The position numbers and the translations under genes were made by a program. Under the pieces are notes generated by a model, which saw nothing but the letters and a program-made list of their open reading frames with translations, was not told where the DNA came from and made no database searches. A stretch of 64,000 bases of DNA from assembly GCF_004358445.1 (NCBI RefSeq), contig NZ_CP037951.1, forward strand, positions 1,661,501 to 1,725,500. Direction: 5' to 3'. Source of the stretch: Parashewanella tropica (GTDB lineage Bacteria > Pseudomonadota > Gammaproteobacteria > Enterobacterales > Shewanellaceae). How positions within the stretch are numbered: the stretch's first letter is position 1; every line of letters starts with the position of its first letter. This document shows positions 1 to 64,000 of this stretch, in pieces.

Positions 1-2905
1 TTTCTAGCGAAGCCTGCATTTTTTGCTTAGTCGCTTCGCTGATGTAGTTGTGTCCACACAGTTTCACCGACATTCCAGCGGCAGGTTTACTGCGCTTGAT
101 TTCAGCTCGATAAGGGTCGATGTTTTCAAGTTCAATGCCAGCAACCGCTAGTTGAGTCGCTGCGAGTCTGAACTGTAAATCGCTGTCGCCTTTGGCATTC
201 GGGTTGATGCTGATGGTGAGGATTTCTTCATCTTCATTTACTAAGTTATCAGCAACTAATTTTTGCAGAATGTCTTTCGGTCCAAACTCGACAAATACAC
301 GAGCACCATCTTGGTACATGTTTTTGATCTGCTGCTGGAAGCGTACTGATTGCAACATGTGCTGTTGGAACTCAGACTGAATAACCTCAGCGTCATCTTC
401 ATACAAAGTGCCAGTCGCATTGCTGTAAAGATCACATTGAGGAGCATTGAAGGTTGCAGACTGAATCGCCTCTGCAAATGGCTGCTGTGCATGAGCAACC
501 AATTTAGTATGAAATGCGCCAGATACAGGAAGCTGAATCGCTTTAAAGCCTTGCTCTTTTAATTGTGGACCAATGGCTTCAATTGACTCAGTTCCACCCG
601 CAATTACTTGTTGCTTACTTGAGTTGTCATTGGCAACTTTTACATCATTGAACTTAGCTAGACATTCATTGAGCTGTTCGAGTTCAGAATCAGAACCCGT
701 TGGCAAAATTACTGCCATCATACTGCCAGCATCTTTACCTTCTGGTACAGAGGCCATTGCTTTACCGCGAGCAAAGGTCAGTTGGTAATAATCGTCACGA
801 TTAATTACGCCTGCTGCGCGTAGCGCCGATAATTCACCAAAGCTGTGACCAGCAACCATATCAGGGCTAAAACCAGCTTGTTCCAGTAATTCAAATTGAG
901 CCATAGACATAGCGCCAATGGCGGATTGAGCATAAGCCGTATTCGTTAACTGAGCTTGCTGTGCTTTTTTGTCTGCGCTGGTGAATACAGGAACAGGGAA
1001 AACACGTTCAGATAAGTGTTGTTGTTGGTTTTGTGAATAAACGGCATTGGCAGAATCGAACTCAGTACGAACCTCAGGGAAGTTACACGCAAGCTCTTTT
1101 GCCATGTTTACGTATTGAGAACCTTGCCCTGCAAATAGGGCGGCAACCATTGTTTTATGGTTCACTAGGGCACTTGGTCTATAACTCGTACCAGAAGGTA
1201 ATGTCCAAGGCGTATCTGAGTTGTGTTTTAACTGCTTTATAGCTTGTTCAATCTGCTGTCTAGCTTGCTCAATATTTGAAGCAACGAAACCTAATCTTGG
1301 TCGTCTTGATGGAATACCTTTAAGTGGATATTTGGCGGCCAATTCCGATAGCGAAAAATCTTTTGATTGAACATTTATCAATTCATCAATCAAATCATCA
1401 ACACTATGAGCACTGAAAAGAAGTGATGACGCTACAGTGCGCTGGCGATACTTGCTATCACGATCGTGCTCGGCATTGTATTCTTCTAAAACAATATGGA
1501 AATTTGTGCCGCCAAAGCCAAAGGAGCTAATGCCACCACGACGTGGTGTGTCGTTAACACGCAGCCAAGGTCGAGTTTCGGTGTTTAAGTAAAACGGGCT
1601 GTGTTCGATATCCAATTTTGGATTCGGTTTTTCAACACTAATGGTTGGTGGTAACACTTTGTGGTGCATGGCTAATGCCATTTTGATTAAACCAGCCGTA
1701 CCAGCGGTAGACTTAGTGTGTCCCACTTGTGATTTAATGGAACCAAGGGCGATATGTTGTTTTTGCTCGTTGTCTTCAGAGAAAACAGAATCTAAACCGA
1801 AGAATTCTGCTACATCACCCGCTGCGGTGCCTGTGCCGTGAGCTTCAATTAAGCCAACGGTTTTAGGTTCAAAGCCTGCATCATCATAAGCACGCTTTAA
1901 TGCTTTAGCTTGTCCTTCACTGCGCGGTGCATAAATACTCTTAAACTTACCATCTGATGAAGCGCCAACGCCTTTGATAACGGCATAGATTCTATCACCA
2001 TCACGCTCGGCATCTTCTAAGCGTTTAATGGCGATCATGCCTATGCCTTCACCTATCATCATGCCGTTAGAGTCGGCATCAAAAGGCTTAATAGTTTCTT
2101 GGTCGGTAAAGGCGGGGGTTTTTGAGAAACTCATGTACATGTAAGGAGAGTTGTCGGTACAAACGCCACCTGTGATCATCATGTCTGAGCGACCTTCAAC
2201 CAGCTCGGTAACCGCCATACGAATCGCAGCATGAGAACCCGCACAAGCCGCATCAACCACACAGTTCATACCACCTAGGTTAAAACGGTTAGCTATGCGT
2301 CCTGCAATCACATTACCCAGTGAACCCGGGAAGGAGTTTTCTTCCCAAGGTACATATTGATCTTGAACTTTCTGAATGAGCATTTCAGCATCTTCATCGC
2401 TGATGCCACTGTTTTTGAAAACTTTACGAAGCACAGGATATTGCAGTCGAGCATTCATGCTTTGGCTTATCTGCTGACCGCCACCAATACCTAAAGTGAT
2501 ACCGATACGATCTTTATCGTAATCGTCATCAAGGTTTGCATCTGCCAACACTTCTTTTGCAACAACCAAAGACAGTAATTGTGAGGTATCGGTTAGTTCA
2601 AGAATATTTGGTGGTAGACCAAACTCCATTGGGTTAAAGTCGACTTCAGGCATAAAGCCGCCACGTTTGCAGTAGACTTTATCTGGCGTGGACTTATTAT
2701 TATCGAAGTAATCATCGGCATTCCAATGTGTCTCTGGTACATCAGAAATGGCATCGATTTTGTCGCTGATCAAATCCCAAAATTCATCTAAATATCGTGA
2801 ATTGGCAAAAATGCTCGCCATACCAACAATGGCTATAGGCGTGTCTTTCAAACGTCGATTTAGCCGCTTATCTTGCTGCTGGTCGTGAGTGGATGATTGG
2901 CTCAT
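1..2905 (-). CDS. pfaA: PfaA, polyunsaturated fatty acid synthase subunit A, N-terminal 968 residues (partial)
   Basis: This is the first subunit of the iterative type I PUFA synthase that makes EPA or DHA. The frame is open from an ATG at 2905 to the left edge, so the 3' end (ACP repeats, ketoreductase) is outside. What is visible is a ketosynthase domain with its active-site motif DAACAGS (Cys about residue 221), a linker, and an acyltransferase domain with GHSFGE (Ser about residue 688). The start overlaps the pfaR stop in an ATGA arrangement, so the two are probably translationally coupled. The domain order and the DAACAG motif are typical of PfaA and not of PfaC. I am sure of the family; the producer's end product cannot be read from this part. 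Confidence 0.95.
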   Translation of the reverse strand, partial: MSQSSTHDQQQDKRLNRRLKDTPIAIVGMASIFANSRYLDEFWDLISDKIDAISDVPETHWNADDYFDNNKSTPDKVYCKRGGFMPEVDFNPMEFGLPPNILELTDTSQLLSLVVAKEVLADANLDDDYDKDRIGITLGIGGGQQISQSMNARLQYPVLRKVFKNSGISDEDAEMLIQKVQDQYVPWEENSFPGSLGNVIAGRIANRFNLGGMNCVVDAACAGSHAAIRMAVTELVEGRSDMMITGGVCTDNSPYMYMSFSKTPAFTDQETIKPFDADSNGMMIGEGIGMIAIKRLEDAERDGDRIYAVIKGVGASSDGKFKSIYAPRSEGQAKALKRAYDDAGFEPKTVGLIEAHGTGTAAGDVAEFFGLDSVFSEDNEQKQHIALGSIKSQVGHTKSTAGTAGLIKMALAMHHKVLPPTISVEKPNPKLDIEHSPFYLNTETRPWLRVNDTPRRGGISSFGFGGTNFHIVLEEYNAEHDRDSKYRQRTVASSLLFSAHSVDDLIDELINVQSKDFSLSELAAKYPLKGIPSRRPRLGFVASNIEQARQQIEQAIKQLKHNSDTPWTLPSGTSYRPSALVNHKTMVAALFAGQGSQYVNMAKELACNFPEVRTEFDSANAVYSQNQQQHLSERVFPVPVFTSADKKAQQAQLTNTAYAQSAIGAMSMAQFELLEQAGFSPDMVAGHSFGELSALRAAGVINRDDYYQLTFARGKAMASVPEGKDAGSMMAVILPTGSDSELEQLNECLAKFNDVKVANDNSSKQQVIAGGTESIEAIGPQLKEQGFKAIQLPVSGAFHTKLVAHAQQPFAEAIQSATFNAPQCDLYSNATGTLYEDDAEVIQSEFQQHMLQSVRFQQQIKNMYQDGARVFVEFGPKDILQKLVADNLVNEDEEILTISINPNAKGDSDLQFRLAATQLAVAGIELENIDPYRAEIKRSKPAAGMSVKLCGHNYISEATKQKMQASLE

Positions 2906-3708
2906 GCTGAGTCTCCGGAAAATAAACTGGCTTTAGCTCGTTCTGCTGTGGCAGTTGGTCTTGTTCTTTTGGGCACAATTTGAGTATTGGCGTCAGGGAA
3001 ACGAGCTAAAAATGACTGGTAATTTTTTACCAATAGTTTGCGTAAATGGAATGGACCTTGTTCTAGGACATAACTGATGTAACGATTCGATGCTTGGGTT
3101 TCATTATCCTGATAAATATCGATGTAAACCCAATCACTTTGACTGTCGGTACCAATAAATACTGAAGTTGGCTGAATTTTAGTAATACTGTCAGGAACAC
3201 TAAATGCCATTACCTGAACCACGGTATCACCATCGGCACTGGGCAAATTTAGCGCTTCGGCAAGGGTTTCGGCATTGAGGGTATACTGGCTAATATCTGA
3301 GCCTTCGACAACGGGCAGGGCATTAAAAAATGGCTCTGGTACAGCATCTAAATCAGGCTGTTCACCACGAGAAAAACCATAACGCTTGAGGCAACGAGCT
3401 AAACCTGAACGTGATACATTCGGATTGATAAACTCTTGCGTGATTTTTAGAAGCTTATCCAATGAGAGTTTCAATTGAACTCTTAACCCAACCACCACAT
3501 ATTCTTCAACCGCTGATAGCGTGGTATTGAGATGATGTGGAGTATGATCCCCATCTTCAATATCTTTACGGTTTCGCCATTTCCTAACTGTGGCTTGGCT
3601 GATGTTGAGGATTTTAGAAAGCTCAGACACAGTAAGCTCTGAGGTCTGAATAAATTTCCTCATTTCAGGCGTAGTGGTCGCATTTCCGTGTCTTTGACGA
3701 GCTGTCAT
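2902..3708 (-). CDS. pfaR: PfaR, transcriptional regulator of the pfa operon
   Basis: A 268-residue protein directly upstream of pfaA, with a 4-bp stop/start overlap. Residues about 20-48 form a helix-turn-helix (SELTVSELSKILNISQATVR) that closely resembles the N-terminal HTH of IS481-type transposases. There is no DDE catalytic core, and the C-terminal half is unrelated and unassigned. In Shewanella and Photobacterium the gene in this position is the activator PfaR. The overlap with pfaA implies that regulator and synthase are made from one message, and so possibly autoregulation. The transposase-like HTH is most simply read as domestication. Confidence 0.85.
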   Translation of the reverse strand: MTARQRHGNATTTPEMRKFIQTSELTVSELSKILNISQATVRKWRNRKDIEDGDHTPHHLNTTLSAVEEYVVVGLRVQLKLSLDKLLKITQEFINPNVSRSGLARCLKRYGFSRGEQPDLDAVPEPFFNALPVVEGSDISQYTLNAETLAEALNLPSADGDTVVQVMAFSVPDSITKIQPTSVFIGTDSQSDWVYIDIYQDNETQASNRYISYVLEQGPFHLRKLLVKNYQSFLARFPDANTQIVPKRTRPTATAERAKASLFSGDSA

Positions 3709-3824
3709 CTAACTTTAGCCTTCAGTAATAAACTCTTGGGACAATTTAGTTAATAAGCGATAAAATGGGCTTATTAAATTTAGGAAGATGAAGATTACCT
3801 TAGCTTTGGCTTTGATACAATCAT

Positions 3825-4610
3825 GTGGGACAAAAAATGCGAAAGGATATAATCACCAACAAAAATTCTGAAAAGATTGAATTACATTGTTTAAAAAAGA
3901 CTCAATTATCCGATTTGCAACATAAGTGCCTCATTGAGTTGCTCACTGATGAGGAAATAGATCGTGTTAATGGATTTCGTACTCAAGAAATGCAACAGCA
4001 TGCCTTATGGGTGAGGGCATCTTTGAGAGAGCTATTATCAGAATACAGTCAACGACATCAAATTGCTGAAGTTAAGCCTGTACAGTGGCAATTTGAAAAA
4101 CTCAAGTACGGCAAACCATACATTATCAACCAGCCGAGTCGTTCACAAAATATTGAATTTAACCTCAGCCATAGTGGTGACTGGTTATTAATCGGTATTA
4201 CTCATAGAAAAGCAGATAACCAATCATTTTATTTTGGTGTCGATATAGAACGAGAAAGGTCTAACACTAATGTCATGACAATTGCCAAACGCTATTTTTC
4301 AGAACTTGAACTAGAACAGCTTGAAGCGTTAGAAACTGAACAAGAAAAACGGCAGCGATTTTTTGATTTATGGACCTGTAAAGAGTCTTTTATAAAAGCA
4401 ACGGGTAAAGGTTTAGCGACAGATTTGAAAAGCTTTAGTTTTGACTTTTCCAAAGTAATCAAGGGTGAATCCTTTTTTGAAGTTCCCCTCATGCTGCGAA
4501 AAAATGTTACTGGGAAATGTGGCACTTGGTTTTCTGCTTTTGGTAGGCTCGACGATGTTTATCGGTTTGCCTTGAGTGTTAAACCCAATTTTGATTCTTG
4601 TTCATCTTAA
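3825..4610 (+). CDS. pfaE: PfaE, Sfp-type 4'-phosphopantetheinyl transferase
   Basis: Transfers phosphopantetheine from CoA to the ACP repeats of the PUFA synthase. The Sfp-type signatures are present: FNLSHSGDW (about 112-120), the metal-binding GVDIERE (Asp140, Glu142) and WTCKESFIKATGKG (Trp183 to Gly196). The length of about 260 residues fits group II enzymes. It is divergent from pfaR-pfaA, the layout seen in Shewanella PUFA clusters. The longest frame starts at a GTG at 3825, but an in-frame ATG at 3837 is an equally good start. Its stop overlaps the stop of the convergent giant gene by a few bases, so no terminator can fit between them. Confidence 0.92.
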   Translation: MGQKMRKDIITNKNSEKIELHCLKKTQLSDLQHKCLIELLTDEEIDRVNGFRTQEMQQHALWVRASLRELLSEYSQRHQIAEVKPVQWQFEKLKYGKPYIINQPSRSQNIEFNLSHSGDWLLIGITHRKADNQSFYFGVDIERERSNTNVMTIAKRYFSELELEQLEALETEQEKRQRFFDLWTCKESFIKATGKGLATDLKSFSFDFSKVIKGESFFEVPLMLRKNVTGKCGTWFSAFGRLDDVYRFALSVKPNFDSCSS

Positions 4611-7600
4611 TCTTGTAACAGAGCCTCCCAGTCTATTGTATTTAAAAATTCATCAAACCCTTTTTCAATGGTCTCACTATGAATCACTGAAAAATTGGAA
4701 TGATTTAGTGCTTTTTTAAGTCTTTCAGGGTTTAATTTATAACTTAGAAACTTCCCTTGAATGCCACTGTAACGACTCATTCGAGGTTCAACTCTTTTGG
4801 TTAGGGACATCAGCCAGTCTCGGTCAGGTCTCATTGAGTAATGGCCAGCGGAGAGGTGAGTCAAACTTGTTTGGAAAAAAGCTCTAGACGGCACAGTAAT
4901 AACGCAGGCACCGTCTTCAGATATCACTTCTTCAGCAAGAAATTGAAAATAGCTTTTCTCGACTTGGTCGAATTTTTGGTAGAACCTACGAATATTCCAA
5001 AATCCAGCTTTTTCAGCGACTTTACCACTAAACAGAATACCGTGTGCATTTAGGTGTTTTTCAAAAATTTTATCAAGATCTCTTGTTCTATCCAGAGGCA
5101 GGCACAATACGGCTGGCTTTTTAGCTATTTCTCTAAATGTATGTAAATACGGAGCACGCTTTTGAGCCCAGCGTTGCAAATCAGGCTTTATGGCGTTGCC
5201 TTTTCTCCATGACCAGCTAGATGTAACGTGTGTTGTGACAAGCTTTTGTTTTATGGTATGGGTTGTCCCTCCGAGTTCTTTTTCTGGAGGAGTACAGTCC
5301 AATTCTTGGATAACCTTATCAGACCAACTGAGATGTGATGTGATTTTTAGATAGTACTGCTCTAAAATTTTTTCTGCTCTTTGCTTCTGTGAAGAGTACT
5401 GCGCTATGTGTTCTAAAATTGGCAAATATTGTCCGATAGATAATTGTTCAGTTTCGAAAAGCTCTATGCTCTCTTCACAGAAGGTGAGGTAGCACTGGTC
5501 ATTTATCAATTTATTTCTATATAGCTCATGTATAGCTAAAAAATATTGATAGATACAGTAATTGAGTCTATTTAATGAATCCTGACCGTATAACGGTTTT
5601 TGGGTAGCATATTCTTTTGCATGTCGATACCAGAGTTTAAATAGCTCTGGTAGCACAGCTATGATTAAGCCATCATTCTTTAAGAGGAGTTTTTGTTTGT
5701 TAACATCATCTAAATATGTAACTAAGTCATGGAATTCATGTACAACCCTTTTACTTTTTAGCGTTTTTATCAATGCTATAAAATAAAGTTGATCATCTGG
5801 TGTCGTTGCATCTATGTATGCATTTGCGAGTAGTTCAAAATTGCGTAGTTGGCTTTTTTTTGGTGATTCTAAATCTTCTAATGTTAATATTTTATGCAGC
5901 GGGGCTGACTCCAGCGTTTCAGCAAGCTCAGTTTCTTCAAAATCTTCACTGTCTTCTGCTTCAAACATTGCATTTGTAAGTGGGTCATTATTTTGAGGGG
6001 AGAAAGGGTTAAGATATGCACTTTCTCCATCGACCGTTGGAGAAGCTGACTCCATATCTAGATAATCAGGGGTATAAGTCTTCCCAGTGTTATGCTTTCC
6101 ACCTAAGTCAACTTTACGCCATAAACCTTCTTCTTCAACTCCAACCTCAATATATGAATGGACGTCATTAGAAATAATTCGGGATCTTATCCCAAGGTAT
6201 TGGCAAATTAGGTGGAACCCCAAAGCGCGATGTAGGCAAACCCCTTGTTGTGATTTAATAGATTGAATGATCACTTCAAAGTTACCATTTATGGAACCTT
6301 CAATATCCTTGTTTGCATCAAAGCCTCTAAAAAATAGTATCAAATGTCTAAGCTGATCTTCAGGAGTCGGCATGGATTTAATGCCCTTTAAATGCTTTAT
6401 AACACTATTACTTTGATCTTCGGTATTAAACAGCTCAGCATCTAAGGTGTGACTGATTTGTTGGTGACAAGGGGATTGGAGTAAAGATACTTGATCTCTT
6501 AATCGAAGAAAGTGAGTTTTTTGCCAAGGTTCAAATATTGTGAAATCAATCGTTACGTCTTGAGTCTCTGGTGTGGCTAGAGGAGCAAGTTTAACTAACC
6601 ATTGTCGGGTCAATTTATGCCTTGCAGTGATCAGTTTAACTGGATGTCTTGCATCTATCGAAATGAGTAAGGATTCTGTACTAAAAGTCGGCAAAATTGA
6701 CCAATTTGAAGTGGACAATTTAAATGTTACACAACCTAGAACTTCACCAGGGATAAGTCTTTGACAATGCCTTAGGGCGAATGGTTGGCCTAGTTTTGTG
6801 AGAATCAATCCTGAATTGTTTTCATTAGATATATATGTTCCGATCGTATCTGAAAGATGTATGTTGTGTTCATCTGCTACGGTTTCTGTCAACTGTAACT
6901 GGCCATCGATAACTGCGAGCTCTTGTACTCTTGAGCGATAAAAAGCGTGAGGAATATCTGAGTCTTTGAAATACAAAGTTACATCTTTAGGAGGAGCCGA
7001 TTTAATCTTTCCATCTATTTTTGTTTTGGAAGTAACTGTCTTACAAATAACCCCTTCGTCTCTATGATATATCATTTTGGGGCCCTTTTGTGAGCGTCTA
7101 GATGGAGCTGATTGAGCTGTAACCAAAGACTTGAAATCCCGTTTTCGCTCATGCAGTTTAGCACTTGCTTCTGCATCGATTTCTAATTCTTTTTGGACAT
7201 TACTTTCAATTGCGTCGCTATCCCAATCAATAGATTGCATCGATAAGCCAAATTTATTATGTAGTATATTTGGCCAATTCTCTTTAGGTTGCAAAATCAA
7301 CAGGGAAGTCAGCTGAATGAGGTCTTTTAAGGTAACTGGGATTGGAGATCTACTTTTTTGTAATTCTTGATTTAATACTGAAAATCTTTGTATTAGCCAA
7401 GTTACAGCTTCTTCATTTCCAGGAAATTTATTCAGTAATATCTGTTCTAAATCGGAGTGGGTAAGAGGTGTGAGTATGATATTTACACATCGGTTTTTAA
7501 AGGCGGGTGATGCAGCTTCTCTGCCCTCAAAACTTGAAGGGTTTATTGTTGCAAATAGTAAAAAATTCGGGTTCGATGGGCAGGTAAGTACTTCATTAAA

Positions 7601-10600
7601 TAGGCCTTCAATTAGATCACTTGGCAATAAATTCAGTTCACTAATAACCAATTTTTTCCCAAGCTTCATTGCATCTTGTATTTCACGTAAAGATTCTTCC
7701 CAACTGTCAGGGTTGGCATTGATATGGGTATACTTTTGTGATTCAGGAACATCCTTTTCCCAGAGCTCTAATACTGCTTCTAGAATCGTATCTTTTCCCC
7801 AACCGGATGGGCCTTCAACTAGCAAGGCTCTTTTATCTAAGCCATTGGATGCACTTCTTTTGTTTAAGAATGACCAGTAATATTGGACTAATGCGCATAC
7901 TGCTTCATTTCTTAAATCCAGACTTGGATTTTGTTCTCTGAGCTCTAAAAGAAATACGTTAAAGTTATGCTTTTTTATATCTAGAACTGAATTTTCACAC
8001 GGGAATTCTTGTTGTAATTTAGCTTTTAATTTAAGGAGTAAACCTTTATTTTTTAAAGGAACGCCTGGCTCTATCGCTTCCTCGAATGCGTCAAAGATAA
8101 TGGCATGAACCTGTGTCATATCGGCAGGTGGCGTGACAAGCAAATTTTGTGTGCAAGATATTCTTGTTAATACTTCGTGTAAGTCTCTAGGTGTTAACCC
8201 TTCTGGGATAAGAGAGGCAATCTCTTCAAATGTCTGTATAACTAGATGGCAAGCCTGATTGCGAAATGTTAACGGCCATGTTGATGGAAGTGATGGCTTT
8301 ACGATAAGTTTACCTTGTGTCTCACGAGACAGTGGTCGACAGTGTACCGTTAGCATACAGCTACTGATATCAGGATCCATCTTTCTGCCGGCATAAAAAT
8401 CAGGATTCCCGGTTAAGATAACTCTGTGCTTGCTAGTAAGAGGATATATTCTCCCTTGATAGCATAATTGTTTTGGTTCTCTACATAATCCTGCAAGTGT
8501 GGCGATAACACCTTCTTTAGCGATATTAGCTTCATCGAGTACCAGCAGTTGTGGGTTTCTATCTTTCGCCCACTTGAGAATTGGACCGTCTTCAAATTCA
8601 GTTCGTGAATCACCGCTAGCATCCGTTATCAGCTTTTGTTCACCAAAGAGTGAGCAAGTTGTTGTTTCTGGTCCAAGACTTATCACTAATGGTGTATCAA
8701 AATGCTTAAATTGTGGATCTTGTTTTGAAAGTTCATTGGAAACTGCTTTAGCTAAGTGGCTTTTTCCTGCTCCTGCTTCTCCTTGCAGAAATACGATAGG
8801 GTGATGTCGAACTCTGTCACACATCCTGAGGAGACGCCTATTTTCTCTAATGTGGCAGTTTTGTGTTCCAAATAGTAAATCTTCGGCTAAGTCCACAAAA
8901 TCAGTGTCTAAAAGCTCCTTGTCAAAGTAGCGATATAGATGTGCCGTTATGTTTTCTAGGAATAGAGCTTGTTCCTGTTCCCTGTCTGAAGACGTGTGAT
9001 ACTCAGTGATTAGCGGTTGAATTGATGCGGCTAATTCCTGTGTCTGTCTCGAAATACAGCCAGCTTTGTTTCGCTTGGAGCTCGCAACCAATAGAGCGTC
9101 ACGTAATTGTGAAAATAATAGTGAATTTCGTTCAATGACATCAATTGGAGTGAGCTCCTGGTCCAGAGTTCGTAGTTGCTCTGCTTGAGAAGGTAAGGCT
9201 ATAGAATGTAAACACCTAAGCAAATTATGTATGTCTTCTTGAGTCGGAGTGAATTTTCGTCCACGAATTGTTTTTTCAAAATATGTTAAAGGGCAATGCC
9301 TAACCAATAACCAGAAATTTTTGGTTAATGTTTCTCTTGTGAGAGGTTGATTTTTACCCATCCATTGTCGTAGTTGATTAACATCAATTTCTTCTAGGCT
9401 TGTTGGCTCGTAAGTAAACTCTAAATGTGTTTTTAAATAGTTATAAACTTTTTCGTCACCTCTGTAAGCTCTGGTTATCAATGTATTTAATGCTCTTTTA
9501 TAATGATAATTTGTGGGTTGGTAACTGCCATCCTGACGAGTTTCGATTTTAAGTTGCTCATCAAATAGTACATTAAAGTCTGCTTCTTCCCATGGAATTG
9601 TTGCGGGGTAAGTATGATGATGACTTGGTGGTAATGCGCTGAGTAGATCATAAATATATTTAAATTTACCCAAGCGTCGATGGGTATGAGTTCTGGATTG
9701 AAGTGCAAACCTTTCTCTTAAGTGCTCTGTTCGTTGGTTGTGGTATTGCAGGAGTTTAGGTAGCTTTTGTTGTTGCTTTTCGTTTAACACTAAATGAATT
9801 GAAACTTGTGCTCTTGGAAGCTCGTGTTTTTTTCCGTGCAAAAATAGGTAGGGTGGATTGGCGAAAAGAGTTTCAATTTGCGCAAGGATTTTTGAATTTC
9901 TTTCAACACCCGATAGCGTTATTTTTTTTCCATTAACAAGTGCATCAAATAGTTGTGTTTGTGTTTGTTGAAATTGAAATCTATCTTGGCTTTGTAGTTT
10001 AAATTCTTGCCACATACTCTCCCAGTCTTCTTTAGCCGTAACTTGATATACCATGGATTCTCTATTCTGAAATGCTAAGGAATCGGCTGCATTTGAAAAT
10101 ACATGGCAACTAACATTAAGTTCTTGATCTGGGTTCGGAGTAATATCTTGTGTCCCCCAAACAGTCACTCTAGGTATTGACTTATACCTTTCTAATCGCC
10201 TGAGAAATCGTAACCACTGATGTTGCGAAAGATCACTTGTGATACACAACTCAGCTTTTCCAAAAATGAGTTCATTGAATGTATCATGGTATACAGGTGT
10301 TCCGTTTTGAATTTTAAAGTCAGAGAGTATTGCATCAAGATTTGAACCGTTTAAATAAACAACACCAGAACATACTAATGGTTCAGCAAAAGGGACGATT
10401 TTTTTCCTAAAGGGCAGTTTTGCAAGTATCCGCTGTTTTCTAGTTAGTGGTTGTGTAGGAGTAACCTGAAGAGGCTTATTTAACAATTGACTTTTTAGAC
10501 TTTCAATTTCATCATCGCTGGTGTCTTCCCTGATGATTTCCATTTCGTCAGGTAAAGAAAATACTACTCCATTGGCTGAAAACTGGCGTGTGATTAGACA

Positions 10601-11797
10601 TTCTCGTAAATCATAAACAAACTTTTTTGAGTTCCAAGGTGCATCTCTAAAAATAAGGATACAGCCTTCATCAGATTCAGTTAAATAACCTCTTTTGAAA
10701 AACCATTGACCGTTATTGTCGATACTGATTTCTCCAAAAAGAAGTGCTTTCCAGTTATCATTTGAAAAATCAATCGTAATTCTTCTTCTCGGTATACCTC
10801 TGCCGTCTTCGAATACAATATCTTGGTCAGTTGTTGGAATATGAGATTCGAGTACATCAAAACCTTGTTCTCTTGGGATGAGAAGGTCAGGGGAGTCAAG
10901 CATGACAAAGGCTTTACTTTCGTCGTGATAAGCCTTTTGTAAGTGTGGCTTGTCATCAACAAAAATAAAGTCATCGAATTCAGATTCATATTCAGATTCA
11001 GAGTCACCTGATAAAGAGCTACTTGTTGGCTGTGATGGGACGGACCAATTTTGAAAAAGAGTAACGTCTTCTGCTGGTGGTATTTCATTCAAATAATCTA
11101 AATCATGATAGGATTCAAATTGAGTTAATCGGCGCCAACAGTCTTGATTAGGCTGAGATTCTCCAGACTTCAGCATTTGAGGGTTTATTAATACAACACG
11201 AGAGATATTTTTACCTAGGGACTTACCATTTAATGAAGGAGGCGTATCTAACAGATCATTCAAACTAGCCACTTGAGAGGGCGACATACTGGTTAGGTCT
11301 AAAATCAAAGTGAGAGGTTGATTAGAATATAATCTGCCTTCCTGTTCTTTAATTCCACCCTTTGAATCAATTATAACTGACGATTTTAAGCCGTCTTCTT
11401 CAAGGTGTAATGGGGAAAGGATATTGATAATAGGTGAACTTGGATTACTACAACGGCAATGGTCAATCACTTTTAACTTATCTTGTTCAGACTTGATATT
11501 AAAAATAGATGAATGTGCTGTTGCTGAAGTGCTTGTTTGTTGAACTTCTACTGTTTGAGCAGCAGCTTGTTGTGCTAAAGGTTGATCGGTTTCAGCTACT
11601 TTAGCAGCAGTATGGAGCAACATGCTTTTGTTAGTTTTATTTACAGTAGTAGTGTACACCCTATTAAAGTTGCCTAGGGGGGTTGTTACTGTACCCGTTG
11701 GTTGTATTGAGTCATAAGGGCGGTCTTGAGTTCCTTTTAGCTCAAGTTGTGGGACCGTCCCTGTTGTTACGCTGCCGCTTGACAATTTAACTACCAA
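4607..11797 (-). CDS. Giant 2396-residue protein with two AAA_5-type ATPase modules and a transglutaminase-like segment
   Basis: I do not recognise this protein as a whole. Residues 1 to about 330 are low-complexity and acidic, with Ser/Thr-rich stretches. AAA module 1 has Walker A GEAGAGKS (about residue 1004), Walker B LLVLDEAN (about 1083) and a sensor-like ILTGNPD. AAA module 2 has GPSGWGKD (about 1328), KLVISELNLL (about 1377) and TINPSSFEGREAASPAFKNR, the pattern of dynein/midasin-related AAA_5 domains. The expected acid of Walker B in module 2 is the E of ISELN. Farther on, GVCLHRALGF (Cys about 1852), DVHSYIEV (His about 1877) and VDLGG (Asp about 1893) are spaced like the Cys-His-Asp triad of transglutaminase-like domains. 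There is no signal peptide. It stands alone between pfaE and the heme locus. A mechanochemical remodelling ATPase with a papain-fold hydrolase or peptide-binding module is an inference. Confidence 0.7.
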   Translation of the reverse strand: MVVKLSSGSVTTGTVPQLELKGTQDRPYDSIQPTGTVTTPLGNFNRVYTTTVNKTNKSMLLHTAAKVAETDQPLAQQAAAQTVEVQQTSTSATAHSSIFNIKSEQDKLKVIDHCRCSNPSSPIINILSPLHLEEDGLKSSVIIDSKGGIKEQEGRLYSNQPLTLILDLTSMSPSQVASLNDLLDTPPSLNGKSLGKNISRVVLINPQMLKSGESQPNQDCWRRLTQFESYHDLDYLNEIPPAEDVTLFQNWSVPSQPTSSSLSGDSESEYESEFDDFIFVDDKPHLQKAYHDESKAFVMLDSPDLLIPREQGFDVLESHIPTTDQDIVFEDGRGIPRRRITIDFSNDNWKALLFGEISIDNNGQWFFKRGYLTESDEGCILIFRDAPWNSKKFVYDLRECLITRQFSANGVVFSLPDEMEIIREDTSDDEIESLKSQLLNKPLQVTPTQPLTRKQRILAKLPFRKKIVPFAEPLVCSGVVYLNGSNLDAILSDFKIQNGTPVYHDTFNELIFGKAELCITSDLSQHQWLRFLRRLERYKSIPRVTVWGTQDITPNPDQELNVSCHVFSNAADSLAFQNRESMVYQVTAKEDWESMWQEFKLQSQDRFQFQQTQTQLFDALVNGKKITLSGVERNSKILAQIETLFANPPYLFLHGKKHELPRAQVSIHLVLNEKQQQKLPKLLQYHNQRTEHLRERFALQSRTHTHRRLGKFKYIYDLLSALPPSHHHTYPATIPWEEADFNVLFDEQLKIETRQDGSYQPTNYHYKRALNTLITRAYRGDEKVYNYLKTHLEFTYEPTSLEEIDVNQLRQWMGKNQPLTRETLTKNFWLLVRHCPLTYFEKTIRGRKFTPTQEDIHNLLRCLHSIALPSQAEQLRTLDQELTPIDVIERNSLLFSQLRDALLVASSKRNKAGCISRQTQELAASIQPLITEYHTSSDREQEQALFLENITAHLYRYFDKELLDTDFVDLAEDLLFGTQNCHIRENRRLLRMCDRVRHHPIVFLQGEAGAGKSHLAKAVSNELSKQDPQFKHFDTPLVISLGPETTTCSLFGEQKLITDASGDSRTEFEDGPILKWAKDRNPQLLVLDEANIAKEGVIATLAGLCREPKQLCYQGRIYPLTSKHRVILTGNPDFYAGRKMDPDISSCMLTVHCRPLSRETQGKLIVKPSLPSTWPLTFRNQACHLVIQTFEEIASLIPEGLTPRDLHEVLTRISCTQNLLVTPPADMTQVHAIIFDAFEEAIEPGVPLKNKGLLLKLKAKLQQEFPCENSVLDIKKHNFNVFLLELREQNPSLDLRNEAVCALVQYYWSFLNKRSASNGLDKRALLVEGPSGWGKDTILEAVLELWEKDVPESQKYTHINANPDSWEESLREIQDAMKLGKKLVISELNLLPSDLIEGLFNEVLTCPSNPNFLLFATINPSSFEGREAASPAFKNRCVNIILTPLTHSDLEQILLNKFPGNEEAVTWLIQRFSVLNQELQKSRSPIPVTLKDLIQLTSLLILQPKENWPNILHNKFGLSMQSIDWDSDAIESNVQKELEIDAEASAKLHERKRDFKSLVTAQSAPSRRSQKGPKMIYHRDEGVICKTVTSKTKIDGKIKSAPPKDVTLYFKDSDIPHAFYRSRVQELAVIDGQLQLTETVADEHNIHLSDTIGTYISNENNSGLILTKLGQPFALRHCQRLIPGEVLGCVTFKLSTSNWSILPTFSTESLLISIDARHPVKLITARHKLTRQWLVKLAPLATPETQDVTIDFTIFEPWQKTHFLRLRDQVSLLQSPCHQQISHTLDAELFNTEDQSNSVIKHLKGIKSMPTPEDQLRHLILFFRGFDANKDIEGSINGNFEVIIQSIKSQQGVCLHRALGFHLICQYLGIRSRIISNDVHSYIEVGVEEEGLWRKVDLGGKHNTGKTYTPDYLDMESASPTVDGESAYLNPFSPQNNDPLTNAMFEAEDSEDFEETELAETLESAPLHKILTLEDLESPKKSQLRNFELLANAYIDATTPDDQLYFIALIKTLKSKRVVHEFHDLVTYLDDVNKQKLLLKNDGLIIAVLPELFKLWYRHAKEYATQKPLYGQDSLNRLNYCIYQYFLAIHELYRNKLINDQCYLTFCEESIELFETEQLSIGQYLPILEHIAQYSSQKQRAEKILEQYYLKITSHLSWSDKVIQELDCTPPEKELGGTTHTIKQKLVTTHVTSSWSWRKGNAIKPDLQRWAQKRAPYLHTFREIAKKPAVLCLPLDRTRDLDKIFEKHLNAHGILFSGKVAEKAGFWNIRRFYQKFDQVEKSYFQFLAEEVISEDGACVITVPSRAFFQTSLTHLSAGHYSMRPDRDWLMSLTKRVEPRMSRYSGIQGKFLSYKLNPERLKKALNHSNFSVIHSETIEKGFDEFLNTIDWEALLQD

Positions 11798-12210
11798 TGA
11801 ATGTGCCTTAATCTAAAGTCTATATATGGATAACAACGCCATAATTAAAATTTATTCACCTAATACTACGAATTGGCGAACAATGAAGAAATTGCCTGTT
11901 TTGTTTAATTTCTGACAGCATCTTTAATCTTTTTAACTTTTTGATTTATATGCTTAAACTGCTTTTGAAAAAGAATGGAGTAGAGGTATGTTTATTGAAA
12001 ATATATTTTAATCTTTTACTAGGATAAAAATCTCTTATGTATGGCAAAAGTAAATCGGTTTGATATGACTAATTAAAGAGGAATAAAGTGCTTGATAATT
12101 GATCAACAAAATCATGTGTTGGTGATAACTGGTAGGCTTTAAAAATAAAAACTGCAGACTATGACAAACCATAGCCTGCAGTTTGACCTAAATTGACTTA
12201 GAAAGTTCAC
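11798..12210. other. Intergenic region between the giant AAA gene and the heme receptor gene
   Basis: There is no supportable gene in these 413 bases. They must hold the promoter of the giant gene (right next to 11797) and the terminator of the heme receptor gene at 12149-12184. I see no repeat or recognisable operator in the AT-rich centre. Confidence 0.6.
12149..12184 (-). terminator. Rho-independent terminator of the heme receptor gene
   Basis: The inverted repeat AAACTGCAG ... CTGCAGTTT has an inner pair CTATG/CATAG. On the minus strand it is followed by TTTTATTTTT. It lies 26 bases past the receptor stop codon. Confidence 0.8.
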
Positions 12211-14397
12211 TTAGAACTTATAGCTTAAGTTTACGTTAAAGTTTCTACTCGGAGAGGTATTGAAAGACAAATCAGAGTTAGCCTTATGACCTTTCACTCT
12301 GCTGTATTTTACGTATTCTTTGTCTAGCAAGTTTTTCGCATTTACTTTAATAGCTAGTGCTTCAGTAATCTTATAGCTTGCTTGCAAATCAAACGTGGCA
12401 TAACCAGCCGTTTTAGCCGTTTCTTTTCTGACCTTTGTCATACTTTTGGCCCACTTCATAACAAGTGTTGAACTGAAATCACCAAACTCATAGTTAACCC
12501 CGGCGTTTCCGCTTAGTGGGTTGATAGAATCGATATACTCTTTGGTATTGTCGTCTTTTCCATCCATATAAGCAGCATTAGCAAAGATGTTTAAATCGTC
12601 GTTTAAGTAGTAAGTTAAGCCAACTTCTGCGCCTTTAATGGTTACTGAGTCAATGTTAATGTATTTATTAACACGAATGTCTCTAGTAACACCCCTTACT
12701 GTGACTTTTTCAATGCGATCTAAGCGAGAGGCGATGAAGTCATCATATTTGTTGTAGTAAGCGGCAGCTTTAAATGCTAAATCGCCTGCAGAGCCTTTGA
12801 TACCAATTTCGTAAGTGTCACTTTTTTCTGGGTTAAGGTCTTCACTAGGTTCAACCTTGTAACCAAAGCGGCTATTGTCATGCTCAATATAAGCTAGATC
12901 GTAGGCTGGAACTTTAAAGCCTTGTCCATATTGTGCATATACTGAGATATCATCAGTTATTTTGTATAACGAGCCGAAGTTAAGTGATAAGTTGTTATCT
13001 TTAATGCTCTTAAATGCTGTTTTTTTATCAGCTTTTAAAGCACCGTTCGGATCCATATCATAATGGTCGAAACGTAAGCTTGGTGTCAAAATCAGCTTTT
13101 CGTCAAGTAATCGAATCTCATTGTTTACAAATAGCCCTAAACGAGTGGTATCAGTCTTAGGGAACTTGTTTTCTGTTGTATCTGTATTTGGTTTTGGTTT
13201 ACCGCTACGGACTTGATACTCACGATAATCACGTACCGTTCGAGTGCTTTCGGTGGTTTCAAAGTCTATGCCGTAACCCAGCGTGCTCCAATTTGCTAAT
13301 GCTAAGTTTGCATGAGCCAGTAATCCAAAGGTTTGTTGCTCATAGTTACCATAGCGCCACATATCACGGATTTCATCGACCTTAATTGGACCGAGAGAAG
13401 CTTTAATGTCTAGCTTGCCGTAATCAGTGTCTTTTTGTTTGGTATTGTGTGAATACAAATTAACACTTAGGTGATCGTAGAAAGCGGTCGCATGAGACAT
13501 AAAGCGTAATTGGAACGCCTGTGTGCTTTGATCTGTTTTCCCGTTTTCATCAACAATTTTATAACCAAGTTTTGCAAGGGTACGGAATGGACCTAACAAG
13601 CCATCAGCAGTCTGATCTTTGACATCTTGATCCCAGATATCAGCAGTGAAAGTTAACGAATTATGGTGGTTAAAGTTATATTTTGCTTTATAGAAAATGC
13701 TTTGAGATTTAATGTCTAAAGGCTTTTTCGTCTCGTCATAGTTTTGCGACTCTTCACCATCACGTTTTACCACATTGATGAAGTGTTGGAAGTCACCAGC
13801 TTGATGAGCTAATACTACTGATGCATTTTTTTGTTTACTGTTACTTGTGTAACCAACACTTGCTTTGCCGCCAAAAGTTTCCCCTTCGCTAACAAAATCA
13901 CTTGCGTCTTTAGTGGTGAAAACCACTACGCCACCTAAGGCATCAGAGCCGTATAAAGAAGAGTATGAGCCTTTTGCAACCTCAACTTGCTTAATGGTGT
14001 CAGTATCAATAAATCCACGACCAACAATATCGTTAAGACCGTCTGCGCCATAACCTTCGTTCATACGCATGCCGTCTTTGATCATAAGAACACGATCGCC
14101 ACCCATACCTCGAACGATAATGTTTTGAGCTTGTCCCTCACTGCCAGTTACGGTAATGCTTGGATCATATTGGAACAACTGACTCATATCAGTGATCACT
14201 TGTTTTTCAATATCATCTGCAGTAACAACAGAAATGCTACCACTCACATCTTTAAGTGCCTTTTCGGTACGAGTACCACTGACAACCATTACTTCTAGTT
14301 CTTCAGCCGCTTTTGTTTCAGCTTCTTGTGCTTGTGCTGGCACGAATAAAGCAGTTGCAATGGCAATTGCTGTAAGTGTTGGTGCTGTTTTAAGCAT
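12211..14397 (-). CDS. TonB-dependent outer-membrane heme/hemoglobin receptor (HmuR/HutA type)
   Basis: A 728-residue outer-membrane receptor. It has a signal peptide (residues 1 to about 23, ending in AQAQ), a TonB-box-like segment around LEVMVVSG, a plug domain with IIVRGMGGDRVLMIKDG, and a C-terminal beta-barrel ending in LSYKF with a terminal Phe. The loop between GFKVPAYD (FRAP-box position) and DLNPEKSD (NPDL-box position) carries a His (YIEHDNS), as in heme and hemoglobin receptors. It is divergent from an ExbB/DUF2149/CobN operon, and a perfect Fur box lies between them, so iron starvation should induce both. Heme is the favoured ligand; other porphyrins or corrinoids are possible given the CobN-like partner. 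Confidence 0.85.
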   Translation of the reverse strand: MLKTAPTLTAIAIATALFVPAQAQEAETKAAEELEVMVVSGTRTEKALKDVSGSISVVTADDIEKQVITDMSQLFQYDPSITVTGSEGQAQNIIVRGMGGDRVLMIKDGMRMNEGYGADGLNDIVGRGFIDTDTIKQVEVAKGSYSSLYGSDALGGVVVFTTKDASDFVSEGETFGGKASVGYTSNSKQKNASVVLAHQAGDFQHFINVVKRDGEESQNYDETKKPLDIKSQSIFYKAKYNFNHHNSLTFTADIWDQDVKDQTADGLLGPFRTLAKLGYKIVDENGKTDQSTQAFQLRFMSHATAFYDHLSVNLYSHNTKQKDTDYGKLDIKASLGPIKVDEIRDMWRYGNYEQQTFGLLAHANLALANWSTLGYGIDFETTESTRTVRDYREYQVRSGKPKPNTDTTENKFPKTDTTRLGLFVNNEIRLLDEKLILTPSLRFDHYDMDPNGALKADKKTAFKSIKDNNLSLNFGSLYKITDDISVYAQYGQGFKVPAYDLAYIEHDNSRFGYKVEPSEDLNPEKSDTYEIGIKGSAGDLAFKAAAYYNKYDDFIASRLDRIEKVTVRGVTRDIRVNKYINIDSVTIKGAEVGLTYYLNDDLNIFANAAYMDGKDDNTKEYIDSINPLSGNAGVNYEFGDFSSTLVMKWAKSMTKVRKETAKTAGYATFDLQASYKITEALAIKVNAKNLLDKEYVKYSRVKGHKANSDLSFNTSPSRNFNVNLSYKF

Positions 14398-14472
14398 GTT
14401 AAAAATCCTTCAATGAGGGTTAATAATGTCAATGGCGGGTATAATACTTAAAAAAACGTTAAGATCAACACA

Positions 14473-14491
14473 AATGATAACTATTATCATT
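14473..14491. promoter_or_regulatory. Fur box controlling the divergent heme locus
   Basis: AATGATAA-CTA-TTATCATT is a perfect 8-bp inverted repeat matching the 19-bp Fur consensus. It sits between the receptor start (14397) and the ExbB-like gene start (14551), so one site can repress both promoters under iron-replete conditions. Confidence 0.88.
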
Positions 14492-14550
14492 AAAATTATT
14501 GATTAAGTGGTCGGATTACGTTAAATTTGCGCCACCAAAATGTAGTAGAG

Positions 14551-15090
14551 ATGGAAAACGTGAATATCCAATCAATCGAAAGCCTAATGGCGAATGTGTC
14601 AGAAATCCTTATGGCACCAGTTTTAATCGCCATTTTTGTCCTGTTTATTTATGCCTTTTATGCACTTGGGCATTTTATTTCTCAGTATTTAACGCGTAAG
14701 CAAGGAATGACGGATTACCTTTCTCAATTGAGAAATAAAGAAGGTAAAAAGGTAAAAGGATATACCATTCACAATTATTACATTCAAAATCCAACTGCAA
14801 GTGAAGATGAACTAGAAGTGGTTGCACTTAAAAAGCTTGAAACTCTTCGTATCGTGACTCGTATTGCACCGATGCTTGGTCTTATCGCCACGATGATCCC
14901 AATGGGGCCTGCTTTGAAAGCGCTATCTGACGGAAATATCCAAGGTATTAGTGAAAACCTAATCGTTGCTTTTGCTGCGGTAATTTGGGGCTTGGTGATT
15001 TCAACTCTGACCTTTTGGCCTGCATCAGTAAAGAAACGTTGGTTTGCAGATGAGTTGATTAATATTCGAAAGCTTAAAGGCGATGCCTAA
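14551..15090 (+). CDS. MotA/TolQ/ExbB-family proton-channel protein
   Basis: An inner-membrane protein of about 179 residues with an N-terminal transmembrane helix (near LMAPVLIAIFVLFIYAFYAL), a cytoplasmic loop, and two further helices around IAPMLGLIATMIPMGPAL and IVAFAAVIWGLVISTLTFW, the usual MotA/TolQ/ExbB layout. The frame can extend to a TTG at 14527, but the ATG at 14551, preceded by an AG-rich stretch, gives the normal N-terminus. It is the first gene of a tight operon: the next start overlaps its stop by one base. By analogy with ExbB/TolQ it should form a proton-driven motor with the downstream DUF2149 protein. The partners suggest it energises heme handling rather than general TonB function, and that is an inference. 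Confidence 0.85.
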   Translation: MENVNIQSIESLMANVSEILMAPVLIAIFVLFIYAFYALGHFISQYLTRKQGMTDYLSQLRNKEGKKVKGYTIHNYYIQNPTASEDELEVVALKKLETLRIVTRIAPMLGLIATMIPMGPALKALSDGNIQGISENLIVAFAAVIWGLVISTLTFWPASVKKRWFADELINIRKLKGDA

Positions 15091-15440
15091 TGAAGTTCTT
15101 AAACGAAGATGAAGAGCTAAACCCAATCGTAAGTGCGGTGAACTTGATCGACGTATTTTTGGTGATCATCGCTGCGCTTCTTATTGCGATTGCGCAAAAC
15201 CCTTTGAACGTGTTCTCTGAAGACAGTGTCACTGTGGTTAAAAATGCTGGCAAGCCAAATATGGAAGTGATTGTTAAAGAAGGAAAAGAGATTAAGCAAT
15301 ATAAATCAACAGGTGCAATCGGTACAGGTGAGGGCGCTCGCGCTGGTGTTGCTTACAAGATGGCTGATGGCAGTTTTGTTTATGTTCCAGAAGGACAAGA
15401 TGGAGCAAAAGCTAAATCTCAGGAGACAAAATTAAAATGA
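15090..15440 (+). CDS. DUF2149 protein, ExbD-like partner of the proton channel
   Basis: A 116-residue protein with one N-terminal transmembrane helix (about 17-38, LIDVFLVIIAALLIAIAQ) and a small periplasmic domain with a Gly-rich segment (GAIGTGEGARAGVAYK). I recognise this as DUF2149, which co-occurs with MotA/TolQ/ExbB proteins and CobN-like genes. The topology is that of ExbD/TolR. Its start overlaps the upstream stop (TAATG), and its stop overlaps the CobN-like start (ATGA), so all three are probably made in fixed ratio. Confidence 0.82.
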   Translation: MKFLNEDEELNPIVSAVNLIDVFLVIIAALLIAIAQNPLNVFSEDSVTVVKNAGKPNMEVIVKEGKEIKQYKSTGAIGTGEGARAGVAYKMADGSFVYVPEGQDGAKAKSQETKLK

Positions 15441-18400
15441 GAATAGCAACAGCACTTTTCACAGTGCTTTTTTCTATGTTGAGTATGATGACTTCTCCCC
15501 TTGCTGAAGCATCTACGTCAAAACCTAAAGTTAAACTTTTTATGTCAGGTCATGGCTCAAAAGCCAAGGCTGATTTATTGATTGAGCTTGCAAAAGATCA
15601 ACCTTTTGAGCTGGAAGAATTTAAAACTAAAGGCAAAAGCGAAGAGCAAATTGCTCAGTCTTGGAAAGAAAGTGATTTGATCTTACTTGATGGGATCAAC
15701 CCTGCATTATCCAGCTTTTTATTTAAAAAGTACCAAGGTCATTTAAAGCAGTTCCCTAAAGTAGCTGTTTTGTCATTAGGCGATTTACATAATGCCAAGA
15801 TGAACCAAGGTCTTTCTAAAAAAGATAAAAAACAGCTTGGTGATTATTACAAAAATGCAGGTCGTGATAACTATCGTAACTTTATGCTTTATCTGAGTAA
15901 TAAAGTATTTAAGTTAAGTGAGGAAAAAGCTGGAAAGGTTAGAGCTGTTCCTAACGTTGGTTTATACCACCCTGATTTTCCAAAAATCATGACTAGCGAC
16001 AAAAACGAATTTATCCAGTGGTTAAATCCTGCAAAAGGTCAAAGCAAAATTGCGATTGCGATTCATCGTTCTCGCATTGATTACGAGCAACAACATGTGG
16101 TTGATGCTCTAATCAAACGTCTTGAAGCTAAAGGTGCTAAAGCGTTTGCTTTTTTCTTTGAAGGAAATGATGAAAGCTTAACTTACCCTGAACTACTTAC
16201 GAATGAAAACGGTGCTTGGATCGATTTAATGATCAATCATCGTTCACTTCACTATGTGGCTAAGCGTCGTGCCGAATTTGAACAAATTGGTGTACCAGTT
16301 TTACATGCATTGAACTATGGCGAAGGTGATGAAGCGCAATATAAAGAAGACCATGCTGGTGTTTCTGCATCGTTAACGCCTTTCTTCTTAGTTATGCCAG
16401 AAGATACGGGTAGTACAGATCCAATCGTGATTACCGCAACGGAAAATGGCAAAAAAGTCATTATGGAGCATCAACTTGATGCTTTAGTTGAGCGCGCCAT
16501 CAATCATGCCAAATTGGCTCACCTTGCCAACAAAGATAAAAAAGTGGCGACCTTTATTTGGAACTATCCTCCGGGAGAGAAGAATATCGGTGCGGCTTTC
16601 TTAGATGTGCCGGGTTCAATCGAGCAAATTGCCAAAGGCATGAAAGCTAAAGGCTATAACGTTGATGTTAAAGATAGCAAATGGCTGATTGAAAATGCAG
16701 GTCTGTTGCTTCGTCCTTATTATCGTCAAGAAGATGCAAGCCAGCTAATCGAGAAGGGATTAGCAGATTACCTACCAATCGAGAAATATCTTGAATGGTT
16801 TAATGCACTTCCTGAAGATGTGCGCCAGCCGATTGTCGACCGCTGGGGTAAAGTAGAAGAGAACGAAATGCTCACTGACCACAACGGCAGCAAGGCATTT
16901 GTTATTCCAAGAATGAATCTGGGTAACTTGATTGTTCTTCCGCAAGGTGTACGCGGTAGTGATGCCAAAGAACATGCAAACCTATATCACGATACTAAGA
17001 ACCCAATTAATCACAGTTATTTAGCGATTTACCTCTACACTCGTTTGCAATTTGGTGCTAACGCTTATATCCATTTAGGTACTCACGGTTCACAAGAGTG
17101 GTTAACGGGTAAAGAGCGTGGCTTATCTGTGTTTGATGCGCCATCTCTTGCTGTTGGAAACTTGCCAGTATTCTACCCATACATTATCGACAATGTTGGT
17201 GAAGCGATGCAGGCAAAACGTCGTGGTCGTGCGACCATGATCAGTCACTTAACGCCGGGTTTTGCTAAAGCAGGTTTATACACTGAAATGGCAAAACTGA
17301 ATGAGCTTCTTGGTAACTATGTGTTGCTAACAGAAGGTCAAACCAAAGAAAACACTCAAGATGCCATCATTAAGCAAGCTGTTGAACTAAACATGCTTAA
17401 TGATCTTGAGTTAACTGAGCAAGACCTGAAGACCAATTTCGACACACACGTAGCGAAAATTCAAGATCACCTCACTCAGCTTTCTGAAATGAGCCAGCCA
17501 TTGGGTGTTCATATCTTTGGTTTATTACCAGAAGACGCTCATCTTTATTCAACCATGCTACAAATGATTGGTGATGAGTTTGTCGTTGAAGCAACAGCTT
17601 ATGAAAAAGAGCACGGTTTAGCTATTCCTGAAACTGAAAGCAAAGATGAAAGGGAAGTGGTTAAGCTTGAAGCACTCGGCGGCTTCCAGCTGCTTAAAAA
17701 GCACTTATCTGGTGAAAAGCTAGCAGATATCTCCGAAGATTCTGAACTGACAAAAGGTCTAGAAAAAGCAACCAAGTATTGGGATAACTTCCACAAAATT
17801 GCTGAAGTGAAAAATCTACTGAAAGCGTTAGATGCAGATTACATTCCTGTTAGCTATGGTAATGATCCAATTCGTAACCCAGAAGTAGCGCCAACAGGTC
17901 GTAACCTCATTGGTTTTAATCCTGCCAAAGTGCCTTCAAAAGAAGCGTATGAAGCTGGCGTGAAACTGATGGAACAAACCATTAAAGATTATCACGCTAA
18001 GCATGGTCGTTATCCTAAGAAGCTAGCTTTTTCTTTGTGGTCACTAGAAACCATGCGCCATCACGGTGCATTAGAAGCGCAAATTCTACATGCGTTAGGT
18101 TTAAAGCCTAAGTGGGATCGTCAAGGAAACATCAGTGGCACTGAAGTCATCGAATACAAAGACTTAGGTCGCCCACGTATTGACGTGGTAATTTCAGCGA
18201 CAGGCTTGTATCGTGATGCGTTTCCTAACGTCATGCTGTGGTTGGCTGAAGCCATTGATAAAGTGGCGAAGATGAAGGAAGAAAATAACTTCGTTTATCG
18301 TCATGCTAATGCGCTTAAGCAAGAGCTTTTGAAGTCTGGAAAAACTGAAGAAGACGCTGATTATCTATCGTCAGTTCGTATTTTCTCTAATGAGACGGGT

Positions 18401-19366
18401 AACTATGGTACAGGTTTAGCGGGCGCAAGCTTGGCATCTGACACATGGGAAGACGACAGCAAACTGGCTGATTTATACCTTCGTCGAATGGGCTTTGCCT
18501 TTGGTAAAGACGAAAAACGTTGGAGTGAAAATGTTGGTGGTGATGAGCTGTATGCCAAAGTACTTTCTGGTACTGATGCGGCTATTTTCTCACGTTCGAC
18601 AAACCTATATGCCTTAATGACCAATGACGATCCATTCCAATACTTTGGTGGTTTAGGTTTAGCGGTTCGTCATCTTGATGGCAAAACACCTGAAATGTAT
18701 GTGTCTAACCTTCGTAAAAAAGGGAAAGAAAAAGCACAAACTATGCAGGAGTTTATGAACCAAGAAATGCGCAGCCGTTATTTCCACCCTCGTTGGATCA
18801 AAGCGATGCAAGATTCTGGTTACGCAGGTGCTACCGCTATTCTGGATCGCATGAACAACATGTGGGGTTGGGAAGTGATGACACCAGAAGCGGTACGTGA
18901 TGATCACTGGCAAGAATTCTTCGAAGTTTACGTTGATGATAAATATCAAATGGAAATGAAGAAGTTCTTTGAAGAGCACAACGCGGAAGCATTAGCGCAA
19001 ATCATTGAGCGTATGCTGGAAGCAACACGTAAAGGCTACTGGACGCCAGATGCCGAAACTTTGAAGAAGATGCTTGAAACCTATACCGAACTTGCTAATA
19101 AGCATGACGTAGTTACGGACAACGAGAAGTTTACCGAATACGTGCAAGAGCAAAATGCAGGTTTTGGTTTAGCACCACTGGCTCCGGGACAAGCTGCTCC
19201 AAATGCAAATGCGGCTTCTCAAGCAGCAACTCAACAAGTGACAGGTCAAAAACTTGAGCAAGTTGAAAAAGCGGAAGAAGTTGAATCAAACGATAAGTGG
19301 TTGTTCTTAGCTATCTTCTTGATCCTTGCCGCAGGTATGATTAGACAGCGATTTGAACGCATGTAA
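15437..19366 (+). CDS. CobN-like chelatase, exported and membrane-anchored (HmuS-type candidate heme dechelatase)
   Basis: A 1309-residue protein of the CobN / magnesium chelatase H family. Unlike cytoplasmic CobN it begins with a signal peptide (residues 1 to about 25, ending in PLAEAS). It ends with an Ala/Gln-rich linker and a single helix (WLFLAIFLILAAGMI) before a basic tail. The catalytic body should therefore be periplasmic and tethered to the inner membrane. Family-typical segments include IHLGTHGSQEWLTGKE and RPRIDVVISATGLYRD. No CobS/CobT or BchI/BchD ATPase partner is present; the partners are a proton channel, DUF2149 and a TonB heme receptor behind one Fur box. In Bacteroidetes hmu operons the equivalent HmuS removes iron from heme, so heme dechelation is the best guess. 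AGGAGA about 10 bases upstream is the ribosome-binding site. Confidence 0.85.
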   Translation: MRIATALFTVLFSMLSMMTSPLAEASTSKPKVKLFMSGHGSKAKADLLIELAKDQPFELEEFKTKGKSEEQIAQSWKESDLILLDGINPALSSFLFKKYQGHLKQFPKVAVLSLGDLHNAKMNQGLSKKDKKQLGDYYKNAGRDNYRNFMLYLSNKVFKLSEEKAGKVRAVPNVGLYHPDFPKIMTSDKNEFIQWLNPAKGQSKIAIAIHRSRIDYEQQHVVDALIKRLEAKGAKAFAFFFEGNDESLTYPELLTNENGAWIDLMINHRSLHYVAKRRAEFEQIGVPVLHALNYGEGDEAQYKEDHAGVSASLTPFFLVMPEDTGSTDPIVITATENGKKVIMEHQLDALVERAINHAKLAHLANKDKKVATFIWNYPPGEKNIGAAFLDVPGSIEQIAKGMKAKGYNVDVKDSKWLIENAGLLLRPYYRQEDASQLIEKGLADYLPIEKYLEWFNALPEDVRQPIVDRWGKVEENEMLTDHNGSKAFVIPRMNLGNLIVLPQGVRGSDAKEHANLYHDTKNPINHSYLAIYLYTRLQFGANAYIHLGTHGSQEWLTGKERGLSVFDAPSLAVGNLPVFYPYIIDNVGEAMQAKRRGRATMISHLTPGFAKAGLYTEMAKLNELLGNYVLLTEGQTKENTQDAIIKQAVELNMLNDLELTEQDLKTNFDTHVAKIQDHLTQLSEMSQPLGVHIFGLLPEDAHLYSTMLQMIGDEFVVEATAYEKEHGLAIPETESKDEREVVKLEALGGFQLLKKHLSGEKLADISEDSELTKGLEKATKYWDNFHKIAEVKNLLKALDADYIPVSYGNDPIRNPEVAPTGRNLIGFNPAKVPSKEAYEAGVKLMEQTIKDYHAKHGRYPKKLAFSLWSLETMRHHGALEAQILHALGLKPKWDRQGNISGTEVIEYKDLGRPRIDVVISATGLYRDAFPNVMLWLAEAIDKVAKMKEENNFVYRHANALKQELLKSGKTEEDADYLSSVRIFSNETGNYGTGLAGASLASDTWEDDSKLADLYLRRMGFAFGKDEKRWSENVGGDELYAKVLSGTDAAIFSRSTNLYALMTNDDPFQYFGGLGLAVRHLDGKTPEMYVSNLRKKGKEKAQTMQEFMNQEMRSRYFHPRWIKAMQDSGYAGATAILDRMNNMWGWEVMTPEAVRDDHWQEFFEVYVDDKYQMEMKKFFEEHNAEALAQIIERMLEATRKGYWTPDAETLKKMLETYTELANKHDVVTDNEKFTEYVQEQNAGFGLAPLAPGQAAPNANAASQAATQQVTGQKLEQVEKAEEVESNDKWLFLAIFLILAAGMIRQRFERM

Positions 19367-19405
19367 TTTGTTATGTGTACGATTTCTATAACGTACATTT
19401 AAAAT

Positions 19406-19442
19406 AAAAAGCTGCTTGTTTCATACGACAAGCAGCTTTTTT
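19406..19442 (+). terminator. Rho-independent terminator of the ExbB/DUF2149/CobN operon
   Basis: The stem AAAGCTGCTTGT ... ACAAGCAGCTTT with an 8-base loop is followed by TTTT. It begins 40 bases past the CobN-like stop. Confidence 0.85.
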
Positions 19443-19654
19443 ATGGGAAATTTATAGAGTTTTACTAACCTTTGTTTTTTATGCCTCCATTATTCGCACT
19501 AGTAATTCAGTCATAATTCAAGAATATAACCCCCATAGAATTAATCTTAAATGAGCAAAAATTTAAATTTGTTTTAAAGCTGATCAATCAAATTCCGTGA
19601 ATTTTCAATGTCTTTATCTAAACTTTAGTTATGGTTTTTAACTAGGAAAACATA

Positions 19655-21049
19655 ATGGGTGGGAAGTTAACTGGTCCAGCAAGCTCTGATACGGCTCCTA
19701 CACAACAAGCGTCAAGAGAAGAAGAATTAACAAGTACATCAGCTGCTGCGACTCTGAATGAACACAAAATTGATGAGGTAGTTGGTTCTCAAGTAGCACT
19801 AGCTTTGAAAGAGTTATTTAATGATCCTGATACACAAACTCAGCCAAAAGGTGCAGATGAGCTTCAATCCAGTAGTTCATTTGTTGAACATAAAGCTACG
19901 GGTGAGCCTAAAAGTGCATGCGATGATCTGGGTACAGATGACTTTTTAAAATGCTTAGATGATTATAGGGTAGCAACTTATCCAGCCAATTCTCCATTCT
20001 CGAATCCATTACAAGCATTTCATGGTGGTTCTTCACTTTTAACTGATCCCGAGGAGGTTAGTCGTGCTGAATCAGTTACTAGTCCAGCTGAAGAGCCGCA
20101 ATCGAACCCTGTTAATACAGGCCACGATACACAAGTTACAACAACTACAGTTTCTATTGATGAACCGAAATTGAAGCAAGATGCTGTCTCTCAAAGCCCT
20201 CTTTCTTTGGATGTTGATGTAGAAGGTGTTGAAGAAGATGGCTTTGAAGTACTTGATGAAACGGTCTTTGAAAAATTAGGTACAGCCGAAGACTTTGATA
20301 ACACTAAGTTGGGAGAGGTATTTCATGGACAACAAGAGAGAAACAGAAAGCGCTTTGAAGATGGAGTGGCTAAAGAGGAGAAAGCTGAGAGATTAAAGAT
20401 GGAGCAAAAGGAAAAGGCCAGAAAAAAAGAAGAGGAAAGAGTGGAAAGACTCAAACAAAGAGAGTTACAACGAGCTGAAGGTGAAAGAAAAAAAGAGACG
20501 CTGAGAAAAGAGAAAGAAGCTCAAGAACGACTTCGACAAAAAGAGGCTCTTGCTGAGAAACAAAGGCAAGACCAACTTACAGAAGCAAGAAATAGAAAAG
20601 CAGATGCTAAAATTTTGTTTGGTCGCTTCGGAGTTGATACACCAGATGACAGAGATAATACTCTATACGCTACGATAGCACGGGGAGATAAATTACCCTA
20701 CAACGACCTAACCCGGGCCAGAAATGAAGCCCTTTTTTTCATGGAAAACGCCAACCCAAAAACCAAAGCATTAGCCTCTTGGTTAATAAGAGAGCCGTAT
20801 TGTTTAACCGATATACAGGGTAGTAGTGAGAGCTCAAAACCGGCAATCGATGCACGTATTTTGCAAAGGTATTTAGAGGGGCGTGGAGTAACACTTTCTG
20901 ATCGTGTCAATTACGAACTATTAGTAGATTTTGTTCATTCCTATTATGTACTTGAGATATTTGAGAGAAATGTAGCGAGCACTTTTGCTGCTGAAGTAAT
21001 GGATAGAGTGCAGCGAGGTGTGCATTTGTACAGTGACCTAATGCATTAA
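19655..21049 (+). CDS. Unrecognised 464-residue protein with disordered N-terminus and long charged coiled coil
   Basis: I do not recognise a family. Residues 1 to about 210 are low-complexity, rich in Ser, Thr, Glu and Gln, with no signal peptide. About 225-320 is a very highly charged Lys/Glu/Arg helix that must be a long coiled coil or single alpha helix. The last 140 residues look like a folded helical domain. The N-terminus MGGKLTG fits the eukaryotic N-myristoylation pattern (Gly2, Thr6). With its modular low-complexity build this raises the idea of a secreted, host-facing protein, but no secretion system is visible. AGGAAA lies 6-8 bases before the ATG. The CobN operon ends with its own terminator, so this gene has its own promoter in 19443-19654. 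Confidence 0.55.
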   Translation: MGGKLTGPASSDTAPTQQASREEELTSTSAAATLNEHKIDEVVGSQVALALKELFNDPDTQTQPKGADELQSSSSFVEHKATGEPKSACDDLGTDDFLKCLDDYRVATYPANSPFSNPLQAFHGGSSLLTDPEEVSRAESVTSPAEEPQSNPVNTGHDTQVTTTTVSIDEPKLKQDAVSQSPLSLDVDVEGVEEDGFEVLDETVFEKLGTAEDFDNTKLGEVFHGQQERNRKRFEDGVAKEEKAERLKMEQKEKARKKEEERVERLKQRELQRAEGERKKETLRKEKEAQERLRQKEALAEKQRQDQLTEARNRKADAKILFGRFGVDTPDDRDNTLYATIARGDKLPYNDLTRARNEALFFMENANPKTKALASWLIREPYCLTDIQGSSESSKPAIDARILQRYLEGRGVTLSDRVNYELLVDFVHSYYVLEIFERNVASTFAAEVMDRVQRGVHLYSDLMH

Positions 21050-21076
21050 GATTGATATTTAAATAGGAATTGCTTA

Positions 21077-21598
21077 ATGGGTATTACATCGGTTCATCGA
21101 TTTTCAAAAGCTTTAACCTCTGGATTTGTCGGAGTGTTTTGTTTAATCGTTGGTTATAACAATGTTGTTGATTTCAATACCAATTATCAATTTATTGTTC
21201 ATGTTTTATCGATGGATTCTATGGAACCTTGGTTTTCTGGAACGCAATTGTTCGATAGAGCCATTAGTGATCACGGTTTAATAATAGCCGCTTATTGGTT
21301 CATTATTTTATCTGAAATCCTTGCAGGTTTAGTTATCTCTTTAGGCGTATTTTTTATGTTCAAAGGAGCTAAAGAAAATAAAGTTACTTTTATAAAAGGG
21401 CAGGGAGTATTCCTTCTAGGTGCTACTTTAGCAATCTTTATTTGGTATTTTTGTTTTGCTGTCATTGGTAGTGAATGGTTTCAGATGTGGGCGAGTACTG
21501 AAAATGCACAAATGAAAGCTTATACATTTTCTGCTTTTATTTTAATGGTGATGATTTACGTGATAATTCCTTCCCCTAAGGAATGGCATGATGTTTAG
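21077..21598 (+). CDS. DUF2165 family small integral membrane protein
   Basis: A 173-residue membrane protein with about four transmembrane helices (near 12-27, 68-93, 108-130 and 148-165) and a conserved periplasmic segment with FNTNYQFIVHVLSMD and WFQMWAS. These features match DUF2165, whose function is unknown. It starts 27 bases after the 464-residue gene and may be co-transcribed with it. Confidence 0.75.
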   Translation: MGITSVHRFSKALTSGFVGVFCLIVGYNNVVDFNTNYQFIVHVLSMDSMEPWFSGTQLFDRAISDHGLIIAAYWFIILSEILAGLVISLGVFFMFKGAKENKVTFIKGQGVFLLGATLAIFIWYFCFAVIGSEWFQMWASTENAQMKAYTFSAFILMVMIYVIIPSPKEWHDV

Positions 21599-21600
21599 AT

Positions 21601-21636
21601 AGCGGCATTAAAATAAATACGGTCTATAATGCCGCT
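21601..21636. terminator. Hairpin between convergent DUF2165 and queF genes
   Basis: AGCGGCATTA ... TAATGCCGCT is a perfect 10-bp inverted repeat just past the DUF2165 stop. There is no clean T tract, so it is a probable bidirectional terminator. Confidence 0.6.
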
Positions 21637-21658
21637 AAGTAATTTAGTGGTTTATATA

Positions 21659-22516
21659 CTACTGACGAGCTAAACGTACATTATCATTTAAGTTTTCAAA
21701 ATCGCTGCGGTAAGGATTGATATCCAGTCCACCACGACGAGTATAGCGTGCAAATACAGTAAGTTTGGTACAATTACAATAACGTTTTAAATCCATAAAA
21801 ATACGTTCGACACATTGTTCGTGAAATTCGTTGTGCTCTCTAAAAGAAATCAAGTAACGCAGTAGCTTTTCACGATTAATCTTCGGACCTTGATAACGGA
21901 TCATCAAACTGCCCCAGTCAGGCTGAGTAGTGATTAAGCAATTTGATTTTAAAAGGTTAGAATTTAAGGTTTCTGCAACTAATTGATTTTCATCAGTACT
22001 ATCAATCAGATATTCAGGATTAAATTGATAGTCGTCTACTTCAATATCTAAATCGTCAATACAAGTACCAGGAAGCTCGGTGATGCGTTGATGCCCAAAT
22101 TGTTTCGGCTCAATAATCTTTACTTCTACTTTACCTTGCGCACACTCTGATAAATCTTGAGTTAGTGCATTTGCAACATCATCAACAGAATCGAAACGAG
22201 TTAAATTAAATGTGTTTAAATACAACTTAAATGATTTAGATTCGATTAAGTTTTCAGATTGATAGTCAACATAAAATTCCGCAATCGCAACCATAGGCTT
22301 ACCTTTGGCATTGAGCCAAGAAAGCTCGTAGCCAGTCCAAACATCCACACCATGGAAAGGTAATTCGTTAGATAGTTCGATAGCATCCCTATTTAGTTTA
22401 CGCGGTACGGCTTGAAGAACTTCAGGGTTATATATAGCTTCATATTGGGCTGATTTGCCTAACGTTAACCCTTTTAATTCTTTTGCTTCGCTGTAGGGAT
22501 CGTGATTTTGTGTCAT
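21659..22516 (-). CDS. queF: QueF, NADPH-dependent 7-cyano-7-deazaguanine reductase
   Basis: Reduces preQ0 to preQ1 in queuosine biosynthesis. This is the long, bimodular (YqcD-type) form, about 285 residues. The catalytic Cys is in KSNCLITTQPDWGSL (about residue 193), and the C-terminal module has EFHEQCVERI and YTRRGGLDINPYRS. The frame can start upstream at 22549, but the ATG at 22516 (MTQNHDPYSE) gives the family N-terminus. It is divergent from syd, as in many Shewanella and Vibrio genomes. Confidence 0.93.
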   Translation of the reverse strand: MTQNHDPYSEAKELKGLTLGKSAQYEAIYNPEVLQAVPRKLNRDAIELSNELPFHGVDVWTGYELSWLNAKGKPMVAIAEFYVDYQSENLIESKSFKLYLNTFNLTRFDSVDDVANALTQDLSECAQGKVEVKIIEPKQFGHQRITELPGTCIDDLDIEVDDYQFNPEYLIDSTDENQLVAETLNSNLLKSNCLITTQPDWGSLMIRYQGPKINREKLLRYLISFREHNEFHEQCVERIFMDLKRYCNCTKLTVFARYTRRGGLDINPYRSDFENLNDNVRLARQ

Positions 22517-22575
22517 CAATACAATTTCCGTGTCAAAATAGAGCGACATTATACTGAATTTTGGATTGTACTTAA

Positions 22576-23223
22576 GTGTCTTGCCTCACTGCTTTAGAAG
22601 AATTTTATAATCAATATCTCACTTGTTATCAGCAAAAGTTATCAGAGTCACCGCGCTTTTATCCAATGGGGGAAAAATCCGATTGTATTATCGGCGATTA
22701 TAATGGTGAACTGGAAACAGTAGTTCAGTGGAAGCCATTTAAACGTGAGCAAGGTGCTGACTTCTCGAATGTCGAATCTGCATTATCGATATCATTACAT
22801 CGTGATATTAATAAGTTCTATGGCGGTTGGTTTTCTGGTCATTTATTTTTTGATTCAAAGTGGGGACATGGAGAGTTAATACAGCCTTGGAATCAAAGTG
22901 ATTTTGAGCTTCTACAGCAAAATACCATTGGTCATTTAATGATGAAGCAAAAGCTCAAGCAGCCACTAACTTGGTTTATTGGGGTAATTGAAGAAGGCGA
23001 CCAAATGATCACTGTGAATAACGATGATGGTAGTGTTTGGCTAGAGGTTCCTGGTGAAGTGCCTACACAAAAGCTGGCTGATTCAATTAGTGAGTTACTG
23101 GAAAATATTAGTCCCAGAGTGACGCCACCTGAAAAGCCACAAAGTGAAGAGGAATATGTTGAGCATCCAGGCATATTTTCCAGCTTCAAGCGTATGTGGA
23201 ATAATCTGAGAGGAAAAGCATAA
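22576..23223 (+). CDS. syd: Syd, SecY-interacting protein
   Basis: A 215-residue cytoplasmic protein that binds SecY in Escherichia coli. Family features are TALEEFYNQYL at the N-terminus, WKPFKREQGADFSNVESAL, the acidic WGHGELIQPWNQSDFELLQQ region and IGHLMMKQKLKQP. The last about 40 residues (Pro/Glu-rich, then FKRMWNNLRGKA) extend beyond the E. coli protein. The frame opens with a GTG at 22576, the only start that keeps the N-terminal helix. Confidence 0.9.
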   Translation: MSCLTALEEFYNQYLTCYQQKLSESPRFYPMGEKSDCIIGDYNGELETVVQWKPFKREQGADFSNVESALSISLHRDINKFYGGWFSGHLFFDSKWGHGELIQPWNQSDFELLQQNTIGHLMMKQKLKQPLTWFIGVIEEGDQMITVNNDDGSVWLEVPGEVPTQKLADSISELLENISPRVTPPEKPQSEEEYVEHPGIFSSFKRMWNNLRGKA

Positions 23224-23234
23224 AGAGCTTTCTG

Positions 23235-23275
23235 TGGTTCTATGGTAATAAGTACCTTTTATCTCCATAGAACCA
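23235..23275. terminator. Bidirectional terminator between syd and the DUF2310 gene
   Basis: TGGTTCTATGG ... CCATAGAACCA is an 11-bp perfect inverted repeat lying between two convergent stop codons. Confidence 0.75.
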
Positions 23276-23285
23276 TTATATAGAG

Positions 23286-24059
23286 TTATAAAAAATCCCA
23301 AGAAATATTCGAAACGATTCGACATTTTTCACAACGGAAATGAAACATATCAAGTAATGGTTCATCAAGTTTCCAGTCATGGCTACCACATCGTGGGCAA
23401 GGGCGATTCTTCTCTTCTTTCAAACTAGTGCCGCCAACTCGATACAAATAGTAGTAAGTGGGTATTTTAGTTAAGTATTCAATTCGTCCTCTTATTCCCC
23501 AACCTCTACGACATAAATCACTGTCAACATCACCGATTTCATAGGCTGAAGCAAATTCGGCTTTAGTTGCCGCTGCCATTTGGATTTCATCGCAAGCCTG
23601 CCATTCAGTTTGCCAGCGGATCACTTGTTTGTGATCGCCATTAAAGGTGGATGGAATTTGATATAGAGGAATCGGTTGCAATGTATCACCGCTTCTTAAT
23701 GGTGAACACATATGAACATAGCTGGTATACAGAAGCTGCCAGCTTGGTATTTCTGTGGTTGAGGTTTCAGAATTAATATCTTGACCGATAAATTTTTCTC
23801 TAGGTGCGAGAATCTTGGCTTCAGTAAGTCCTTCTAAGGCATCTTTTACCCATGGGCTATTGTGTCTTTGGCTAAGGCTGGATTTTTCAGGCACCAATAA
23901 ACGACACCTAAATTCACCTTCGTTGAAGGCTACAGCAAATTCCCTGCCCAGTACTTGTCCATTGGCTCGAAGGGCTTCTAGGTAGTTGTTAATTGCCTTT
24001 TCGGCAATACTTATGGTGGTGTTGTCAAAACACTCAAATCTTAATTCAATAACGTACAT
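23286..24059 (-). CDS. DUF2310 family zinc-ribbon protein
   Basis: A 257-residue protein with a C-terminal zinc ribbon (CPRCGSHDW ... FRCEKCRIVSN) and a longer N-terminal domain that starts MYVIELRFECFDN. It matches DUF2310, described as a zinc-ribbon, possibly nucleic-acid-binding family. It follows the small coiled-coil gene by only 2 bases, so the two form an operon. Function unknown. Confidence 0.75.
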   Translation of the reverse strand: MYVIELRFECFDNTTISIAEKAINNYLEALRANGQVLGREFAVAFNEGEFRCRLLVPEKSSLSQRHNSPWVKDALEGLTEAKILAPREKFIGQDINSETSTTEIPSWQLLYTSYVHMCSPLRSGDTLQPIPLYQIPSTFNGDHKQVIRWQTEWQACDEIQMAAATKAEFASAYEIGDVDSDLCRRGWGIRGRIEYLTKIPTYYYLYRVGGTSLKEEKNRPCPRCGSHDWKLDEPLLDMFHFRCEKCRIVSNISWDFL

Positions 24060-24061
24060 TA

Positions 24062-24382
24062 CTACTGCTTTTCTAACTGTTCGATACGGTTTAATAACAA
24101 GGATTGCTGAGATTGTAATTGACCAACTTGTTGCTGGAGTACTTTTACTTGCTCCTCAAGGGATAGGCTCAACTCTGTTTTTGCCTTTACAACAGTGCTT
24201 TCATCATTAACCAATTCTCTAATTTCTTGCTCAGAGAGAGAATTAAACTGCTGTAGCCCTTTTAAGATCAAAGGCATTGGGATTGTTTTTCCTAACTTTG
24301 CTTTTAGTAGCGCGGTGGTAGGTTTTTTCCCTGATGTGTGTAGGCGTTTGGCAAATTGAAGAACTTGGTTAATTTCGCTCAT
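24062..24382 (-). CDS. Small protein with helical N-terminus and C-terminal coiled coil
   Basis: A 106-residue protein. The N-terminal 55 residues (INQVLQFAKRLHTSGKKPT ... LILKGLQQF) look like a small winged-helix or KfrA-like DNA-binding domain. Residues 70-106 are a Gln/Leu heptad coiled coil (EEQVKVLQQQVGQLQSQQ). It is coupled to the DUF2310 gene downstream, which suggests a shared nucleic-acid role; that is an inference. Confidence 0.6.
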   Translation of the reverse strand: MSEINQVLQFAKRLHTSGKKPTTALLKAKLGKTIPMPLILKGLQQFNSLSEQEIRELVNDESTVVKAKTELSLSLEEQVKVLQQQVGQLQSQQSLLLNRIEQLEKQ

Positions 24383-24540
24383 AAGTTAGTGCTTTTTACT
24401 AATAACTGGATTGTAATCTTTGATATAAAATAAGAGGCAACTGTAAAAATCTATTTAAATCAAGGTGTAATAAATTTGGCTTGCTTTGTGCTTTAAAGCT
24501 TGTGTGAAAGATAATGAACTTAACACAAAGGAAGTTAAAG

Positions 24541-24924
24541 ATGAAAATAAAAATGTTAGTTGCAGCTGTTTTAAGCGTATCTATGTTGTCTGGTTGTGTT
24601 GTAAGCATTGGGGGAGATGGTGAGCACAGCAGTTACATATCGAGTTGGCAAAAAAGACAAAAAGAAAACCGAATGCATATTGCTCAGTTAAAAATGGGTA
24701 TGAACTATCAGCAAGTGATTGACTTAATGGGAAGCCCAGATATAAACGAGGCGTACCTCGAAAAAGAAAATGGCACAAAGCATGAGATTCAGGTTTTATT
24801 CTACCGTACTCAACATGTGAGTTCAGATTCGATTACTACTAAAGATGAATGTACACCGATTGTGATCAAAAATGGCCAAGTAGTGGGCTGGGGTGACAAG
24901 GCGTATCAACTTGCGAAATTCTAG
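24541..24924 (+). CDS. DUF3192 family lipoprotein, BamE/SmpA-like fold
   Basis: A lipoprotein of about 127 residues. The start is the ATG at 24541, with AAGGAAG 9 bases upstream, not the earlier in-frame ATG at 24514. The signal peptide ends at the lipobox LSGC (Cys19). The mature part has LKMGMNYQQVIDLMGSPD, the helix-turn pattern shared by BamE-type and DUF3192 outer-membrane lipoproteins. It is monocistronic with its own terminator. Confidence 0.8.
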   Translation: MKIKMLVAAVLSVSMLSGCVVSIGGDGEHSSYISSWQKRQKENRMHIAQLKMGMNYQQVIDLMGSPDINEAYLEKENGTKHEIQVLFYRTQHVSSDSITTKDECTPIVIKNGQVVGWGDKAYQLAKF

Positions 24925-24942
24925 ATTTTGAATCAAATCTAT

Positions 24943-24970
24943 ACCCGCGCATGCTTTATTGTGCGGGTTT
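24943..24970 (+). terminator. Terminator of the DUF3192 gene
   Basis: ACCCGCGCA ... TGTGCGGGT with one mismatch, followed by TT, 18 bases past the stop. The following gene is convergent, so it may act in both directions. Confidence 0.65.
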
Positions 24971-24981
24971 CCATTCTAGCT

Positions 24982-27900
24982 TTATCGACAAAGTTGTTTA
25001 AGTCGAGAGATGAAACCTCCAATATTGTCTCTAATGGCTAACATTGACCGTGATCTTTCTAATTTTTCTAAAGAGGTATCTAGTGCATTCGTTACTACTC
25101 TGGTTTTTTCTGGTGGCAGTCTAAAAAAGCGCATCATGCTTTCATGATCACATTGGGAGAGTAGCTTTATTTTGTGTGGGGTATTTAAACGGCTAAATAA
25201 GAATGAGATGGCAATTCTTGCTGCATCATTTTGATCATATATGGACTGTTTAAACCACTGACTTAATAATTCGGATTGGTCTGATACAGGTAAATGAAGC
25301 ATCATTTCAATAAGGGTTTCACAACCTGACTGCCACTTAGTGTTTAATTGAGGAATTGTAGCGTGTGCACTTAGGGGGTTATCCATTTCAGAGTCATCGC
25401 TACAGGTACTTTGAACTTCAGTGCTTACAGAAGGGAGTGATAATGAATCATCTTCATCCGTAGAGTTAGTCATTCCACTTTGTTCTGATCCTTCAGATAT
25501 AGACTCGCTTTCATCCATTGGGTCTACTTCGGATTCTAAGTCATCATCAATGAAAACATTATCCTGTTCATCAAATAAATAACGATGCTGAGAGTTAAGA
25601 ACCGCCTGTAGTTTTTGCTGTTTTGTTAAGGTGTAGAAGATGGCTAATTTTACGGAGTTTGAAACTTGGGATGTTTCAATTGCTGCACATTTTTGCTCAA
25701 AAGTCAGGTGGCTTATGGTGTTGCAACTTTCTTGTAATAAATAAGTAGGTCCAATTATCATTAAATAAGAGCTAATTTTCCAACTCGGTATACATCGTAT
25801 TGTTCGCTGCAAATGCTTGTTAGGTAACTTATAAAACCATTGATGATATTGCTCATGGTTAAAAGTATAAGAACAAACATATTCAGCTACACGGCTTGGT
25901 GATGAATGAAGACACATTGAAAATTTAACTTCATTTGAGGATTTTTCTAAAACAGATGTAAAATTAGAATCACTTAGTTGACTACAAACCTTTGAAAATA
26001 CTTGCAAATCCTGTTGAATGAAAAACGCTAGTAGTTTGCATCCTAGCCTTTTATCTAATTCCGCTAATTTTACTAAGGAACCTATAGAAAACTGTAAAAT
26101 AATGGCATTAAATCTCTTTTGAGAAATTTCGCGAAGTGGAATTAATAAATGATCATCGAACCAATGAGCATGAACTAAATATCGTTCAATGAGCTTAATG
26201 AGTCTTGTATTTAGGTGTTTCGGGCAGCGAGTTAGAACTTGAGTTGTTGTTTTTTTGCTTACTTTCTTTAGATTCGAAATATCTTGTTCAGCCATATTAA
26301 TTAGAAAAATTGTTAATGTAGCTATGTCGTTTTGTTCCTCTAATTGTTCACAAACATAACTTGAACATTCAGTTGGAATTGACTGGTAAGGTAATTGGTT
26401 TGTCTTTATTTGATTAATTAAATAGGGAAGGTTTAATTTATATAGTTTTGCTTGATAGTACCAATGATTTGTTCTGTCTTGACAAAGTTGTAGGCAATGT
26501 TTGTGGACTCGAGCTTGAACTTCGTTCGGTAAGAGTGCATAGATTTCGATAAGTTGGCTATTTGCCTGACAACCAAAACAATTAACAAGTGCATCGCAAT
26601 ACTCTAAAATCTCAGTAAATGAGAATTGAGATAGTATTTGTCTTTTTTCTGCTTCATTAAATAAATTATGAAGTCTTGCCAAGGCCGCTAAATCGTTAAA
26701 TGCTAGATAAGGCTTATCTAAGCTTTTGAATAGAAACTTAATAATATTCAAACGTTCATATTCTACTAAGCCTATTGTTGCTAAACTTGCATGAACACAC
26801 TGTTTTTGCTCTTCAACGGGTAATTGTAGGAATAAGGATTGAACATATTTAAATATGCCGTTGTTGCCGAACTCTAGATCTGTAATGATTAACTTTGAGA
26901 GGTGATTCTGTAGATTATCCTCGACAAAATTATTGAAAGCAGGTTCTGTTATAAGTGTTTCAACTGCAGGTTTGCTCAAAAGTCTAAATACGGCATGAAA
27001 TTTATCAGGCTCTATGAGCTTAAGAGTATCTAATACCTGTTCAGAATCTATTCTATTTTCTGAAAATCGAGTAATTAAAACTTCTAAAATATATAGCTTG
27101 CAACTTTGATTAATAGCTGAAAATACTGATAATTGATTATGGTGAGGCAGGCTTAAATAAAACTCAGACAAAACCTGCGGTGTTGCGCTTTCACAAAGTG
27201 CTAAAAATACATCACTTCGCGTTGAGCCTGTTCTATCTCTATCAAAAGCCTCTACTAGATCGCTGGTTTTTAAAATGTGATCGATACTAAGTGGGGGCCT
27301 AGAATGACAGATATACAAAAAGCTCATTAATTCATCGTGAGTTAAATTTTCTTGAAGCTCTCTGTAAGTTCTTACAGAAACATCAAGATATACACCGCTA
27401 TCAACTCTAAATTGTGTCAGTAATTTATCTGCAATCGAATGTAAGTAGCGATCTCTTAATTCTTGTGTGCAATCTGATTTGGCAAGTTTAATGAGTGATT
27501 GTAAAGGTACTTTACTGTGTAATCTCTTTATTTCTGAATTATGTAATTGCGTAATACAATGCATTTCATCTTCAGAAAGTTGACAACAAGCATGAGCTAG
27601 TGCCACTGAACTATTGTGGACTTCATTAGTAAGGCACATAAGCTCTTTGAAAGTAAAAGCTGTTCCGTAGCATTGTCTAGAGTCAGCAAAAATTATCAGA
27701 ATTTTTTTAAAAAACTCTTTCTGCCGTGATAAGGGCATATGTTTTAATACTTCTCTCACAGACTCTTTTGGCATACTGATTATATAATTCGTTGCAGCTT
27801 GTATCGGCAGTGGGGAAGAGACAACATAAGTTAAAATTCGGCATGACATATTCTCGGGATTAAAAGGCGTTGATAATTCACAATCCGTATCTGACTCTTT

Positions 27901-28119
27901 TAAAGCTGCTCGACTTCTTCGGCCATGAAATGCGGAAACTTGGTGATGCACACTCAATGTATCTTCAGAACAGCAAATATCTACGCGGTACCTGTTTCCA
28001 TTCGTAATAAATGTAGGCTCTACGTATAGTGGCTTTGCTCTGTCAAATTCAGAAAACTCTAGGTTAAATTTTCTAAGCGCATTTCGTGCTTCAATTGGAA
28101 TTAAATGGGTCGCTGACAT
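24982..28119 (-). CDS. Unrecognised 1045-residue helical protein with acidic Ser-rich linker
   Basis: I do not recognise a family. It has no signal peptide or membrane segment. Most of residues 100-830 read as repeated alpha-helical units with recurring LP, LxxL and CxQL patterns, as in helical-repeat solenoids; many Cys and His are present. At about 850-920 lies a strongly acidic, Ser-rich linker (ESESISEGSEQSG and similar), followed by a helical C-terminal domain. The N-terminal 60 residues have a separate beta-rich look (EPTFITNGNRYRVDICC). The acidic Ser-rich stretch recalls residues about 265-280 of the giant AAA protein (SGDSESEYESEFDD). A scaffold or effector-like role is only a guess. 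Confidence 0.5.
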   Translation of the reverse strand: MSATHLIPIEARNALRKFNLEFSEFDRAKPLYVEPTFITNGNRYRVDICCSEDTLSVHHQVSAFHGRRSRAALKESDTDCELSTPFNPENMSCRILTYVVSSPLPIQAATNYIISMPKESVREVLKHMPLSRQKEFFKKILIIFADSRQCYGTAFTFKELMCLTNEVHNSSVALAHACCQLSEDEMHCITQLHNSEIKRLHSKVPLQSLIKLAKSDCTQELRDRYLHSIADKLLTQFRVDSGVYLDVSVRTYRELQENLTHDELMSFLYICHSRPPLSIDHILKTSDLVEAFDRDRTGSTRSDVFLALCESATPQVLSEFYLSLPHHNQLSVFSAINQSCKLYILEVLITRFSENRIDSEQVLDTLKLIEPDKFHAVFRLLSKPAVETLITEPAFNNFVEDNLQNHLSKLIITDLEFGNNGIFKYVQSLFLQLPVEEQKQCVHASLATIGLVEYERLNIIKFLFKSLDKPYLAFNDLAALARLHNLFNEAEKRQILSQFSFTEILEYCDALVNCFGCQANSQLIEIYALLPNEVQARVHKHCLQLCQDRTNHWYYQAKLYKLNLPYLINQIKTNQLPYQSIPTECSSYVCEQLEEQNDIATLTIFLINMAEQDISNLKKVSKKTTTQVLTRCPKHLNTRLIKLIERYLVHAHWFDDHLLIPLREISQKRFNAIILQFSIGSLVKLAELDKRLGCKLLAFFIQQDLQVFSKVCSQLSDSNFTSVLEKSSNEVKFSMCLHSSPSRVAEYVCSYTFNHEQYHQWFYKLPNKHLQRTIRCIPSWKISSYLMIIGPTYLLQESCNTISHLTFEQKCAAIETSQVSNSVKLAIFYTLTKQQKLQAVLNSQHRYLFDEQDNVFIDDDLESEVDPMDESESISEGSEQSGMTNSTDEDDSLSLPSVSTEVQSTCSDDSEMDNPLSAHATIPQLNTKWQSGCETLIEMMLHLPVSDQSELLSQWFKQSIYDQNDAARIAISFLFSRLNTPHKIKLLSQCDHESMMRFFRLPPEKTRVVTNALDTSLEKLERSRSMLAIRDNIGGFISRLKQLCR

Positions 28120-28281
28120 GGCTTTAAATTAGGTAACTGAATGTAACAACTTGTAACAGTTCATCTTTTTGATAACCAGTTAAATTTTATTAATAAGCCT
28201 TTTCTTTGTTTGCATGAAATTTGCACTTTTCTATTAACTTGATACATTGATATCACCATACACTTTATCGAGACTCGTAGA

Positions 28282-28911
28282 ATGGATACTCAAGTGATAG
28301 AAAAGTGCCGTGCTGTTTACCTAACAGCCGAAGATCTCCGCATTGCCGCCTCTATTTTATATAACGCCTATTATGATGATCCTTTTTTTCTTGAGGCCTT
28401 AGGTACAGGTAACGAAGTAACCTACCAAGAAAGACTTAGAGCAGCCATTCGTGAAGAATTGCATACCTTATGGAAGCAAGAGCAAGCTTTGATAGGTTTC
28501 TTTGAAGGAAAGCGTATGATTGGCGTCGCGTGTGTGATGACCCAAAATGTTCCATTAGGTGAGGATAGGGTTTGGGATTGGAAGCTCAAGATGCTTTTGG
28601 GCGCAGGATGGGGCTCAACTCAAGCAATCATGAATAAAGAGTCGCATTTAATACAACATCTTCCTAATAAACACTGCGGTATCTTACAGTTTATTGCTGT
28701 AGCTCCCAATGAGCAAAATAAAGGCTTTGGACGTACTTTAGTTCAAGCAGTCATTAGTTGGTGTGATGAGCAACCTGATGTCGATGGCGTAGGTGTATTT
28801 GTGACTCAAGAAGCGCATTATGAGCTTTTTATTAACAATGGCTTTGATCAATTGGCTTCAATTAAAATCAGCAATGTTGAAGGTGATTTACTGTTTCACA
28901 GACCAACCTGA
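28282..28911 (+). CDS. GNAT family N-acetyltransferase
   Basis: A 209-residue protein with the GNAT acetyl-CoA site around residues 139-160: a beta strand LQFIAVAPNEQ, then NKGFGRTLVQAV matching (R/Q)-x-x-G-x-G/A. The C-terminal YELFINNGF segment is the usual GNAT beta-bulge region. The substrate is unknown. It is divergent from the 1045-residue gene, and a hairpin follows. Confidence 0.8.
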   Translation: MDTQVIEKCRAVYLTAEDLRIAASILYNAYYDDPFFLEALGTGNEVTYQERLRAAIREELHTLWKQEQALIGFFEGKRMIGVACVMTQNVPLGEDRVWDWKLKMLLGAGWGSTQAIMNKESHLIQHLPNKHCGILQFIAVAPNEQNKGFGRTLVQAVISWCDEQPDVDGVGVFVTQEAHYELFINNGFDQLASIKISNVEGDLLFHRPT

Positions 28912-28921
28912 TCGGAATTTG

Positions 28922-28943
28922 ATCAAGGCTTCAAACGCCTTGA
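28922..28943 (+). terminator. Hairpin after the GNAT gene
   Basis: ATCAAGGC ... GCCTTGAT forms an 8-bp stem with a 6-base loop, 11 bases past the stop. The T tract is poor. Confidence 0.55.
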
Positions 28944-28963
28944 TTGGAAAAGTCTGCACGCCA

Positions 28964-28981
28964 TGTGAGATATATCTTACA
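28964..28981. promoter_or_regulatory. UvrY/VarA/GacA-type binding palindrome upstream of the CsrB-like RNA
   Basis: TGTGAG-ATATAT-CTTACA matches the UvrY/GacA upstream activating sequence TGTAAG-N6-CTTACA at 11 of 12 half-site bases. It lies roughly 200 bases before the GGA-rich region, the expected distance for csrB-type promoters. Confidence 0.7.
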
Positions 28982-29159
28982 TGGTTGTAGGATTCGCTAG
29001 AGATTTACTTACCTCTCCAAATACCCCTCAGATTTCACTACAAATTAAAAGTGAATAGTTTCAATTGCTTATGTTAATTTGTAGTTGGAATCAAAATAAA
29101 AACATAATTATTACAATGTTAATGCTGAGTTTTTAGCCTGTTTCGAATGGTTAAATTCC

Positions 29160-29684
29160 TTAGAATTGATTCCAGAAAAGATAAAGAAATGGATTTCCAT
29201 GTTGCGTCAAAGGAGCTGAAATAGGAATTAGAGTAGCTTTTATATAGAAAAATTTTAATTCTAAGGAGCAGAATTAAATTTATGTTCTATAGTTTAATTG
29301 AAGTTGCTTCAGTACGGAAGCTGTCAATCAAGAATGTAATGGAATGTTGGCATGGAAGCAGTTAACAAGGAAATGTTAACCGCAAGGATGAACAACAAGG
29401 AATTTCAATTACAAGGACAGTTGATTACAGTGAAGTATTGAATGTAAGTCACGGATTGACTTTACTCAAGGATGAATCTGGACACGCTCAGGATGGAGCA
29501 TGCTTGGTCAAGGGATAACCAAGGAAAAGGATAGTACGCAAGTACAAGGATTCATGGATGGGTCAAGGATGTGGTATCGCAAGGACGCAACTTAGACGCA
29601 TGGATGGTGCAGGGAGCACAACAATAGCTGGAAGGCTTAACGGAGAACAAAAGGGCGTAATCCTAGATTACGCCCTTTCTTTTT
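29160..29684 (+). ncRNA. csrB: CsrB-family regulatory RNA (sponge for CsrA)
   Basis: This 0.75-kb gene-free region holds a GGA-rich transcript-like segment. From 29315 to 29645 I count 23 GGA triplets, many as AAGGA, CAAGGATG or CAGGATGG, the CsrA-binding signature of CsrB/CsrC RNAs; a few more occur from 29190. It ends in a strong terminator. A UvrY/GacA-type palindrome lies upstream at 28964-28981. Such RNAs sequester the translational regulator CsrA. The 5' end is not determined: I give an approximate start from the usual distance to the UvrY site, and an RNA of only about 400 nt starting near 29290 is also possible. Confidence 0.75.
29650..29684 (+). terminator. Terminator of the CsrB-like RNA
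   Basis: The 12-bp perfect stem AAAGGGCGTAAT / ATTACGCCCTTT with a 5-base loop is followed by CTTTTT. It probably also serves the convergent S41 peptidase gene. Confidence 0.9.
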
Positions 29685-29692
29685 GTTGTTTT

Positions 29693-31423
29693 TTATAGAC
29701 TGGAATGATTCTTTTCTTTAATCAAAGCGATCGCCGCATCCAATAATTCATCTTTCCCTTGTTTGATGCCTTCAATCGTTGGTTCAACTCTAACATCTGG
29801 AATAATACCGATACGTTGAGTTTCTTCGCCGTTAGGGTAGTAAATACCGACACCTGAAAAGCTTGTTTTTAAACCTCCGGGTAGATAAAAGAATGTCATA
29901 TCGCCATCAGCTCCAGCTGAGTTACTACCAACGAGTGTAGTGTTTACACCTTTTTGTAACGCCATGGCGATAAATTCAGGTTGGCTCTGGCTTTGTTCAT
30001 TAATTAAAACGACTAAAGGTTTTTGGTATAAGCTATTGCCTGGATTAACTTTGAGTTTATCCTTAGTTTCAATTTCGCCTGGATTGTCTAATTTAGCTCC
30101 GGTCGCTGAGACAAATTCAATGGGTTTATTAACAAAGTACTTACCTAATGCATGCAATGTAGGCTCTTTAGGGTATTGTCTTAAATCGATAATGATCCCA
30201 TTTGTGTCGAATAACTCGCTCATAGCAGAATCGACATCATTTATTGCCAGTTGACCAATGCTGATATAACCAACATTACCTTGCAACTTAGAATGTGAAC
30301 CAGCAATTTTAGGTACGTCAACTTTATTGAAATCGATATTCTTCGGGGGAAGATTGTTTAGCTGAAATGATAAGCTATTGCTTTTTCTGATAACGGTTAT
30401 GGAGGTTAATTTTTTTGAATCAACGAAAAGCTGATAACCCAGCCGAAGCATTTTTCCTTTAAAGTTAGAAGCAGCAATCAAGCTTGTTTTTTGTCTTATC
30501 ACTTCGTTTATAGGAACTCCATTGAACTCGGTGATAACATCACCAACTTCTAGTTGATAGTGATAATTAGGCTTTTTTAGTAAAGGAATCAGACTGCTAA
30601 CAATAAGTTGGTTTTCGACCCATCTAGCTATGTAGGGAGCTTGATATTTGTTTTGAGAAAAGATTGCATTCTTTCCCCAAAGTACGACATGACTATCATC
30701 AGCTTCTTCAAGTAACTTAGTTACAGCTAACTCATATGCCAATTCATTTTCTGCAAGAATAAAGTTTGGTAAGTGCTTACTCAGAACTTCTTGCCAGTTG
30801 GTATCGGTCAAATATTTATATGGGAAGAAGTAATGCACGATATTCCAGTATCGATAAAGGCTTAATAGTCGATGACCAATATCTGGATACGCCATATCTT
30901 TATATGCCTTTTCATTAGTAAACGTTGGCGCTGGAGAGTTTTCATAAGCCACATAATGATGCTTGCCTTGGTAGCGATTTTTGTAGATGTATTCAAGTTG
31001 CTGAACTAATTTTTTTGATTTGATATTGTTTAACCAGAAATGGTCGGGTTTAAGTTTTGAGTCACTTTTAGTTGGCTGACAGCTAGTACATAAATCGACT
31101 TTACCTAATTTTGTTACCCAGTTTGATAAAACTTGTTCTGCTTGGATTTGATTTGAAGCTTTTAAATAATCAGGTAACACTTCAAATAATTGGTGATCCC
31201 AATTTAATTCTCCGCTTGCAGATTTAGGGTGGTAATACTTTAAAAAGCCCCAAACTTGACCGAGAAGTTCTAGCTTTTGATGTTGCAGTGGGGATAGTTG
31301 TGAAATTTCAACTCCTGAACCATTAGAATATTTAGACTTAGGTGGTGTAGATTTGGTTGTATCAGCAACCACTGACAAACTGATTAAAAAAAGGCTGATA
31401 AGAAAGTACCGCATAACGCACAT
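29693..31423 (-). CDS. S41 family peptidase (tail-specific protease type), exported
   Basis: A 576-residue protein with an N-terminal signal peptide (MRYFLISLFLISLSVVAD; the ATG at 31414 is the likely start, three codons inside the longest frame). It has a helical N-terminal region, a PDZ-like segment (LEVGDVITEFNGVPI) and a C-terminal S41 peptidase fold (NVGYISIGQL, GIIIDLRQYP, VVLINEQSQSQPEF, GSNSAGADGD). The catalytic Ser is probably within SQSQPEF. It is periplasmic or surface-exposed. The substrate is unknown. Confidence 0.8.
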   Translation of the reverse strand: MCVMRYFLISLFLISLSVVADTTKSTPPKSKYSNGSGVEISQLSPLQHQKLELLGQVWGFLKYYHPKSASGELNWDHQLFEVLPDYLKASNQIQAEQVLSNWVTKLGKVDLCTSCQPTKSDSKLKPDHFWLNNIKSKKLVQQLEYIYKNRYQGKHHYVAYENSPAPTFTNEKAYKDMAYPDIGHRLLSLYRYWNIVHYFFPYKYLTDTNWQEVLSKHLPNFILAENELAYELAVTKLLEEADDSHVVLWGKNAIFSQNKYQAPYIARWVENQLIVSSLIPLLKKPNYHYQLEVGDVITEFNGVPINEVIRQKTSLIAASNFKGKMLRLGYQLFVDSKKLTSITVIRKSNSLSFQLNNLPPKNIDFNKVDVPKIAGSHSKLQGNVGYISIGQLAINDVDSAMSELFDTNGIIIDLRQYPKEPTLHALGKYFVNKPIEFVSATGAKLDNPGEIETKDKLKVNPGNSLYQKPLVVLINEQSQSQPEFIAMALQKGVNTTLVGSNSAGADGDMTFFYLPGGLKTSFSGVGIYYPNGEETQRIGIIPDVRVEPTIEGIKQGKDELLDAAIALIKEKNHSSL

Positions 31424-31492
31424 TTCCTTTTATTTTGTTATTGGCAAACAATACGTTACCAATGTCGTCAACAAAAAGAAAGTGCGTTATAT

Positions 31493-31686
31493 GATACCGT
31501 TCGTACCAATTAGCTACGTCTTGGATTAGGCCTTAGCTTTGTAACTACATCGTTGCAATTCCTCACCATAGTTACTGCTATGATTCGTCATTGCGCTTTG
31601 TATTTCCTTTGCTAACGCTTCCCTCAAAACACAGTTAAACATAGTAACGACAGTTTTGTATGTCGATAATTGATGTGAATGGTATT
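31493..31686. repeat. Possible MITE-like intergenic element
   Basis: The 267-base gap between two genes contains imperfect terminal inverted repeats: 31493-31512 and the reverse complement of 31667-31686 match at about 15 of 20 positions. Inside is a small CATAG/CTATG hairpin and no ORF. It looks like a short non-autonomous repeat, but no second copy is visible in this window. Confidence 0.35.
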
Positions 31687-31689
31687 AGG

Positions 31690-32049
31690 TTATCTTCTCA
31701 AACTACAACTACCAATTTTTCCGCGGTTTGTTGGGGCTTGTTCCCATTCGGGTTCCGGAAAAACAGGCCAATCTACAGATAAAACTCGGTTATGTAGCAT
31801 GGTGAAATTGGCTCTATGCTGATCTATGCCATCGGTGCTGAATTCGAGAATAAAGTTTGCTTTCCAGCAAAATCCTGTATTCCCACCTAATGATGGACGG
31901 GCTGATGACATGGCTACAGCGATTAATTGAACGTTTTGTTTAGCGGCTTCACGCTCTGCAAATAAACGGCTGTTCTCTGCCATTTGCCGCAGTTGCCAAA
32001 AAAAAGCGGCAATTAAGAAAATGGCTAAAATCAGCAGTAAATCAGTCAT
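31690..32049 (-). CDS. DUF3301 domain protein
   Basis: A 119-residue protein with one N-terminal transmembrane helix (LLLILAIFLIAAFFWQLRQ) and a cytoplasmic domain with NTGFCWKANFILEFSTDG, a DUF3301 pattern. It follows the DUF3549 gene by 13 bases, a pairing common in Shewanella and Vibrio. Function unknown. Confidence 0.8.
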   Translation of the reverse strand: MTDLLLILAIFLIAAFFWQLRQMAENSRLFAEREAAKQNVQLIAVAMSSARPSLGGNTGFCWKANFILEFSTDGIDQHRANFTMLHNRVLSVDWPVFPEPEWEQAPTNRGKIGSCSLRR

Positions 32050-32062
32050 TATTATTTAGTCC

Positions 32063-33076
32063 TTAATGTGTTGCAGCAAATAAACCACCAACAGCTTTTG
32101 ACAGGGTTGGGCTACGTTTGGGGTTTCTTAATTCGCCCAGCATAGCATTTCGTAATACAGGAATGGCAACTAAATCGGCAAAAACCTGATTGAAAAAGGC
32201 TTGTGATTGTAATGCCAACGCTTCTAAGTAGGCTAAACGGATTTTATCGTCTGTTAACACATTCCAATTACGAGCTGCGATAGTAATAAGAATGGTATCA
32301 AGGCTAAGCTTTCTTTGTTTTATCAAGTGCATAACCGCTTTTTGTGAGTAAGCTTTATTACCTGCTAAAGCCCTTAATTGGGGCAGTGTTAAATCTTCAA
32401 ATGAATTTACAAAGGCTTCATAAATTGGCTTTGCAATATCATCTGATATTTCCATATGTTCCAGGCTTTGGCAAAGAGCCCCTTGTACTTCAATGGCACT
32501 GTTTTGTAATCCATTTAGGATATGTTGCTCATGATCCAGTTGTTTCGCTCTAACACACACATCGGCTATTCCTTGTAGACCTATGTATTGCCAGTTTTCT
32601 TTCAGCATTTGTCCAGATAAATATTGAATTGCTGATTCATATTGAGATGAAGCGGGTAAACCTAGCTGTTTTCTTACAAGTGCATTGAAAACGGCTAGCT
32701 TTTCTTGACTTGGCTTAAAGCTGAATGGGTTATTAGCCAAAGCTTGTTGCTGTTGCTCTGTTAACGGCTGAGTTGGATCGCGTCCAAGTGCTTCTAAAAT
32801 CATTTGAATAAATTGAGAACGTGCAGCAGGAACAAATAGTCCTCGCTCGTCTAATGCTAGCTTGATAAACCAAATATAAGGCTGTTTATCTTCATTCCAA
32901 AAGACTACCGCAAATTGCGCATGACCTTGAATTGGGTATGGATAAGGTGTTTTAAGAGACTCAATTTGATGAAACGCCATCATGTCGATATGTTGGACAC
33001 GTCGACCTAAGTCATAGATTTGAAATTGAGTTTTAGCGGTAGTTAAAAATTGGCTTAAAGTAGTGATTTCAGTCAT
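32063..33076 (-). CDS. DUF3549 family protein
   Basis: A 337-residue cytoplasmic protein that matches DUF3549 in length and sequence style: ITTLSQFLTTAKTQFQIYDL at the N-terminus, FAVVFWNEDKQPYIWFIKL, and a helical C-terminal half. It is first gene of a two-gene unit with DUF3301. Function unknown. Confidence 0.8.
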   Translation of the reverse strand: MTEITTLSQFLTTAKTQFQIYDLGRRVQHIDMMAFHQIESLKTPYPYPIQGHAQFAVVFWNEDKQPYIWFIKLALDERGLFVPAARSQFIQMILEALGRDPTQPLTEQQQQALANNPFSFKPSQEKLAVFNALVRKQLGLPASSQYESAIQYLSGQMLKENWQYIGLQGIADVCVRAKQLDHEQHILNGLQNSAIEVQGALCQSLEHMEISDDIAKPIYEAFVNSFEDLTLPQLRALAGNKAYSQKAVMHLIKQRKLSLDTILITIAARNWNVLTDDKIRLAYLEALALQSQAFFNQVFADLVAIPVLRNAMLGELRNPKRSPTLSKAVGGLFAATH

Positions 33077-33134
33077 GGATTAAAAAGCAATAAACAGCAA
33101 ATGGCGCAAAGTCTATCATTTGCTGTTAGATAAA

Positions 33135-33899
33135 TCACTTCAGAACAATAGGTCCTTGAGGGGGACTGAGGTTAATGACGTCAAGTTCATTTTTACCTTC
33201 TGCTTTCCATATTGTTGGGTCGCAATTAAATTCAGGTTGACTGAATTGAACACCTGCTTTTTCTGCGATAATTTTATACTGTCCGGGTTGAACATTCATA
33301 AAAATGACGCCTCCGTCTGCCGTGGTTTCCTTAAGCCCAGGAATAGGCAGTGTTTTTCCACCAAGGATACCGAAGTAATAAGTCTTATCGAAGCCAACTC
33401 CAGTTTCTCCGGTTTTCACATTTTGCAGATTTACTGTAGCGTTAGGTTCTCCTTGCGGATCATCATCAAGTGTACGATCGTATGCGGTTACTGTTGCAAT
33501 GACTTGGCAATCACTATTGTTCATTTGGGTTGAGGTATCTAATTCAACGATGTTTTTGACTAAAAACCAGAGGAAAGAAGGGATGGCTTGCCATGAAATA
33601 TTGTTATGTTCGCCTGTAAATCCCTTAGAGGGAACAGTAAAGGTTCCTGATTGAGTGGTTTTATAGCCTTTATGTGTAAAAAGTAAATCTAGTTGCTGTC
33701 CCACTGGATAGTTAAAATGATACATGCGGCCATCAAAGCTAGGGTTTAGGTTGGTATGCTGATTGATATCATAAACACTAATATCTTTAAGTGGATTGTA
33801 ACTCATCATGGGTTCGGCAAAAGTGTCCACTTGAGCGTTTTGCGCAGCAACTAATGGGCAGTAAATTGCTAGAAATATGGGAACTAAGATAGATTTCAA
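33135..33899 (-). CDS. Exported protein with beta-sandwich-like repeats
   Basis: A 254-residue protein with a signal peptide (MKSILVPIFLAIYCPLVAAQ). The C-terminal part has a carboxypeptidase-regulatory or prealbumin-like look: ADGGVIFMNVQPGQYKIIAE is typical of such beta-sandwich domains, and an earlier FNYPVGQQLDLLFTHKGYKT recalls a surface or cell-wall sugar-binding fold. It is downstream of trpA with 68 bases and no clear terminator between them, but a functional link to tryptophan is unlikely. Confidence 0.6.
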   Translation of the reverse strand: MKSILVPIFLAIYCPLVAAQNAQVDTFAEPMMSYNPLKDISVYDINQHTNLNPSFDGRMYHFNYPVGQQLDLLFTHKGYKTTQSGTFTVPSKGFTGEHNNISWQAIPSFLWFLVKNIVELDTSTQMNNSDCQVIATVTAYDRTLDDDPQGEPNATVNLQNVKTGETGVGFDKTYYFGILGGKTLPIPGLKETTADGGVIFMNVQPGQYKIIAEKAGVQFSQPEFNCDPTIWKAEGKNELDVINLSPPQGPIVLK

Positions 33900-33967
33900 G
33901 CCAATCCCTCCATCAAATTGTGAAGAGGAATCAGCTTAGCTTGTTGTTTCTAAAATTAAATCATTTA

Positions 33968-34786
33968 TTAATCAAGATTAATAGTTGCCGCTTTCATTGA
34001 GCTGATGAACTGACTCAGCTCTTTTAGCATACTTTCGTTATCGGCTAAATTAGCCTCAATGATTTTGACCACAGCCGATCCTGAAATTGCCCCCGCTGCA
34101 CCAGAGCGAATTGCTTGGGCTACTTGCTCTGGTGTTGAAATACCAAAACCTAAAATAGCTGGTGGAGCATTATACTGTTTTAAGCTCGCTAGAATATGTT
34201 CAACTGGCATTCCAGCTTTAGTTTCGGTGCCTGTTACACCAGCACGAGATAATAAATAAGTATAACCGTCACCTATTTCACTGACTTGTTTGAGTAAATC
34301 ATCATTAGCATTTGGCGGTGCTATAAAAATTGGTGCAATATCATGAGCTTTGGCAATCTCTCTAAACTCTGCAGATTCTTCAACGGGTACATCGGCGATT
34401 AACACTGAATCAACTCCAGCTTGTTGGCAGTTGGTATAAAAGTTCTCAATACCATTGCTATAGACCAAATTTGCATAGGTTAATAAGCCGACAGGAGTGT
34501 CTGGGTAATTTTTCCTTACTTTTGCAAGCAGCTCAAAACAAGCTGTGGGGGTGACATCAGAGTTTAAAGCGCGAATGTTCGCGGCTTGAATGACTGGCCC
34601 ATCAGCGAGTGGATCAGAAAAGGGTAGCCCAAGCTCAAGCGCATCAGCACCAGATTCAATTAGAGTTTGAATGATCTTATATGACTGTTCTAAATTCGGA
34701 TCGCCTATGGTGACAAAAGGAACGAAGGCACCTTGTTGTTTCGCTTTTAAATCCTCAAAGACTTTTTGGTATCGAGTTTGGCTCAT
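33968..34786 (-). CDS. trpA: TrpA, tryptophan synthase alpha subunit
   Basis: Cleaves indole-3-glycerol phosphate to indole and glyceraldehyde phosphate. It is a TIM barrel of 272 residues with the catalytic pair Glu51 ([11 protein letters not shown]) and Asp62 (LADGP), and the phosphate-binding [10 protein letters not shown]. Last gene of the trp operon, 3 bases after trpB. Confidence 0.97.
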
Positions 34787-34789
34787 GTG

Positions 34790-35992
34790 TTATTCCTCAA
34801 GGATTGATGTTTGATTTTCAAGAAGTTTTGATACAGAAAAGATATCTTTATCTCCTCGGCCTGATAAGTTCACAACCAGTAAGGTATCCTCTGTCGCTTG
34901 CTGTGCCATTTTATAGGCATAAGCTAAAGCATGTGATGATTCTAGCGCGGGAATAATACCTTCTGATTTTGCTAATAATTGGAATGCTTTTAAAGCTTCG
35001 TCATCGGTAGCCGACACATAAGTGCCACGACCAGATGCATGTAGCTCAGCATGTTGAGGCCCCACTGATGGAAAGTCTAGCCCTGCGGAAACCGAATAAG
35101 ATTCTTCAACTTGACCATGTTCATTTTGCATTAGCGGAGATTTCATACCAAAGAATATTCCCGTTCTTCCATGAACCAAAGGCGCACCATGCATTGGCGT
35201 ATCAATGCCTTTGCCAGCTGGTTCAACGCCAATTAATGCTACGCTTTGTTCTTCGATAAAATCAGCAAAGAGCCCAATAGCATTAGAACCACCACCAACA
35301 CATGCAATGACAGCATCAGGTAATTTGCCTTCTTTTTCTAATATTTGTTGTTTGGCTTCCTCTCCAATCATCTTTTGAAATTCACGAACGATAGTTGGAT
35401 AAGGATGAGGGCCAGCCGCTGTACCAAGTAAATAGTGAGCCTTATCATAGTTACCCGTCCAGTCGCGCATGGCTTCGTTACAGGCATCTTTTAAGGTTGC
35501 AGCACCAGCGGTTACAGGGATAACTTCAGCTCCCATTAATTTCATACGAAATACGTTAGGCGATTGACGCTCAACATCTTTGGCACCCATATATACTTTG
35601 CATTTTAAGCCTAATAAAGCGCAAGCCAAAGCTGTTGCAACGCCATGTTGCCCAGCTCCTGTTTCGGCAATGATTTCTTTTTTACCCATGCGCTTAGCCA
35701 GTAATGCTTGACCTAATACCTGATTAGTTTTGTGAGCGCCACCATGAAGTAAGTCTTCTCGTTTTAGATAAATTTTGACTTTAGGGTTGGGGCTAAAGTT
35801 ACGGGTTAAGGTTAGTGCTGTTGGTCGTCCAGCGTAATCCTTGAGTAATGAAAGAAACTCTTGTTGAAACTCTGGGTCAGACTGGGCATCAATAAACGCT
35901 TGCTCTAATTTCTGCAGGGCAGGCATTAGGGTTTGGGGAACGAATGCACCACCAAACTCACTGAAATAAGGATTTAATTTAAATGTCGTCAT
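34790..35992 (-). CDS. trpB: TrpB, tryptophan synthase beta subunit
   Basis: Condenses indole with serine using PLP. It has 400 residues, the Schiff-base lysine in GGAHKTNQ (Lys88) and the phosphate loop GGGSNAIG. It forms the alpha2-beta2 complex with TrpA encoded next door. Confidence 0.98.
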
Positions 35993-36005
35993 GGTGATTT
36001 ATGCC

Positions 36006-37394
36006 TTAATAGTTTCTTAATAGGGTAAACACTTGTTGGATCTTTTCTGCATCTTTGATCCCTGCGGATGCTTCTAAACCAGAGTTAAAATCTAATCCGT
36101 AAAATCCTTGATTCATTGCTTCGGTGGCGTTTTTAGGCGAAAGTCCCCCCGCCAACCAAGTACTGGATTTACTATCAATTGGCATGGTCCAATCAAACGC
36201 ATCGCCTGTACCGCCAAATTGATCTTGGCTTTTGGTGTCTAACAACAGTCTATCCGAATTGTTCACTACAAAATGGACTTGATTATTTTCATCAACTGCA
36301 ACGGCTTTGGTGACTTTTGTCGATAATCCTGAAATGGTAAAACGAGCTTTAAGCTGCTGAATAAAATCAGTTGATTCCTTGCCGTGAAGCTGAACAGAGT
36401 GTAAACCAAGCCTGTGGCTTAGAGAGACGATATCATCAATGCTTTGGTCAACAAACACACCTACAAAATTGAGCCCTCTCTGAGCATGGCGATGATGTTC
36501 TGTAATACTCGCCGCAGTCTCTGGTGAAACGTAACGAGGAGATTTTGGGGTAAATATGAATCCGATGTGAGTCGCACCAGCGTTGGCTGCAGCTGAACTG
36601 TCTTCGATGCGAGTTATCCCACAGACTTTGTTATTGCCATAAACGAGTTGACGACAAGCAAGGTCTAAATCACCTTCAGCCATCAATGAACTTCCAACTA
36701 AAAATCCATTAACTAAAGGAGCGAGTTGTTTCACTTGCTGATTGGTGTAAATGCCTGACTCACTGACAATGATTTTGTCTTTACCGATTAGAGGAGCAAG
36801 TTTACGCGTTGTATCTAAATCAGTAGAAAGATCACGAAGGTTGCGGTTATTGATACCAATGATTGCAGCATCTAAGTTAATTGCGCGTTGAAGCTCCTCT
36901 TCATTAGAGACTTCCGTTAAAATATCCAGTTGATATTGTTTGGCAATGGTAGCTAGAGCTTGGTATTGCTCATCACCTAAAACCGATAGCATTAATAAAA
37001 TTGCATCTGCGCCATGATGAGCGGCCAATTTAATTTGATAACCGTCAACAATAAAGTCTTTGCATAAAATAGGTTGGTTAACCAGCTTTCTCACTATGGC
37101 TAAGTTTTCAAAGCTGCCTTGAAAAAACTGCTCATCGGTAAGTACAGAAATTGCGCTGGCGTAACGACGGTAAATGCTACAGATTTCTCCAAGGTGAAAA
37201 TCTTCACGGATCAAACCTTTAGAAGGACTTGCTTTTTTACACTCAAAAATAAAACCGGTTGGTTCTTCTTTTAGGGTGTCATATAAGCTTTTAAGTGAAA
37301 TTTTTGGTTGTAATTGTTCTTCAGGGTATCGAACTTTCAGCTGTTCAATATGTTCAACCTTAGTCGCAACAATTGTTTGTAAAATCGTAGACAT
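36006..37394 (-). CDS. trpCF: TrpCF, bifunctional IGP synthase / phosphoribosylanthranilate isomerase
   Basis: A fusion of two barrels, 462 residues. The N-terminal half is indole-3-glycerol phosphate synthase (FECKKASPSKG at about 50-60, CKDFIVDGYQ, GINNRNLRDL, SESGI). The C-terminal half from about residue 255 is phosphoribosylanthranilate isomerase (KVCGITRIED, LLLDTKSQDQFGGTG with the acid Asp). The fusion is the usual form in enteric and marine gammaproteobacteria. Confidence 0.96.
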   Translation of the reverse strand: MSTILQTIVATKVEHIEQLKVRYPEEQLQPKISLKSLYDTLKEEPTGFIFECKKASPSKGLIREDFHLGEICSIYRRYASAISVLTDEQFFQGSFENLAIVRKLVNQPILCKDFIVDGYQIKLAAHHGADAILLMLSVLGDEQYQALATIAKQYQLDILTEVSNEEELQRAINLDAAIIGINNRNLRDLSTDLDTTRKLAPLIGKDKIIVSESGIYTNQQVKQLAPLVNGFLVGSSLMAEGDLDLACRQLVYGNNKVCGITRIEDSSAAANAGATHIGFIFTPKSPRYVSPETAASITEHHRHAQRGLNFVGVFVDQSIDDIVSLSHRLGLHSVQLHGKESTDFIQQLKARFTISGLSTKVTKAVAVDENNQVHFVVNNSDRLLLDTKSQDQFGGTGDAFDWTMPIDSKSSTWLAGGLSPKNATEAMNQGFYGLDFNSGLEASAGIKDAEKIQQVFTLLRNY

Positions 37395-37396
37395 TC

Positions 37397-38416
37397 TTAC
37401 TTCTCCAAACCTGCAATAAGCAGAGCTAACTTTTTATAGCCTGCATCTGTATTCAAAATTTGTAATGCGCGTTGTACGCCTTCTTTTGGTGAATTGGCGA
37501 GTCCACTAAGGTAGATCGCACCGCCAGCATTAGCGGCAACGGCTGCAATATGAGCAGGCTTTCCTTGCCCAGATAATATTTGGCGACTGATTTGAGCGTT
37601 TTCAGCAGGCGTTCCGCCTTGTAATTCTTTTACTTGGTACTTGTCTAGGCCTAAAGAGTTAGGCGTGAGCAAAGAAGTTGTTAGTTGTCCATCTTTGAGT
37701 TCACAAACAAAGGTTTCTCCATGCACCGCAACCTCGTCCAAGCCACAACCATGAACCACCATCGCACGCTTTACACCAAGATTTAGTAGTACCTTTGCAA
37801 TAGGTTCGACTAATAATTCATCATAAACGCCAAGCAAAATAGCATCAGGTCTGGCAGGATTAACTAATGGGCCGAGTAAATTAAAAATGGTGCGTGTTTT
37901 TAGTTCCTTGCGAACAGTGGCGGCATATTTAAAGCCACTATGATAAGTAGGAGCAAACAAGAAACTGATCCCTGTTTTCGCTAATAACTGGCTGGCAACT
38001 TCTGGGGATATGCTTACATCCACGCCTAATTGGGATAAAACATCAGATGAGCCTGATTTACTTGATACCCCTTTATTACCGTGTTTTGCAATATTTGCTC
38101 CAGCCGCAGCAGCCACAAATGCAGCTGTGGTGGATATGTTGATGGTATTAAAGCCATCTCCACCAGTTCCGACAATATCTACAATATTTGAGACATTATT
38201 GCGATTAAACGCTTTTGCATGAGCAAGCGAAGCTTCGGCCGCACCACATATTTCGTCAACGGTTTCTCCGCGTACTTTCATCGCCGTGAGTAAACCTGCT
38301 AGTTGTATGTCATTAACTTGATTGGTAATGATGTCATCAAAAACACATTTCATTTGCTCGCGATTTAAAGACTGTCCATTAAACACTTTCTGAAATAATG
38401 CTTGGCTGTTGTTCAT
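37397..38416 (-). CDS. trpD: TrpD, anthranilate phosphoribosyltransferase
   Basis: Transfers phosphoribose from PRPP to anthranilate. 339 residues with the PRPP-binding VGTGGDGFNTINIST and KHGNKGVSSKSGSSD. It is a separate gene from trpG, unlike the fused enteric trpGD. It starts 1 base after the trpG stop. Confidence 0.97.
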   Translation of the reverse strand: MNNSQALFQKVFNGQSLNREQMKCVFDDIITNQVNDIQLAGLLTAMKVRGETVDEICGAAEASLAHAKAFNRNNVSNIVDIVGTGGDGFNTINISTTAAFVAAAAGANIAKHGNKGVSSKSGSSDVLSQLGVDVSISPEVASQLLAKTGISFLFAPTYHSGFKYAATVRKELKTRTIFNLLGPLVNPARPDAILLGVYDELLVEPIAKVLLNLGVKRAMVVHGCGLDEVAVHGETFVCELKDGQLTTSLLTPNSLGLDKYQVKELQGGTPAENAQISRQILSGQGKPAHIAAVAANAGGAIYLSGLANSPKEGVQRALQILNTDAGYKKLALLIAGLEK

Positions 38417-38417
38417 T

Positions 38418-39005
38418 TTACTCTCCTGAAAAAGTGCTTAAATAAGTTAATGATTGAATTAATAGCTCACTACCACGAGTCGTTAAAATTGATTCGGGGT
38501 GAAACTGAAATCCGAGAACTGGATGCTGTTTATGGGCAATAGCCATAGGCAAACTTTCGGTGTAGGCAATCACCTCAAGACTACTTGGAACTTGGGTTGC
38601 CACTAAACTGTGGTATCGAGCAACCGGTAAAGGTGAAGGCAATTCACCAAACACTTTATGCATTGTGTGATTAATAGGGCTGGCTTTACCATGAACGGTT
38701 TGAGGTGCTTTATCTACCTTACCACCGTAGTGTTCTACTAAGGCTTGATGACCTAAGCAGATCCCAAGAATAGGTAATTGACCAGAAACCAATTCGATAA
38801 GCTTCATCATACAGCCTGCATTTTTTGGTGCACCTGGGCCGGGAGATAAAACCAGAACAGCATCATTATCGGCTAGAATTTTTTCAGCGAGATATTCAGC
38901 ATTTAAATCATTGCGATAAATGTATACCTGATGACCCAAGCTACGAAATTGATCAACTAAGTTGTAGGTGAAGGAATCAAAGTTATCTAATAGGTAAATG
39001 TTCAT
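38418..39005 (-). CDS. trpG: TrpG, anthranilate synthase glutaminase component
   Basis: A class I glutamine amidotransferase of 195 residues: nucleophile Cys83 in GICLGHQAL, the oxyanion strand LSPGPG, and the His/Glu pair in FQFHPES near the C-terminus. It supplies ammonia to TrpE. Its start overlaps the trpE stop by 4 bases (coupling). Confidence 0.96.
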   Translation of the reverse strand: MNIYLLDNFDSFTYNLVDQFRSLGHQVYIYRNDLNAEYLAEKILADNDAVLVLSPGPGAPKNAGCMMKLIELVSGQLPILGICLGHQALVEHYGGKVDKAPQTVHGKASPINHTMHKVFGELPSPLPVARYHSLVATQVPSSLEVIAYTESLPMAIAHKQHPVLGFQFHPESILTTRGSELLIQSLTYLSTFSGE

Positions 39006-40552
39006 AGTCCACCTCCAAGTTGGATAGCTGAAATAACGGCTTGGGCTTTTTGACGGGTTTCATCGGCTTCGGCTTGTGGGTCTGAGTCAAACACCACTCC
39101 AGCTCCTGCTTGGATATGGGCAATGTCATCTTTTACATAGGCGGAGCGGATCACGATACAAGTGTCCATGTCTCCATGAGAATTGATATAACCCACTGCG
39201 CCTCCGTAGCTACCTCTACGCTGACCTTCAACTTGCCTGATCAATTGGCTGGCCTTAATTTTTGGTGCTCCGGTTAATGTACCCATATTCATGCAAGCTT
39301 GGTATGCATGAAGGGCGTCTAGTTGTGGTTGAAGTTGACCTGTAATTCGACTGACCAAATGCATGACATGTGAATAGCGATCAACTTTAAGTAACTCTGG
39401 AACTTTGCGAGTCCCTGCTTGGCTGATTCGAGCGATATCATTTCGTCCTAAATCGACTAGCATCAAATGTTCTGCCAATTCTTTTTTGTCTAACCTTAAC
39501 TCAAGCTCTATACGGCAGTCTAAATCGGCATCAATGTTGCCATGCTCGTCTTTGCCACGCTTTCTTGTTCCGGCAATAGGGTAGATTTCCACTTGATTTG
39601 AGTCTGCTTCATATTTCAGGGCACTCTCAGGAGATGCACCAAACAAAGTGAAGTCTTCACCACGGAAATAGAACATATATGGGCTTGGGTTTGTCTGTTT
39701 AAGCTTACTATATGCTCCCAGTGTATTAGGGCAGGGCAAACTAAAACTACGAGAAGGAACAATTTGAAAAATATCGCCTTCAATGATGTGTTGCTTAAGT
39801 TCAGAAACGTGATTTTTAAATGTTTCGTCGCACATATTTACGCTGGGTTCAGCATCAACACACGTTGCTGATAAAGCTGCTGGTGGCATTTGTGTTAGGT
39901 GCATAATTTGCTGCGAACGATCGGCTAATTTCGCGGTATTGGATTCATCAAAATTAAATGAATAGGTCGTTAAACAGGCTTTCTTTTGGGTGTGGTCTAA
40001 AGTAATAAGTTGTTCTGCTAGATAGAAAACATAATCAGGTGTTTGATTATCTCCTTGTTTCACTTTAGGTAAAGATTCTATGCAAGCGATAAAATCGAAA
40101 GCAAATACACCGCCAAGAAATATTGGTTGGTGTTCAGACGTTTTTTCGTCAAGGTTAAGAATGGCACGAAGCCCATCTAATGGAGATTGAGCTAATAACT
40201 TTTGGTCTTCATCTAAAACATCGTGGTTTGGTTCAAGTGTGATAATTAAGCTCTTGCCAGTTAATTGCTGCTCAAGGTTTTCAAATTTAAGTGCTATTTG
40301 TGGGAGTAAGTATTGGCTATTTTTAGTCAAAGCTACAAAAGTTAAGATTTGATCGTCGCAACGAATCATCATTGCTGCATCTGTCATTATAAGACTTTTA
40401 AGATGAGCTTTACTGTCTATCTCTGCAGATTCTAACAGCATAGAATGGCTACAATTTTGGGTAACCAATTGATATAAACTCAATGGATCGGCTTGATAGC
40501 TGATCTTATTATTTACCGCCGAAAATTGAAGCTTACTTTTCATTTCTAGCAC
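39002..40552 (-). CDS. trpE: TrpE, anthranilate synthase component I
   Basis: A 516-residue chorismate-using enzyme. It has the tryptophan feedback motif LLES (about 39-42), and the catalytic regions PSPYMFYFRGED, IYPIAGTRKRG, LMLVDLGRNDI and GTLTGAPKIKA. The longest frame begins at 40552 (MLEM); the internal ATG at 40543 (MKSKLQ) is a possible alternative. It is first structural gene of the operon, downstream of a leader peptide and attenuator. Confidence 0.97.
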   Translation of the reverse strand: MLEMKSKLQFSAVNNKISYQADPLSLYQLVTQNCSHSMLLESAEIDSKAHLKSLIMTDAAMMIRCDDQILTFVALTKNSQYLLPQIALKFENLEQQLTGKSLIITLEPNHDVLDEDQKLLAQSPLDGLRAILNLDEKTSEHQPIFLGGVFAFDFIACIESLPKVKQGDNQTPDYVFYLAEQLITLDHTQKKACLTTYSFNFDESNTAKLADRSQQIMHLTQMPPAALSATCVDAEPSVNMCDETFKNHVSELKQHIIEGDIFQIVPSRSFSLPCPNTLGAYSKLKQTNPSPYMFYFRGEDFTLFGASPESALKYEADSNQVEIYPIAGTRKRGKDEHGNIDADLDCRIELELRLDKKELAEHLMLVDLGRNDIARISQAGTRKVPELLKVDRYSHVMHLVSRITGQLQPQLDALHAYQACMNMGTLTGAPKIKASQLIRQVEGQRRGSYGGAVGYINSHGDMDTCIVIRSAYVKDDIAHIQAGAGVVFDSDPQAEADETRQKAQAVISAIQLGGGL

Positions 40553-40576
40553 CTATTATTAAAATTGAAGCATAAA

Positions 40577-40599
40577 AAAACCCGCATTTTGCGGGTTTT
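40577..40599 (-). terminator. trp operon attenuator
   Basis: On the minus strand AAAACCCGC-AAAAT-GCGGGTTTT followed by more T, between the trpL leader peptide and trpE. This is the conditional terminator of classical trp attenuation. Confidence 0.88.
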
Positions 40600-40648
40600 A
40601 TGTGTCTTATTCTGTTTGCTTTATTTATTTTGCATGCACAGCATCACA

Positions 40649-40711
40649 CTACCCGCGATTGAGGAAGTGCCACCACCAGTTGATGATTTGAAGAGCTGCA
40701 TTAAAATTCAT
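40649..40711 (-). CDS. trpL: TrpL, trp operon leader peptide with three consecutive Trp codons
   Basis: A 20-codon ORF, too short for ordinary gene calling: ATG at 40711, TAG at 40649-40651, with TGG TGG TGG at 40670-40678 inside the run NWWWH. When charged tRNA-Trp is scarce, ribosomes stall on the Trp codons and the downstream attenuator is not formed. The following 45 bases and the attenuator hairpin at 40577-40599 complete the arrangement. A TTGACA hexamer at 40775-40780 (minus strand) could be its -35 box, but I could not place a convincing -10 at normal spacing. Confidence 0.88.
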   Translation of the reverse strand: MNFNAALQIINWWWHFLNRG

Positions 40712-40879
40712 GTGTTTAGTAATATATAAAATAAAGTCAAAATGTATTTATAGGAAACACCAGCTTGCGCTAAGTGTCAACACTTTTTACGTTAAACCGC
40801 TTTTAATATTGATACCAATTAAGTATTACCCCATGATTAATAACAGTTTTTAGACTCTAAAAGACATATTTTTATTCGT

Positions 40880-41077
40880 TTATTTATCATACTTTTTTCT
40901 TAAGATACCGTCAAAATACTGTGTGTCATTGGGTCTATCTTCAAAGTTTTCTTCAAAGTCATCACGACAATTTGGGTTACAAAAGCCAACAATATAGCCT
41001 CGATATTCAGTCAACGAGTCTTCTTTAACCGCTTTGCCTGAACGCGGACAAAAATTATTAATTGTTTTTGATGCCAT
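40880..41077 (-). CDS. Small YHS/TRASH-like metal-binding protein
   Basis: A 65-residue protein with FCPRSGKAV near the N-terminus and YIVGFCNPNCRDDFEEN, the CxxC-like and FCNxxC arrangement of YHS/TRASH treble-clef modules that bind a metal through cysteines. Proteins of this type are sometimes mislabelled as glutathione S-transferase. A single gene, with no partner. Confidence 0.65.
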   Translation of the reverse strand: MASKTINNFCPRSGKAVKEDSLTEYRGYIVGFCNPNCRDDFEENFEDRPNDTQYFDGILRKKYDK

Positions 41078-41359
41078 AGTTAGTGAATCCTATAAGGGTT
41101 ATGCACATGCAAACTATACTTATTTGCGGAAAATAGCTGCTTTACAAGGTATTTGGGCTACTTACAGTGCGAATCAATACACTAAAGATTGGTGATACGA
41201 ATCTTGCTTTGACTGTTGAGAGCATAAGTATTCAGAAAGAAGTACAAATACTCAGAACTTTTCTAACATTAACGCTAGATAGTCTAATATCTATGCAATT
41301 TGATATTTTGTCAATGTATGACAGAGGGAAGATTTTCTGTCAGAGAAGGAATCAATAAC
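41078..41359. other. Gene-free stretch between the YHS-like gene and the RluA-like gene
   Basis: The 282 bases hold the promoter of the YHS-like gene. I see no gene, repeat or terminator that I can support. A plus-strand frame inside it has no ribosome-binding site and no recognisable sequence. Confidence 0.4.
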
Positions 41360-42211
41360 TCACAGGCACAATCTTAACGTATCATCAAGAACAAAGTTGT
41401 ATCTTTGCTTAGTGATAGGGCATACGAATGCCAGTAAAACAGATTGCAATTGAAGATCCCTTGATTCATCACCAGCCAAGCCGTGCAGCCTATCTCCTAC
41501 AATTGGAAAGCCAATATAGCTCAAATGTTTTCGGATCTGATGTTTTCGTCCAGTGAGTAATTTCACATCAACCAATGAGTATTTTTCGTTTTTATTTACA
41601 AATGAGAAAATACTCGAAGAAGGTTTATCATCAATGGGATGTTCTACTAAATAATTTTGAGGAATAGTTGAAAAATCACCATGAACAATAGCCTGATATC
41701 GTTTATCAATTTGTCTTGAACTAAACATTTCAGAAAATAGGCGAGCAGCCTTTTTTGTATGGCAAAGTAAAATGAGGCCAGAAGTCGCTCGATCAAGCCG
41801 GTGGACTAAAAAAACTGGCCGTTCATTTTTACCAGATATTTTGTGAAAATTAGTCTCAACCCAACGATTAATACTCAAGTGATCTACCCAACGACTACCT
41901 TGGCAATTGAGTCCATAAGGTTTAAACCAGACGCTGAATACATCACCATCAAAAATTAGTTTTGGCACGGATGGTGATTGCTGTAGTAGCTCGGCGTTGT
42001 AATTCAGCTCTAGCTTATCACCTGATAATAAAGGTTTACTTGCGCGTCTCAAACGTTGTTTACTTTTACCTCTACATAACCATACTGCTCCTTTTTGCAT
42101 TGCGTCCTTTATTTGAGCTTGTGAGAGTTGTGATGACGAAGCAAGTAACAGACTCGCCTTTCGATGACAATTACTCTCATCAATTGATATGGTTAATTCT
42201 AAAGTATCCAT
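41360..42211 (-). CDS. RluA-family pseudouridine synthase
   Basis: A 283-residue RluA-type enzyme. It has the catalytic motif HRLDRATSGL with Asp140, and the later family segments KRYQAIVHG, LLTGRKHQIRKHL and FPIVGDRLHG. An N-terminal S4-like region precedes the catalytic domain. The target RNA site is not predictable from sequence. It is the last core gene before the integron's distal end. Confidence 0.88.
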   Translation of the reverse strand: MDTLELTISIDESNCHRKASLLLASSSQLSQAQIKDAMQKGAVWLCRGKSKQRLRRASKPLLSGDKLELNYNAELLQQSPSVPKLIFDGDVFSVWFKPYGLNCQGSRWVDHLSINRWVETNFHKISGKNERPVFLVHRLDRATSGLILLCHTKKAARLFSEMFSSRQIDKRYQAIVHGDFSTIPQNYLVEHPIDDKPSSSIFSFVNKNEKYSLVDVKLLTGRKHQIRKHLSYIGFPIVGDRLHGLAGDESRDLQLQSVLLAFVCPITKQRYNFVLDDTLRLCL

Positions 42212-42370
42212 GATTACCGCAGTTCGAGAAGCGAGTTGTGCATTATATACATTTATTACTGAGTAGTAAGGAGTGTTTAGTTGAAATCTATGAGTTGATT
42301 TACATGTAGGAATAATTGCCTTGTAGCATGGCAGATCGAATGATTACTTTTGCCTTTCTGTTAAGCCTAA

Positions 42371-42610
42371 TTATTTGGTGTCAGTACTTGATTTCTCGGG
42401 TGTGTCGTTACAAATCGAACAACTATTACCATTTTTAGAGTGATATAGTCTTGTACAAATAAAGACACTTGTAGCAATAAATGACCAAATGGCAGCAGCT
42501 AAAATAGCGTGGTAGGTTTCATAGTCTTTAAAATAATAAACTGCCCATAACAACAAAAAGACAACTGTAAATACCTTAGTTGCTCGTAAAAACCAAAATT
42601 TTAAACTCAT
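42371..42610 (-). CDS. Small membrane protein, paralogue of an integron cassette protein
   Basis: A 79-residue protein with two transmembrane helices and a C-terminal CxxC (NSCSICNDTPEK). It is a close paralogue of the cassette gene at 59014-59250: both share a run of more than 15 identical residues ending FICTRLYHSK, and the tail ICNDTP. No attC is visible around this copy, so it is probably a cassette gene stranded beyond the present array end. Function unknown. Confidence 0.65.
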   Translation of the reverse strand: MSLKFWFLRATKVFTVVFLLLWAVYYFKDYETYHAILAAAIWSFIATSVFICTRLYHSKNGNSCSICNDTPEKSSTDTK

Positions 42611-42681
42611 AATCTAATCTCCTTGATTATTGAATAAGTTAATCTAGTTTTCTCGCTTGCTGGTGAAGTAGCTATTCGGTT

Positions 42682-43146
42682 TTAATGGATCCAAAAAGGA
42701 ATTTTTCTTTTGGTCCATTTAGCAAATTGCATCTTTTCACCGATGTAAAATTGTCTGTAAGCTAATACAGCGTCATTTATATTTTTGTACTTTTCTGGCA
42801 TTGCCTGTGGAAAAGGGGTCAATCCTTTTCTTTCATATTTGAACTCTTCAAGTTCAGGCAATACAGAAATTGATTTATGATCGTTTGCTTTATCAAAGCG
42901 GTATCTATATTCGTTGTTAAGCTCTACAGCTAGAGTTCGAAGCCACTCAAAATTGTCGTAAGACTCTTCGACCCATAATACACAAGGGTGATTCATATGA
43001 GTCGATTTATAAGGTGTAACAAAGCCTTTCTTATTAAGGGCTGTACAAAGCAGTTGAACACTTTCAAGGATCATTTTTATAGCATGTTGATCACAGTGAT
43101 ATTGTGCACACTTTTTTATGTTAGTATCAAGAATAAATATATTCAT
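42682..43146 (-). CDS. Conserved phage-type hypothetical protein
   Basis: A 154-residue protein that begins MNIFILDTN and has AQYHCDQHAIKMILES, NHPCVLWVEES and FPQAMPEKYK; these patterns recall a family of uncharacterised proteins common in phages and prophages, often with His and Cys in the first 25 residues. I do not know the reaction. It lies outside the recognisable attC array. Confidence 0.55.
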   Translation of the reverse strand: MNIFILDTNIKKCAQYHCDQHAIKMILESVQLLCTALNKKGFVTPYKSTHMNHPCVLWVEESYDNFEWLRTLAVELNNEYRYRFDKANDHKSISVLPELEEFKYERKGLTPFPQAMPEKYKNINDAVLAYRQFYIGEKMQFAKWTKRKIPFWIH

Positions 43147-43222
43147 TCTTCAGTCAAAATAGACTTTGATTACTTCTAGTTTAATTGATGTCTGCTATTT
43201 TTCGACTCATTCTTGAGTTTTA

Positions 43223-43432
43223 TTACGCTTGAATAAGCTTTTGAACTTTTCGATTATTTCTTTCCCAAGAAGCAAAACTATAAAAAAATACTTCCCCAGC
43301 AACAATAAGGCCTGTCGTAAAAGCTGCTATTTGTGCTTTGCTTATATCTATAAACGGCAATATTGGTATCGCACACCAAGCTAAAATAGATAAAATCAGT
43401 AAGGAGTAACCGAGTACTTTTTTCATAGTCAA
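43223..43432 (-). CDS. Small membrane protein
   Basis: A 69-residue protein with two transmembrane helices (YSLLILSILAWCAIPILPFI and AAFTTGLIVAGEVFFYSFA) and a basic tail. It lies just left of the array end and looks like a cassette-type gene. Not recognised. Confidence 0.5.
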   Translation of the reverse strand: MTMKKVLGYSLLILSILAWCAIPILPFIDISKAQIAAFTTGLIVAGEVFFYSFASWERNNRKVQKLIQA

Positions 43433-43529
43433 TAAAAGGACGATAAACAGAAACCCTATATTTTATCACAAGACAGGCAATACGAACTTATTTCCCGAGT
43501 TAGGTGTATGGGCTATAAGTGATCCTCTC

Positions 43530-43609
43530 TGCGTCCGATTAACGGGCAAGCGGTGTCTGGCAAAATTAGGAGTGCAGCGAAGGAGCCAAGCAGTATTTGT
43601 TCTTGTTAT
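43530..43609 (-). repeat. attC 1, degenerate family A; distal end of the integron
   Basis: About 80 bp alignable to family A (AACGGGCAAG, then GGAGCCAAGCAGTATTTGTTCTTGTTA), but the low-end core TAACGCC is replaced by TGCGTCCG. The core needed for recombination is lost, which fits the old distal end of the array. Confidence 0.7.
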
Positions 43610-44061
43610 ATACCACAACGATCACTTCTAATTTGTAAATTAAACTGTGGTTTTTTGTAGCTATCTGTCTTTTCTTTGACATCAATAGAAACATAGCCGC
43701 CTTTTTTTAAATACTGCAAAAGTTTCTCGTTATTACACACTTTGTCCACTAAAAAGTCTTCAAAATCACCTTTTGAATTTTGGCTATTCCCATTTCTTTT
43801 TTTTGTATTGGAACTAAACAAGAAATGAAATGCATTATCTGATTTTCCAGCATATTGCAATTGGAGATAATTATGTTCAAAATAATTTGAATACTCTTCA
43901 TTTTTTTCATTGTCTTGAATTTCAGGAAAAAAACTCCAGATAGCTAAGTAGGATATTCCAATCAAGAAAATTCCAATGATAACCTTTGCTTCATTTAGCT
44001 TGTACCACTTAATAAATTTGAGTGGGTTAAACATTGCACGTCCTTGGAATATGACGCCCAT
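43606..44061 (-). CDS. Cassette gene, membrane-anchored protein
   Basis: A 151-residue protein with one transmembrane helix (AKVIIGIFLIGISYLAIWSFF) near residue 24, then a soluble domain ending QIRSDRCGI. Its stop lies in attC 1 and its start lies just left of attC 2. The true start is probably the ATG at 44034 (MFNPLKF), nine codons in. Not recognised. Confidence 0.55.
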   Translation of the reverse strand: MGVIFQGRAMFNPLKFIKWYKLNEAKVIIGIFLIGISYLAIWSFFPEIQDNEKNEEYSNYFEHNYLQLQYAGKSDNAFHFLFSSNTKKRNGNSQNSKGDFEDFLVDKVCNNEKLLQYLKKGGYVSIDVKEKTDSYKKPQFNLQIRSDRCGI

Positions 44062-44126
44062 TTAATGGGCAAATGGTGTTTGGCTATAATTTTGGAACGC
44101 AGTGACAAAAGCCAAACAGTATTTGT
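44053..44126 (-). repeat. attC 2, family A, left part; interrupted by insertion sequences
   Basis: GACGCCCATTTAATGGGC ... AGCCAAACAGTATTTGT, most of a family A attC. It stops abruptly where an IS3-type remnant begins. The missing end, TATTTGTCCCTGTTGAATTG and onward, is found at 45809-45836, so one attC was split. Confidence 0.8.
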
Positions 44127-44159
44127 GATCTTGCCCCGAAAAAGTGGACACATTCCACT

Positions 44160-44549
44160 TTAAATTACTGCCTGTTCAAATTCGACAGGCGTTCTATATC
44201 CTAAGCTTGAATGTAAGCGTTGTCTATTATAGAAATAGTTTAAGTAACTCTTTAAAGGCTTCAGTAACTCATTGAAGGTTCTAAACTTATTCCCTCTAAT
44301 GATGTCACCTTTCATAGAATGAAAAAATGACTCAACTTCCGCATTGTCTGTACAGTGACCAGGTCGATTCATACTCGGCTCAATCTGGTGTTTTTTCAGA
44401 AATGCTTGAACCACTTTGGCTCGATACTCAGCCCCTCTATCGGTATGAAACAAAATGGTTTTATCAGTCTTCCTGTTTTTAAGTGCAGTCTTTAATGCTT
44501 TAAGTGTCAGCTCAGTAGTTTTATTTTTCCCAAAAGCCCAGCCTATGAT
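44160..44549 (-). pseudogene. IS3-family transposase OrfB, C-terminal fragment
   Basis: The frame is open from IIGWAFGKNKTTELTLKAL (44549) through FHTDRGAEY (second catalytic Asp) and NAEVESFFHSMKGD (catalytic Glu) to the end EFEQAVI at 44160. The DDE core is therefore missing its first Asp and all N-terminal parts, cut by the ISAs1-type element. The adjacent GCCCCGAAAAAGTGGACA at about 44132-44149 is the 3' end of the IS. Confidence 0.85.
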
Positions 44550-44550
44550 A

Positions 44551-45806
44551 CCACGGAAAGATTACGAAAGCTCTTGCCCTGCAAGGACTTGAGCTAGGTA
44601 ACTTGTACTCATTGCTGCTTTCTTTTGCTTTCTCTTTAAACCGGCTTTAAAGGTTGTTTCTTTATTGAGTAAATTCAGCGCTACATGACGTATGTTTGAA
44701 AACACTTCTGGTGCTTCACCTCGTCGTATACGACAATCATCCTCTCGCATCGCAACATCCAATTTCCAGTGAAGCTTATTTTCTATATGCCAATGCGACC
44801 TTACAGCTTCAGCAAACTTCTTCGGCGTTAATTTAGCTGAGCTAATGAAGTATCGAATTGTAGCGTCTGTGGGAACTTCACCTTCGTTATTTCTAAAGGA
44901 AATACTGATTCCCAATGTTTGTAGCCCTGGCCATTCAAAGCCTAAATCAACAAACTCTCCAAAAGTTTCACAGGTTATGTGCATTCGAGTTTCTTCACGC
45001 CCGTGTGCCTTTTCGTTTGTTGTAAAATATTCACCATTCCATTTCTGAAGTTTATCCATAGAGAAATGTTTGATAAAGGTTTCTTCTAAGCGCTTATGAT
45101 TACCTTTTACTGCAAGCAAGTAGTCGGCATTTTTATCTAAGATTGTTTGAGCTATTTGCTTCTGACAGCCCATTGCATCAATGGTTACAATGCAACCTCT
45201 AATGTCTAATAGTTTTAGTAACTCTGGGATTGCTGTAATTTCGTTAGACTTTTCAGCCGTTTTTATTTGTCCAAGCACGACATTATTCGCTGTAGAAAAA
45301 GCACTCACCATATGAATAGGGCCAAGCCGCTTTGCTTTGTTATATGAACGACGAACGGTCTTACCGTCAATGGCGACAACATCGCCTTTAGTCACTTCAT
45401 GACAAGCTTGCATCCAATCAATAAAACATTGTTGGAACTGCTTTGCACTAATGCTGCTAATCACTCTGGCAATGGTATCGTGAGCGGGAATTCCATTATC
45501 AAAATCTCCATAATTCTGAAGCCAGTCAAGTCGTTCATGACCGAAGTCTTCAACTTCTTCCCAACCTTCAGCACCAGCAATAACACCACAAATGGTGAGT
45601 AGCAAAATATCTGTTAGCTTGTGATCAATCTTCCAGTCCTGTCGTGGGTCTCTGATTGTAGAAAGTTGTTGAATCAAATCATGGCCGTTCATAAGAAATC
45701 TCATACTCTAAAAAGAAGTATAAGATCACAGTGAGATATAAAAGAAAAGCTAAATTTCTAAATCTGCGGAAAACTAGCTGTGACGGGGTGTTTCATGATC
45801 TTTCCC
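44551..45806 (-). mobile_element. ISAs1-family insertion sequence
   Basis: Ends defined by imperfect inverted repeats: GGAAAGATTACGAAAG at the left end (about 44555) and GGAAAGATCATGAAAC on the opposite strand at the right end (about 45790-45806), 13 of the first 15 bases matching. It contains one intact transposase gene whose stop is about 10 bases from the left end. One side abuts the IS3 remnant and the other side abuts the rest of attC 2, so the IS3 5' part was lost in an adjacent deletion. Confidence 0.8.
44562..45704 (-). CDS. ISAs1-family transposase
   Basis: A 380-residue DDE transposase. It has the N-terminal DPRQDWKIDHKLTDILLLTI and GVIAGAEGWEEVEDFG segment of the ISAs1 family, then catalytic regions VVAIDGKTVRRS, VTIDAMGCQKQI and HWHIENKLHWKLD. 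Full length and with no frameshift, so it may be active. The first ATG (45704) and a second at 45692 (MNGHDLI) are both plausible starts. Confidence 0.92.
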   Translation of the reverse strand: MRFLMNGHDLIQQLSTIRDPRQDWKIDHKLTDILLLTICGVIAGAEGWEEVEDFGHERLDWLQNYGDFDNGIPAHDTIARVISSISAKQFQQCFIDWMQACHEVTKGDVVAIDGKTVRRSYNKAKRLGPIHMVSAFSTANNVVLGQIKTAEKSNEITAIPELLKLLDIRGCIVTIDAMGCQKQIAQTILDKNADYLLAVKGNHKRLEETFIKHFSMDKLQKWNGEYFTTNEKAHGREETRMHITCETFGEFVDLGFEWPGLQTLGISISFRNNEGEVPTDATIRYFISSAKLTPKKFAEAVRSHWHIENKLHWKLDVAMREDDCRIRRGEAPEVFSNIRHVALNLLNKETTFKAGLKRKQKKAAMSTSYLAQVLAGQELS

Positions 45807-45808
45807 TA

Positions 45809-45836
45809 TATTTGTCCCTGTTGAATTGCTTGTTAT
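45809..45836 (-). repeat. attC 2, right part
   Basis: TATTTGTCCCTGTTGAATTG followed by CTTGTTA: the R'' side of a family A attC, separated from its left part (44053-44126) by about 1.7 kb of IS DNA. It belongs to the gene at 45838. Confidence 0.8.
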
Positions 45837-45837
45837 G

Positions 45838-46170
45838 TTACCGTCTTTTGATTACGTTGCCATCTTTGTCACGCCAACCTTCAATTTCGGGGGTTGAAAG
45901 CAAGTATGCATGAAAAGTGATAATACCGTGTTTTTTACGAATACTTTCCGCCCAAAAAATACCTGCAATAAAACCAATTGCTGAAACGCCATACACAACA
46001 TTTAGTGCGGTATCGAAATCAAGAAAGTAAAAACTAACCAAACTGAACATACAAAATAGAGCGGTTGCCGCAAATACGATTTGGAAATACAGCCATGCAA
46101 ATATTAGCCATGCTGTTAAGTGTAAGTAGCCTTCAAGTGGCTTGATAATTAATAATTTCAGAAACTTCAT
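45838..46170 (-). CDS. Cassette gene, membrane protein
   Basis: A 110-residue protein with two or three transmembrane helices in residues 15-75 and a soluble, charged C-terminus (EIEGWRDKDGNVIKRR). Its stop codon abuts the attC end, as in most cassettes here. Not recognised. Confidence 0.6.
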   Translation of the reverse strand: MKFLKLLIIKPLEGYLHLTAWLIFAWLYFQIVFAATALFCMFSLVSFYFLDFDTALNVVYGVSAIGFIAGIFWAESIRKKHGIITFHAYLLSTPEIEGWRDKDGNVIKRR

Positions 46171-46189
46171 GCAATTCCATTTGGTAACA

Positions 46190-46284
46190 TAACGCCCAGT
46201 TAACGGGCAAATGGTGTTTGGCTACAATTTTGGAGCGCAGCGACAAAAGCCAAACAGTATTTGTCCTGTTGAACTGCTTGTTAT
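46190..46284 (-). repeat. attC 3, family A
   Basis: TAACGCCCAGTTAACGGGC ... TTTGGCT / AGCCAAA arms ... CTTGTTA. Downstream of the lipoprotein gene at 46294. Confidence 0.9.
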
Positions 46285-46293
46285 ACGCAACCT

Positions 46294-46545
46294 TTAATCA
46301 TTGTCAGAGCTAAATAAGCTACCAAAACCTTGTATTAGCATATTTAAAATACCATTTATTAAATCTTCATCTTCAGGAGAATGGTTCTGAGCATGAGCTG
46401 GTTTGTTTTCATTTCTTGATTCAACGCTGTCACTGATACCGCTACCAAGTGCGTCAAGAGATTTTTCAACTTGTAGGCTTGTGCAACCAATAGACAAAAA
46501 CAAAAGTGATAACATTGAAACTTTTTTGAAAAAAGCAATGGACAT
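46294..46545 (-). CDS. Cassette gene, lipoprotein
   Basis: An 83-residue lipoprotein that starts at the ATG at 46545 (MSIAFFKK); the longer frame upstream is just read-through of the attC. The signal peptide ends in the lipobox LSIGC (Cys21). The mature part is short, acidic and Asn/Ser-rich (SRNENKPAHAQN). Not recognised. Confidence 0.6.
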   Translation of the reverse strand: MSIAFFKKVSMLSLLFLSIGCTSLQVEKSLDALGSGISDSVESRNENKPAHAQNHSPEDEDLINGILNMLIQGFGSLFSSDND

Positions 46546-46566
46546 ACGATACAACTCCTTTGCGTA

Positions 46567-46658
46567 TAACGCCGCATTAACGGGCGGAAAATTGTTGGCT
46601 ATAATTTGCGACGCAGGAGCAAAGCCAACGATTTTGCGTCCTGTTGAATGCCTTGTTA
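46567..46658 (-). repeat. attC 4, family B
   Basis: TAACGCCGCATTAACGGGCG ... TTGTTGGCT / AGCCAACGA arms ... GCCTTGTTA, 92 bp. Downstream of the gene at 46667. Confidence 0.92.
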
Positions 46659-46666
46659 TACGCACA

Positions 46667-47131
46667 TTACCCAGCATGCCTGCGTATACGTTTTATTAGC
46701 CCTGATTTATCAAACTCCAATGAAACGATATTGGTACTGCTGTAGTTAATGAATCTATCTAAATGAAAAGGCTTAACTTTTGCTGATTCGGTATAGTTAA
46801 TAAATACAACATTAGCGCCAACCATAATTGTATTAATTTTGATATTACTGCAAGCAATCTCATCCTTTAACTTTGCAACCATATCTTTTCTAAGGCTGGA
46901 TTTGTTTGTATATGTGAAATTGTGCTTTATATGCTCGTCAACAAACTCGTTTGCGAGCAAAGATATGAAATGATCAATATCCTTAGTTGACGAGTTTGGT
47001 TGTTGGCGGGCATTTTTAGCAGCAATAAAATCTTTTGCCTTATCTAATAATTGCTCTCTTGAAAAAGGCTCTTGAGCGAAACTAAAAAATGAAAGAGCAG
47101 TTAATATACATAAGAAGATAAATTTTTGCAC
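46667..47131 (-). CDS. Cassette gene, exported protein
   Basis: A 154-residue protein with a signal peptide (MQKFIFLCILTALSFFSFAQ). The mature part (DHFISLLANEFVDEHIKHNF, then beta-rich IMVGANVVFINYTES and IVSLEFDKSGLIKRIRR) suggests an NTF2/SnoaL-like cone fold in the periplasm. Weak assignment. Confidence 0.6.
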   Translation of the reverse strand: MQKFIFLCILTALSFFSFAQEPFSREQLLDKAKDFIAAKNARQQPNSSTKDIDHFISLLANEFVDEHIKHNFTYTNKSSLRKDMVAKLKDEIACSNIKINTIMVGANVVFINYTESAKVKPFHLDRFINYSSTNIVSLEFDKSGLIKRIRRHAG

Positions 47132-47151
47132 GATTCCCTCCGCTGTGCGTA

Positions 47152-47243
47152 TAACGCCGCATTAACGGGCGTAAAATTGTTGGCTATAATTTGCGACGCA
47201 GGCGCAAAGCCAACGATTTTGCGTCCTGTTGAATGCCTTGTTA
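47152..47243 (-). repeat. attC 5, family B
   Basis: Same layout as attC 4, with GGGCGTAAAATTGTTGGCT. Downstream of the gene at 47241; the stop codon TAA is read from the attC end. Confidence 0.92.
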
Positions 47244-47657
47244 TACGCCTTCTGTGTTGAGCTTTAATGACTCATAGTTTTTACACTTAAAATTATTATA
47301 CAGTTTGTTTACTACTTTGATGTCATCAAGGTGAATCTCGGGTGAGTTTAAGATTTTTCTCAATTCAATTCTGCGTAACGAGGTGAAGCGGTTGAAAGCC
47401 ATCGAGAATAATAATGGATCTTCATTTAATCGCTTACTGTGTTTGTTCTGTTCGCTAAACGCCCAAATAAAGTTAGAGAACAAATTCATTTGCCTTTCAC
47501 TACCCAAATCCTTCAAGCCGTTTATAGCGTAATACTCATCTAAAACGTAACACCATGAGGTATGTTCAGTGTAGGTTTTTAGCTTTTCATTACCATACAC
47601 TGCAGCGGATGTTCCAGCTAAGGAAAATATTGCAATTACTCTTAAAAGTGTTTTCAT
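47241..47657 (-). CDS. Cassette gene, exported protein
   Basis: A 138-residue protein with a signal peptide (MKTLLRVIAIFSLAGTSAAVYG) and a helical mature domain with two Cys that could form a disulphide (HTSWCYVLDE and YNNFKCKNYE). Periplasmic; not recognised. Confidence 0.6.
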   Translation of the reverse strand: MKTLLRVIAIFSLAGTSAAVYGNEKLKTYTEHTSWCYVLDEYYAINGLKDLGSERQMNLFSNFIWAFSEQNKHSKRLNEDPLLFSMAFNRFTSLRRIELRKILNSPEIHLDDIKVVNKLYNNFKCKNYESLKLNTEGV

Positions 47658-47692
47658 CAGATACCATGAATGTTTAAAGATAGATTAGCGTA

Positions 47693-47741
47693 TAACGCTT
47701 GGTTCAGGTGCGCCGTAGGCGTCACCTGGAACCACTTGTTA
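47693..47741 (-). repeat. attC 6, short family C (49 bp)
   Basis: TAACGCTTGGTT followed by CAGGTGCGCCGTAGGCGTCACCTG and ending CACTTGTTA. The stem is CAGGTG/CACCTG with inner CGCC/GGCG. About half the length of the other sites. Downstream of the HEPN-like gene. Confidence 0.88.
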
Positions 47742-48182
47742 TGCGTGTTCCTCATATATTGCACATACCAACTTACTTACTGTTCCAAAGCTCAAGTTTG
47801 TATGACTTATATTTATATCTTCAGCTAATTTAAAAAGCTCCGATGACATAAGCCTTTTTTGCTTGCTACTTGCCCTCTCGTTAATGCATATAAGTTGATC
47901 AGGTAGATCTGAAATAAATATCTGTCCATGTACAATATCATTTCTTTTCGATAATAAATTATTGGCTTTATCTAATTTTTTTGAAAGATCAATAAGTTGA
48001 TTTGTATTTAACTGTTTTATGCATTTCTGCATCCACTGAATTTTCTTTCGTGTTCCTGCCGTATTGGGACATTCACTTCGAGGAAATCTATCAATAAAAA
48101 AAGTACATAAACTCTCGATCTCTCGTTCTAAGTGGGATGCATGTATTACTATGAGACCTATTGCTTCTAATGATTTGTTCAT
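47739..48182 (-). CDS. Cassette gene, HEPN-like protein
   Basis: A 147-residue soluble helical protein starting at the ATG at 48182 (MNKSLEAIG); the longer frame reads back through the attC. The run LLSKRNDIVHGQ contains R-N-D-I-V-H, the R-x4-H motif of HEPN ribonucleases and nucleotidyltransferase partners, at about residue 92. HEPN proteins often act in toxin-antitoxin and anti-phage systems. It has a compact 49-bp attC. Role inferred. Confidence 0.6.
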   Translation of the reverse strand: MNKSLEAIGLIVIHASHLEREIESLCTFFIDRFPRSECPNTAGTRKKIQWMQKCIKQLNTNQLIDLSKKLDKANNLLSKRNDIVHGQIFISDLPDQLICINERASSKQKRLMSSELFKLAEDINISHTNLSFGTVSKLVCAIYEEHA

Positions 48183-48208
48183 AATGGTCAATTGTTGTTC
48201 GGAACGCA

Positions 48209-48300
48209 TAACGCCGCATTAACGGGCGGAAAATTGTTGGCTATAATTTGCGACGCAGGAGCAAAGCCAACGATTTTGCGTCCTGTTGAATGCCTTGTTA
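48209..48300 (-). repeat. attC 7, family B
   Basis: Typical 92-bp family B site. Its end supplies the stop codon TAA of the gene at 48298. Confidence 0.92.
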
Positions 48301-48645
48301 GGTGCTTGATTGACGTTTAATTGTACGGTACCAGATTAAACCAAATATCATTGCGGTGACAAAGAGTAACCCGCCTATACCAATATAGATTTTATAAATT
48401 GCTCCAACATAGGCTGCTGCATCAACGTGCGCCTCATTAATGCTATCAATAAGCACTAAACCAAGCTTATTGTCTATTTGTAATTCGCCAGATTTCAATT
48501 TACTTGCTAGTTCAAGCAAAATTTCATTATTTTTAACATTGCTAACTTTTAGCTCATTTAGTTTTAACCCAACAATACCTGAGCCTATTAATAACAAACT
48601 GAACAATACAACTAAACAGTAAAATACTGATATTGAACGTTTCAT
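48298..48645 (-). CDS. Cassette gene, two-helix membrane protein
   Basis: A 115-residue protein with an N-terminal helix (VFYCLVVLFSLLLIGSGIVG), a 55-residue extracytoplasmic segment, and a C-terminal helix (GIGGLLFVTAMIFGLIWY) before a basic tail. Not recognised. Confidence 0.6.
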   Translation of the reverse strand: MKRSISVFYCLVVLFSLLLIGSGIVGLKLNELKVSNVKNNEILLELASKLKSGELQIDNKLGLVLIDSINEAHVDAAAYVGAIYKIYIGIGGLLFVTAMIFGLIWYRTIKRQSST

Positions 48646-48662
48646 TACTCTCTCTTTACACC

Positions 48663-48755
48663 TAACGCTCAGTTAACGGGCAAATGGTGTTTGGCTAAAA
48701 TTTGGAACGTAGTGACAAAAGCCAAACAGTATTTGTCCTGTTGAACTGCTTGTTA
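48663..48755 (-). repeat. attC 8, family A
   Basis: TAACGCTCAGTTAACGGGC ... CTTGTTA. Downstream of the gene at 48753. Confidence 0.9.
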
Positions 48756-48968
48756 TACGTTTGTTTCGGTGTACTTTTCCCATAAAGCCGCCAATAAACC
48801 AAATGAAATTGAACAAAATGAAAGCAGCCCTAATGATTTCAATAGACTCCAAAAAGTAACTTCTGATAAAAGCCCACTTAAAACTACTTTTAGCGTAATG
48901 AGAAAAAGTAAGGTAACTAAAAATAGTAAAGAAAACTTCCACCAACTATTTAAAAATGGATTCTTCAT
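48753..48968 (-). CDS. Cassette gene, small two-helix membrane protein
   Basis: A 71-residue protein with two hydrophobic helices (FSLLFLVTLLFLITLKVVL and LLSFCSISFGLLAAL). The overlapping frames on both strands have no recognisable protein features and are rejected. Not recognised. Confidence 0.55.
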   Translation of the reverse strand: MKNPFLNSWWKFSLLFLVTLLFLITLKVVLSGLLSEVTFWSLLKSLGLLSFCSISFGLLAALWEKYTETNV

Positions 48969-48996
48969 AAAGACCTAATTAATCCAACTAAACGTA

Positions 48997-49090
48997 TAAC
49001 GCCCAGTTAACGGGCAAATGGTGTTTGGCTAAAATTTGGAGCGCAGCGACAAAAGCCAAACAGTATTTGTCCCTGTTGAACTGCTTGTTA
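48997..49090 (-). repeat. attC 9, family A
   Basis: Typical family A site with GAGCGCAGCGAC in the centre. Downstream of the gene at 49088. Confidence 0.92.
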
Positions 49091-49465
49091 GTTGTCCATA
49101 CTCCAGGCTACAACTGCGTTTGATGTTTCAGACTTTATAAAGTTACTTATATCAACTACAAATTGATGTTCAAGCTTTGGGTCTGCAACAATTGATACAT
49201 TTAGCTCATTACATTCACCGTGTTTGGTTTTTAAATGTTGAACCAAATCGACTTTTGATATTACCTTTGAATCAAAGATAACATTTTTATTTATATCGAG
49301 TTTTGCAACGTGATTATCACAACGTTGCAAGCAGCAAACTGCATCACAATTATTACGAGTCAATAACTCAATACCTTTGTCTTTTTTATTGAAGCTTAAA
49401 ACAGCAAAAACCATCATTAGCGCTAGTAAAACAGAAAGTATTCCAAGTTGTATTGAGTTATTCAA
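49088..49465 (-). CDS. Cassette gene, single-helix membrane protein with Cys cluster, ExbD-like layout
   Basis: A 125-residue protein. GGAGG lies 4 bases before a TTG at 49465, which sets the start (reading L/M-N-N-S-I-Q-L-G); the upstream frame is attC read-through. It has one N-terminal helix, a CDAVCCLQRC cysteine cluster, then a periplasmic domain with strand-helix pattern (NVIFDSKVISKVDLVQHL ... LNVSIVADP). The order resembles ExbD/TolR, but the similarity is weak and the Cys cluster is unusual. Confidence 0.5.
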   Translation of the reverse strand: MNNSIQLGILSVLLALMMVFAVLSFNKKDKGIELLTRNNCDAVCCLQRCDNHVAKLDINKNVIFDSKVISKVDLVQHLKTKHGECNELNVSIVADPKLEHQFVVDISNFIKSETSNAVVAWSMDN

Positions 49466-49484
49466 TTGACCTCCAAAGGACAAC

Positions 49485-49577
49485 TAACGCCGCATTAACG
49501 GGCGCAAAACGTTTGGCTAAAATTTGCGACGCAGGAGCAAAGCCAAACGTTTTTGCGTCCTGTTGAATGCCTTGTTA
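49485..49577 (-). repeat. attC 10, family B
   Basis: A family B variant with the arms ACGTTTGGCT / AGCCAAACGT. Downstream of the gene at 49580. Confidence 0.92.
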
Positions 49578-49579
49578 GG

Positions 49580-49993
49580 CTATAAGCTGATTACACCGAA
49601 CATATCCATAGTGAAAAAAGCAATAAAGCCGATAACCGCAAATAAAATTAAATAAAGTGTCGCAATACCAAAGACTTTCCAGCTTGATTGAAATGAATAG
49701 CTTTCATTGCTAGCTATTTCAGGTTTATCAAGTTGTGTTTTTATAGCAATCTGTTTTGCCGTTAAGCAATATAAAAGCGGAATAATAATATTTGGAAATT
49801 TTTCAGGTAAAAAAGGGAGTAAGGCAAGCATGCATACCAAAAATAATACGCCAAATATGAGAGCTTTCTGTGCTAACTCACTCTTCCCGATACTTGAATA
49901 GTTTTTCCATAAAAAATAAATGGCTGCAATGGGACCACCCCAAAAAGAACCCAGAGCAATCTGATTTGGTGAATAGAGTTTAGTAACTTCCAA
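49580..49993 (-). CDS. Cassette gene, polytopic membrane protein
   Basis: A 137-residue protein with about four transmembrane helices. The start is a TTG (49993) with AAGGAC 8 bases upstream. A short polar loop (AIKTQLDKPEIASNESY) separates the two halves. Not recognised. Confidence 0.6.
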   Translation of the reverse strand: MEVTKLYSPNQIALGSFWGGPIAAIYFLWKNYSSIGKSELAQKALIFGVLFLVCMLALLPFLPEKFPNIIIPLLYCLTAKQIAIKTQLDKPEIASNESYSFQSSWKVFGIATLYLILFAVIGFIAFFTMDMFGVISL

Positions 49994-50024
49994 TTTGAAT
50001 CGTCCTTATTCATTAAATAAAGCC

Positions 50025-50117
50025 TAACGCCGCATTAACGGGCGGAAAATTGTTGGCTATAATTTGCGACGCAGGAGCAAAAGCTAACGATTTTGCGTCC
50101 TGTTGAATGCCTTGTTA
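50025..50117 (-). repeat. attC 11, family B
   Basis: Typical family B site with AAAGCTAACGA on the right arm. The frame of the gene above (stop at 50084) reads into it. Confidence 0.9.
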
Positions 50118-50476
50118 GGTACGATGTACTCAAATATTACAATTAAACTGGCTAGGATTAAGCTAATTGCAGAATACTGGTATATTGGCTCATGCGCTAA
50201 CCCAATTACCATGCCAATGATTAAACCAATACTGCCGAAAATGCTTGGATAAACTGTTAATTTTGTAACTCTAGGAAACATAAAAATAGAAATAATTGCG
50301 ACAATTAATGAAATAAAACCTGAAATTGCTAAGCCACCCATAAAAAAGCTACCTAAACCACGAAATATTGCATGACCAAAAATCATCAAGCCTAGAAAGC
50401 ATAGCCAAAACCAAGGTAAGCTTGCAGGTATGACAAGTATGAGAAGCAATATTTTTAGGAATGATGGTCGATTCAA
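50084..50476 (-). CDS. Cassette gene, four-helix membrane protein ending inside its attC
   Basis: A 130-residue protein with about four transmembrane helices; the frame starts at a TTG at 50476. Its last 10 or so residues (NKAFNRTQNR) are translated from attC 11, so the attC supplies the C-terminus. Not recognised. Confidence 0.55.
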   Translation of the reverse strand: MNRPSFLKILLLILVIPASLPWFWLCFLGLMIFGHAIFRGLGSFFMGGLAISGFISLIVAIISIFMFPRVTKLTVYPSIFGSIGLIIGMVIGLAHEPIYQYSAISLILASLIVIFEYIVPNKAFNRTQNR

Positions 50477-50487
50477 CTATTAGTACC

Positions 50488-50536
50488 TAACGCTTAAATC
50501 AGGTGCGCCGTAGGCGTCACCTGGATTTACTTGTTA
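50488..50536 (-). repeat. attC 12, short family C (49 bp)
   Basis: TAACGCTTAAAT, then CAGGTGCGCCGTAGGCGTCACCTG-type hairpin, then ACTTGTTA. Downstream of the DUF4145-like gene. Confidence 0.88.
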
Positions 50537-50547
50537 TGTTTCGGTTG

Positions 50548-51231
50548 CTAACTCATCTCGTTGAGATATTGCTTAGTTAGTAAATGACTTGTAATCCAGT
50601 GTTCTACCAATGCAATTAGTGCCTTGAGATCATGAATATCTTTATCTTCCCATTTCCTAACATAATGAGTTTCATCATTTCCTATCCATGCAGCGCGTTT
50701 TGCACATTCCTTTATGTTTTCATCAGTGATGAACTCATTAATGCACTGGCCTAACAACTTTTTCTTAATAGATTCTTCTTTATCTTCATGTGTTGAAATG
50801 CAAAAATCTTTGACTAGATGCTCTAAAGCTTTTCTGTACCCAACTCCACATATTTGATCTAAACCTATCTTTTCAGCATGTTGTGCCTGACTGAAAATAT
50901 CACAGTAGCTTGGCGACAACTCTTTAACTGTTTCATTAAAATTATTGCTTATTCTTTCGTATGGAAATGAACCTTGAAAGATATAATCTGTGCGTTTTGT
51001 TCCTGGCTTTTCTGAGGTTTGCTCAAACCTACTAATGAAAAGTCTGCCGCATTCACTAACAGGACACTTGAAAACAACTTCAAATTTACCAAGGTTCATT
51101 CCAAAATCATCTTGAACCCAATTTGCGGTATCAACATTTATTGGCTCTATTCGTGTGTTGCAAATAGGACAAGAATTAGGAGAACCATTAACTCGTACTG
51201 GTCTATTGAGTATTGTTACTTCTTGATGCAT
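50548..51231 (-). CDS. Cassette gene, DUF4145-like protein with zinc knuckle
   Basis: A 227-residue soluble protein. The N-terminus has CPICNTRIEP and a second pair CPVSEC, a zinc-binding knuckle. The C-terminal half has GVGYRKALEHLVKDFC and RAAWIGNDETHYVRKWEDKD, the DUF4145 pattern related to HEPN folds. DUF4145 proteins occur in restriction and defence neighbourhoods. It has a compact 49-bp attC. Function inferred only. Confidence 0.65.
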   Translation of the reverse strand: MHQEVTILNRPVRVNGSPNSCPICNTRIEPINVDTANWVQDDFGMNLGKFEVVFKCPVSECGRLFISRFEQTSEKPGTKRTDYIFQGSFPYERISNNFNETVKELSPSYCDIFSQAQHAEKIGLDQICGVGYRKALEHLVKDFCISTHEDKEESIKKKLLGQCINEFITDENIKECAKRAAWIGNDETHYVRKWEDKDIHDLKALIALVEHWITSHLLTKQYLNEMS

Positions 51232-51254
51232 GTTGAACTCTTAGTTTAGAAACA

Positions 51255-51303
51255 TAACGCCTAAATCAGGTGCGCCGTAGGCGTCACCTGGATTTACTTG
51301 TTA
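51255..51303 (-). repeat. attC 13, short family C (49 bp)
   Basis: TAACGCCTAAAT, the same hairpin, ATTTACTTGTTA; nearly identical to attC 12 and attC 37. Downstream of the gene at 51301. Confidence 0.9.
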
Positions 51304-52020
51304 GGCGCGATTTGCACATTCTCGCATTTCTTGTGTTAACTCGCCCCAAAATGCTTTGAGGGCAAGTGAGTATTTTTCTATATCAGACTCTTGGACATAT
51401 ATATCCTCACCTGAAAGAGGATTGAAAACCTGTGACTTTGAATTTGAAAAAGAGCTAAGCATAGATGCAGTAGTGCTGTCAGGATAGAACAGACGTTTAT
51501 TGATATTTTGCAGATCATCCGAAGAGTCACCTTCGGCATGTTTAATGGAATTCGCTAATAGTCTGAGTTCCTCAATTGCAGCCCATGAGTTGAAACTTTC
51601 AATATCAACGCCTGCCTCTTTGAGTGATTTTTTTAACAATTTCTGTTTGAAATACTTTTTATCGTTTGCTTTTTTAATATGAAGTATTTCTTTTCTATGA
51701 AACTCCATCAAATGCTGTTCAAAAACATGATAAAGAGTCATAGCAAACATATTTATGAGAGCTTGACGCATACTGCTCATGTTCATGAAATGGTTAATTC
51801 CAGTTTCTTCTGCCCATTCGGCAATATGTGAGCTGTCTATGTAATCAGGATATATCTCGTTTCCGAGTCTTTCCCATTCTGACTCAGACTTTTCTTCTGC
51901 TTCTCTTTCTATATCTGCAAAAGTTGGGAGCAGCCTTGCCTTTAAAGTGGTTTCAAGAATTTCATATTGAGGGATGTAATTTCTTACAAATATTCTGTCC
52001 CAGAATTCTATGTTATGCAC
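51301..52020 (-). CDS. Cassette gene, HEPN-like protein
   Basis: A 239-residue soluble helical protein. A GTG start at 52020 with AAAGGTAA 6 bases upstream. The run EELRLLANSIKHAEGD is a HEPN-family pattern (Arg ... N-x-x-K-H), as in HEPN proteins of abortive infection loci, although the R-to-H spacing is longer than the strict R-x4-6-H. A long helical N-terminal half precedes it. Compact attC. Role inferred. Confidence 0.55.
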   Translation of the reverse strand: MHNIEFWDRIFVRNYIPQYEILETTLKARLLPTFADIEREAEEKSESEWERLGNEIYPDYIDSSHIAEWAEETGINHFMNMSSMRQALINMFAMTLYHVFEQHLMEFHRKEILHIKKANDKKYFKQKLLKKSLKEAGVDIESFNSWAAIEELRLLANSIKHAEGDSSDDLQNINKRLFYPDSTTASMLSSFSNSKSQVFNPLSGEDIYVQESDIEKYSLALKAFWGELTQEMRECANRA

Positions 52021-52039
52021 GATGTTACCTTTTAGCGCC

Positions 52040-52134
52040 TAACGCCCAGTTAACGGGCAAATGGTGTTTGGCTATAATTTTGGAACGCAGTGACAAAAGC
52101 CAAACAGTATTTGTCCCTGTTGAACTGCTTGTTA
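52040..52134 (-). repeat. attC 14, family A
   Basis: Typical family A site, 95 bp. Downstream of the gene at 52132. Confidence 0.92.
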
Positions 52135-52656
52135 GGCACCTGCTAAACGATATGAAATATGCCAACGTTTTGGGGTGGGAATGCGCTTGCTGTTAACAAC
52201 TCTACCTGAAGATAATTCTATAACTACTCTGAGATTATCATCAAGAAAACAACTGACAGGATGAGTAAAATCCAATTGATACTTTAAGTCTACAGATTCG
52301 CCAGCTTCAAGTTTTATTTGTGGAGCATCCATTAGGTCTAGCGTCATAACACCCCACCAAACATTATGATAATACATTGGTTTTATGAATGGTTTTCGAA
52401 GGTGAGTGCTTAAAGCTTGTTTAATTGGCTTTGTTTCTTTTACATAACATTCCGTAATATATATAGTTTCAGTGGAGCAATTGGTTAACTTTGCTGAAAA
52501 TGAATCTTTGTTTTCTTCAATTAAATGAAGTTCCAGAGTAGAAGTAATTTTCAAAGGAAAAAATGAACGATAAAATTTTCGTATAGCAAAGTATCCTCCG
52601 ATAAAGGCTACAATTGCACTTGAAACAATTACTACATTTTTCAATACGTCGATCAT
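52132..52656 (-). CDS. Cassette gene, membrane-anchored beta-domain protein
   Basis: A 174-residue protein with one N-terminal helix (VVIVSSAIVAFIGGYFAI) followed by a beta-rich domain (LELHLIEENKDSFSAKLTN, VDLKYQLDFTHP, LRVVIELSSGRVV) of immunoglobulin-like look. Not recognised. Confidence 0.6.
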   Translation of the reverse strand: MIDVLKNVVIVSSAIVAFIGGYFAIRKFYRSFFPLKITSTLELHLIEENKDSFSAKLTNCSTETIYITECYVKETKPIKQALSTHLRKPFIKPMYYHNVWWGVMTLDLMDAPQIKLEAGESVDLKYQLDFTHPVSCFLDDNLRVVIELSSGRVVNSKRIPTPKRWHISYRLAGA

Positions 52657-52676
52657 GATTTCTCTATTTAAGTGCC

Positions 52677-52771
52677 TAACGCCCTGTTAACGGGCAAATG
52701 GTGTTTGGCTAAAATTTTGGAGCGCAGCGACAAAAGCCAAACAGTATTTGTCCCTGTTGAACTGATTGTTA
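52677..52771 (-). repeat. attC 15, family A
   Basis: Family A with CCCTGTTAACGGGC and GATTGTTA at its end. Downstream of the gene at 52792. Confidence 0.92.
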
Positions 52772-52791
52772 TGTGACGGTTTAATTTGTAC

Positions 52792-53178
52792 TTAAACGAA
52801 AAGCCAATCATGTAATAAACGACCCGGCATAAAAGCGAATGTACCAGCAACAAGCATACCGCCAACGTATAAAGCAACCATACTAGCTTTATGCCTTTTG
52901 ATATTGCCATTTTTCGCTGAAAAATAAGCTACAGGAACAGCATAAATTGTTAGAAAACTTAATAAATGAATGTATCCGAAATGACCTAAAAATAATGGCC
53001 CCACTTGAGCTTGCATGAAAAGAGAGATACATGCTGTTACAAGCATAAGAATCATATAGATTCTCCCAAACCTTTTGTGGATTGGTGTACCTTTTTTTGT
53101 AAAGAGAAGATAAGTGCCAATTAAAAACGCTGGAACAACTGTTACCAGATGAATATATGCAAATTCAAGATAGCTCAC
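52792..53178 (-). CDS. Cassette gene, DUF2306-like membrane protein
   Basis: A 128-residue protein with four transmembrane helices and the segment KKGTPIHKRFGRIYMILML and GNIKRHKASMVALYVGG, the DUF2306 pattern with two conserved His. A GTG start at 53178, with AAGGAG 9 bases upstream. Function unknown, though the paired His hint at heme or quinone contact as in other four-helix proteins. Confidence 0.7.
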   Translation of the reverse strand: MSYLEFAYIHLVTVVPAFLIGTYLLFTKKGTPIHKRFGRIYMILMLVTACISLFMQAQVGPLFLGHFGYIHLLSFLTIYAVPVAYFSAKNGNIKRHKASMVALYVGGMLVAGTFAFMPGRLLHDWLFV

Positions 53179-53233
53179 AAATTAATACTCCTTATTATTC
53201 TTATGAGTTACTGCAAATGTATGATTAGTCACA

Positions 53234-53327
53234 TAACGCCCAGTTAACGGGCAAATGGTGTTTGGCTAAAATTTTGGAACGCAGTGACAAAAGCCAAACA
53301 GTATTTGTCCTGTTGAACTGCTTGTTA
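53234..53327 (-). repeat. attC 16, family A
   Basis: Typical family A site, 94 bp. Downstream of the gene at 53330. Confidence 0.92.
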
Positions 53328-53329
53328 TA

Positions 53330-53599
53330 TTACGTCGCTTCAGTTCGACAAAACATACATTTGGGTGGGATTTCAGTATTTCCACCTAGCGAAACAGTTA
53401 TACCATATGGCTTATAGCAATTTGGACATTTGATATTACCAGTTTTGGTAAGTAAATATATCCACGAAAAAATTACACTAGGAAACAAGATAAAAATCAT
53501 ATAGTCAGGGGTAAAAATAGCAGAGGAAAAGAAAATAATTAAAACAAATATAAAAGACTGTAGGTTGATTATTCTGACTTTACGCTTCAATTCACTCAT
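53330..53599 (-). CDS. Cassette gene, membrane protein with C-terminal zinc ribbon
   Basis: An 89-residue protein with two hydrophobic helices in residues 12-50, then a zinc-ribbon (CPNCYKPYG ... CMFCRTEAT). Similar in plan, in reverse order, to the cassette gene at 57911. Not recognised. Confidence 0.6.
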   Translation of the reverse strand: MSELKRKVRIINLQSFIFVLIIFFSSAIFTPDYMIFILFPSVIFSWIYLLTKTGNIKCPNCYKPYGITVSLGGNTEIPPKCMFCRTEAT

Positions 53600-53617
53600 T
53601 GGTAACTCTTAGTAATA

Positions 53618-53710
53618 TAACGCCCGCATAACAGGCAAATACTGGTTGGCTAAAATCCGAAGCGCAGCGTAGGAGCCAACCAGTATTTGTCCTTGTTGAT
53701 GCGCTTGTTA
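53618..53710 (-). repeat. attC 17, family E (unique)
   Basis: TAACGCCCGCATAACAGGC, arms CTGGTTGGCT / AGCCAACCAG, ending GCGCTTGTTA. Its arms differ from families A and B. Downstream of the lipoprotein gene at 53708. Confidence 0.9.
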
Positions 53711-53953
53711 GTTTTTTTCTGCAACGGATGTGATTTGATTGATTGCTTGCTGTCTTTTTTTCTCATCACAATATTTAGAATTAACCGTTCGTTGCTGAGA
53801 TGAAATTGAAGCAGAGTAATAATTTTCTTGACACCATTTGGTGCTCTTTGTTGTTACAAGCTCATTGATTTGATTATTCCTTTGAGATTCATAAGTATTA
53901 GAACAGCCGATAATTGTAAATATTGACATTAGAAAAGTGCTAAAATTTTTCAT
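53708..53953 (-). CDS. Cassette gene, lipoprotein
   Basis: An 81-residue protein with a signal peptide and lipobox (FTIIGCSN, Cys17). Mature part is Ser/Gln-rich and contains two further Cys. GGAGAGTT precedes the ATG. Not recognised. Confidence 0.6.
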   Translation of the reverse strand: MKNFSTFLMSIFTIIGCSNTYESQRNNQINELVTTKSTKWCQENYYSASISSQQRTVNSKYCDEKKRQQAINQITSVAEKN

Positions 53954-53976
53954 ATAACTCTCCTTGTATTGAAAAC

Positions 53977-54070
53977 TAACGCCCAGTTAACGGGCAAATA
54001 GTGTTTGGCTAAAATTTTGGAACGTAGTGACAAAAGCCAAACACTATTTGTCCTGTTGAACTACTTGTTA
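53977..54070 (-). repeat. attC 18, family A
   Basis: Family A with AAATAGTGTTTGGCT and AGCCAAACACTATTTG, a compensated change in both arms of the stem. Downstream of the gene at 54073. Confidence 0.92.
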
Positions 54071-54072
54071 TA

Positions 54073-54696
54073 TTACAGCTCTTTATACCTAGTTATTGAT
54101 TGCCCAATAAAAGAATGCTTATATTCTATTATATACTTATTACCATTTATGAAGCTATGTGCTGTATACGTCGGGGCTTTTAAGGCGTGGTGTTCTCCAT
54201 TTTCAGTTTTTGCTACCAAGTTACATACCTGAATAGTAGCGGTACGATGTGGACACTGAACACTAATTGCTTCTACTTTTACTCTTTTATAGTCTGCAAA
54301 TGGAACTATATATTTATGAATAATAAAAGATAAACCGTACAAGAGTACAACTCCAACAGTACCTAACAAAAGTAAAATGATAAAATAATTTGATAAATAT
54401 TCACGCCAAAAAGACCATTTACCCTCATATTTCCCGTGAGAAATATCGTTAATGCACATTGTACTTGGATAGGAATTCGTATTTTTTATTTTGAATTTCT
54501 CTCTTTCTAAGAAAATTTCATTAATCTCAGAATTTTTCTTAACTAGTAGGTACGAACAAGGAATTAGCAAAGAAGCAACGAGAAGAAAGCTAAAATAGAA
54601 GTGATTAATTTCAAATGATCCCATAAAAGCATCAATCGCGCTGATTACTACATATATCGAAATGGCAGCTGCTATCGAGTTTTTAAGACGATTCAT
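54073..54696 (-). CDS. Cassette gene, membrane protein
   Basis: A 207-residue protein starting at the ATG at 54696 (MNRLKNSI); the longer frame reads the attC. It has helices near residues 9-22, 35-52 and 108-130, then an extracytoplasmic C-terminal domain with a Cys pair (VQCPHRTATIQVCNLV). Not recognised. Confidence 0.55.
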   Translation of the reverse strand: MNRLKNSIAAAISIYVVISAIDAFMGSFEINHFYFSFLLVASLLIPCSYLLVKKNSEINEIFLEREKFKIKNTNSYPSTMCINDISHGKYEGKWSFWREYLSNYFIILLLLGTVGVVLLYGLSFIIHKYIVPFADYKRVKVEAISVQCPHRTATIQVCNLVAKTENGEHHALKAPTYTAHSFINGNKYIIEYKHSFIGQSITRYKEL

Positions 54697-54726
54697 TAGA
54701 ATTAGCTCAATGTTGACTGTGTAATA

Positions 54727-54821
54727 TAACGCCCAGTTAACGGGCAAATAGTGTTTGGCTATAATTTTGGAACGCAGTGACAAAAGCCAAACAGTATTTG
54801 TCCCTGTTTAACTGCTTGTTA
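54727..54821 (-). repeat. attC 19, family A
   Basis: Family A, with TGTTTAACTGCTTGTTA at its high end. Downstream of the gene at 54819. Confidence 0.92.
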
Positions 54822-55208
54822 GGTGCGTTTGTTTATTGTTAAAAATATGCTATATGCCAATATTCCTGAAATAACAAAACAAAAGATTACACATAACAAA
54901 AACAATACGAAATGGTCTGCTGCAGTAAATACAGTACCTTTAACAGCGAATTCACCTTTTTTTAGAGCGTTTACCCCAGCATACAGCATTAAAGGAATTA
55001 CAAAAATTAGATTGCCAATTGCAACTAACGCTTCCTTTAATGAATATCTAACTTTTGTTGGGTTACTTTCGCCTTGTTCATTTCTTTTTTCTAATTCAAT
55101 TGTCAGTAACTCGAAACGCTCAGGGTAGCTCTGTTTATCAATAGTAGAAATTGCTTGCTGCAACTCTGACTTTGAATACTTTACATAATCTGGGGTCATA
55201 ACATCCAA
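54819..55208 (-). CDS. Cassette gene, two-helix membrane protein
   Basis: A 129-residue protein. The N-terminal 50 residues are charged and cytoplasmic (ELQQAISTIDKQSYPERFEL), then two helices (IGNLIFVIPLMLYAGV and FVLFLLCVIFCFVISGIL). It may start at the ATG at 55199. Not recognised. Confidence 0.55.
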   Translation of the reverse strand: MDVMTPDYVKYSKSELQQAISTIDKQSYPERFELLTIELEKRNEQGESNPTKVRYSLKEALVAIGNLIFVIPLMLYAGVNALKKGEFAVKGTVFTAADHFVLFLLCVIFCFVISGILAYSIFLTINKRT

Positions 55209-55216
55209 TTAGCACC

Positions 55217-55308
55217 TAACGCCGCATTAACGGGCGGAAAATTGTTGGCTATAATTTGTGACGCAGGAGCAAAGCCAACGATTTTGCGTCCTGTTGAATG
55301 CCTTGTTA
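55217..55308 (-). repeat. attC 20, family B
   Basis: Typical family B site. Downstream of the gene at 55318. Confidence 0.92.
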
Positions 55309-55317
55309 TATGCCAAT

Positions 55318-55563
55318 TTAAGCTACTTTATGCCCGTAAATGACAAGGTGGTTAATTATTTTATGTGACTCTGGGTTGCCGATTAATTCAGTAGTTAATT
55401 CATGTCCCCCCCAGTTCTCAGTCATGAAATGGTCATGTGAATTACCTGACTTTTCAGCTTGGGATGCTATTGCTTCTAATCTAGAAGCTAACCAACGAAG
55501 CTCTTCTGGCGAGCCATGAATGAATACTTGTTCTGCGTTTTCATCTTTCTCTACAGTAAGCAT
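55318..55563 (-). CDS. Cassette gene, Imm32-like immunity protein
   Basis: An 81-residue protein from the ATG at 55563 (MLTVEKDENAEQ); the earlier frame is attC read-through. VFIHGSPEELRWLASRLEAI followed by HDHFMTENWGGHELTTELI is the layout I associate with immunity protein family Imm32. The usual partner toxin is not seen. A solitary immunity gene in an integron would fit protection against incoming toxins. Tentative. Confidence 0.5.
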   Translation of the reverse strand: MLTVEKDENAEQVFIHGSPEELRWLASRLEAIASQAEKSGNSHDHFMTENWGGHELTTELIGNPESHKIINHLVIYGHKVA

Positions 55564-55581
55564 CTGAAACCTTTTGGCATA

Positions 55582-55674
55582 TAACGCCGCATTAACGGGC
55601 GCAAAACGTTGGCTTATACTTTGCGACGCAGGAGCAAAAGCCAACGATTTTGCGTCCTGTTGAATGCCTTGTTA
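55582..55674 (-). repeat. attC 21, family B
   Basis: Family B with AAAACGTTGGCTTATACTTTGC; identical in type to attC 33. Downstream of the ORF-less cassette. Confidence 0.92.
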
Positions 55675-55948
55675 TGCGAAGTTACTTTAAACCCAATAGG
55701 TTAGGGCACGCAATACCCTTGAACATTTTTACTGCCACGACCAAATGCCAGTGACTATTTGAGCCATTTTTTGTAAGTAAACAAGCTAATGGCGCAATTG
55801 ATAGTAAGATCTTACTTTATAGGTTGACGCCTATTAGCGTAACGATGCTATTAAGGCGAAAACACAAATGAGTTTTGATAAACGCTGATTTAAGCTGAGA
55901 TACTTAAATTTCCCAAACAACCAAACCCGAATGAGTGGCAGCCACGCA
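55675..55948. other. ORF-less cassette, copy 1
   Basis: About 274 bases between attC 21 and attC 22 without a supportable ORF. Nearly the same sequence occurs at 61005-61279 with roughly 90-95 percent identity, including AT-rich segments and two hairpin-like parts (CTGCCA..., and CGCCTATTAGC ... GCTATTAAGGCG). The conservation without a reading frame suggests an RNA or promoter function. Confidence 0.65.
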
Positions 55949-56039
55949 TAACGCCGCATTAAGGTGTGAGCGACGCTTGGCTATACTTGAGCGAAGCGAA
56001 AACGCCAAGCGTTGCGAATCACTCTTAAATGCTTTGTTA
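55949..56039 (-). repeat. attC 22, family D (unique)
   Basis: TAACGCCGCATTAAGGTGTGAG, arms CGCTTGGC / GCCAAGCG, ending AAATGCTTTGTTA. Downstream of the glutathione transferase gene. Confidence 0.85.
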
Positions 56040-56684
56040 TGAGTATGACTCAAATGGTGTGAGGTCTATACCCTCGGTGTCGCAAACCGCTTTAATCGTT
56101 GGGTTCAAACAAAGACGCTTTAAATACGCTGCTAGGTGTTTAAAATCAAGCGGTGACTTTTCAATTGGTAACGACCATTCTGCAAGCATAAACAAGAAGT
56201 AATCACACGCGGTTAAGGTGTCACCCAACAAGTATTCATGATGCTCTAACTGGTCGTTGATGATTGACAGTGCATCAGCAATTCTTTCGTCCTGCGCCGC
56301 TATTACATTTGGAATGGTCGCTTCATCGTTGGTGTGGCGATGAGGGTAATAGCGAACCATAAGTTCAGCTTGCAGCGTATTATTGAGAAACGCGAGCCAT
56401 TGATAAAACAAAGGACGAGTCGGCTCACCTAACGATGGCATTAAATCGGATTCAGGGTGCAATTCGCAGATGTGCATACAGATAGCTGGACTTTCGAAAA
56501 TTGGCTGTTCATTAACAACTAAGGTCGGTATCCGCCCTGCAGGGTTGAGCCTAAGATAATCCGCTGATTTTTGAGAGTTTGATTTTTTATCAACTAACAA
56601 TAGCTCATAGTCTGCTTTTAAATGATGAAGCAAAAAATGAGGAGCTAGACTCGCATTGTTTGGATAGTAATAAAGCTTGAACAA
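56037..56684 (-). CDS. Cassette gene, glutathione S-transferase family protein
   Basis: About 215 residues with a thioredoxin-fold N-terminal domain (FKLYYYPNNASLAPHFLLHH, NPAGRIPTLVV, IFESPAICMHICE, the cis-Pro and Glu-Ser sites) and an all-helical C-terminal domain (LLGDTLTACDYFLFMLAEW). AAGGAG 6 bases before a TTG at 56684 sets the start; an upstream in-frame ATG at 56720 lies inside the attC and lacks a site. Likely detoxification or stress role. Confidence 0.8.
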   Translation of the reverse strand: MFKLYYYPNNASLAPHFLLHHLKADYELLLVDKKSNSQKSADYLRLNPAGRIPTLVVNEQPIFESPAICMHICELHPESDLMPSLGEPTRPLFYQWLAFLNNTLQAELMVRYYPHRHTNDEATIPNVIAAQDERIADALSIINDQLEHHEYLLGDTLTACDYFLFMLAEWSLPIEKSPLDFKHLAAYLKRLCLNPTIKAVCDTEGIDLTPFESYS

Positions 56685-56719
56685 AATTGACTCCTTGTCT
56701 CTAAAATTGCGGATACTCA

Positions 56720-56811
56720 TAACGCCGCATTAACGGGCGGAAAATTGTTGGCTATAATTTGCGACGCAGGCGCAAAGCCAACGATTTTGCGTCCTGTTGA
56801 ATGCCTTGTTA
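56720..56811 (-). repeat. attC 23, family B
   Basis: Typical family B site. Downstream of the gene at 56819. Confidence 0.92.
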
Positions 56812-56818
56812 TGTGCAA

Positions 56819-57115
56819 CTATTTGCCAGTTTTATGTTTTCTATAATCTGCTTTATATCCTTTATAAATTAGAAAAAAGAAGAAAGCTGCAGGGGCTACA
56901 CCAACGAAAATAGCTGTGGTGAAACTTTGAAATGGCAAATCGACAAAAATGATTGTTCCAGAGCCATACATAAAGAACAAACCAAGTCCCAAATTGGTCA
57001 GGGAGCCAGTTTCAATATCAGTCATTGCCCAGTTCATTCTGTTTTGTTTATAAAAAACAGAGCTTAAAATGTATAGACCAGCTAAGAATGCAGGAATTGC
57101 AAAAATGATATCCAT
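56819..57115 (-). CDS. Cassette gene, small membrane protein
   Basis: A 98-residue protein, starting at the ATG at 57115 (MDIIFAIPAF) with GGGGAG just upstream. Three hydrophobic helices and a strongly basic tail (YKADYRKHKTGK). Not recognised. Confidence 0.55.
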   Translation of the reverse strand: MDIIFAIPAFLAGLYILSSVFYKQNRMNWAMTDIETGSLTNLGLGLFFMYGSGTIIFVDLPFQSFTTAIFVGVAPAAFFFFLIYKGYKADYRKHKTGK

Positions 57116-57131
57116 AACTCCCCGTGGCACA

Positions 57132-57223
57132 TAACGCCGCATTAACGGGCGGAAAATTGTTGGCTATAATTTGCGACGCAGGAGCAAAGCCAACGATTTT
57201 GCGTCCTGTTGAATGCCTTGTTA
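57132..57223 (-). repeat. attC 24, family B
   Basis: Typical family B site. Downstream of the gene at 57221. Confidence 0.92.
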
Positions 57224-57490
57224 TGTTTCAGTGGCTAGTACGCCTGCCGAACCTTCTATTTCATATCTATTGCCAGAATACTCATTACAAGAAACTAAGT
57301 TTGACTGATTCCATGGATTGGCTTTTACCTGTTCACCAGTAACACGTTCAGTTGCTATAAAATATTTTAATGAGGCTTGATATCTAGCAGCTTTTTCAGT
57401 TTCGGCACGAACAATGATTGCACCTTTATGTGTGCTTGCTTCCCAGTCTGCTGAATTGGGGTTAAGTACTTCTAAAGTCCATAATTTCAT
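57221..57490 (-). CDS. Cassette gene, soluble small protein
   Basis: An 89-residue soluble protein (MKLWTLEVLNPNSADWEAS, GAIIVRAETEKAARYQASL) with a beta-alpha-beta look, as in small ferredoxin-like domains. Not recognised. Confidence 0.6.
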   Translation of the reverse strand: MKLWTLEVLNPNSADWEASTHKGAIIVRAETEKAARYQASLKYFIATERVTGEQVKANPWNQSNLVSCNEYSGNRYEIEGSAGVLATET

Positions 57491-57511
57491 CTAGTACCTC
57501 GTTCTGAAACA

Positions 57512-57603
57512 TAACGCCGCATTAACGGGCGGAAAATTGTTGGCTATAGTTTGCGACGCAGGAGCAAAGGCAACGATTTTGCGTCCTGTTGAATGCCTTG
57601 TTA
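57512..57603 (-). repeat. attC 25, family B
   Basis: Family B with GGCTATAGTTTGCGAC. Downstream of the short gene at 57626. Confidence 0.92.
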
Positions 57604-57625
57604 GTAGTGGAATTATTTACTTAAC

Positions 57626-57790
57626 TTACCCTGTTTTTTTACTTGGGAATAGGTTAAGCCAATACAGAATTTCAAATGCCGCTGCTAAAACAAAAAATGT
57701 AATTGTTCCCGTTGCGTTACCATAAACAAAACAAGCACTGGCGGTAAAGATTAAGGCTAATGACAATACAATTTTATGTAAGAACTTCAA
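57626..57790 (-). CDS. Cassette gene, 54-residue membrane protein (short, TTG start)
   Basis: This ORF is too short for ordinary ORF calling. It starts at a TTG at 57790, with AAGGAATT before it, and ends at TAA 57626. It reads KFLHKIVLSLALIFTASAC at the N-terminus (a hydrophobic helix or signal sequence), then a second helix (TFFVLAAAFEILYWLNLF) and the tail PSKKTG. It fills its cassette well and fits the trend for small membrane proteins. Confidence 0.6.
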   Translation of the reverse strand: MKFLHKIVLSLALIFTASACFVYGNATGTITFFVLAAAFEILYWLNLFPSKKTG

Positions 57791-57821
57791 ATTAAATTCC
57801 TTTTCGTTTACAACAAACTAC

Positions 57822-57913
57822 TAACGCCGCATTAACGGGCGGAAAATTGTTGGCTATAGTTTGCGACGCAGGAGCAAAGCCAACGATTTTGCGTCCTGTT
57901 GAATGCCTTGTTA
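57822..57913 (-). repeat. attC 26, family B
   Basis: Family B with GGCTATAGTTTGCGAC, like its neighbour attC 25. Downstream of the gene at 57911. Confidence 0.92.
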
Positions 57914-58192
57914 TGTTTTGGCTGGTTTAACAACCATTGTATGTAACACGAATATAGAGATCACAATGCTATAAAAGAAAAAACTTAAAGCAATATGCTC
58001 ATGTGAATCAAAATATGGTTTCGCAACAAAAATATTTAGTAAGAAGATTGCTGGAAAACCAATTAGCCAAGCTTTGTATTTATAAGAAAGCCTAATTTCT
58101 TTACTACAACTGGGACACTTCCTTTTCTTTAAATGTTTTGTGACTACAGATGAAAAACGACTAATTTTATTTTTACAAAAAGGACATAACAT
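57911..58192 (-). CDS. Cassette gene, zinc-ribbon membrane protein
   Basis: A 93-residue protein. An N-terminal zinc ribbon (MLCPFCKNKI ... KCPSCSKEI) is followed by two helices (WLIGFPAIFLLNIFVA and IALSFFFYSIVISIFVLHTM). Not recognised beyond the ribbon. Confidence 0.65.
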   Translation of the reverse strand: MLCPFCKNKISRFSSVVTKHLKKRKCPSCSKEIRLSYKYKAWLIGFPAIFLLNIFVAKPYFDSHEHIALSFFFYSIVISIFVLHTMVVKPAKT

Positions 58193-58213
58193 CTACTTCA
58201 TCCTTGTGAAACA

Positions 58214-58307
58214 TAACGCCTAGTTAACAGGCAAATGGTGTTTGGCTATAATTTTGGAACGCAGTGACAAAAGCCAAACAGTATTTGTCCTGTTGAACTA
58301 CTTGTTA
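58214..58307 (-). repeat. attC 27, family A
   Basis: Family A with TAGTTAACAGGC. Downstream of the methyltransferase gene. Confidence 0.92.
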
Positions 58308-58894
58308 GGCCTGCGGTTGGCACGTTTATATTTTTCTTGATATTCGCGCCTTTGCTTTGTAATTTCATATAAAACGATTCCAGTTGTTGTGCCTAGATTC
58401 AAACTTTCAATCATTCCAAACATTGGAATTGAAACACAAAATTCACTTTTTTCTACAGCCAAATCACTAACACCACGAGATTCGTTACCAAACCATACTG
58501 CAAGTTTTGGGTGAGTATAATCAGCCTCATGAAGAATATGGTTTACTTTACCTTTTATGTGAGGTGAAGTAACTATTGAAGTAAATCTATTTTTCTCTAG
58601 GTGTTGTAAACACTCTTCTGTGCTATCAAATCGTTTTACGAAGCTCCACTTTATAGCTGAAACTGAGGTTTTAGAGAGTGACTTCCTTTCTCTCATATCT
58701 TCCCAGTCATCAGGTAACGATTTTCGGCTATCAACGATATAGGTTTTCTCAACACCTAACGCATTGACGTTTCTAATAACAGTTCCAATGTTTTTTATAT
58801 CCATTGGATTCTCTAAAACGGCTATTAAATTCTTACACCGATATGGCTTTATTTCGTCAGCTCTTTGTCTAATTGGAGATTTTACTTCTTCCAT
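58298..58894 (-). CDS. Cassette gene, SPOUT (TrmH-type) RNA methyltransferase
   Basis: A 198-residue protein with SpoU/TrmH motif 1-like NPMDIKNIGTVIRNVNALG, motif 2 AVWFGNESRGVSD and motif 3 SIPMFGMIESLNLGTTTGIV that forms the knot and binds S-adenosylmethionine. The expected Arg of motif 1 is present. The C-terminus is basic (KYKRANRRPNK), suited to RNA binding. Target unknown: tRNA 2'-O methylation is the default for this group, and rRNA methylation giving antibiotic resistance is possible. Confidence 0.85.
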   Translation of the reverse strand: MEEVKSPIRQRADEIKPYRCKNLIAVLENPMDIKNIGTVIRNVNALGVEKTYIVDSRKSLPDDWEDMRERKSLSKTSVSAIKWSFVKRFDSTEECLQHLEKNRFTSIVTSPHIKGKVNHILHEADYTHPKLAVWFGNESRGVSDLAVEKSEFCVSIPMFGMIESLNLGTTTGIVLYEITKQRREYQEKYKRANRRPNK

Positions 58895-58922
58895 ATATCC
58901 CTCAATGCTTCTTTATAAGGCC

Positions 58923-59016
58923 TAACGCCCAATTAACGGGCAAATGGTGTTTGGCTAAAATTTGGAGCGCAGCGACAAAAGCCAAACAGTATTTGTCCCT
59001 GTTGAATTGCTTGTTA
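58923..59016 (-). repeat. attC 28, family A
   Basis: Family A with CCCAATTAACGGGC. Downstream of the gene at 59014. Confidence 0.92.
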
Positions 59017-59250
59017 GGAGCCGGGGTTTGATTTATCTGGTGTGTCGTTACAAATTGCACAGTTACGACCTTTTTTAGAATGGTAGAGTCTTGTGCAGAT
59101 AAAAACACTTGTTGCTATAAATGACCAAATTGCTGCTGATAAAATAGCTTGGTTGGTTTCATAACCTTTGAAATAATAAATTACGGCTAATAACAAAAAG
59201 GCTACTGTAAATACGGTAGTTGCTCGAACAAGCCAAAACTTGAATCCCAT
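59014..59250 (-). CDS. Cassette gene, small membrane protein (paralogue of 42371-42610)
   Basis: A 78-residue protein with two helices and the tail NCAICNDTPDK. It is highly similar to the gene at 42371-42610 along its whole length, so one is a copy of the other. Function unknown; the CxxC in the cytoplasmic or periplasmic tail may bind metal or form a disulphide. Confidence 0.65.
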   Translation of the reverse strand: MGFKFWLVRATTVFTVAFLLLAVIYYFKGYETNQAILSAAIWSFIATSVFICTRLYHSKKGRNCAICNDTPDKSNPGS

Positions 59251-59280
59251 GATGAAATTTCCCTTTTCAATTTAGGCACC

Positions 59281-59374
59281 TAACGCCCAGTTAACGGGCA
59301 AATGGTGTTTGGCTAAAATTTGGAGCGCAGCGACAAAAGCCAAACAGTATTTGTCCCTGTTGAACTGCTTGTTA
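59281..59374 (-). repeat. attC 29, family A
   Basis: Typical family A site. Downstream of the ORF-less stretch 59375-59609. Confidence 0.92.
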
Positions 59375-59609
59375 GGCGCACCAATTACGTTTTAATAGTA
59401 CTGACGTTTTGGAGTGTGCCCAATTTTGTTTTTACAAAACTACCAGTGATTTTACATATTTCTGAAACCATTAACACAGCCCGAAATAATATTGAATAGG
59501 GCAGTTTTGTGGTTGATCTACAGCAGCAGAATTTAAGCTAATTTCCATTGCTACCGCAGTTGAACCTTGCATGGTACAACATTAAAACCAGTGAAGTTTT
59601 TAAAACGCA
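59375..59609. other. ORF-less or very-short-ORF cassette
   Basis: About 235 bases between two attC sites. The minus strand has only short frames, a 19-codon and a 33-codon one (MQGSTAVAMEISLN...). Neither has a good ribosome-binding site, so I make no gene call. Confidence 0.4.
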
Positions 59610-59704
59610 TAACGCCCAGTTAACGGGCAAATGGTGTTTGGCTATAATTTTGGAACGTAGTGACAAAAGCCAAACAGTATTTGTCCCTGTTGAACTGCTT
59701 GTTA
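59610..59704 (-). repeat. attC 30, family A
   Basis: Typical family A site. Downstream of the gene at 59702. Confidence 0.92.
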
Positions 59705-59977
59705 TGTATTTGCTTGATTTATCGATTTAGCTGCTTTTTTATAGCGAAATTGAGCAATGTACCAAGTAACAAGGCCAAATAGTAAGCCTGCTAATGGCCA
59801 CACAACATAATGAACAATTGCAGCTTTTGATGTGAAACCTTCGGCAAAAGGTCTAGTCATAAATGCCATTGCTATAAACATTGGTAAACCCCATGCAAGC
59901 AAGCCATTTATTAGCACATATTTAAGCATTCCTTTATCACGAGTAGATTCCCAAGCTTCCATTTCTTCTTTCGTCAT
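59702..59977 (-). CDS. Cassette gene, two-helix membrane protein
   Basis: A 91-residue protein starting at the ATG at 59977 (MTKEEMEAWESTR); the longer frame is attC read-through. Acidic N-terminus, then helices LINGLLAWGLPMFIAMAF and VVWPLAGLLFGLVTWYIA, and a basic tail. Not recognised. Confidence 0.55.
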   Translation of the reverse strand: MTKEEMEAWESTRDKGMLKYVLINGLLAWGLPMFIAMAFMTRPFAEGFTSKAAIVHYVVWPLAGLLFGLVTWYIAQFRYKKAAKSINQANT

Positions 59978-60004
59978 ATCACTTCTCGATTTCAATTTAA
60001 TACA

Positions 60005-60099
60005 TAACGCCCAGTTAACGGGCAAATGGTGTTTGGCTAAAATTTTGGAACGCAGTGACAAAAGCCAAACAGTATTTGTCCCTGTTGAACTGCTTGTTA
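60005..60099 (-). repeat. attC 31, family A
   Basis: Typical family A site. Downstream of the gene at 60110. Confidence 0.92.
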
Positions 60100-60109
60100 T
60101 ATTTGTTGC

Positions 60110-60319
60110 TCAAGATTTATGAGTGGTTAAGTGTCTTAACTCTATAGATATACTTGCGAGTTGTTTCGCCAATTCAACCTGAGCTTTTGCAGCTTCTTCT
60201 TGCGCTGCGGCCATTCTTTTGTGAGAGGATACAAATATTATTCCTAAAATTAACAGCAAAAGAGGGATGCTGAGAGCTGCTAATGCAGAAATGAACGTAA
60301 TTGTATTGGTAATATCCAT
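60110..60319 (-). CDS. Cassette gene, membrane-anchored coiled-coil protein
   Basis: A 69-residue protein with an N-terminal helix (ALAALSIPLLLLILGIIFV) followed by a short Ala/Gln/Glu-rich coiled coil (AAAQEEAAKAQVELAKQLAS). Not recognised. Confidence 0.55.
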   Translation of the reverse strand: MDITNTITFISALAALSIPLLLLILGIIFVSSHKRMAAAQEEAAKAQVELAKQLASISIELRHLTTHKS

Positions 60320-60339
60320 ATTATTATCCCAGAAAAATA

Positions 60340-60431
60340 TAACGCCGCATTAACGGGCGGAAAATTGTTGGCTATAATTTGCGACGCAGGAGCAAAGCCA
60401 ACGATTTTGCGTCCTGTTGAATGCCTTGTTA
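60340..60431 (-). repeat. attC 32, family B
   Basis: Typical family B site. Its end supplies the stop codon of the gene at 60429. Confidence 0.92.
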
Positions 60432-60893
60432 AATGTCGTTTGCACGATTACTTTTGGATTCATTTTTTGGGTTGTGAGGCTTACAGTTAGTGCCAGTAGT
60501 TACTGTGTATTTTTGCCCATTGTCATCTGTTATTTCACATTTACAAATACAAGGACTGCCTAATGCAGCCCCAAAAAAATGATATTTTTCTACATACTCT
60601 TGATTAAATAGTACAGTAATTATGACTTTACTAACCCATTGATTGGGAATATTTAATGAGGCAATATTGTTCATGAACATTGCTTTGTAATGACTAATTA
60701 CGCCATCAAATTTACATGTTGTAGGTTGAATAAAGCCAGCTAATAGATCAATTGCGACTTCATCAGTGCCGTTTGTTTCAGCAAATTTAGATAATTTTCC
60801 AATACCCCAATATCCTGCTACATCATTATTTCTGCTTTTAAATGAGCCTATTAATCCAGAAGCAATGCTTTTTAATTCTCTACGTCTACCCAT
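60429..60893 (-). CDS. Cassette gene, soluble protein
   Basis: A 154-residue protein with a basic start (MGRRRELKSIASG), a central WGIGKLSKFAE, and a Cys-rich segment (PCICKCEITDDNGQKY) that looks like a metal-binding or beta-hairpin element. Soluble; not recognised. Confidence 0.6.
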   Translation of the reverse strand: MGRRRELKSIASGLIGSFKSRNNDVAGYWGIGKLSKFAETNGTDEVAIDLLAGFIQPTTCKFDGVISHYKAMFMNNIASLNIPNQWVSKVIITVLFNQEYVEKYHFFGAALGSPCICKCEITDDNGQKYTVTTGTNCKPHNPKNESKSNRANDI

Positions 60894-60911
60894 GAACTCT
60901 CTTTAGACATT

Positions 60912-61004
60912 TAACGCCGCATTAACGGGCGCAAAACGTTGGCTTATACTTTGCGACGCAGGAGCAAAAGCCAACGATTTTGCGTCCTGTTGAATGCCTT
61001 GTTA
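60912..61004 (-). repeat. attC 33, family B
   Basis: Same variant as attC 21 (AAAACGTTGGCTTATACTTTGC). Downstream of ORF-less copy 2. Confidence 0.92.
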
Positions 61005-61279
61005 TGCGAAGTTACTTTAAACCCAATAGGTTAGGGCACGCAATACCCTTGAACATTTTTACTGCCATGACCAAATGGCAGTGACTATTTGAGCCATTTT
61101 TTGTAAGCAAACAAGCTAATGGCGCAATTGATAGCAAGATCTTACTTTACAAGTTGACGCCTATTAGCGTAACGATGCTATTAAGGCGAAAACACAAATG
61201 AGCTTTGGTTAACGCTGACATAAACTGAAATGCTTAAATTTCCCAAATAACTAAACCCGAAATGAGTGGCAGCCACGCA
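61005..61279. other. ORF-less cassette, copy 2
   Basis: Diverged copy of 55675-55948, with scattered substitutions and a few small indels. In this copy the hairpin CTGCCA-TGACCAAA-TGGCAG is perfect; in copy 1 it has a mismatch. No convincing ORF on either strand. Bounded by a family B attC like copy 1 on the low side, but by a family A attC on the high side where copy 1 has family D. Confidence 0.65.
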
Positions 61280-61373
61280 TAACGCCCAGTTAACGGGCAA
61301 ATAGTGTTTGGCTAAAATTTGGAACGCAGTGATAAAAGCCAAACAGTATTTGTCCCTGTTGAACTGCTTGTTA
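61280..61373 (-). repeat. attC 34, family A
   Basis: Family A with AAATAGTGTTTGGCT. Downstream of the gene at 61371. Confidence 0.92.
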
Positions 61374-61919
61374 GGCTTTATCCTCAGTAGTTACCTGAAG
61401 CTGTTTATATTCTTTGTAGCTTTTTGGGATCTCAGCATGGATTTGATTATCTATTGCTTCAGCTTTTTCACTAGTTAACACCACAATATGTAAAGACGTT
61501 TTTAATGCTGATACAAAGGCAAGAATTAATACTGATAGCAGCGCAGATAGAACTAATGGTCTTTCAATGCCAAAGGCGATTAACGTTCCAAGTGTTAAAG
61601 TTAAAGTACAAATCAATATAATGAAGTCTATTGTTGCAAACATCATTTTTCTTGAAACATATAGCTGATAATCAAATGATGCGTGTTGTTCTGCATGAGC
61701 TTCACGAAGTTTAGCCGCAGCCTTAACTGTTCTAACTAATGGATGCTTCATTCGTTCGGCAAATGCCAACTCATTGATCTTAATTAGCAAATATGTGAAA
61801 GATTTCTTTGATAGATATACGAGAAAACCGCCTAGAATACTGCCTATAGCACCTAAAATTATAATCCCTTGAATTGATTCTAATAAGAAGGTTTTTAGCT
61901 CCATATAAGATATATCCAT
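61371..61919 (-). CDS. Cassette gene, membrane protein
   Basis: A 182-residue protein with an N-terminal helix (GIIILGAIGSILGGFLVYL) and two more helices near 90-135 (ATIDFIILICTLTLTLGTLI, LVLSALLSVLILAFVSAL), plus a polar C-terminus. The ATG five codons in (MELKTF) may be the start. Not recognised. Confidence 0.55.
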   Translation of the reverse strand: MDISYMELKTFLLESIQGIIILGAIGSILGGFLVYLSKKSFTYLLIKINELAFAERMKHPLVRTVKAAAKLREAHAEQHASFDYQLYVSRKMMFATIDFIILICTLTLTLGTLIAFGIERPLVLSALLSVLILAFVSALKTSLHIVVLTSEKAEAIDNQIHAEIPKSYKEYKQLQVTTEDKA

Positions 61920-61953
61920 AATTAATATAATACTCTCGGATTTACAATAAGCC

Positions 61954-62045
61954 TAACGCCGCATTAACGGGCGGAAAATTGTTGGCTATAATTTGCGACG
62001 GAGGAGCAAAGCCAACGATTTTGCGTCCTGTTGAATGCCTTGTTA
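61954..62045 (-). repeat. attC 35, family B
   Basis: Typical family B site with one change (GCGACGGAGG). Downstream of the gene at 62066. Confidence 0.92.
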
Positions 62046-62065
62046 GGCATTTGGGGTTTCTGGCT

Positions 62066-62395
62066 TCACCCTTCTGCAAGACCAATCATCATGATGAGGA
62101 AAGTGATCGCAAGTGTTACTGTTGAGAATACAGTGCCCAAGATAGCAAATATTTTTTTACGTTCCTTCTGAAAGAGTCCCGCAATTCCTAAACCGAGCGC
62201 TACTAGCGCTGTCCCCAAGAAAGCAAATAGAAAAAGGCCAACTATAATGGCTTCTGAGGACTCCTCATTCACACCTCCTGGTGTGGATGCTTCCAGATAT
62301 CCAGCGATTGCGATCAGAAGAAAAATAAAAATTCCTGATGCGATACTTATGATGAATGATGCAATTCCAATCCCTGAGTTTTTAAGTTCTTCCAT
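62066..62395 (-). CDS. Cassette gene, three-helix membrane protein
   Basis: A 109-residue protein with three transmembrane helices and short loops (GIASFIISIASGIFIFLLIA; AIIVGLFLFAFLGTALVALG; TVTLAITFLIMMIGLA). It resembles small DUF4190-like membrane proteins, but that is a loose likeness. Confidence 0.6.
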   Translation of the reverse strand: MEELKNSGIGIASFIISIASGIFIFLLIAIAGYLEASTPGGVNEESSEAIIVGLFLFAFLGTALVALGLGIAGLFQKERKKIFAILGTVFSTVTLAITFLIMMIGLAEG

Positions 62396-62418
62396 TGTTT
62401 CTCCATTTCCTTGGTGCC

Positions 62419-62511
62419 TAACGCCCAGTTAACGGGCAAATGGTGTTTGGCTAAAATTTGGAACGCAGTGACAAAAGCCAAACAGTATTTGTCCTGTTGA
62501 ACTGCTTGTTA
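62419..62511 (-). repeat. attC 36, family A
   Basis: Typical family A site. Downstream of the gene at 62509. Confidence 0.92.
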
Positions 62512-62826
62512 TGTTTGACCATAAGATGCAGAAACAACCACATTTTGAGGGTTGAATTCAATTTCGCAGCTAAGTAAATTCAAATGAAGCCAACTGCTAT
62601 GGGTTATTTGCTTACCAGCCCCCAAATTAGCAACCCTATACTGTGATAAATTTATTGTATTTAATTGCCTAGTAACATTTGAAAGCGAGTCACCCTTATC
62701 AAAATTACCACACAAATACTTAATTTCTTTTCTAGCTTCGTTCGAAAAAAAACCAAATACAATTAGTGCTACAAAACCTGTTCCTATAAAAACGAATTTC
62801 AGATTGCGTGAGATTTTGCTATTCAT
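62509..62826 (-). CDS. Cassette gene, membrane-anchored protein
   Basis: A 105-residue protein with a likely start at the ATG at 62826 (MNSKISRN), one N-terminal helix (LKFVFIGTGFVALIVFGFF), then a small extracytoplasmic domain with two Cys (YLCGNF, LSCEIEF). Not recognised. Confidence 0.55.
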   Translation of the reverse strand: MNSKISRNLKFVFIGTGFVALIVFGFFSNEARKEIKYLCGNFDKGDSLSNVTRQLNTINLSQYRVANLGAGKQITHSSWLHLNLLSCEIEFNPQNVVVSASYGQT

Positions 62827-62849
62827 ATGATTACAGTCAGTAAGAAACA

Positions 62850-62898
62850 TAACGCCTAAATCAGGTGCGCCGTAGGCGTCACCTGGATTTACTTGTTA
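62850..62898 (-). repeat. attC 37, short family C (49 bp)
   Basis: Nearly identical to attC 12 and attC 13. Downstream of the DUF3885-like gene. Confidence 0.9.
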
Positions 62899-62901
62899 TA
62901 T

Positions 62902-63543
62902 TCACGTAAATACGGTATCTATTTCATTTCGATTGTGATCGAGAATCCATTGATTGAACTTCTCGTAGAGTGGTTGAATACTCGATTTTTTAAAAGCTAA
63001 AACATCCATACCTCTATCATCATATATGTCGAGGATAATGTCTCTAGACTTGTTGATGAAGTAACATTCACCTATGTACGTTTCTCCACGGCATGAGAAA
63101 TCCACGTTTATGGAAGCTTGTATTATAGATTTATAATCAACATCTTGAACTTTCAGGCTCGAGTAAGTAACTCTATGCCAATGATGCTTCTTATACTCCA
63201 TTTCATAGATGTCGTGTATTCTCTCACTTTCAGTTGTGTATGAAACTCTAGAAAGAATATGCCTTGAAATGAAATTACTCTTTTTTATCTTCTGCCTTCC
63301 ATCAGAGAACCTTTGAACAATAATCTCAATTTCATCATCTGCTGAGAATACTTCATCGAAAATTTTAGTGGCTCTATGAAAAGCCTGCGTGAAATATTCC
63401 TCATTTAGCATTTCTTTTTCTCTATCTTCCCATAGAGGAATTTCAGATGGGCCAATCTCAAATCGAATGCTTGTTTCCCAGTTGTAAAAGAGTGGTTTTT
63501 GTATTCTTAGCTCAGGGAATCTTTCTGAAAAATACGTGCTCAT
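62902..63543 (-). CDS. Cassette gene, DUF3885-like protein
   Basis: A 213-residue soluble protein. The segments PLFYNWETSIRFEIG, LNEEYFTQAFHRATKIFDE and LDIYDDRGMDVLAF ... LYEKFNQWILDHNRNEID match the DUF3885 pattern. It has a compact 49-bp attC like the HEPN and DUF4145-like cassettes. DUF3885 has no known activity; some members sit in immunity-like contexts. Confidence 0.65.
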   Translation of the reverse strand: MSTYFSERFPELRIQKPLFYNWETSIRFEIGPSEIPLWEDREKEMLNEEYFTQAFHRATKIFDEVFSADDEIEIIVQRFSDGRQKIKKSNFISRHILSRVSYTTESERIHDIYEMEYKKHHWHRVTYSSLKVQDVDYKSIIQASINVDFSCRGETYIGECYFINKSRDIILDIYDDRGMDVLAFKKSSIQPLYEKFNQWILDHNRNEIDTVFT

Positions 63544-63567
63544 AACTCAATGTTGATGTAGTGAATA

Positions 63568-63661
63568 TAACGCCCAGTTAACGGGCAAATAGTGTTTGGC
63601 TATAATTTTGGAACGCAGTGACAAAAGCCAAACAGTATTTGTCCTGTTGAACTGCTTGTTA
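63568..63661 (-). repeat. attC 38, family A
   Basis: Typical family A site. Downstream of the last cassette gene. It is the last attC before the right edge. Confidence 0.92.
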
Positions 63662-64000
63662 TGCGCCTAACTTCGCATTAATTCGTTCTATATATTGGTC
63701 TGCATCGCTCTTTAATGTGGGCTCTGAATCTGCAATAAATAAAAAATGCTCTCTTGCAAGTTCAAATTGTTCCGTTTTATATAAAGCACGAGCTTTTCTC
63801 CAGTGAAAATTAATTTCATCTGGATAGAGTTCAATGTAATGCTCAACATTTTCTAGGAGAATATTATACTTCCCCAAAGTATCTAGTTTGTCTAATCTGT
63901 TAATTTTCCTATCTATGACACTTTTAAACAAATGTACTTTCATATTAACTAAAGCATTTAACGTGAAAATAATTGTTAAAATTAAAACTAGAAGCAGAAT
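63659..64000 (-). CDS. Cassette gene, TPR-like protein with N-terminal helix (5' end beyond the window)
   Basis: A frame ending at 63659 that is open past its internal ATG (63943) to the right edge: the 19 codons before that ATG read as a hydrophobic helix (ILLLVLILTIIFTLN). The gene is therefore partial and membrane-anchored. The soluble part has TPR-like helix pairs (NILLENVEHYIELYPDEI, RKARALYKTEQFELAREHF). Its start and cassette boundary lie beyond 64000. Confidence 0.6.
   Translation of the reverse strand: MLLLVLILTIIFTLNALVNMKVHLFKSVIDRKINRLDKLDTLGKYNILLENVEHYIELYPDEINFHWRKARALYKTEQFELAREHFLFIADSEPTLKSDADQYIERINAKLGA

What the first reader, a model, noticed from the sequence alone, without database searches (positions are those of the whole stretch)
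12211..19366. Fur-controlled heme locus in a gammaproteobacterium with a Bacteroidetes-like hmu gene set and an exported CobN-like dechelatase candidate
Seen: a heme-type TonB receptor diverges from ExbB-like, DUF2149 and CobN-like genes that overlap by 1 and 4 bases, with a perfect Fur box between. The CobN-like protein has a signal peptide and a C-terminal anchor and no ATPase partner. Known: in Bacteroidetes hmu operons, MotA/TolQ/ExbB and DUF2149 proteins accompany HmuS, a CobN-like protein that removes iron from heme. Inference: this is a periplasmic, proton-motive-force-powered heme dechelatase, rather than a cobalt chelatase.
Basis: partly seen in the sequence, partly recalled or inferred. 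Interest (0 to 1): 0.7.

Follow-up and report, generated by a model that had tools for sequence, protein, structure and literature searches.

The report
Marine bacterial heme-iron stripping gene cassette
A marine bacterium carries a four-gene set, probably switched on by iron shortage, that probably takes up heme and processes it outside the inner membrane with an exported relative of the enzymes that insert metals into vitamin B12 and chlorophyll; the set recurs in many marine bacteria and looks like a cousin, not a copy, of the recently described gut-bacterial heme de-chelatase HmuS.

Summary
The genome has one CobN/BchH-family protein and no CobJ/CbiH over cut-off. Of 47 loci, 39 keep ExbB-DUF2149-CobN and 33 of these the divergent receptor; 23 of the 33 have a Fur-like site within 3 mismatches. 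Six relatives also encode a HmuY-family protein, two in the window's own clade. Cobalamin riboswitches mark a separate B12-type branch (11 of 14 loci) and are absent here. A heme-iron role is well supported, a cobalt chelatase is not. But the protein is not a HmuS: His1209 and Glu1212 are replaced, no Met-rich stretch is seen, and an AU test rejects one HmuS-plus-heme-cassette clade. I read it as a second lineage of exported CobN-like heme processors, probably de-chelating heme, with the ExbB/DUF2149 pair serving the CobN-like protein rather than TonB. De-chelation and proton-motive-force coupling remain inferred. A juxtamembrane motif (VxGQxL-like) marks the lineage. New variant of a known kind.

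The parts
12211..14397 (-). TonB-dependent heme/hemoglobin-type outer-membrane receptor (728 aa)
   Evidence: TIGR01785/01786 over cut-off; best PDB match PhuR
14473..14491 (.). Fur-like box AATGATAACTATTATCATT between the divergent genes
   Evidence: 1 mismatch; similar sites in most relatives
14551..15090 (+). ExbB/MotA/TolQ-like proton-channel protein (HmuU-like); the ORF listing gives the TTG at 14527
15090..15440 (+). DUF2149 protein (HmuV-like), one N-terminal helix with Asp21, invariant in 26 rows
15437..19366 (+). exported, membrane-anchored CobN-like class I chelatase-fold protein (1309 aa)
15437..15511 (+). signal-like N-terminus (residues 1-25, ...SPLAEA)
   Evidence: and inspection
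17084..17086 (+). His550, aligned with catalytic HmuS His538 (GTHG motif)
18626..18631 (+). Asp1064-Asp1065 (NDDPFQYFGG); Asp1065 aligns with HmuS His1209
19238..19255 (+). juxtamembrane motif VTGQKL ([VI]xG[QYFML]x[LM])
19298..19342 (+). C-terminal hydrophobic anchor followed by RQRFER

Best explanation
A Fur-repressed heme-iron acquisition cassette. Under iron limitation the receptor imports heme (or heme from hemoproteins) into the periplasm using the cell's ordinary TonB system. There an exported, C-terminally anchored CobN-like protein binds the heme and most likely takes the iron out (de-chelation), using the superfamily's His550 across the cleft from Asp1064/Asp1065 instead of the His538/His1209 pair of HmuS. 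The ExbB-like and DUF2149 proteins form a small proton-driven stator that works on the CobN-like protein through its C-terminal helix and the VxGQxL-like motif; Fe(II) would enter by FeoB. Shown here: gene content, conservation as a unit, Fur-like sites, heme-type receptor, HmuY in relatives, separate lineage, export signals by hydropathy. Inferred: Fur control itself, heme as substrate of the CobN-like protein, de-chelation, site geometry, stator coupling, FeoB step.
For: Receptor passes both curated heme cut-offs. Fur-like site within 3 mismatches in 23 of 33 divergent loci, window included. HmuY (PF14064) over cut-off in six of six candidate ORFs between receptor and ExbB of relatives, two of them (L032, L035) in the window's own CobN clade. 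Among 369 gammaproteobacterial genomes 9 have high-scoring DUF2149 (98 bits or more) and 13 HmuY, 4 both (0.32 expected, p 1e-4, score limit chosen afterwards and no correction for kinship). No cobalamin riboswitch at the window or in the 15 loci (L101 and L056 are one locus). Genome: FeoB over cut-off, no HutZ match, no heme-ABC ATPase over cut-off. ExbB-like and CobN-like ORFs accompany DUF2149 in 34 of 35 loci examined, while receptor type varies. L107 and L186 carry an ordinary TonB-ExbB-ExbD set beside it, and the window's genome has three ExbD/TolR-family genes elsewhere, one of them in a Tol-Pal locus by sight.
Against: HmuS His1209 is Asp and Glu1212 is Gln, as in classical CobN; no Met-rich stretch. 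HmuS and the heme-cassette group are not one clade (AU p 9e-9, group named after seeing the tree). Four of 33 divergent loci have Fur-like sites no closer than 5-6 mismatches (L036, L039, L054, L058), and the Nitrosomonas loci L040/L045 show none at the cassette promoter. A Fur-like site and a receptor family do not prove the substrate of the CobN-like protein. A FecCD-type permease with an ATPase (229 bits, heme cut-off 261) exists, so import of intact heme is not excluded. NCBIfam equivalog NF004644 calls it CobN (1304 vs 1248 bits). L129, L130 (class A) and L120 have cobalamin riboswitches. The predicted model has pLDDT under 50 around His550. No activity data.
Confidence: 0.5

Rival explanations
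1. Same heme cassette, but the CobN-like protein is a periplasmic heme-binding and hand-over machine (driven by ExbB/DUF2149) that passes intact heme on; no de-chelation.
For: The HmuS-type axial His1209 is missing; a FecCD-type permease/ATPase pair of unknown substrate is in the genome; heme receptor and Fur-like site fit equally.
Against: No heme-ABC ATPase over cut-off and no HutZ match (other heme-degrading families were not searched); His550 and cleft motifs are kept.
Confidence: 0.25
2. A cobalt/cobalamin enzyme: the protein inserts or removes cobalt, perhaps with the CobS/CobT-like pair elsewhere in the genome.
For: NCBIfam names it CobN; Asp-Asp motif as in classical CobN; CobS/CobT-like genes exist; two class A loci (L129, L130) and L120 carry cobalamin riboswitches.
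Against: Outside the classical CobN clade, 99 SH-aLRT for the exported group; C-terminal anchor, absent from both classical rows tested; no CobJ/CbiH over cut-off (the one cobalamin ring family searched); no cobalamin riboswitch at the window; Fur-like site and heme receptor; the CobS/CobT-like pair lies 1.06 Mb away in another context.
Confidence: 0.08
3. The ExbB/DUF2149 pair only energises the outer-membrane receptor (as drawn for HmuU/HmuV in the HmuS paper) and the CobN-like protein works unpowered.
For: Published scheme for HmuU/HmuV (PMC12583661 Fig. 1 legend); purified HmuS works with NADH and no partner, 1-2 turnovers.
Against: The pair stays with the CobN-like gene across heme-type, CirA-like and B12-like receptors; L107 and L186 have a separate TonB-ExbB-ExbD set in the same locus; other ExbD/TolR-family genes in the genome.
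Confidence: 0.2

Closest known systems
HmuS / hmuYRSTUV of Bacteroidota (B. thetaiotaomicron, PDB 9D26)
   Same: class I chelatase fold, N- and C-terminal hydrophobic segments, neighbours ExbB (HmuU) and DUF2149 (HmuV), heme uptake context; HmuY in six relatives of the window's cassette
   Different: 26% identity to the HmuS of B. finegoldii; Asp instead of His1209, Gln for Glu1212, no Met-rich stretch; separate clade; divergent four-gene layout without HmuY/HmuT here
BtuS-type CobN-like proteins with cobalamin riboswitch (third CobN type of Rodionov 2003, as cited in PMC6460266, passages)
   Same: mostly exported and anchored, with ExbB and DUF2149
   Different: about 1400-1570 aa, B12-like receptors in the two examined (under the strict cut-off) and riboswitches in 11 of 14 loci, mostly NNDxFDYLGG motif, no VxGQxL-like motif
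Pseudomonas aeruginosa PA1922-PA1925, Zur-controlled receptor/CobN-like operon (PMC4542158, passages)
   Same: receptor plus CobN-like plus ExbD-like genes under a metal regulator
   Different: zinc-controlled; its sequence was not fetched, so kinship to the window's lineage is untested
Classical cobaltochelatase CobN (7C6O, 9UK9) and ChlH (4ZHJ)
   Same: fold and cleft motifs; CobN shares the Asp-Asp motif
   Different: no C-terminal anchor in the classical rows tested, other clades; partners CobS/CobT or ChlI/ChlD (recalled)

Membership tests
HmuS heme de-chelatase | His1209 (LSLDHxxEFMGG) | tested here: not met
   Asp1065 in NDDPFQYFGG; His in 3 of 3 Bacteroidota plasmid HmuS and in 9D26
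HmuS heme de-chelatase | Met-rich insertion in domain IV | tested here: inconclusive
   region of 210 aa, at most 4 Met in 60 residues in the window protein; 18, 7 and 5 in the three HmuS rows, so my crude measure separates only P. nigrescens clearly
HmuS heme de-chelatase | catalytic His538 (GTHG) | tested here: met
   His550; shared by the whole superfamily
HmuS heme de-chelatase | site-1 heme ligands Met79 and His254 | tested here: inconclusive
   Ile and Ser at the aligned columns; Met79 is also absent from Aureibacter HmuS, His272 lies nearby, alignment is weak there
HmuS heme de-chelatase | falls in the HmuS clade | tested here: not met
   three HmuS rows form their own clade (100); joint clade rejected, p 9e-9 (group named after the tree)
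HmuS heme de-chelatase | HmuU (ExbB) and HmuV (DUF2149) partners | tested here: met
HmuS heme de-chelatase | converts heme to protoporphyrin IX | not testable with these tools
   needs a bench assay
Classical cobaltochelatase CobN | falls in the CobN clade | tested here: not met
   exported group of 42 rows apart from it, 99 SH-aLRT
Classical cobaltochelatase CobN | cobalamin ring-synthesis genes in the genome | tested here: not met
   CobJ/CbiH only 53 and 22 bits, cut-off 246; only this family searched
Classical cobaltochelatase CobN | CobS/CobT partners | tested here: inconclusive
   pair present but under cut-offs, 1.06 Mb away in another context
BtuS-type (B12) exported CobN-like | cobalamin riboswitch and B12-type receptor | tested here: not met
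Fur regulon | Fur-like box at the promoter, conserved in relatives | tested here: met
   (site pattern only; 23 of 33 loci)
Fur regulon | Fur binding and iron response | not testable with these tools
   needs EMSA and expression data

The most novel reading that the evidence does not exclude
The constant core (exported CobN-like protein + ExbB-like + DUF2149) is a general proton-driven metal-stripping machine of the Gram-negative periplasm, reused with interchangeable receptors and regulators for different metal complexes: heme with Fur (this window; HmuS separately), corrinoids with the B12 riboswitch, perhaps zinc with Zur (P. aeruginosa) and perhaps nickel (Runella, between hyp genes). It would replace the ATP-driven CobST/ChlID motor by a stator acting through the C-terminal helix and, in this lineage, the VxGQxL-like motif.
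Probability: 0.3. Interest if true: 0.85.

Novelty: new variant of a known kind. Interest (0 to 1): 0.62.

Why it matters
HmuS was reported in 2025 as the first direct demonstration of biological heme de-chelation, in an operon found primarily in Bacteroidota (PMC12583661). Here is a separate lineage of the same superfamily in marine Gammaproteobacteria, with Fur-like sites and in places a HmuY protein, lacking the axial His proposed for HmuS. It gives a natural test of which residues de-chelation needs, and a testable reason for the accompanying ExbB/DUF2149 genes. It also suggests that the database name (cobaltochelatase CobN) is wrong for this group.

Tried and rejected

Dropped rows: in the first tree I kept 59 of 80 rows, leaving out near-duplicates and L057, L126; L057 and L126 are also out of the motif count and the second tree. 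L101 is the same locus as L056, and L122 is identical in protein to L051. L135 and L112 were not searched for riboswitches.

Mended on re-check, odds of the best explanation unchanged: Met-rich insertion now inconclusive, receptor His no longer counted, one of three 'ExbD' genes is TolR-like, the P. hymeniacidonis copy is a mid-contig fragment. The heme-iron estimate in the report is put at 0.75 because of the receptor His.
Full report
1. What is there. Pfam and NCBIfam give a TonB-dependent receptor over both curated heme/hemoglobin cut-offs, a MotA/ExbB protein, DUF2149, and a full-length CobN-Mg_chel protein; NCBI's own model NF004644 would name the last 'cobaltochelatase subunit CobN' (1304 bits, cut-off 1248). 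Overlaps of 1 and 4 bases are exact. The Fur-like box at 14473-14491 has one mismatch to a recalled 19-mer consensus and is the only site in 64 kb with up to three. The genome (4.22 Mb, one contig) has one protein of the CobN/BchH family. The nearest relative is Shewanella sp. OPT22 (84%), in the same genus group as the window; Parashewanella hymeniacidonis holds only a mid-contig C-terminal fragment (residues 1121-1308), and two further genomes of the genus have no match. The window is probably from Parashewanella (inference).

2. It is a conserved unit. The search for related loci gave 46 loci. With the window, 39 of 47 hold ExbB, DUF2149 and a CobN-like ORF over 1000 bits, and 33 of these also hold the divergent receptor. 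The eight others are two contig-end pieces (L049, L055), the P. hymeniacidonis fragment (L060) and five distant relatives (L057, L059, L061-L063). Genera include Pseudoalteromonas, Colwellia, Thalassotalea, Bowmanella, Thiopseudomonas and Nitrosomonas (MAGs). None of six window neighbours matches anything in the other loci. Distribution is patchy: 8 of 60 nearby genomes have any match, classical and B12-type CobN included.

3. Regulation. In the 33 divergent loci the best match to the Fur 19-mer has at most 3 mismatches in 23 and at most 4 in 29; Markov-shuffled intergenic regions average 6.1-7.3 (lowest of 60 shuffles 2-5). Exceptions: L036 and L039 (6), L054 and L058 (5). A matrix built from 17 of those boxes, window excluded, scores the window at 25.0 bits against a shuffle maximum of 15.7, and scores above its shuffles in L101 (same locus as L056), L107, L124 and L125; L036, L039, L040, L102 and L104 stay under theirs, and the L045 sites are not at the cassette. 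Zur-like matches are no better than shuffles. Rfam finds no cobalamin riboswitch at the window, in eight loci or seven, but one or more in 11 of 14 B12-type loci (none in L108, L109, L133) and in L120, L129 and L130.

4. HmuY. Between the receptor and ExbB of six relatives (L032, L035, L056, L100, L102, L124) lies an ORF that looks by sight like a lipoprotein; all six pass the Pfam HmuY cut-off. L032 and L035 belong to the window's own 13-row CobN clade. The window's genome has no HmuY. Of 369 gammaproteobacterial genomes, 9 have high-scoring DUF2149 (98 bits or more) and 13 have HmuY; 4 have both, 0.32 expected (hypergeometric p 1e-4, score limit chosen afterwards, no correction for kinship); in three of the four HmuY lies in the same locus. 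A published survey found complete six-gene hmu operons only in Bacteroidetes (PMC10100974, passages).

5. The CobN-like protein. In the tree with real HmuS rows (48 rows, quick IQ-TREE, SH-aLRT) classical CobN stands apart from an exported group of 42 rows (99*); inside it are a B12-type branch (100*; it includes Marinobacter L188, annotated beside cobalamin salvage genes), HmuS (three rows, 100*), and a branch holding Runella, Trichlorobacter, L120 and class A (96*). The window sits in a 13-row clade (100*) within an 18-row clade (98*). Holding HmuS and those 18 rows together costs 99 log-likelihood units, AU p 9e-9 (the group was named after seeing the tree, and stems are long). Residues: His550 = HmuS His538; Asp1065 in place of His1209 and Gln for Glu1212, as in classical CobN; no Met-rich stretch, though my measure separates only one of three HmuS clearly; Met79 and His254 inconclusive (hallmarks from PMC12583661, Results parts 2-3 and Discussion). 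A His at the 1209 position does occur in six class A relatives (L105, L106, L127, L128, L138, L189); the receptors of L138 and L127 are best matched by CirA models and that of L105 by a siderophore model, all below curated cut-offs, and none of the five scanned has a Fur-like site above its shuffles. By a crude hydropathy limit, 53 of 59 rows that are neither B12-type nor classical have a C-terminal anchor, 13 of 15 B12-type, 0 of 2 classical. A motif [VI]xG[QYFML]x[LM] occurs in the tail of 61 of 62 class A/Ni-group rows (one of them, 10 residues from the end, is probably chance), and in 0 of 16 B12-type, 0 of 4 classical and 0 of 3 HmuS rows; shuffled tails 1-3%. Rows are related, so this is a family marker, not 61 independent events.

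6. The ExbB/DUF2149 pair. In 35 DUF2149 loci fetched also have ExbB-like and CobN-like ORFs (some cut by contig ends or frame breaks); the exception, L119, is under the DUF2149 cut-off. Receptors differ: heme-type over cut-off (window, L045, L107, L125), B12-like (L110, L118) and CirA-like (L104, L127, L138), these under their cut-offs. L107 and Trichlorobacter carry ordinary TonB-ExbB-ExbD genes in the same locus. The window's genome has three other ExbD/TolR-family genes, one in a Tol-Pal and two in TonB-like settings by sight. DUF2149 keeps an invariant Asp in its single helix (26 rows), as ExbD does (recalled). Hence I infer that the pair drives the CobN-like protein. The HmuS paper draws HmuU/HmuV as powering heme import, and the P. 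gingivalis paper leaves open that they affect HmuS activity (PMC13227078, passages). Recombinant HmuS made only 1-2 turnovers, compatible with a missing partner but not evidence for one.

7. Genome context. FeoB over cut-off; HutZ no match; best heme-ABC ATPase 229 bits, cut-off 261, beside a permease that looks FecCD-type by sight; CobJ/CbiH only 53 and 22 bits, cut-off 246. Against a clean picture: a CobS/CobT-like pair exists, below cut-offs, in a sulfoacetaldehyde-type locus by sight.

8. Structure. AlphaFold2 of residues 27-1226 (pLDDT 81, pTM 0.61, under 50 around His550) gives the class I chelatase fold and does not discriminate between HmuS, CobN and ChlH.

9. Verdict. Heme-iron cassette: about 0.75. 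De-chelation by the CobN-like protein: about 0.5. Stator coupling: about 0.5. HmuS membership: no. New variant of a known kind, with parallel or ancestral recruitment of exported CobN-like proteins to heme in two lineages.

Noticed in passing
L182 (Runella slithyformis pRUNSL01) 697-8731: TonB receptor, weakly NicO-like protein (under cut-off), ExbB, DUF2149 and CobN-like gene sit between hypF and hypC/D/E: a possible nickel version of the module.
   Followed up: partly
L183 1431-8584: The cassette lies on the 1.24-Mb second replicon of Pseudoalteromonas sp. NC201, in a stretch with no listed gene in PLSDB.
   Followed up: no
L035 7971-16538 (Catenovulum maritimum): Two tandem CobN-like genes of different subclades behind one ExbB/DUF2149 pair.
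   Followed up: no
L060 4362-4946 (Parashewanella hymeniacidonis): Only a C-terminal fragment of the CobN-like gene, in the middle of a contig: decay or assembly join.
   Followed up: no
window 4607-11797 (-): A 2396-aa protein with AAA_5/AAA_16 and weak midasin-lid matches, no match in the other loci compared; function unknown.
   Followed up: partly
G000:C1 2737354-2740076 (L193 3855-6577): CobS/CobT-like AAA plus VWA-type pair in a sulfoacetaldehyde-type locus (by sight) of a genome with no CobJ/CbiH over cut-off.
   Followed up: partly
window 40572-40684 (-): Trp operon leader just over its Rfam gathering score (41.1 vs 41).
   Followed up: no
L126 6777-6795: A site that looks Zur-like by sight just upstream of a receptor-ExbB-DUF2149-CobN operon of an aberrant CobN-like subfamily.
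   Followed up: no
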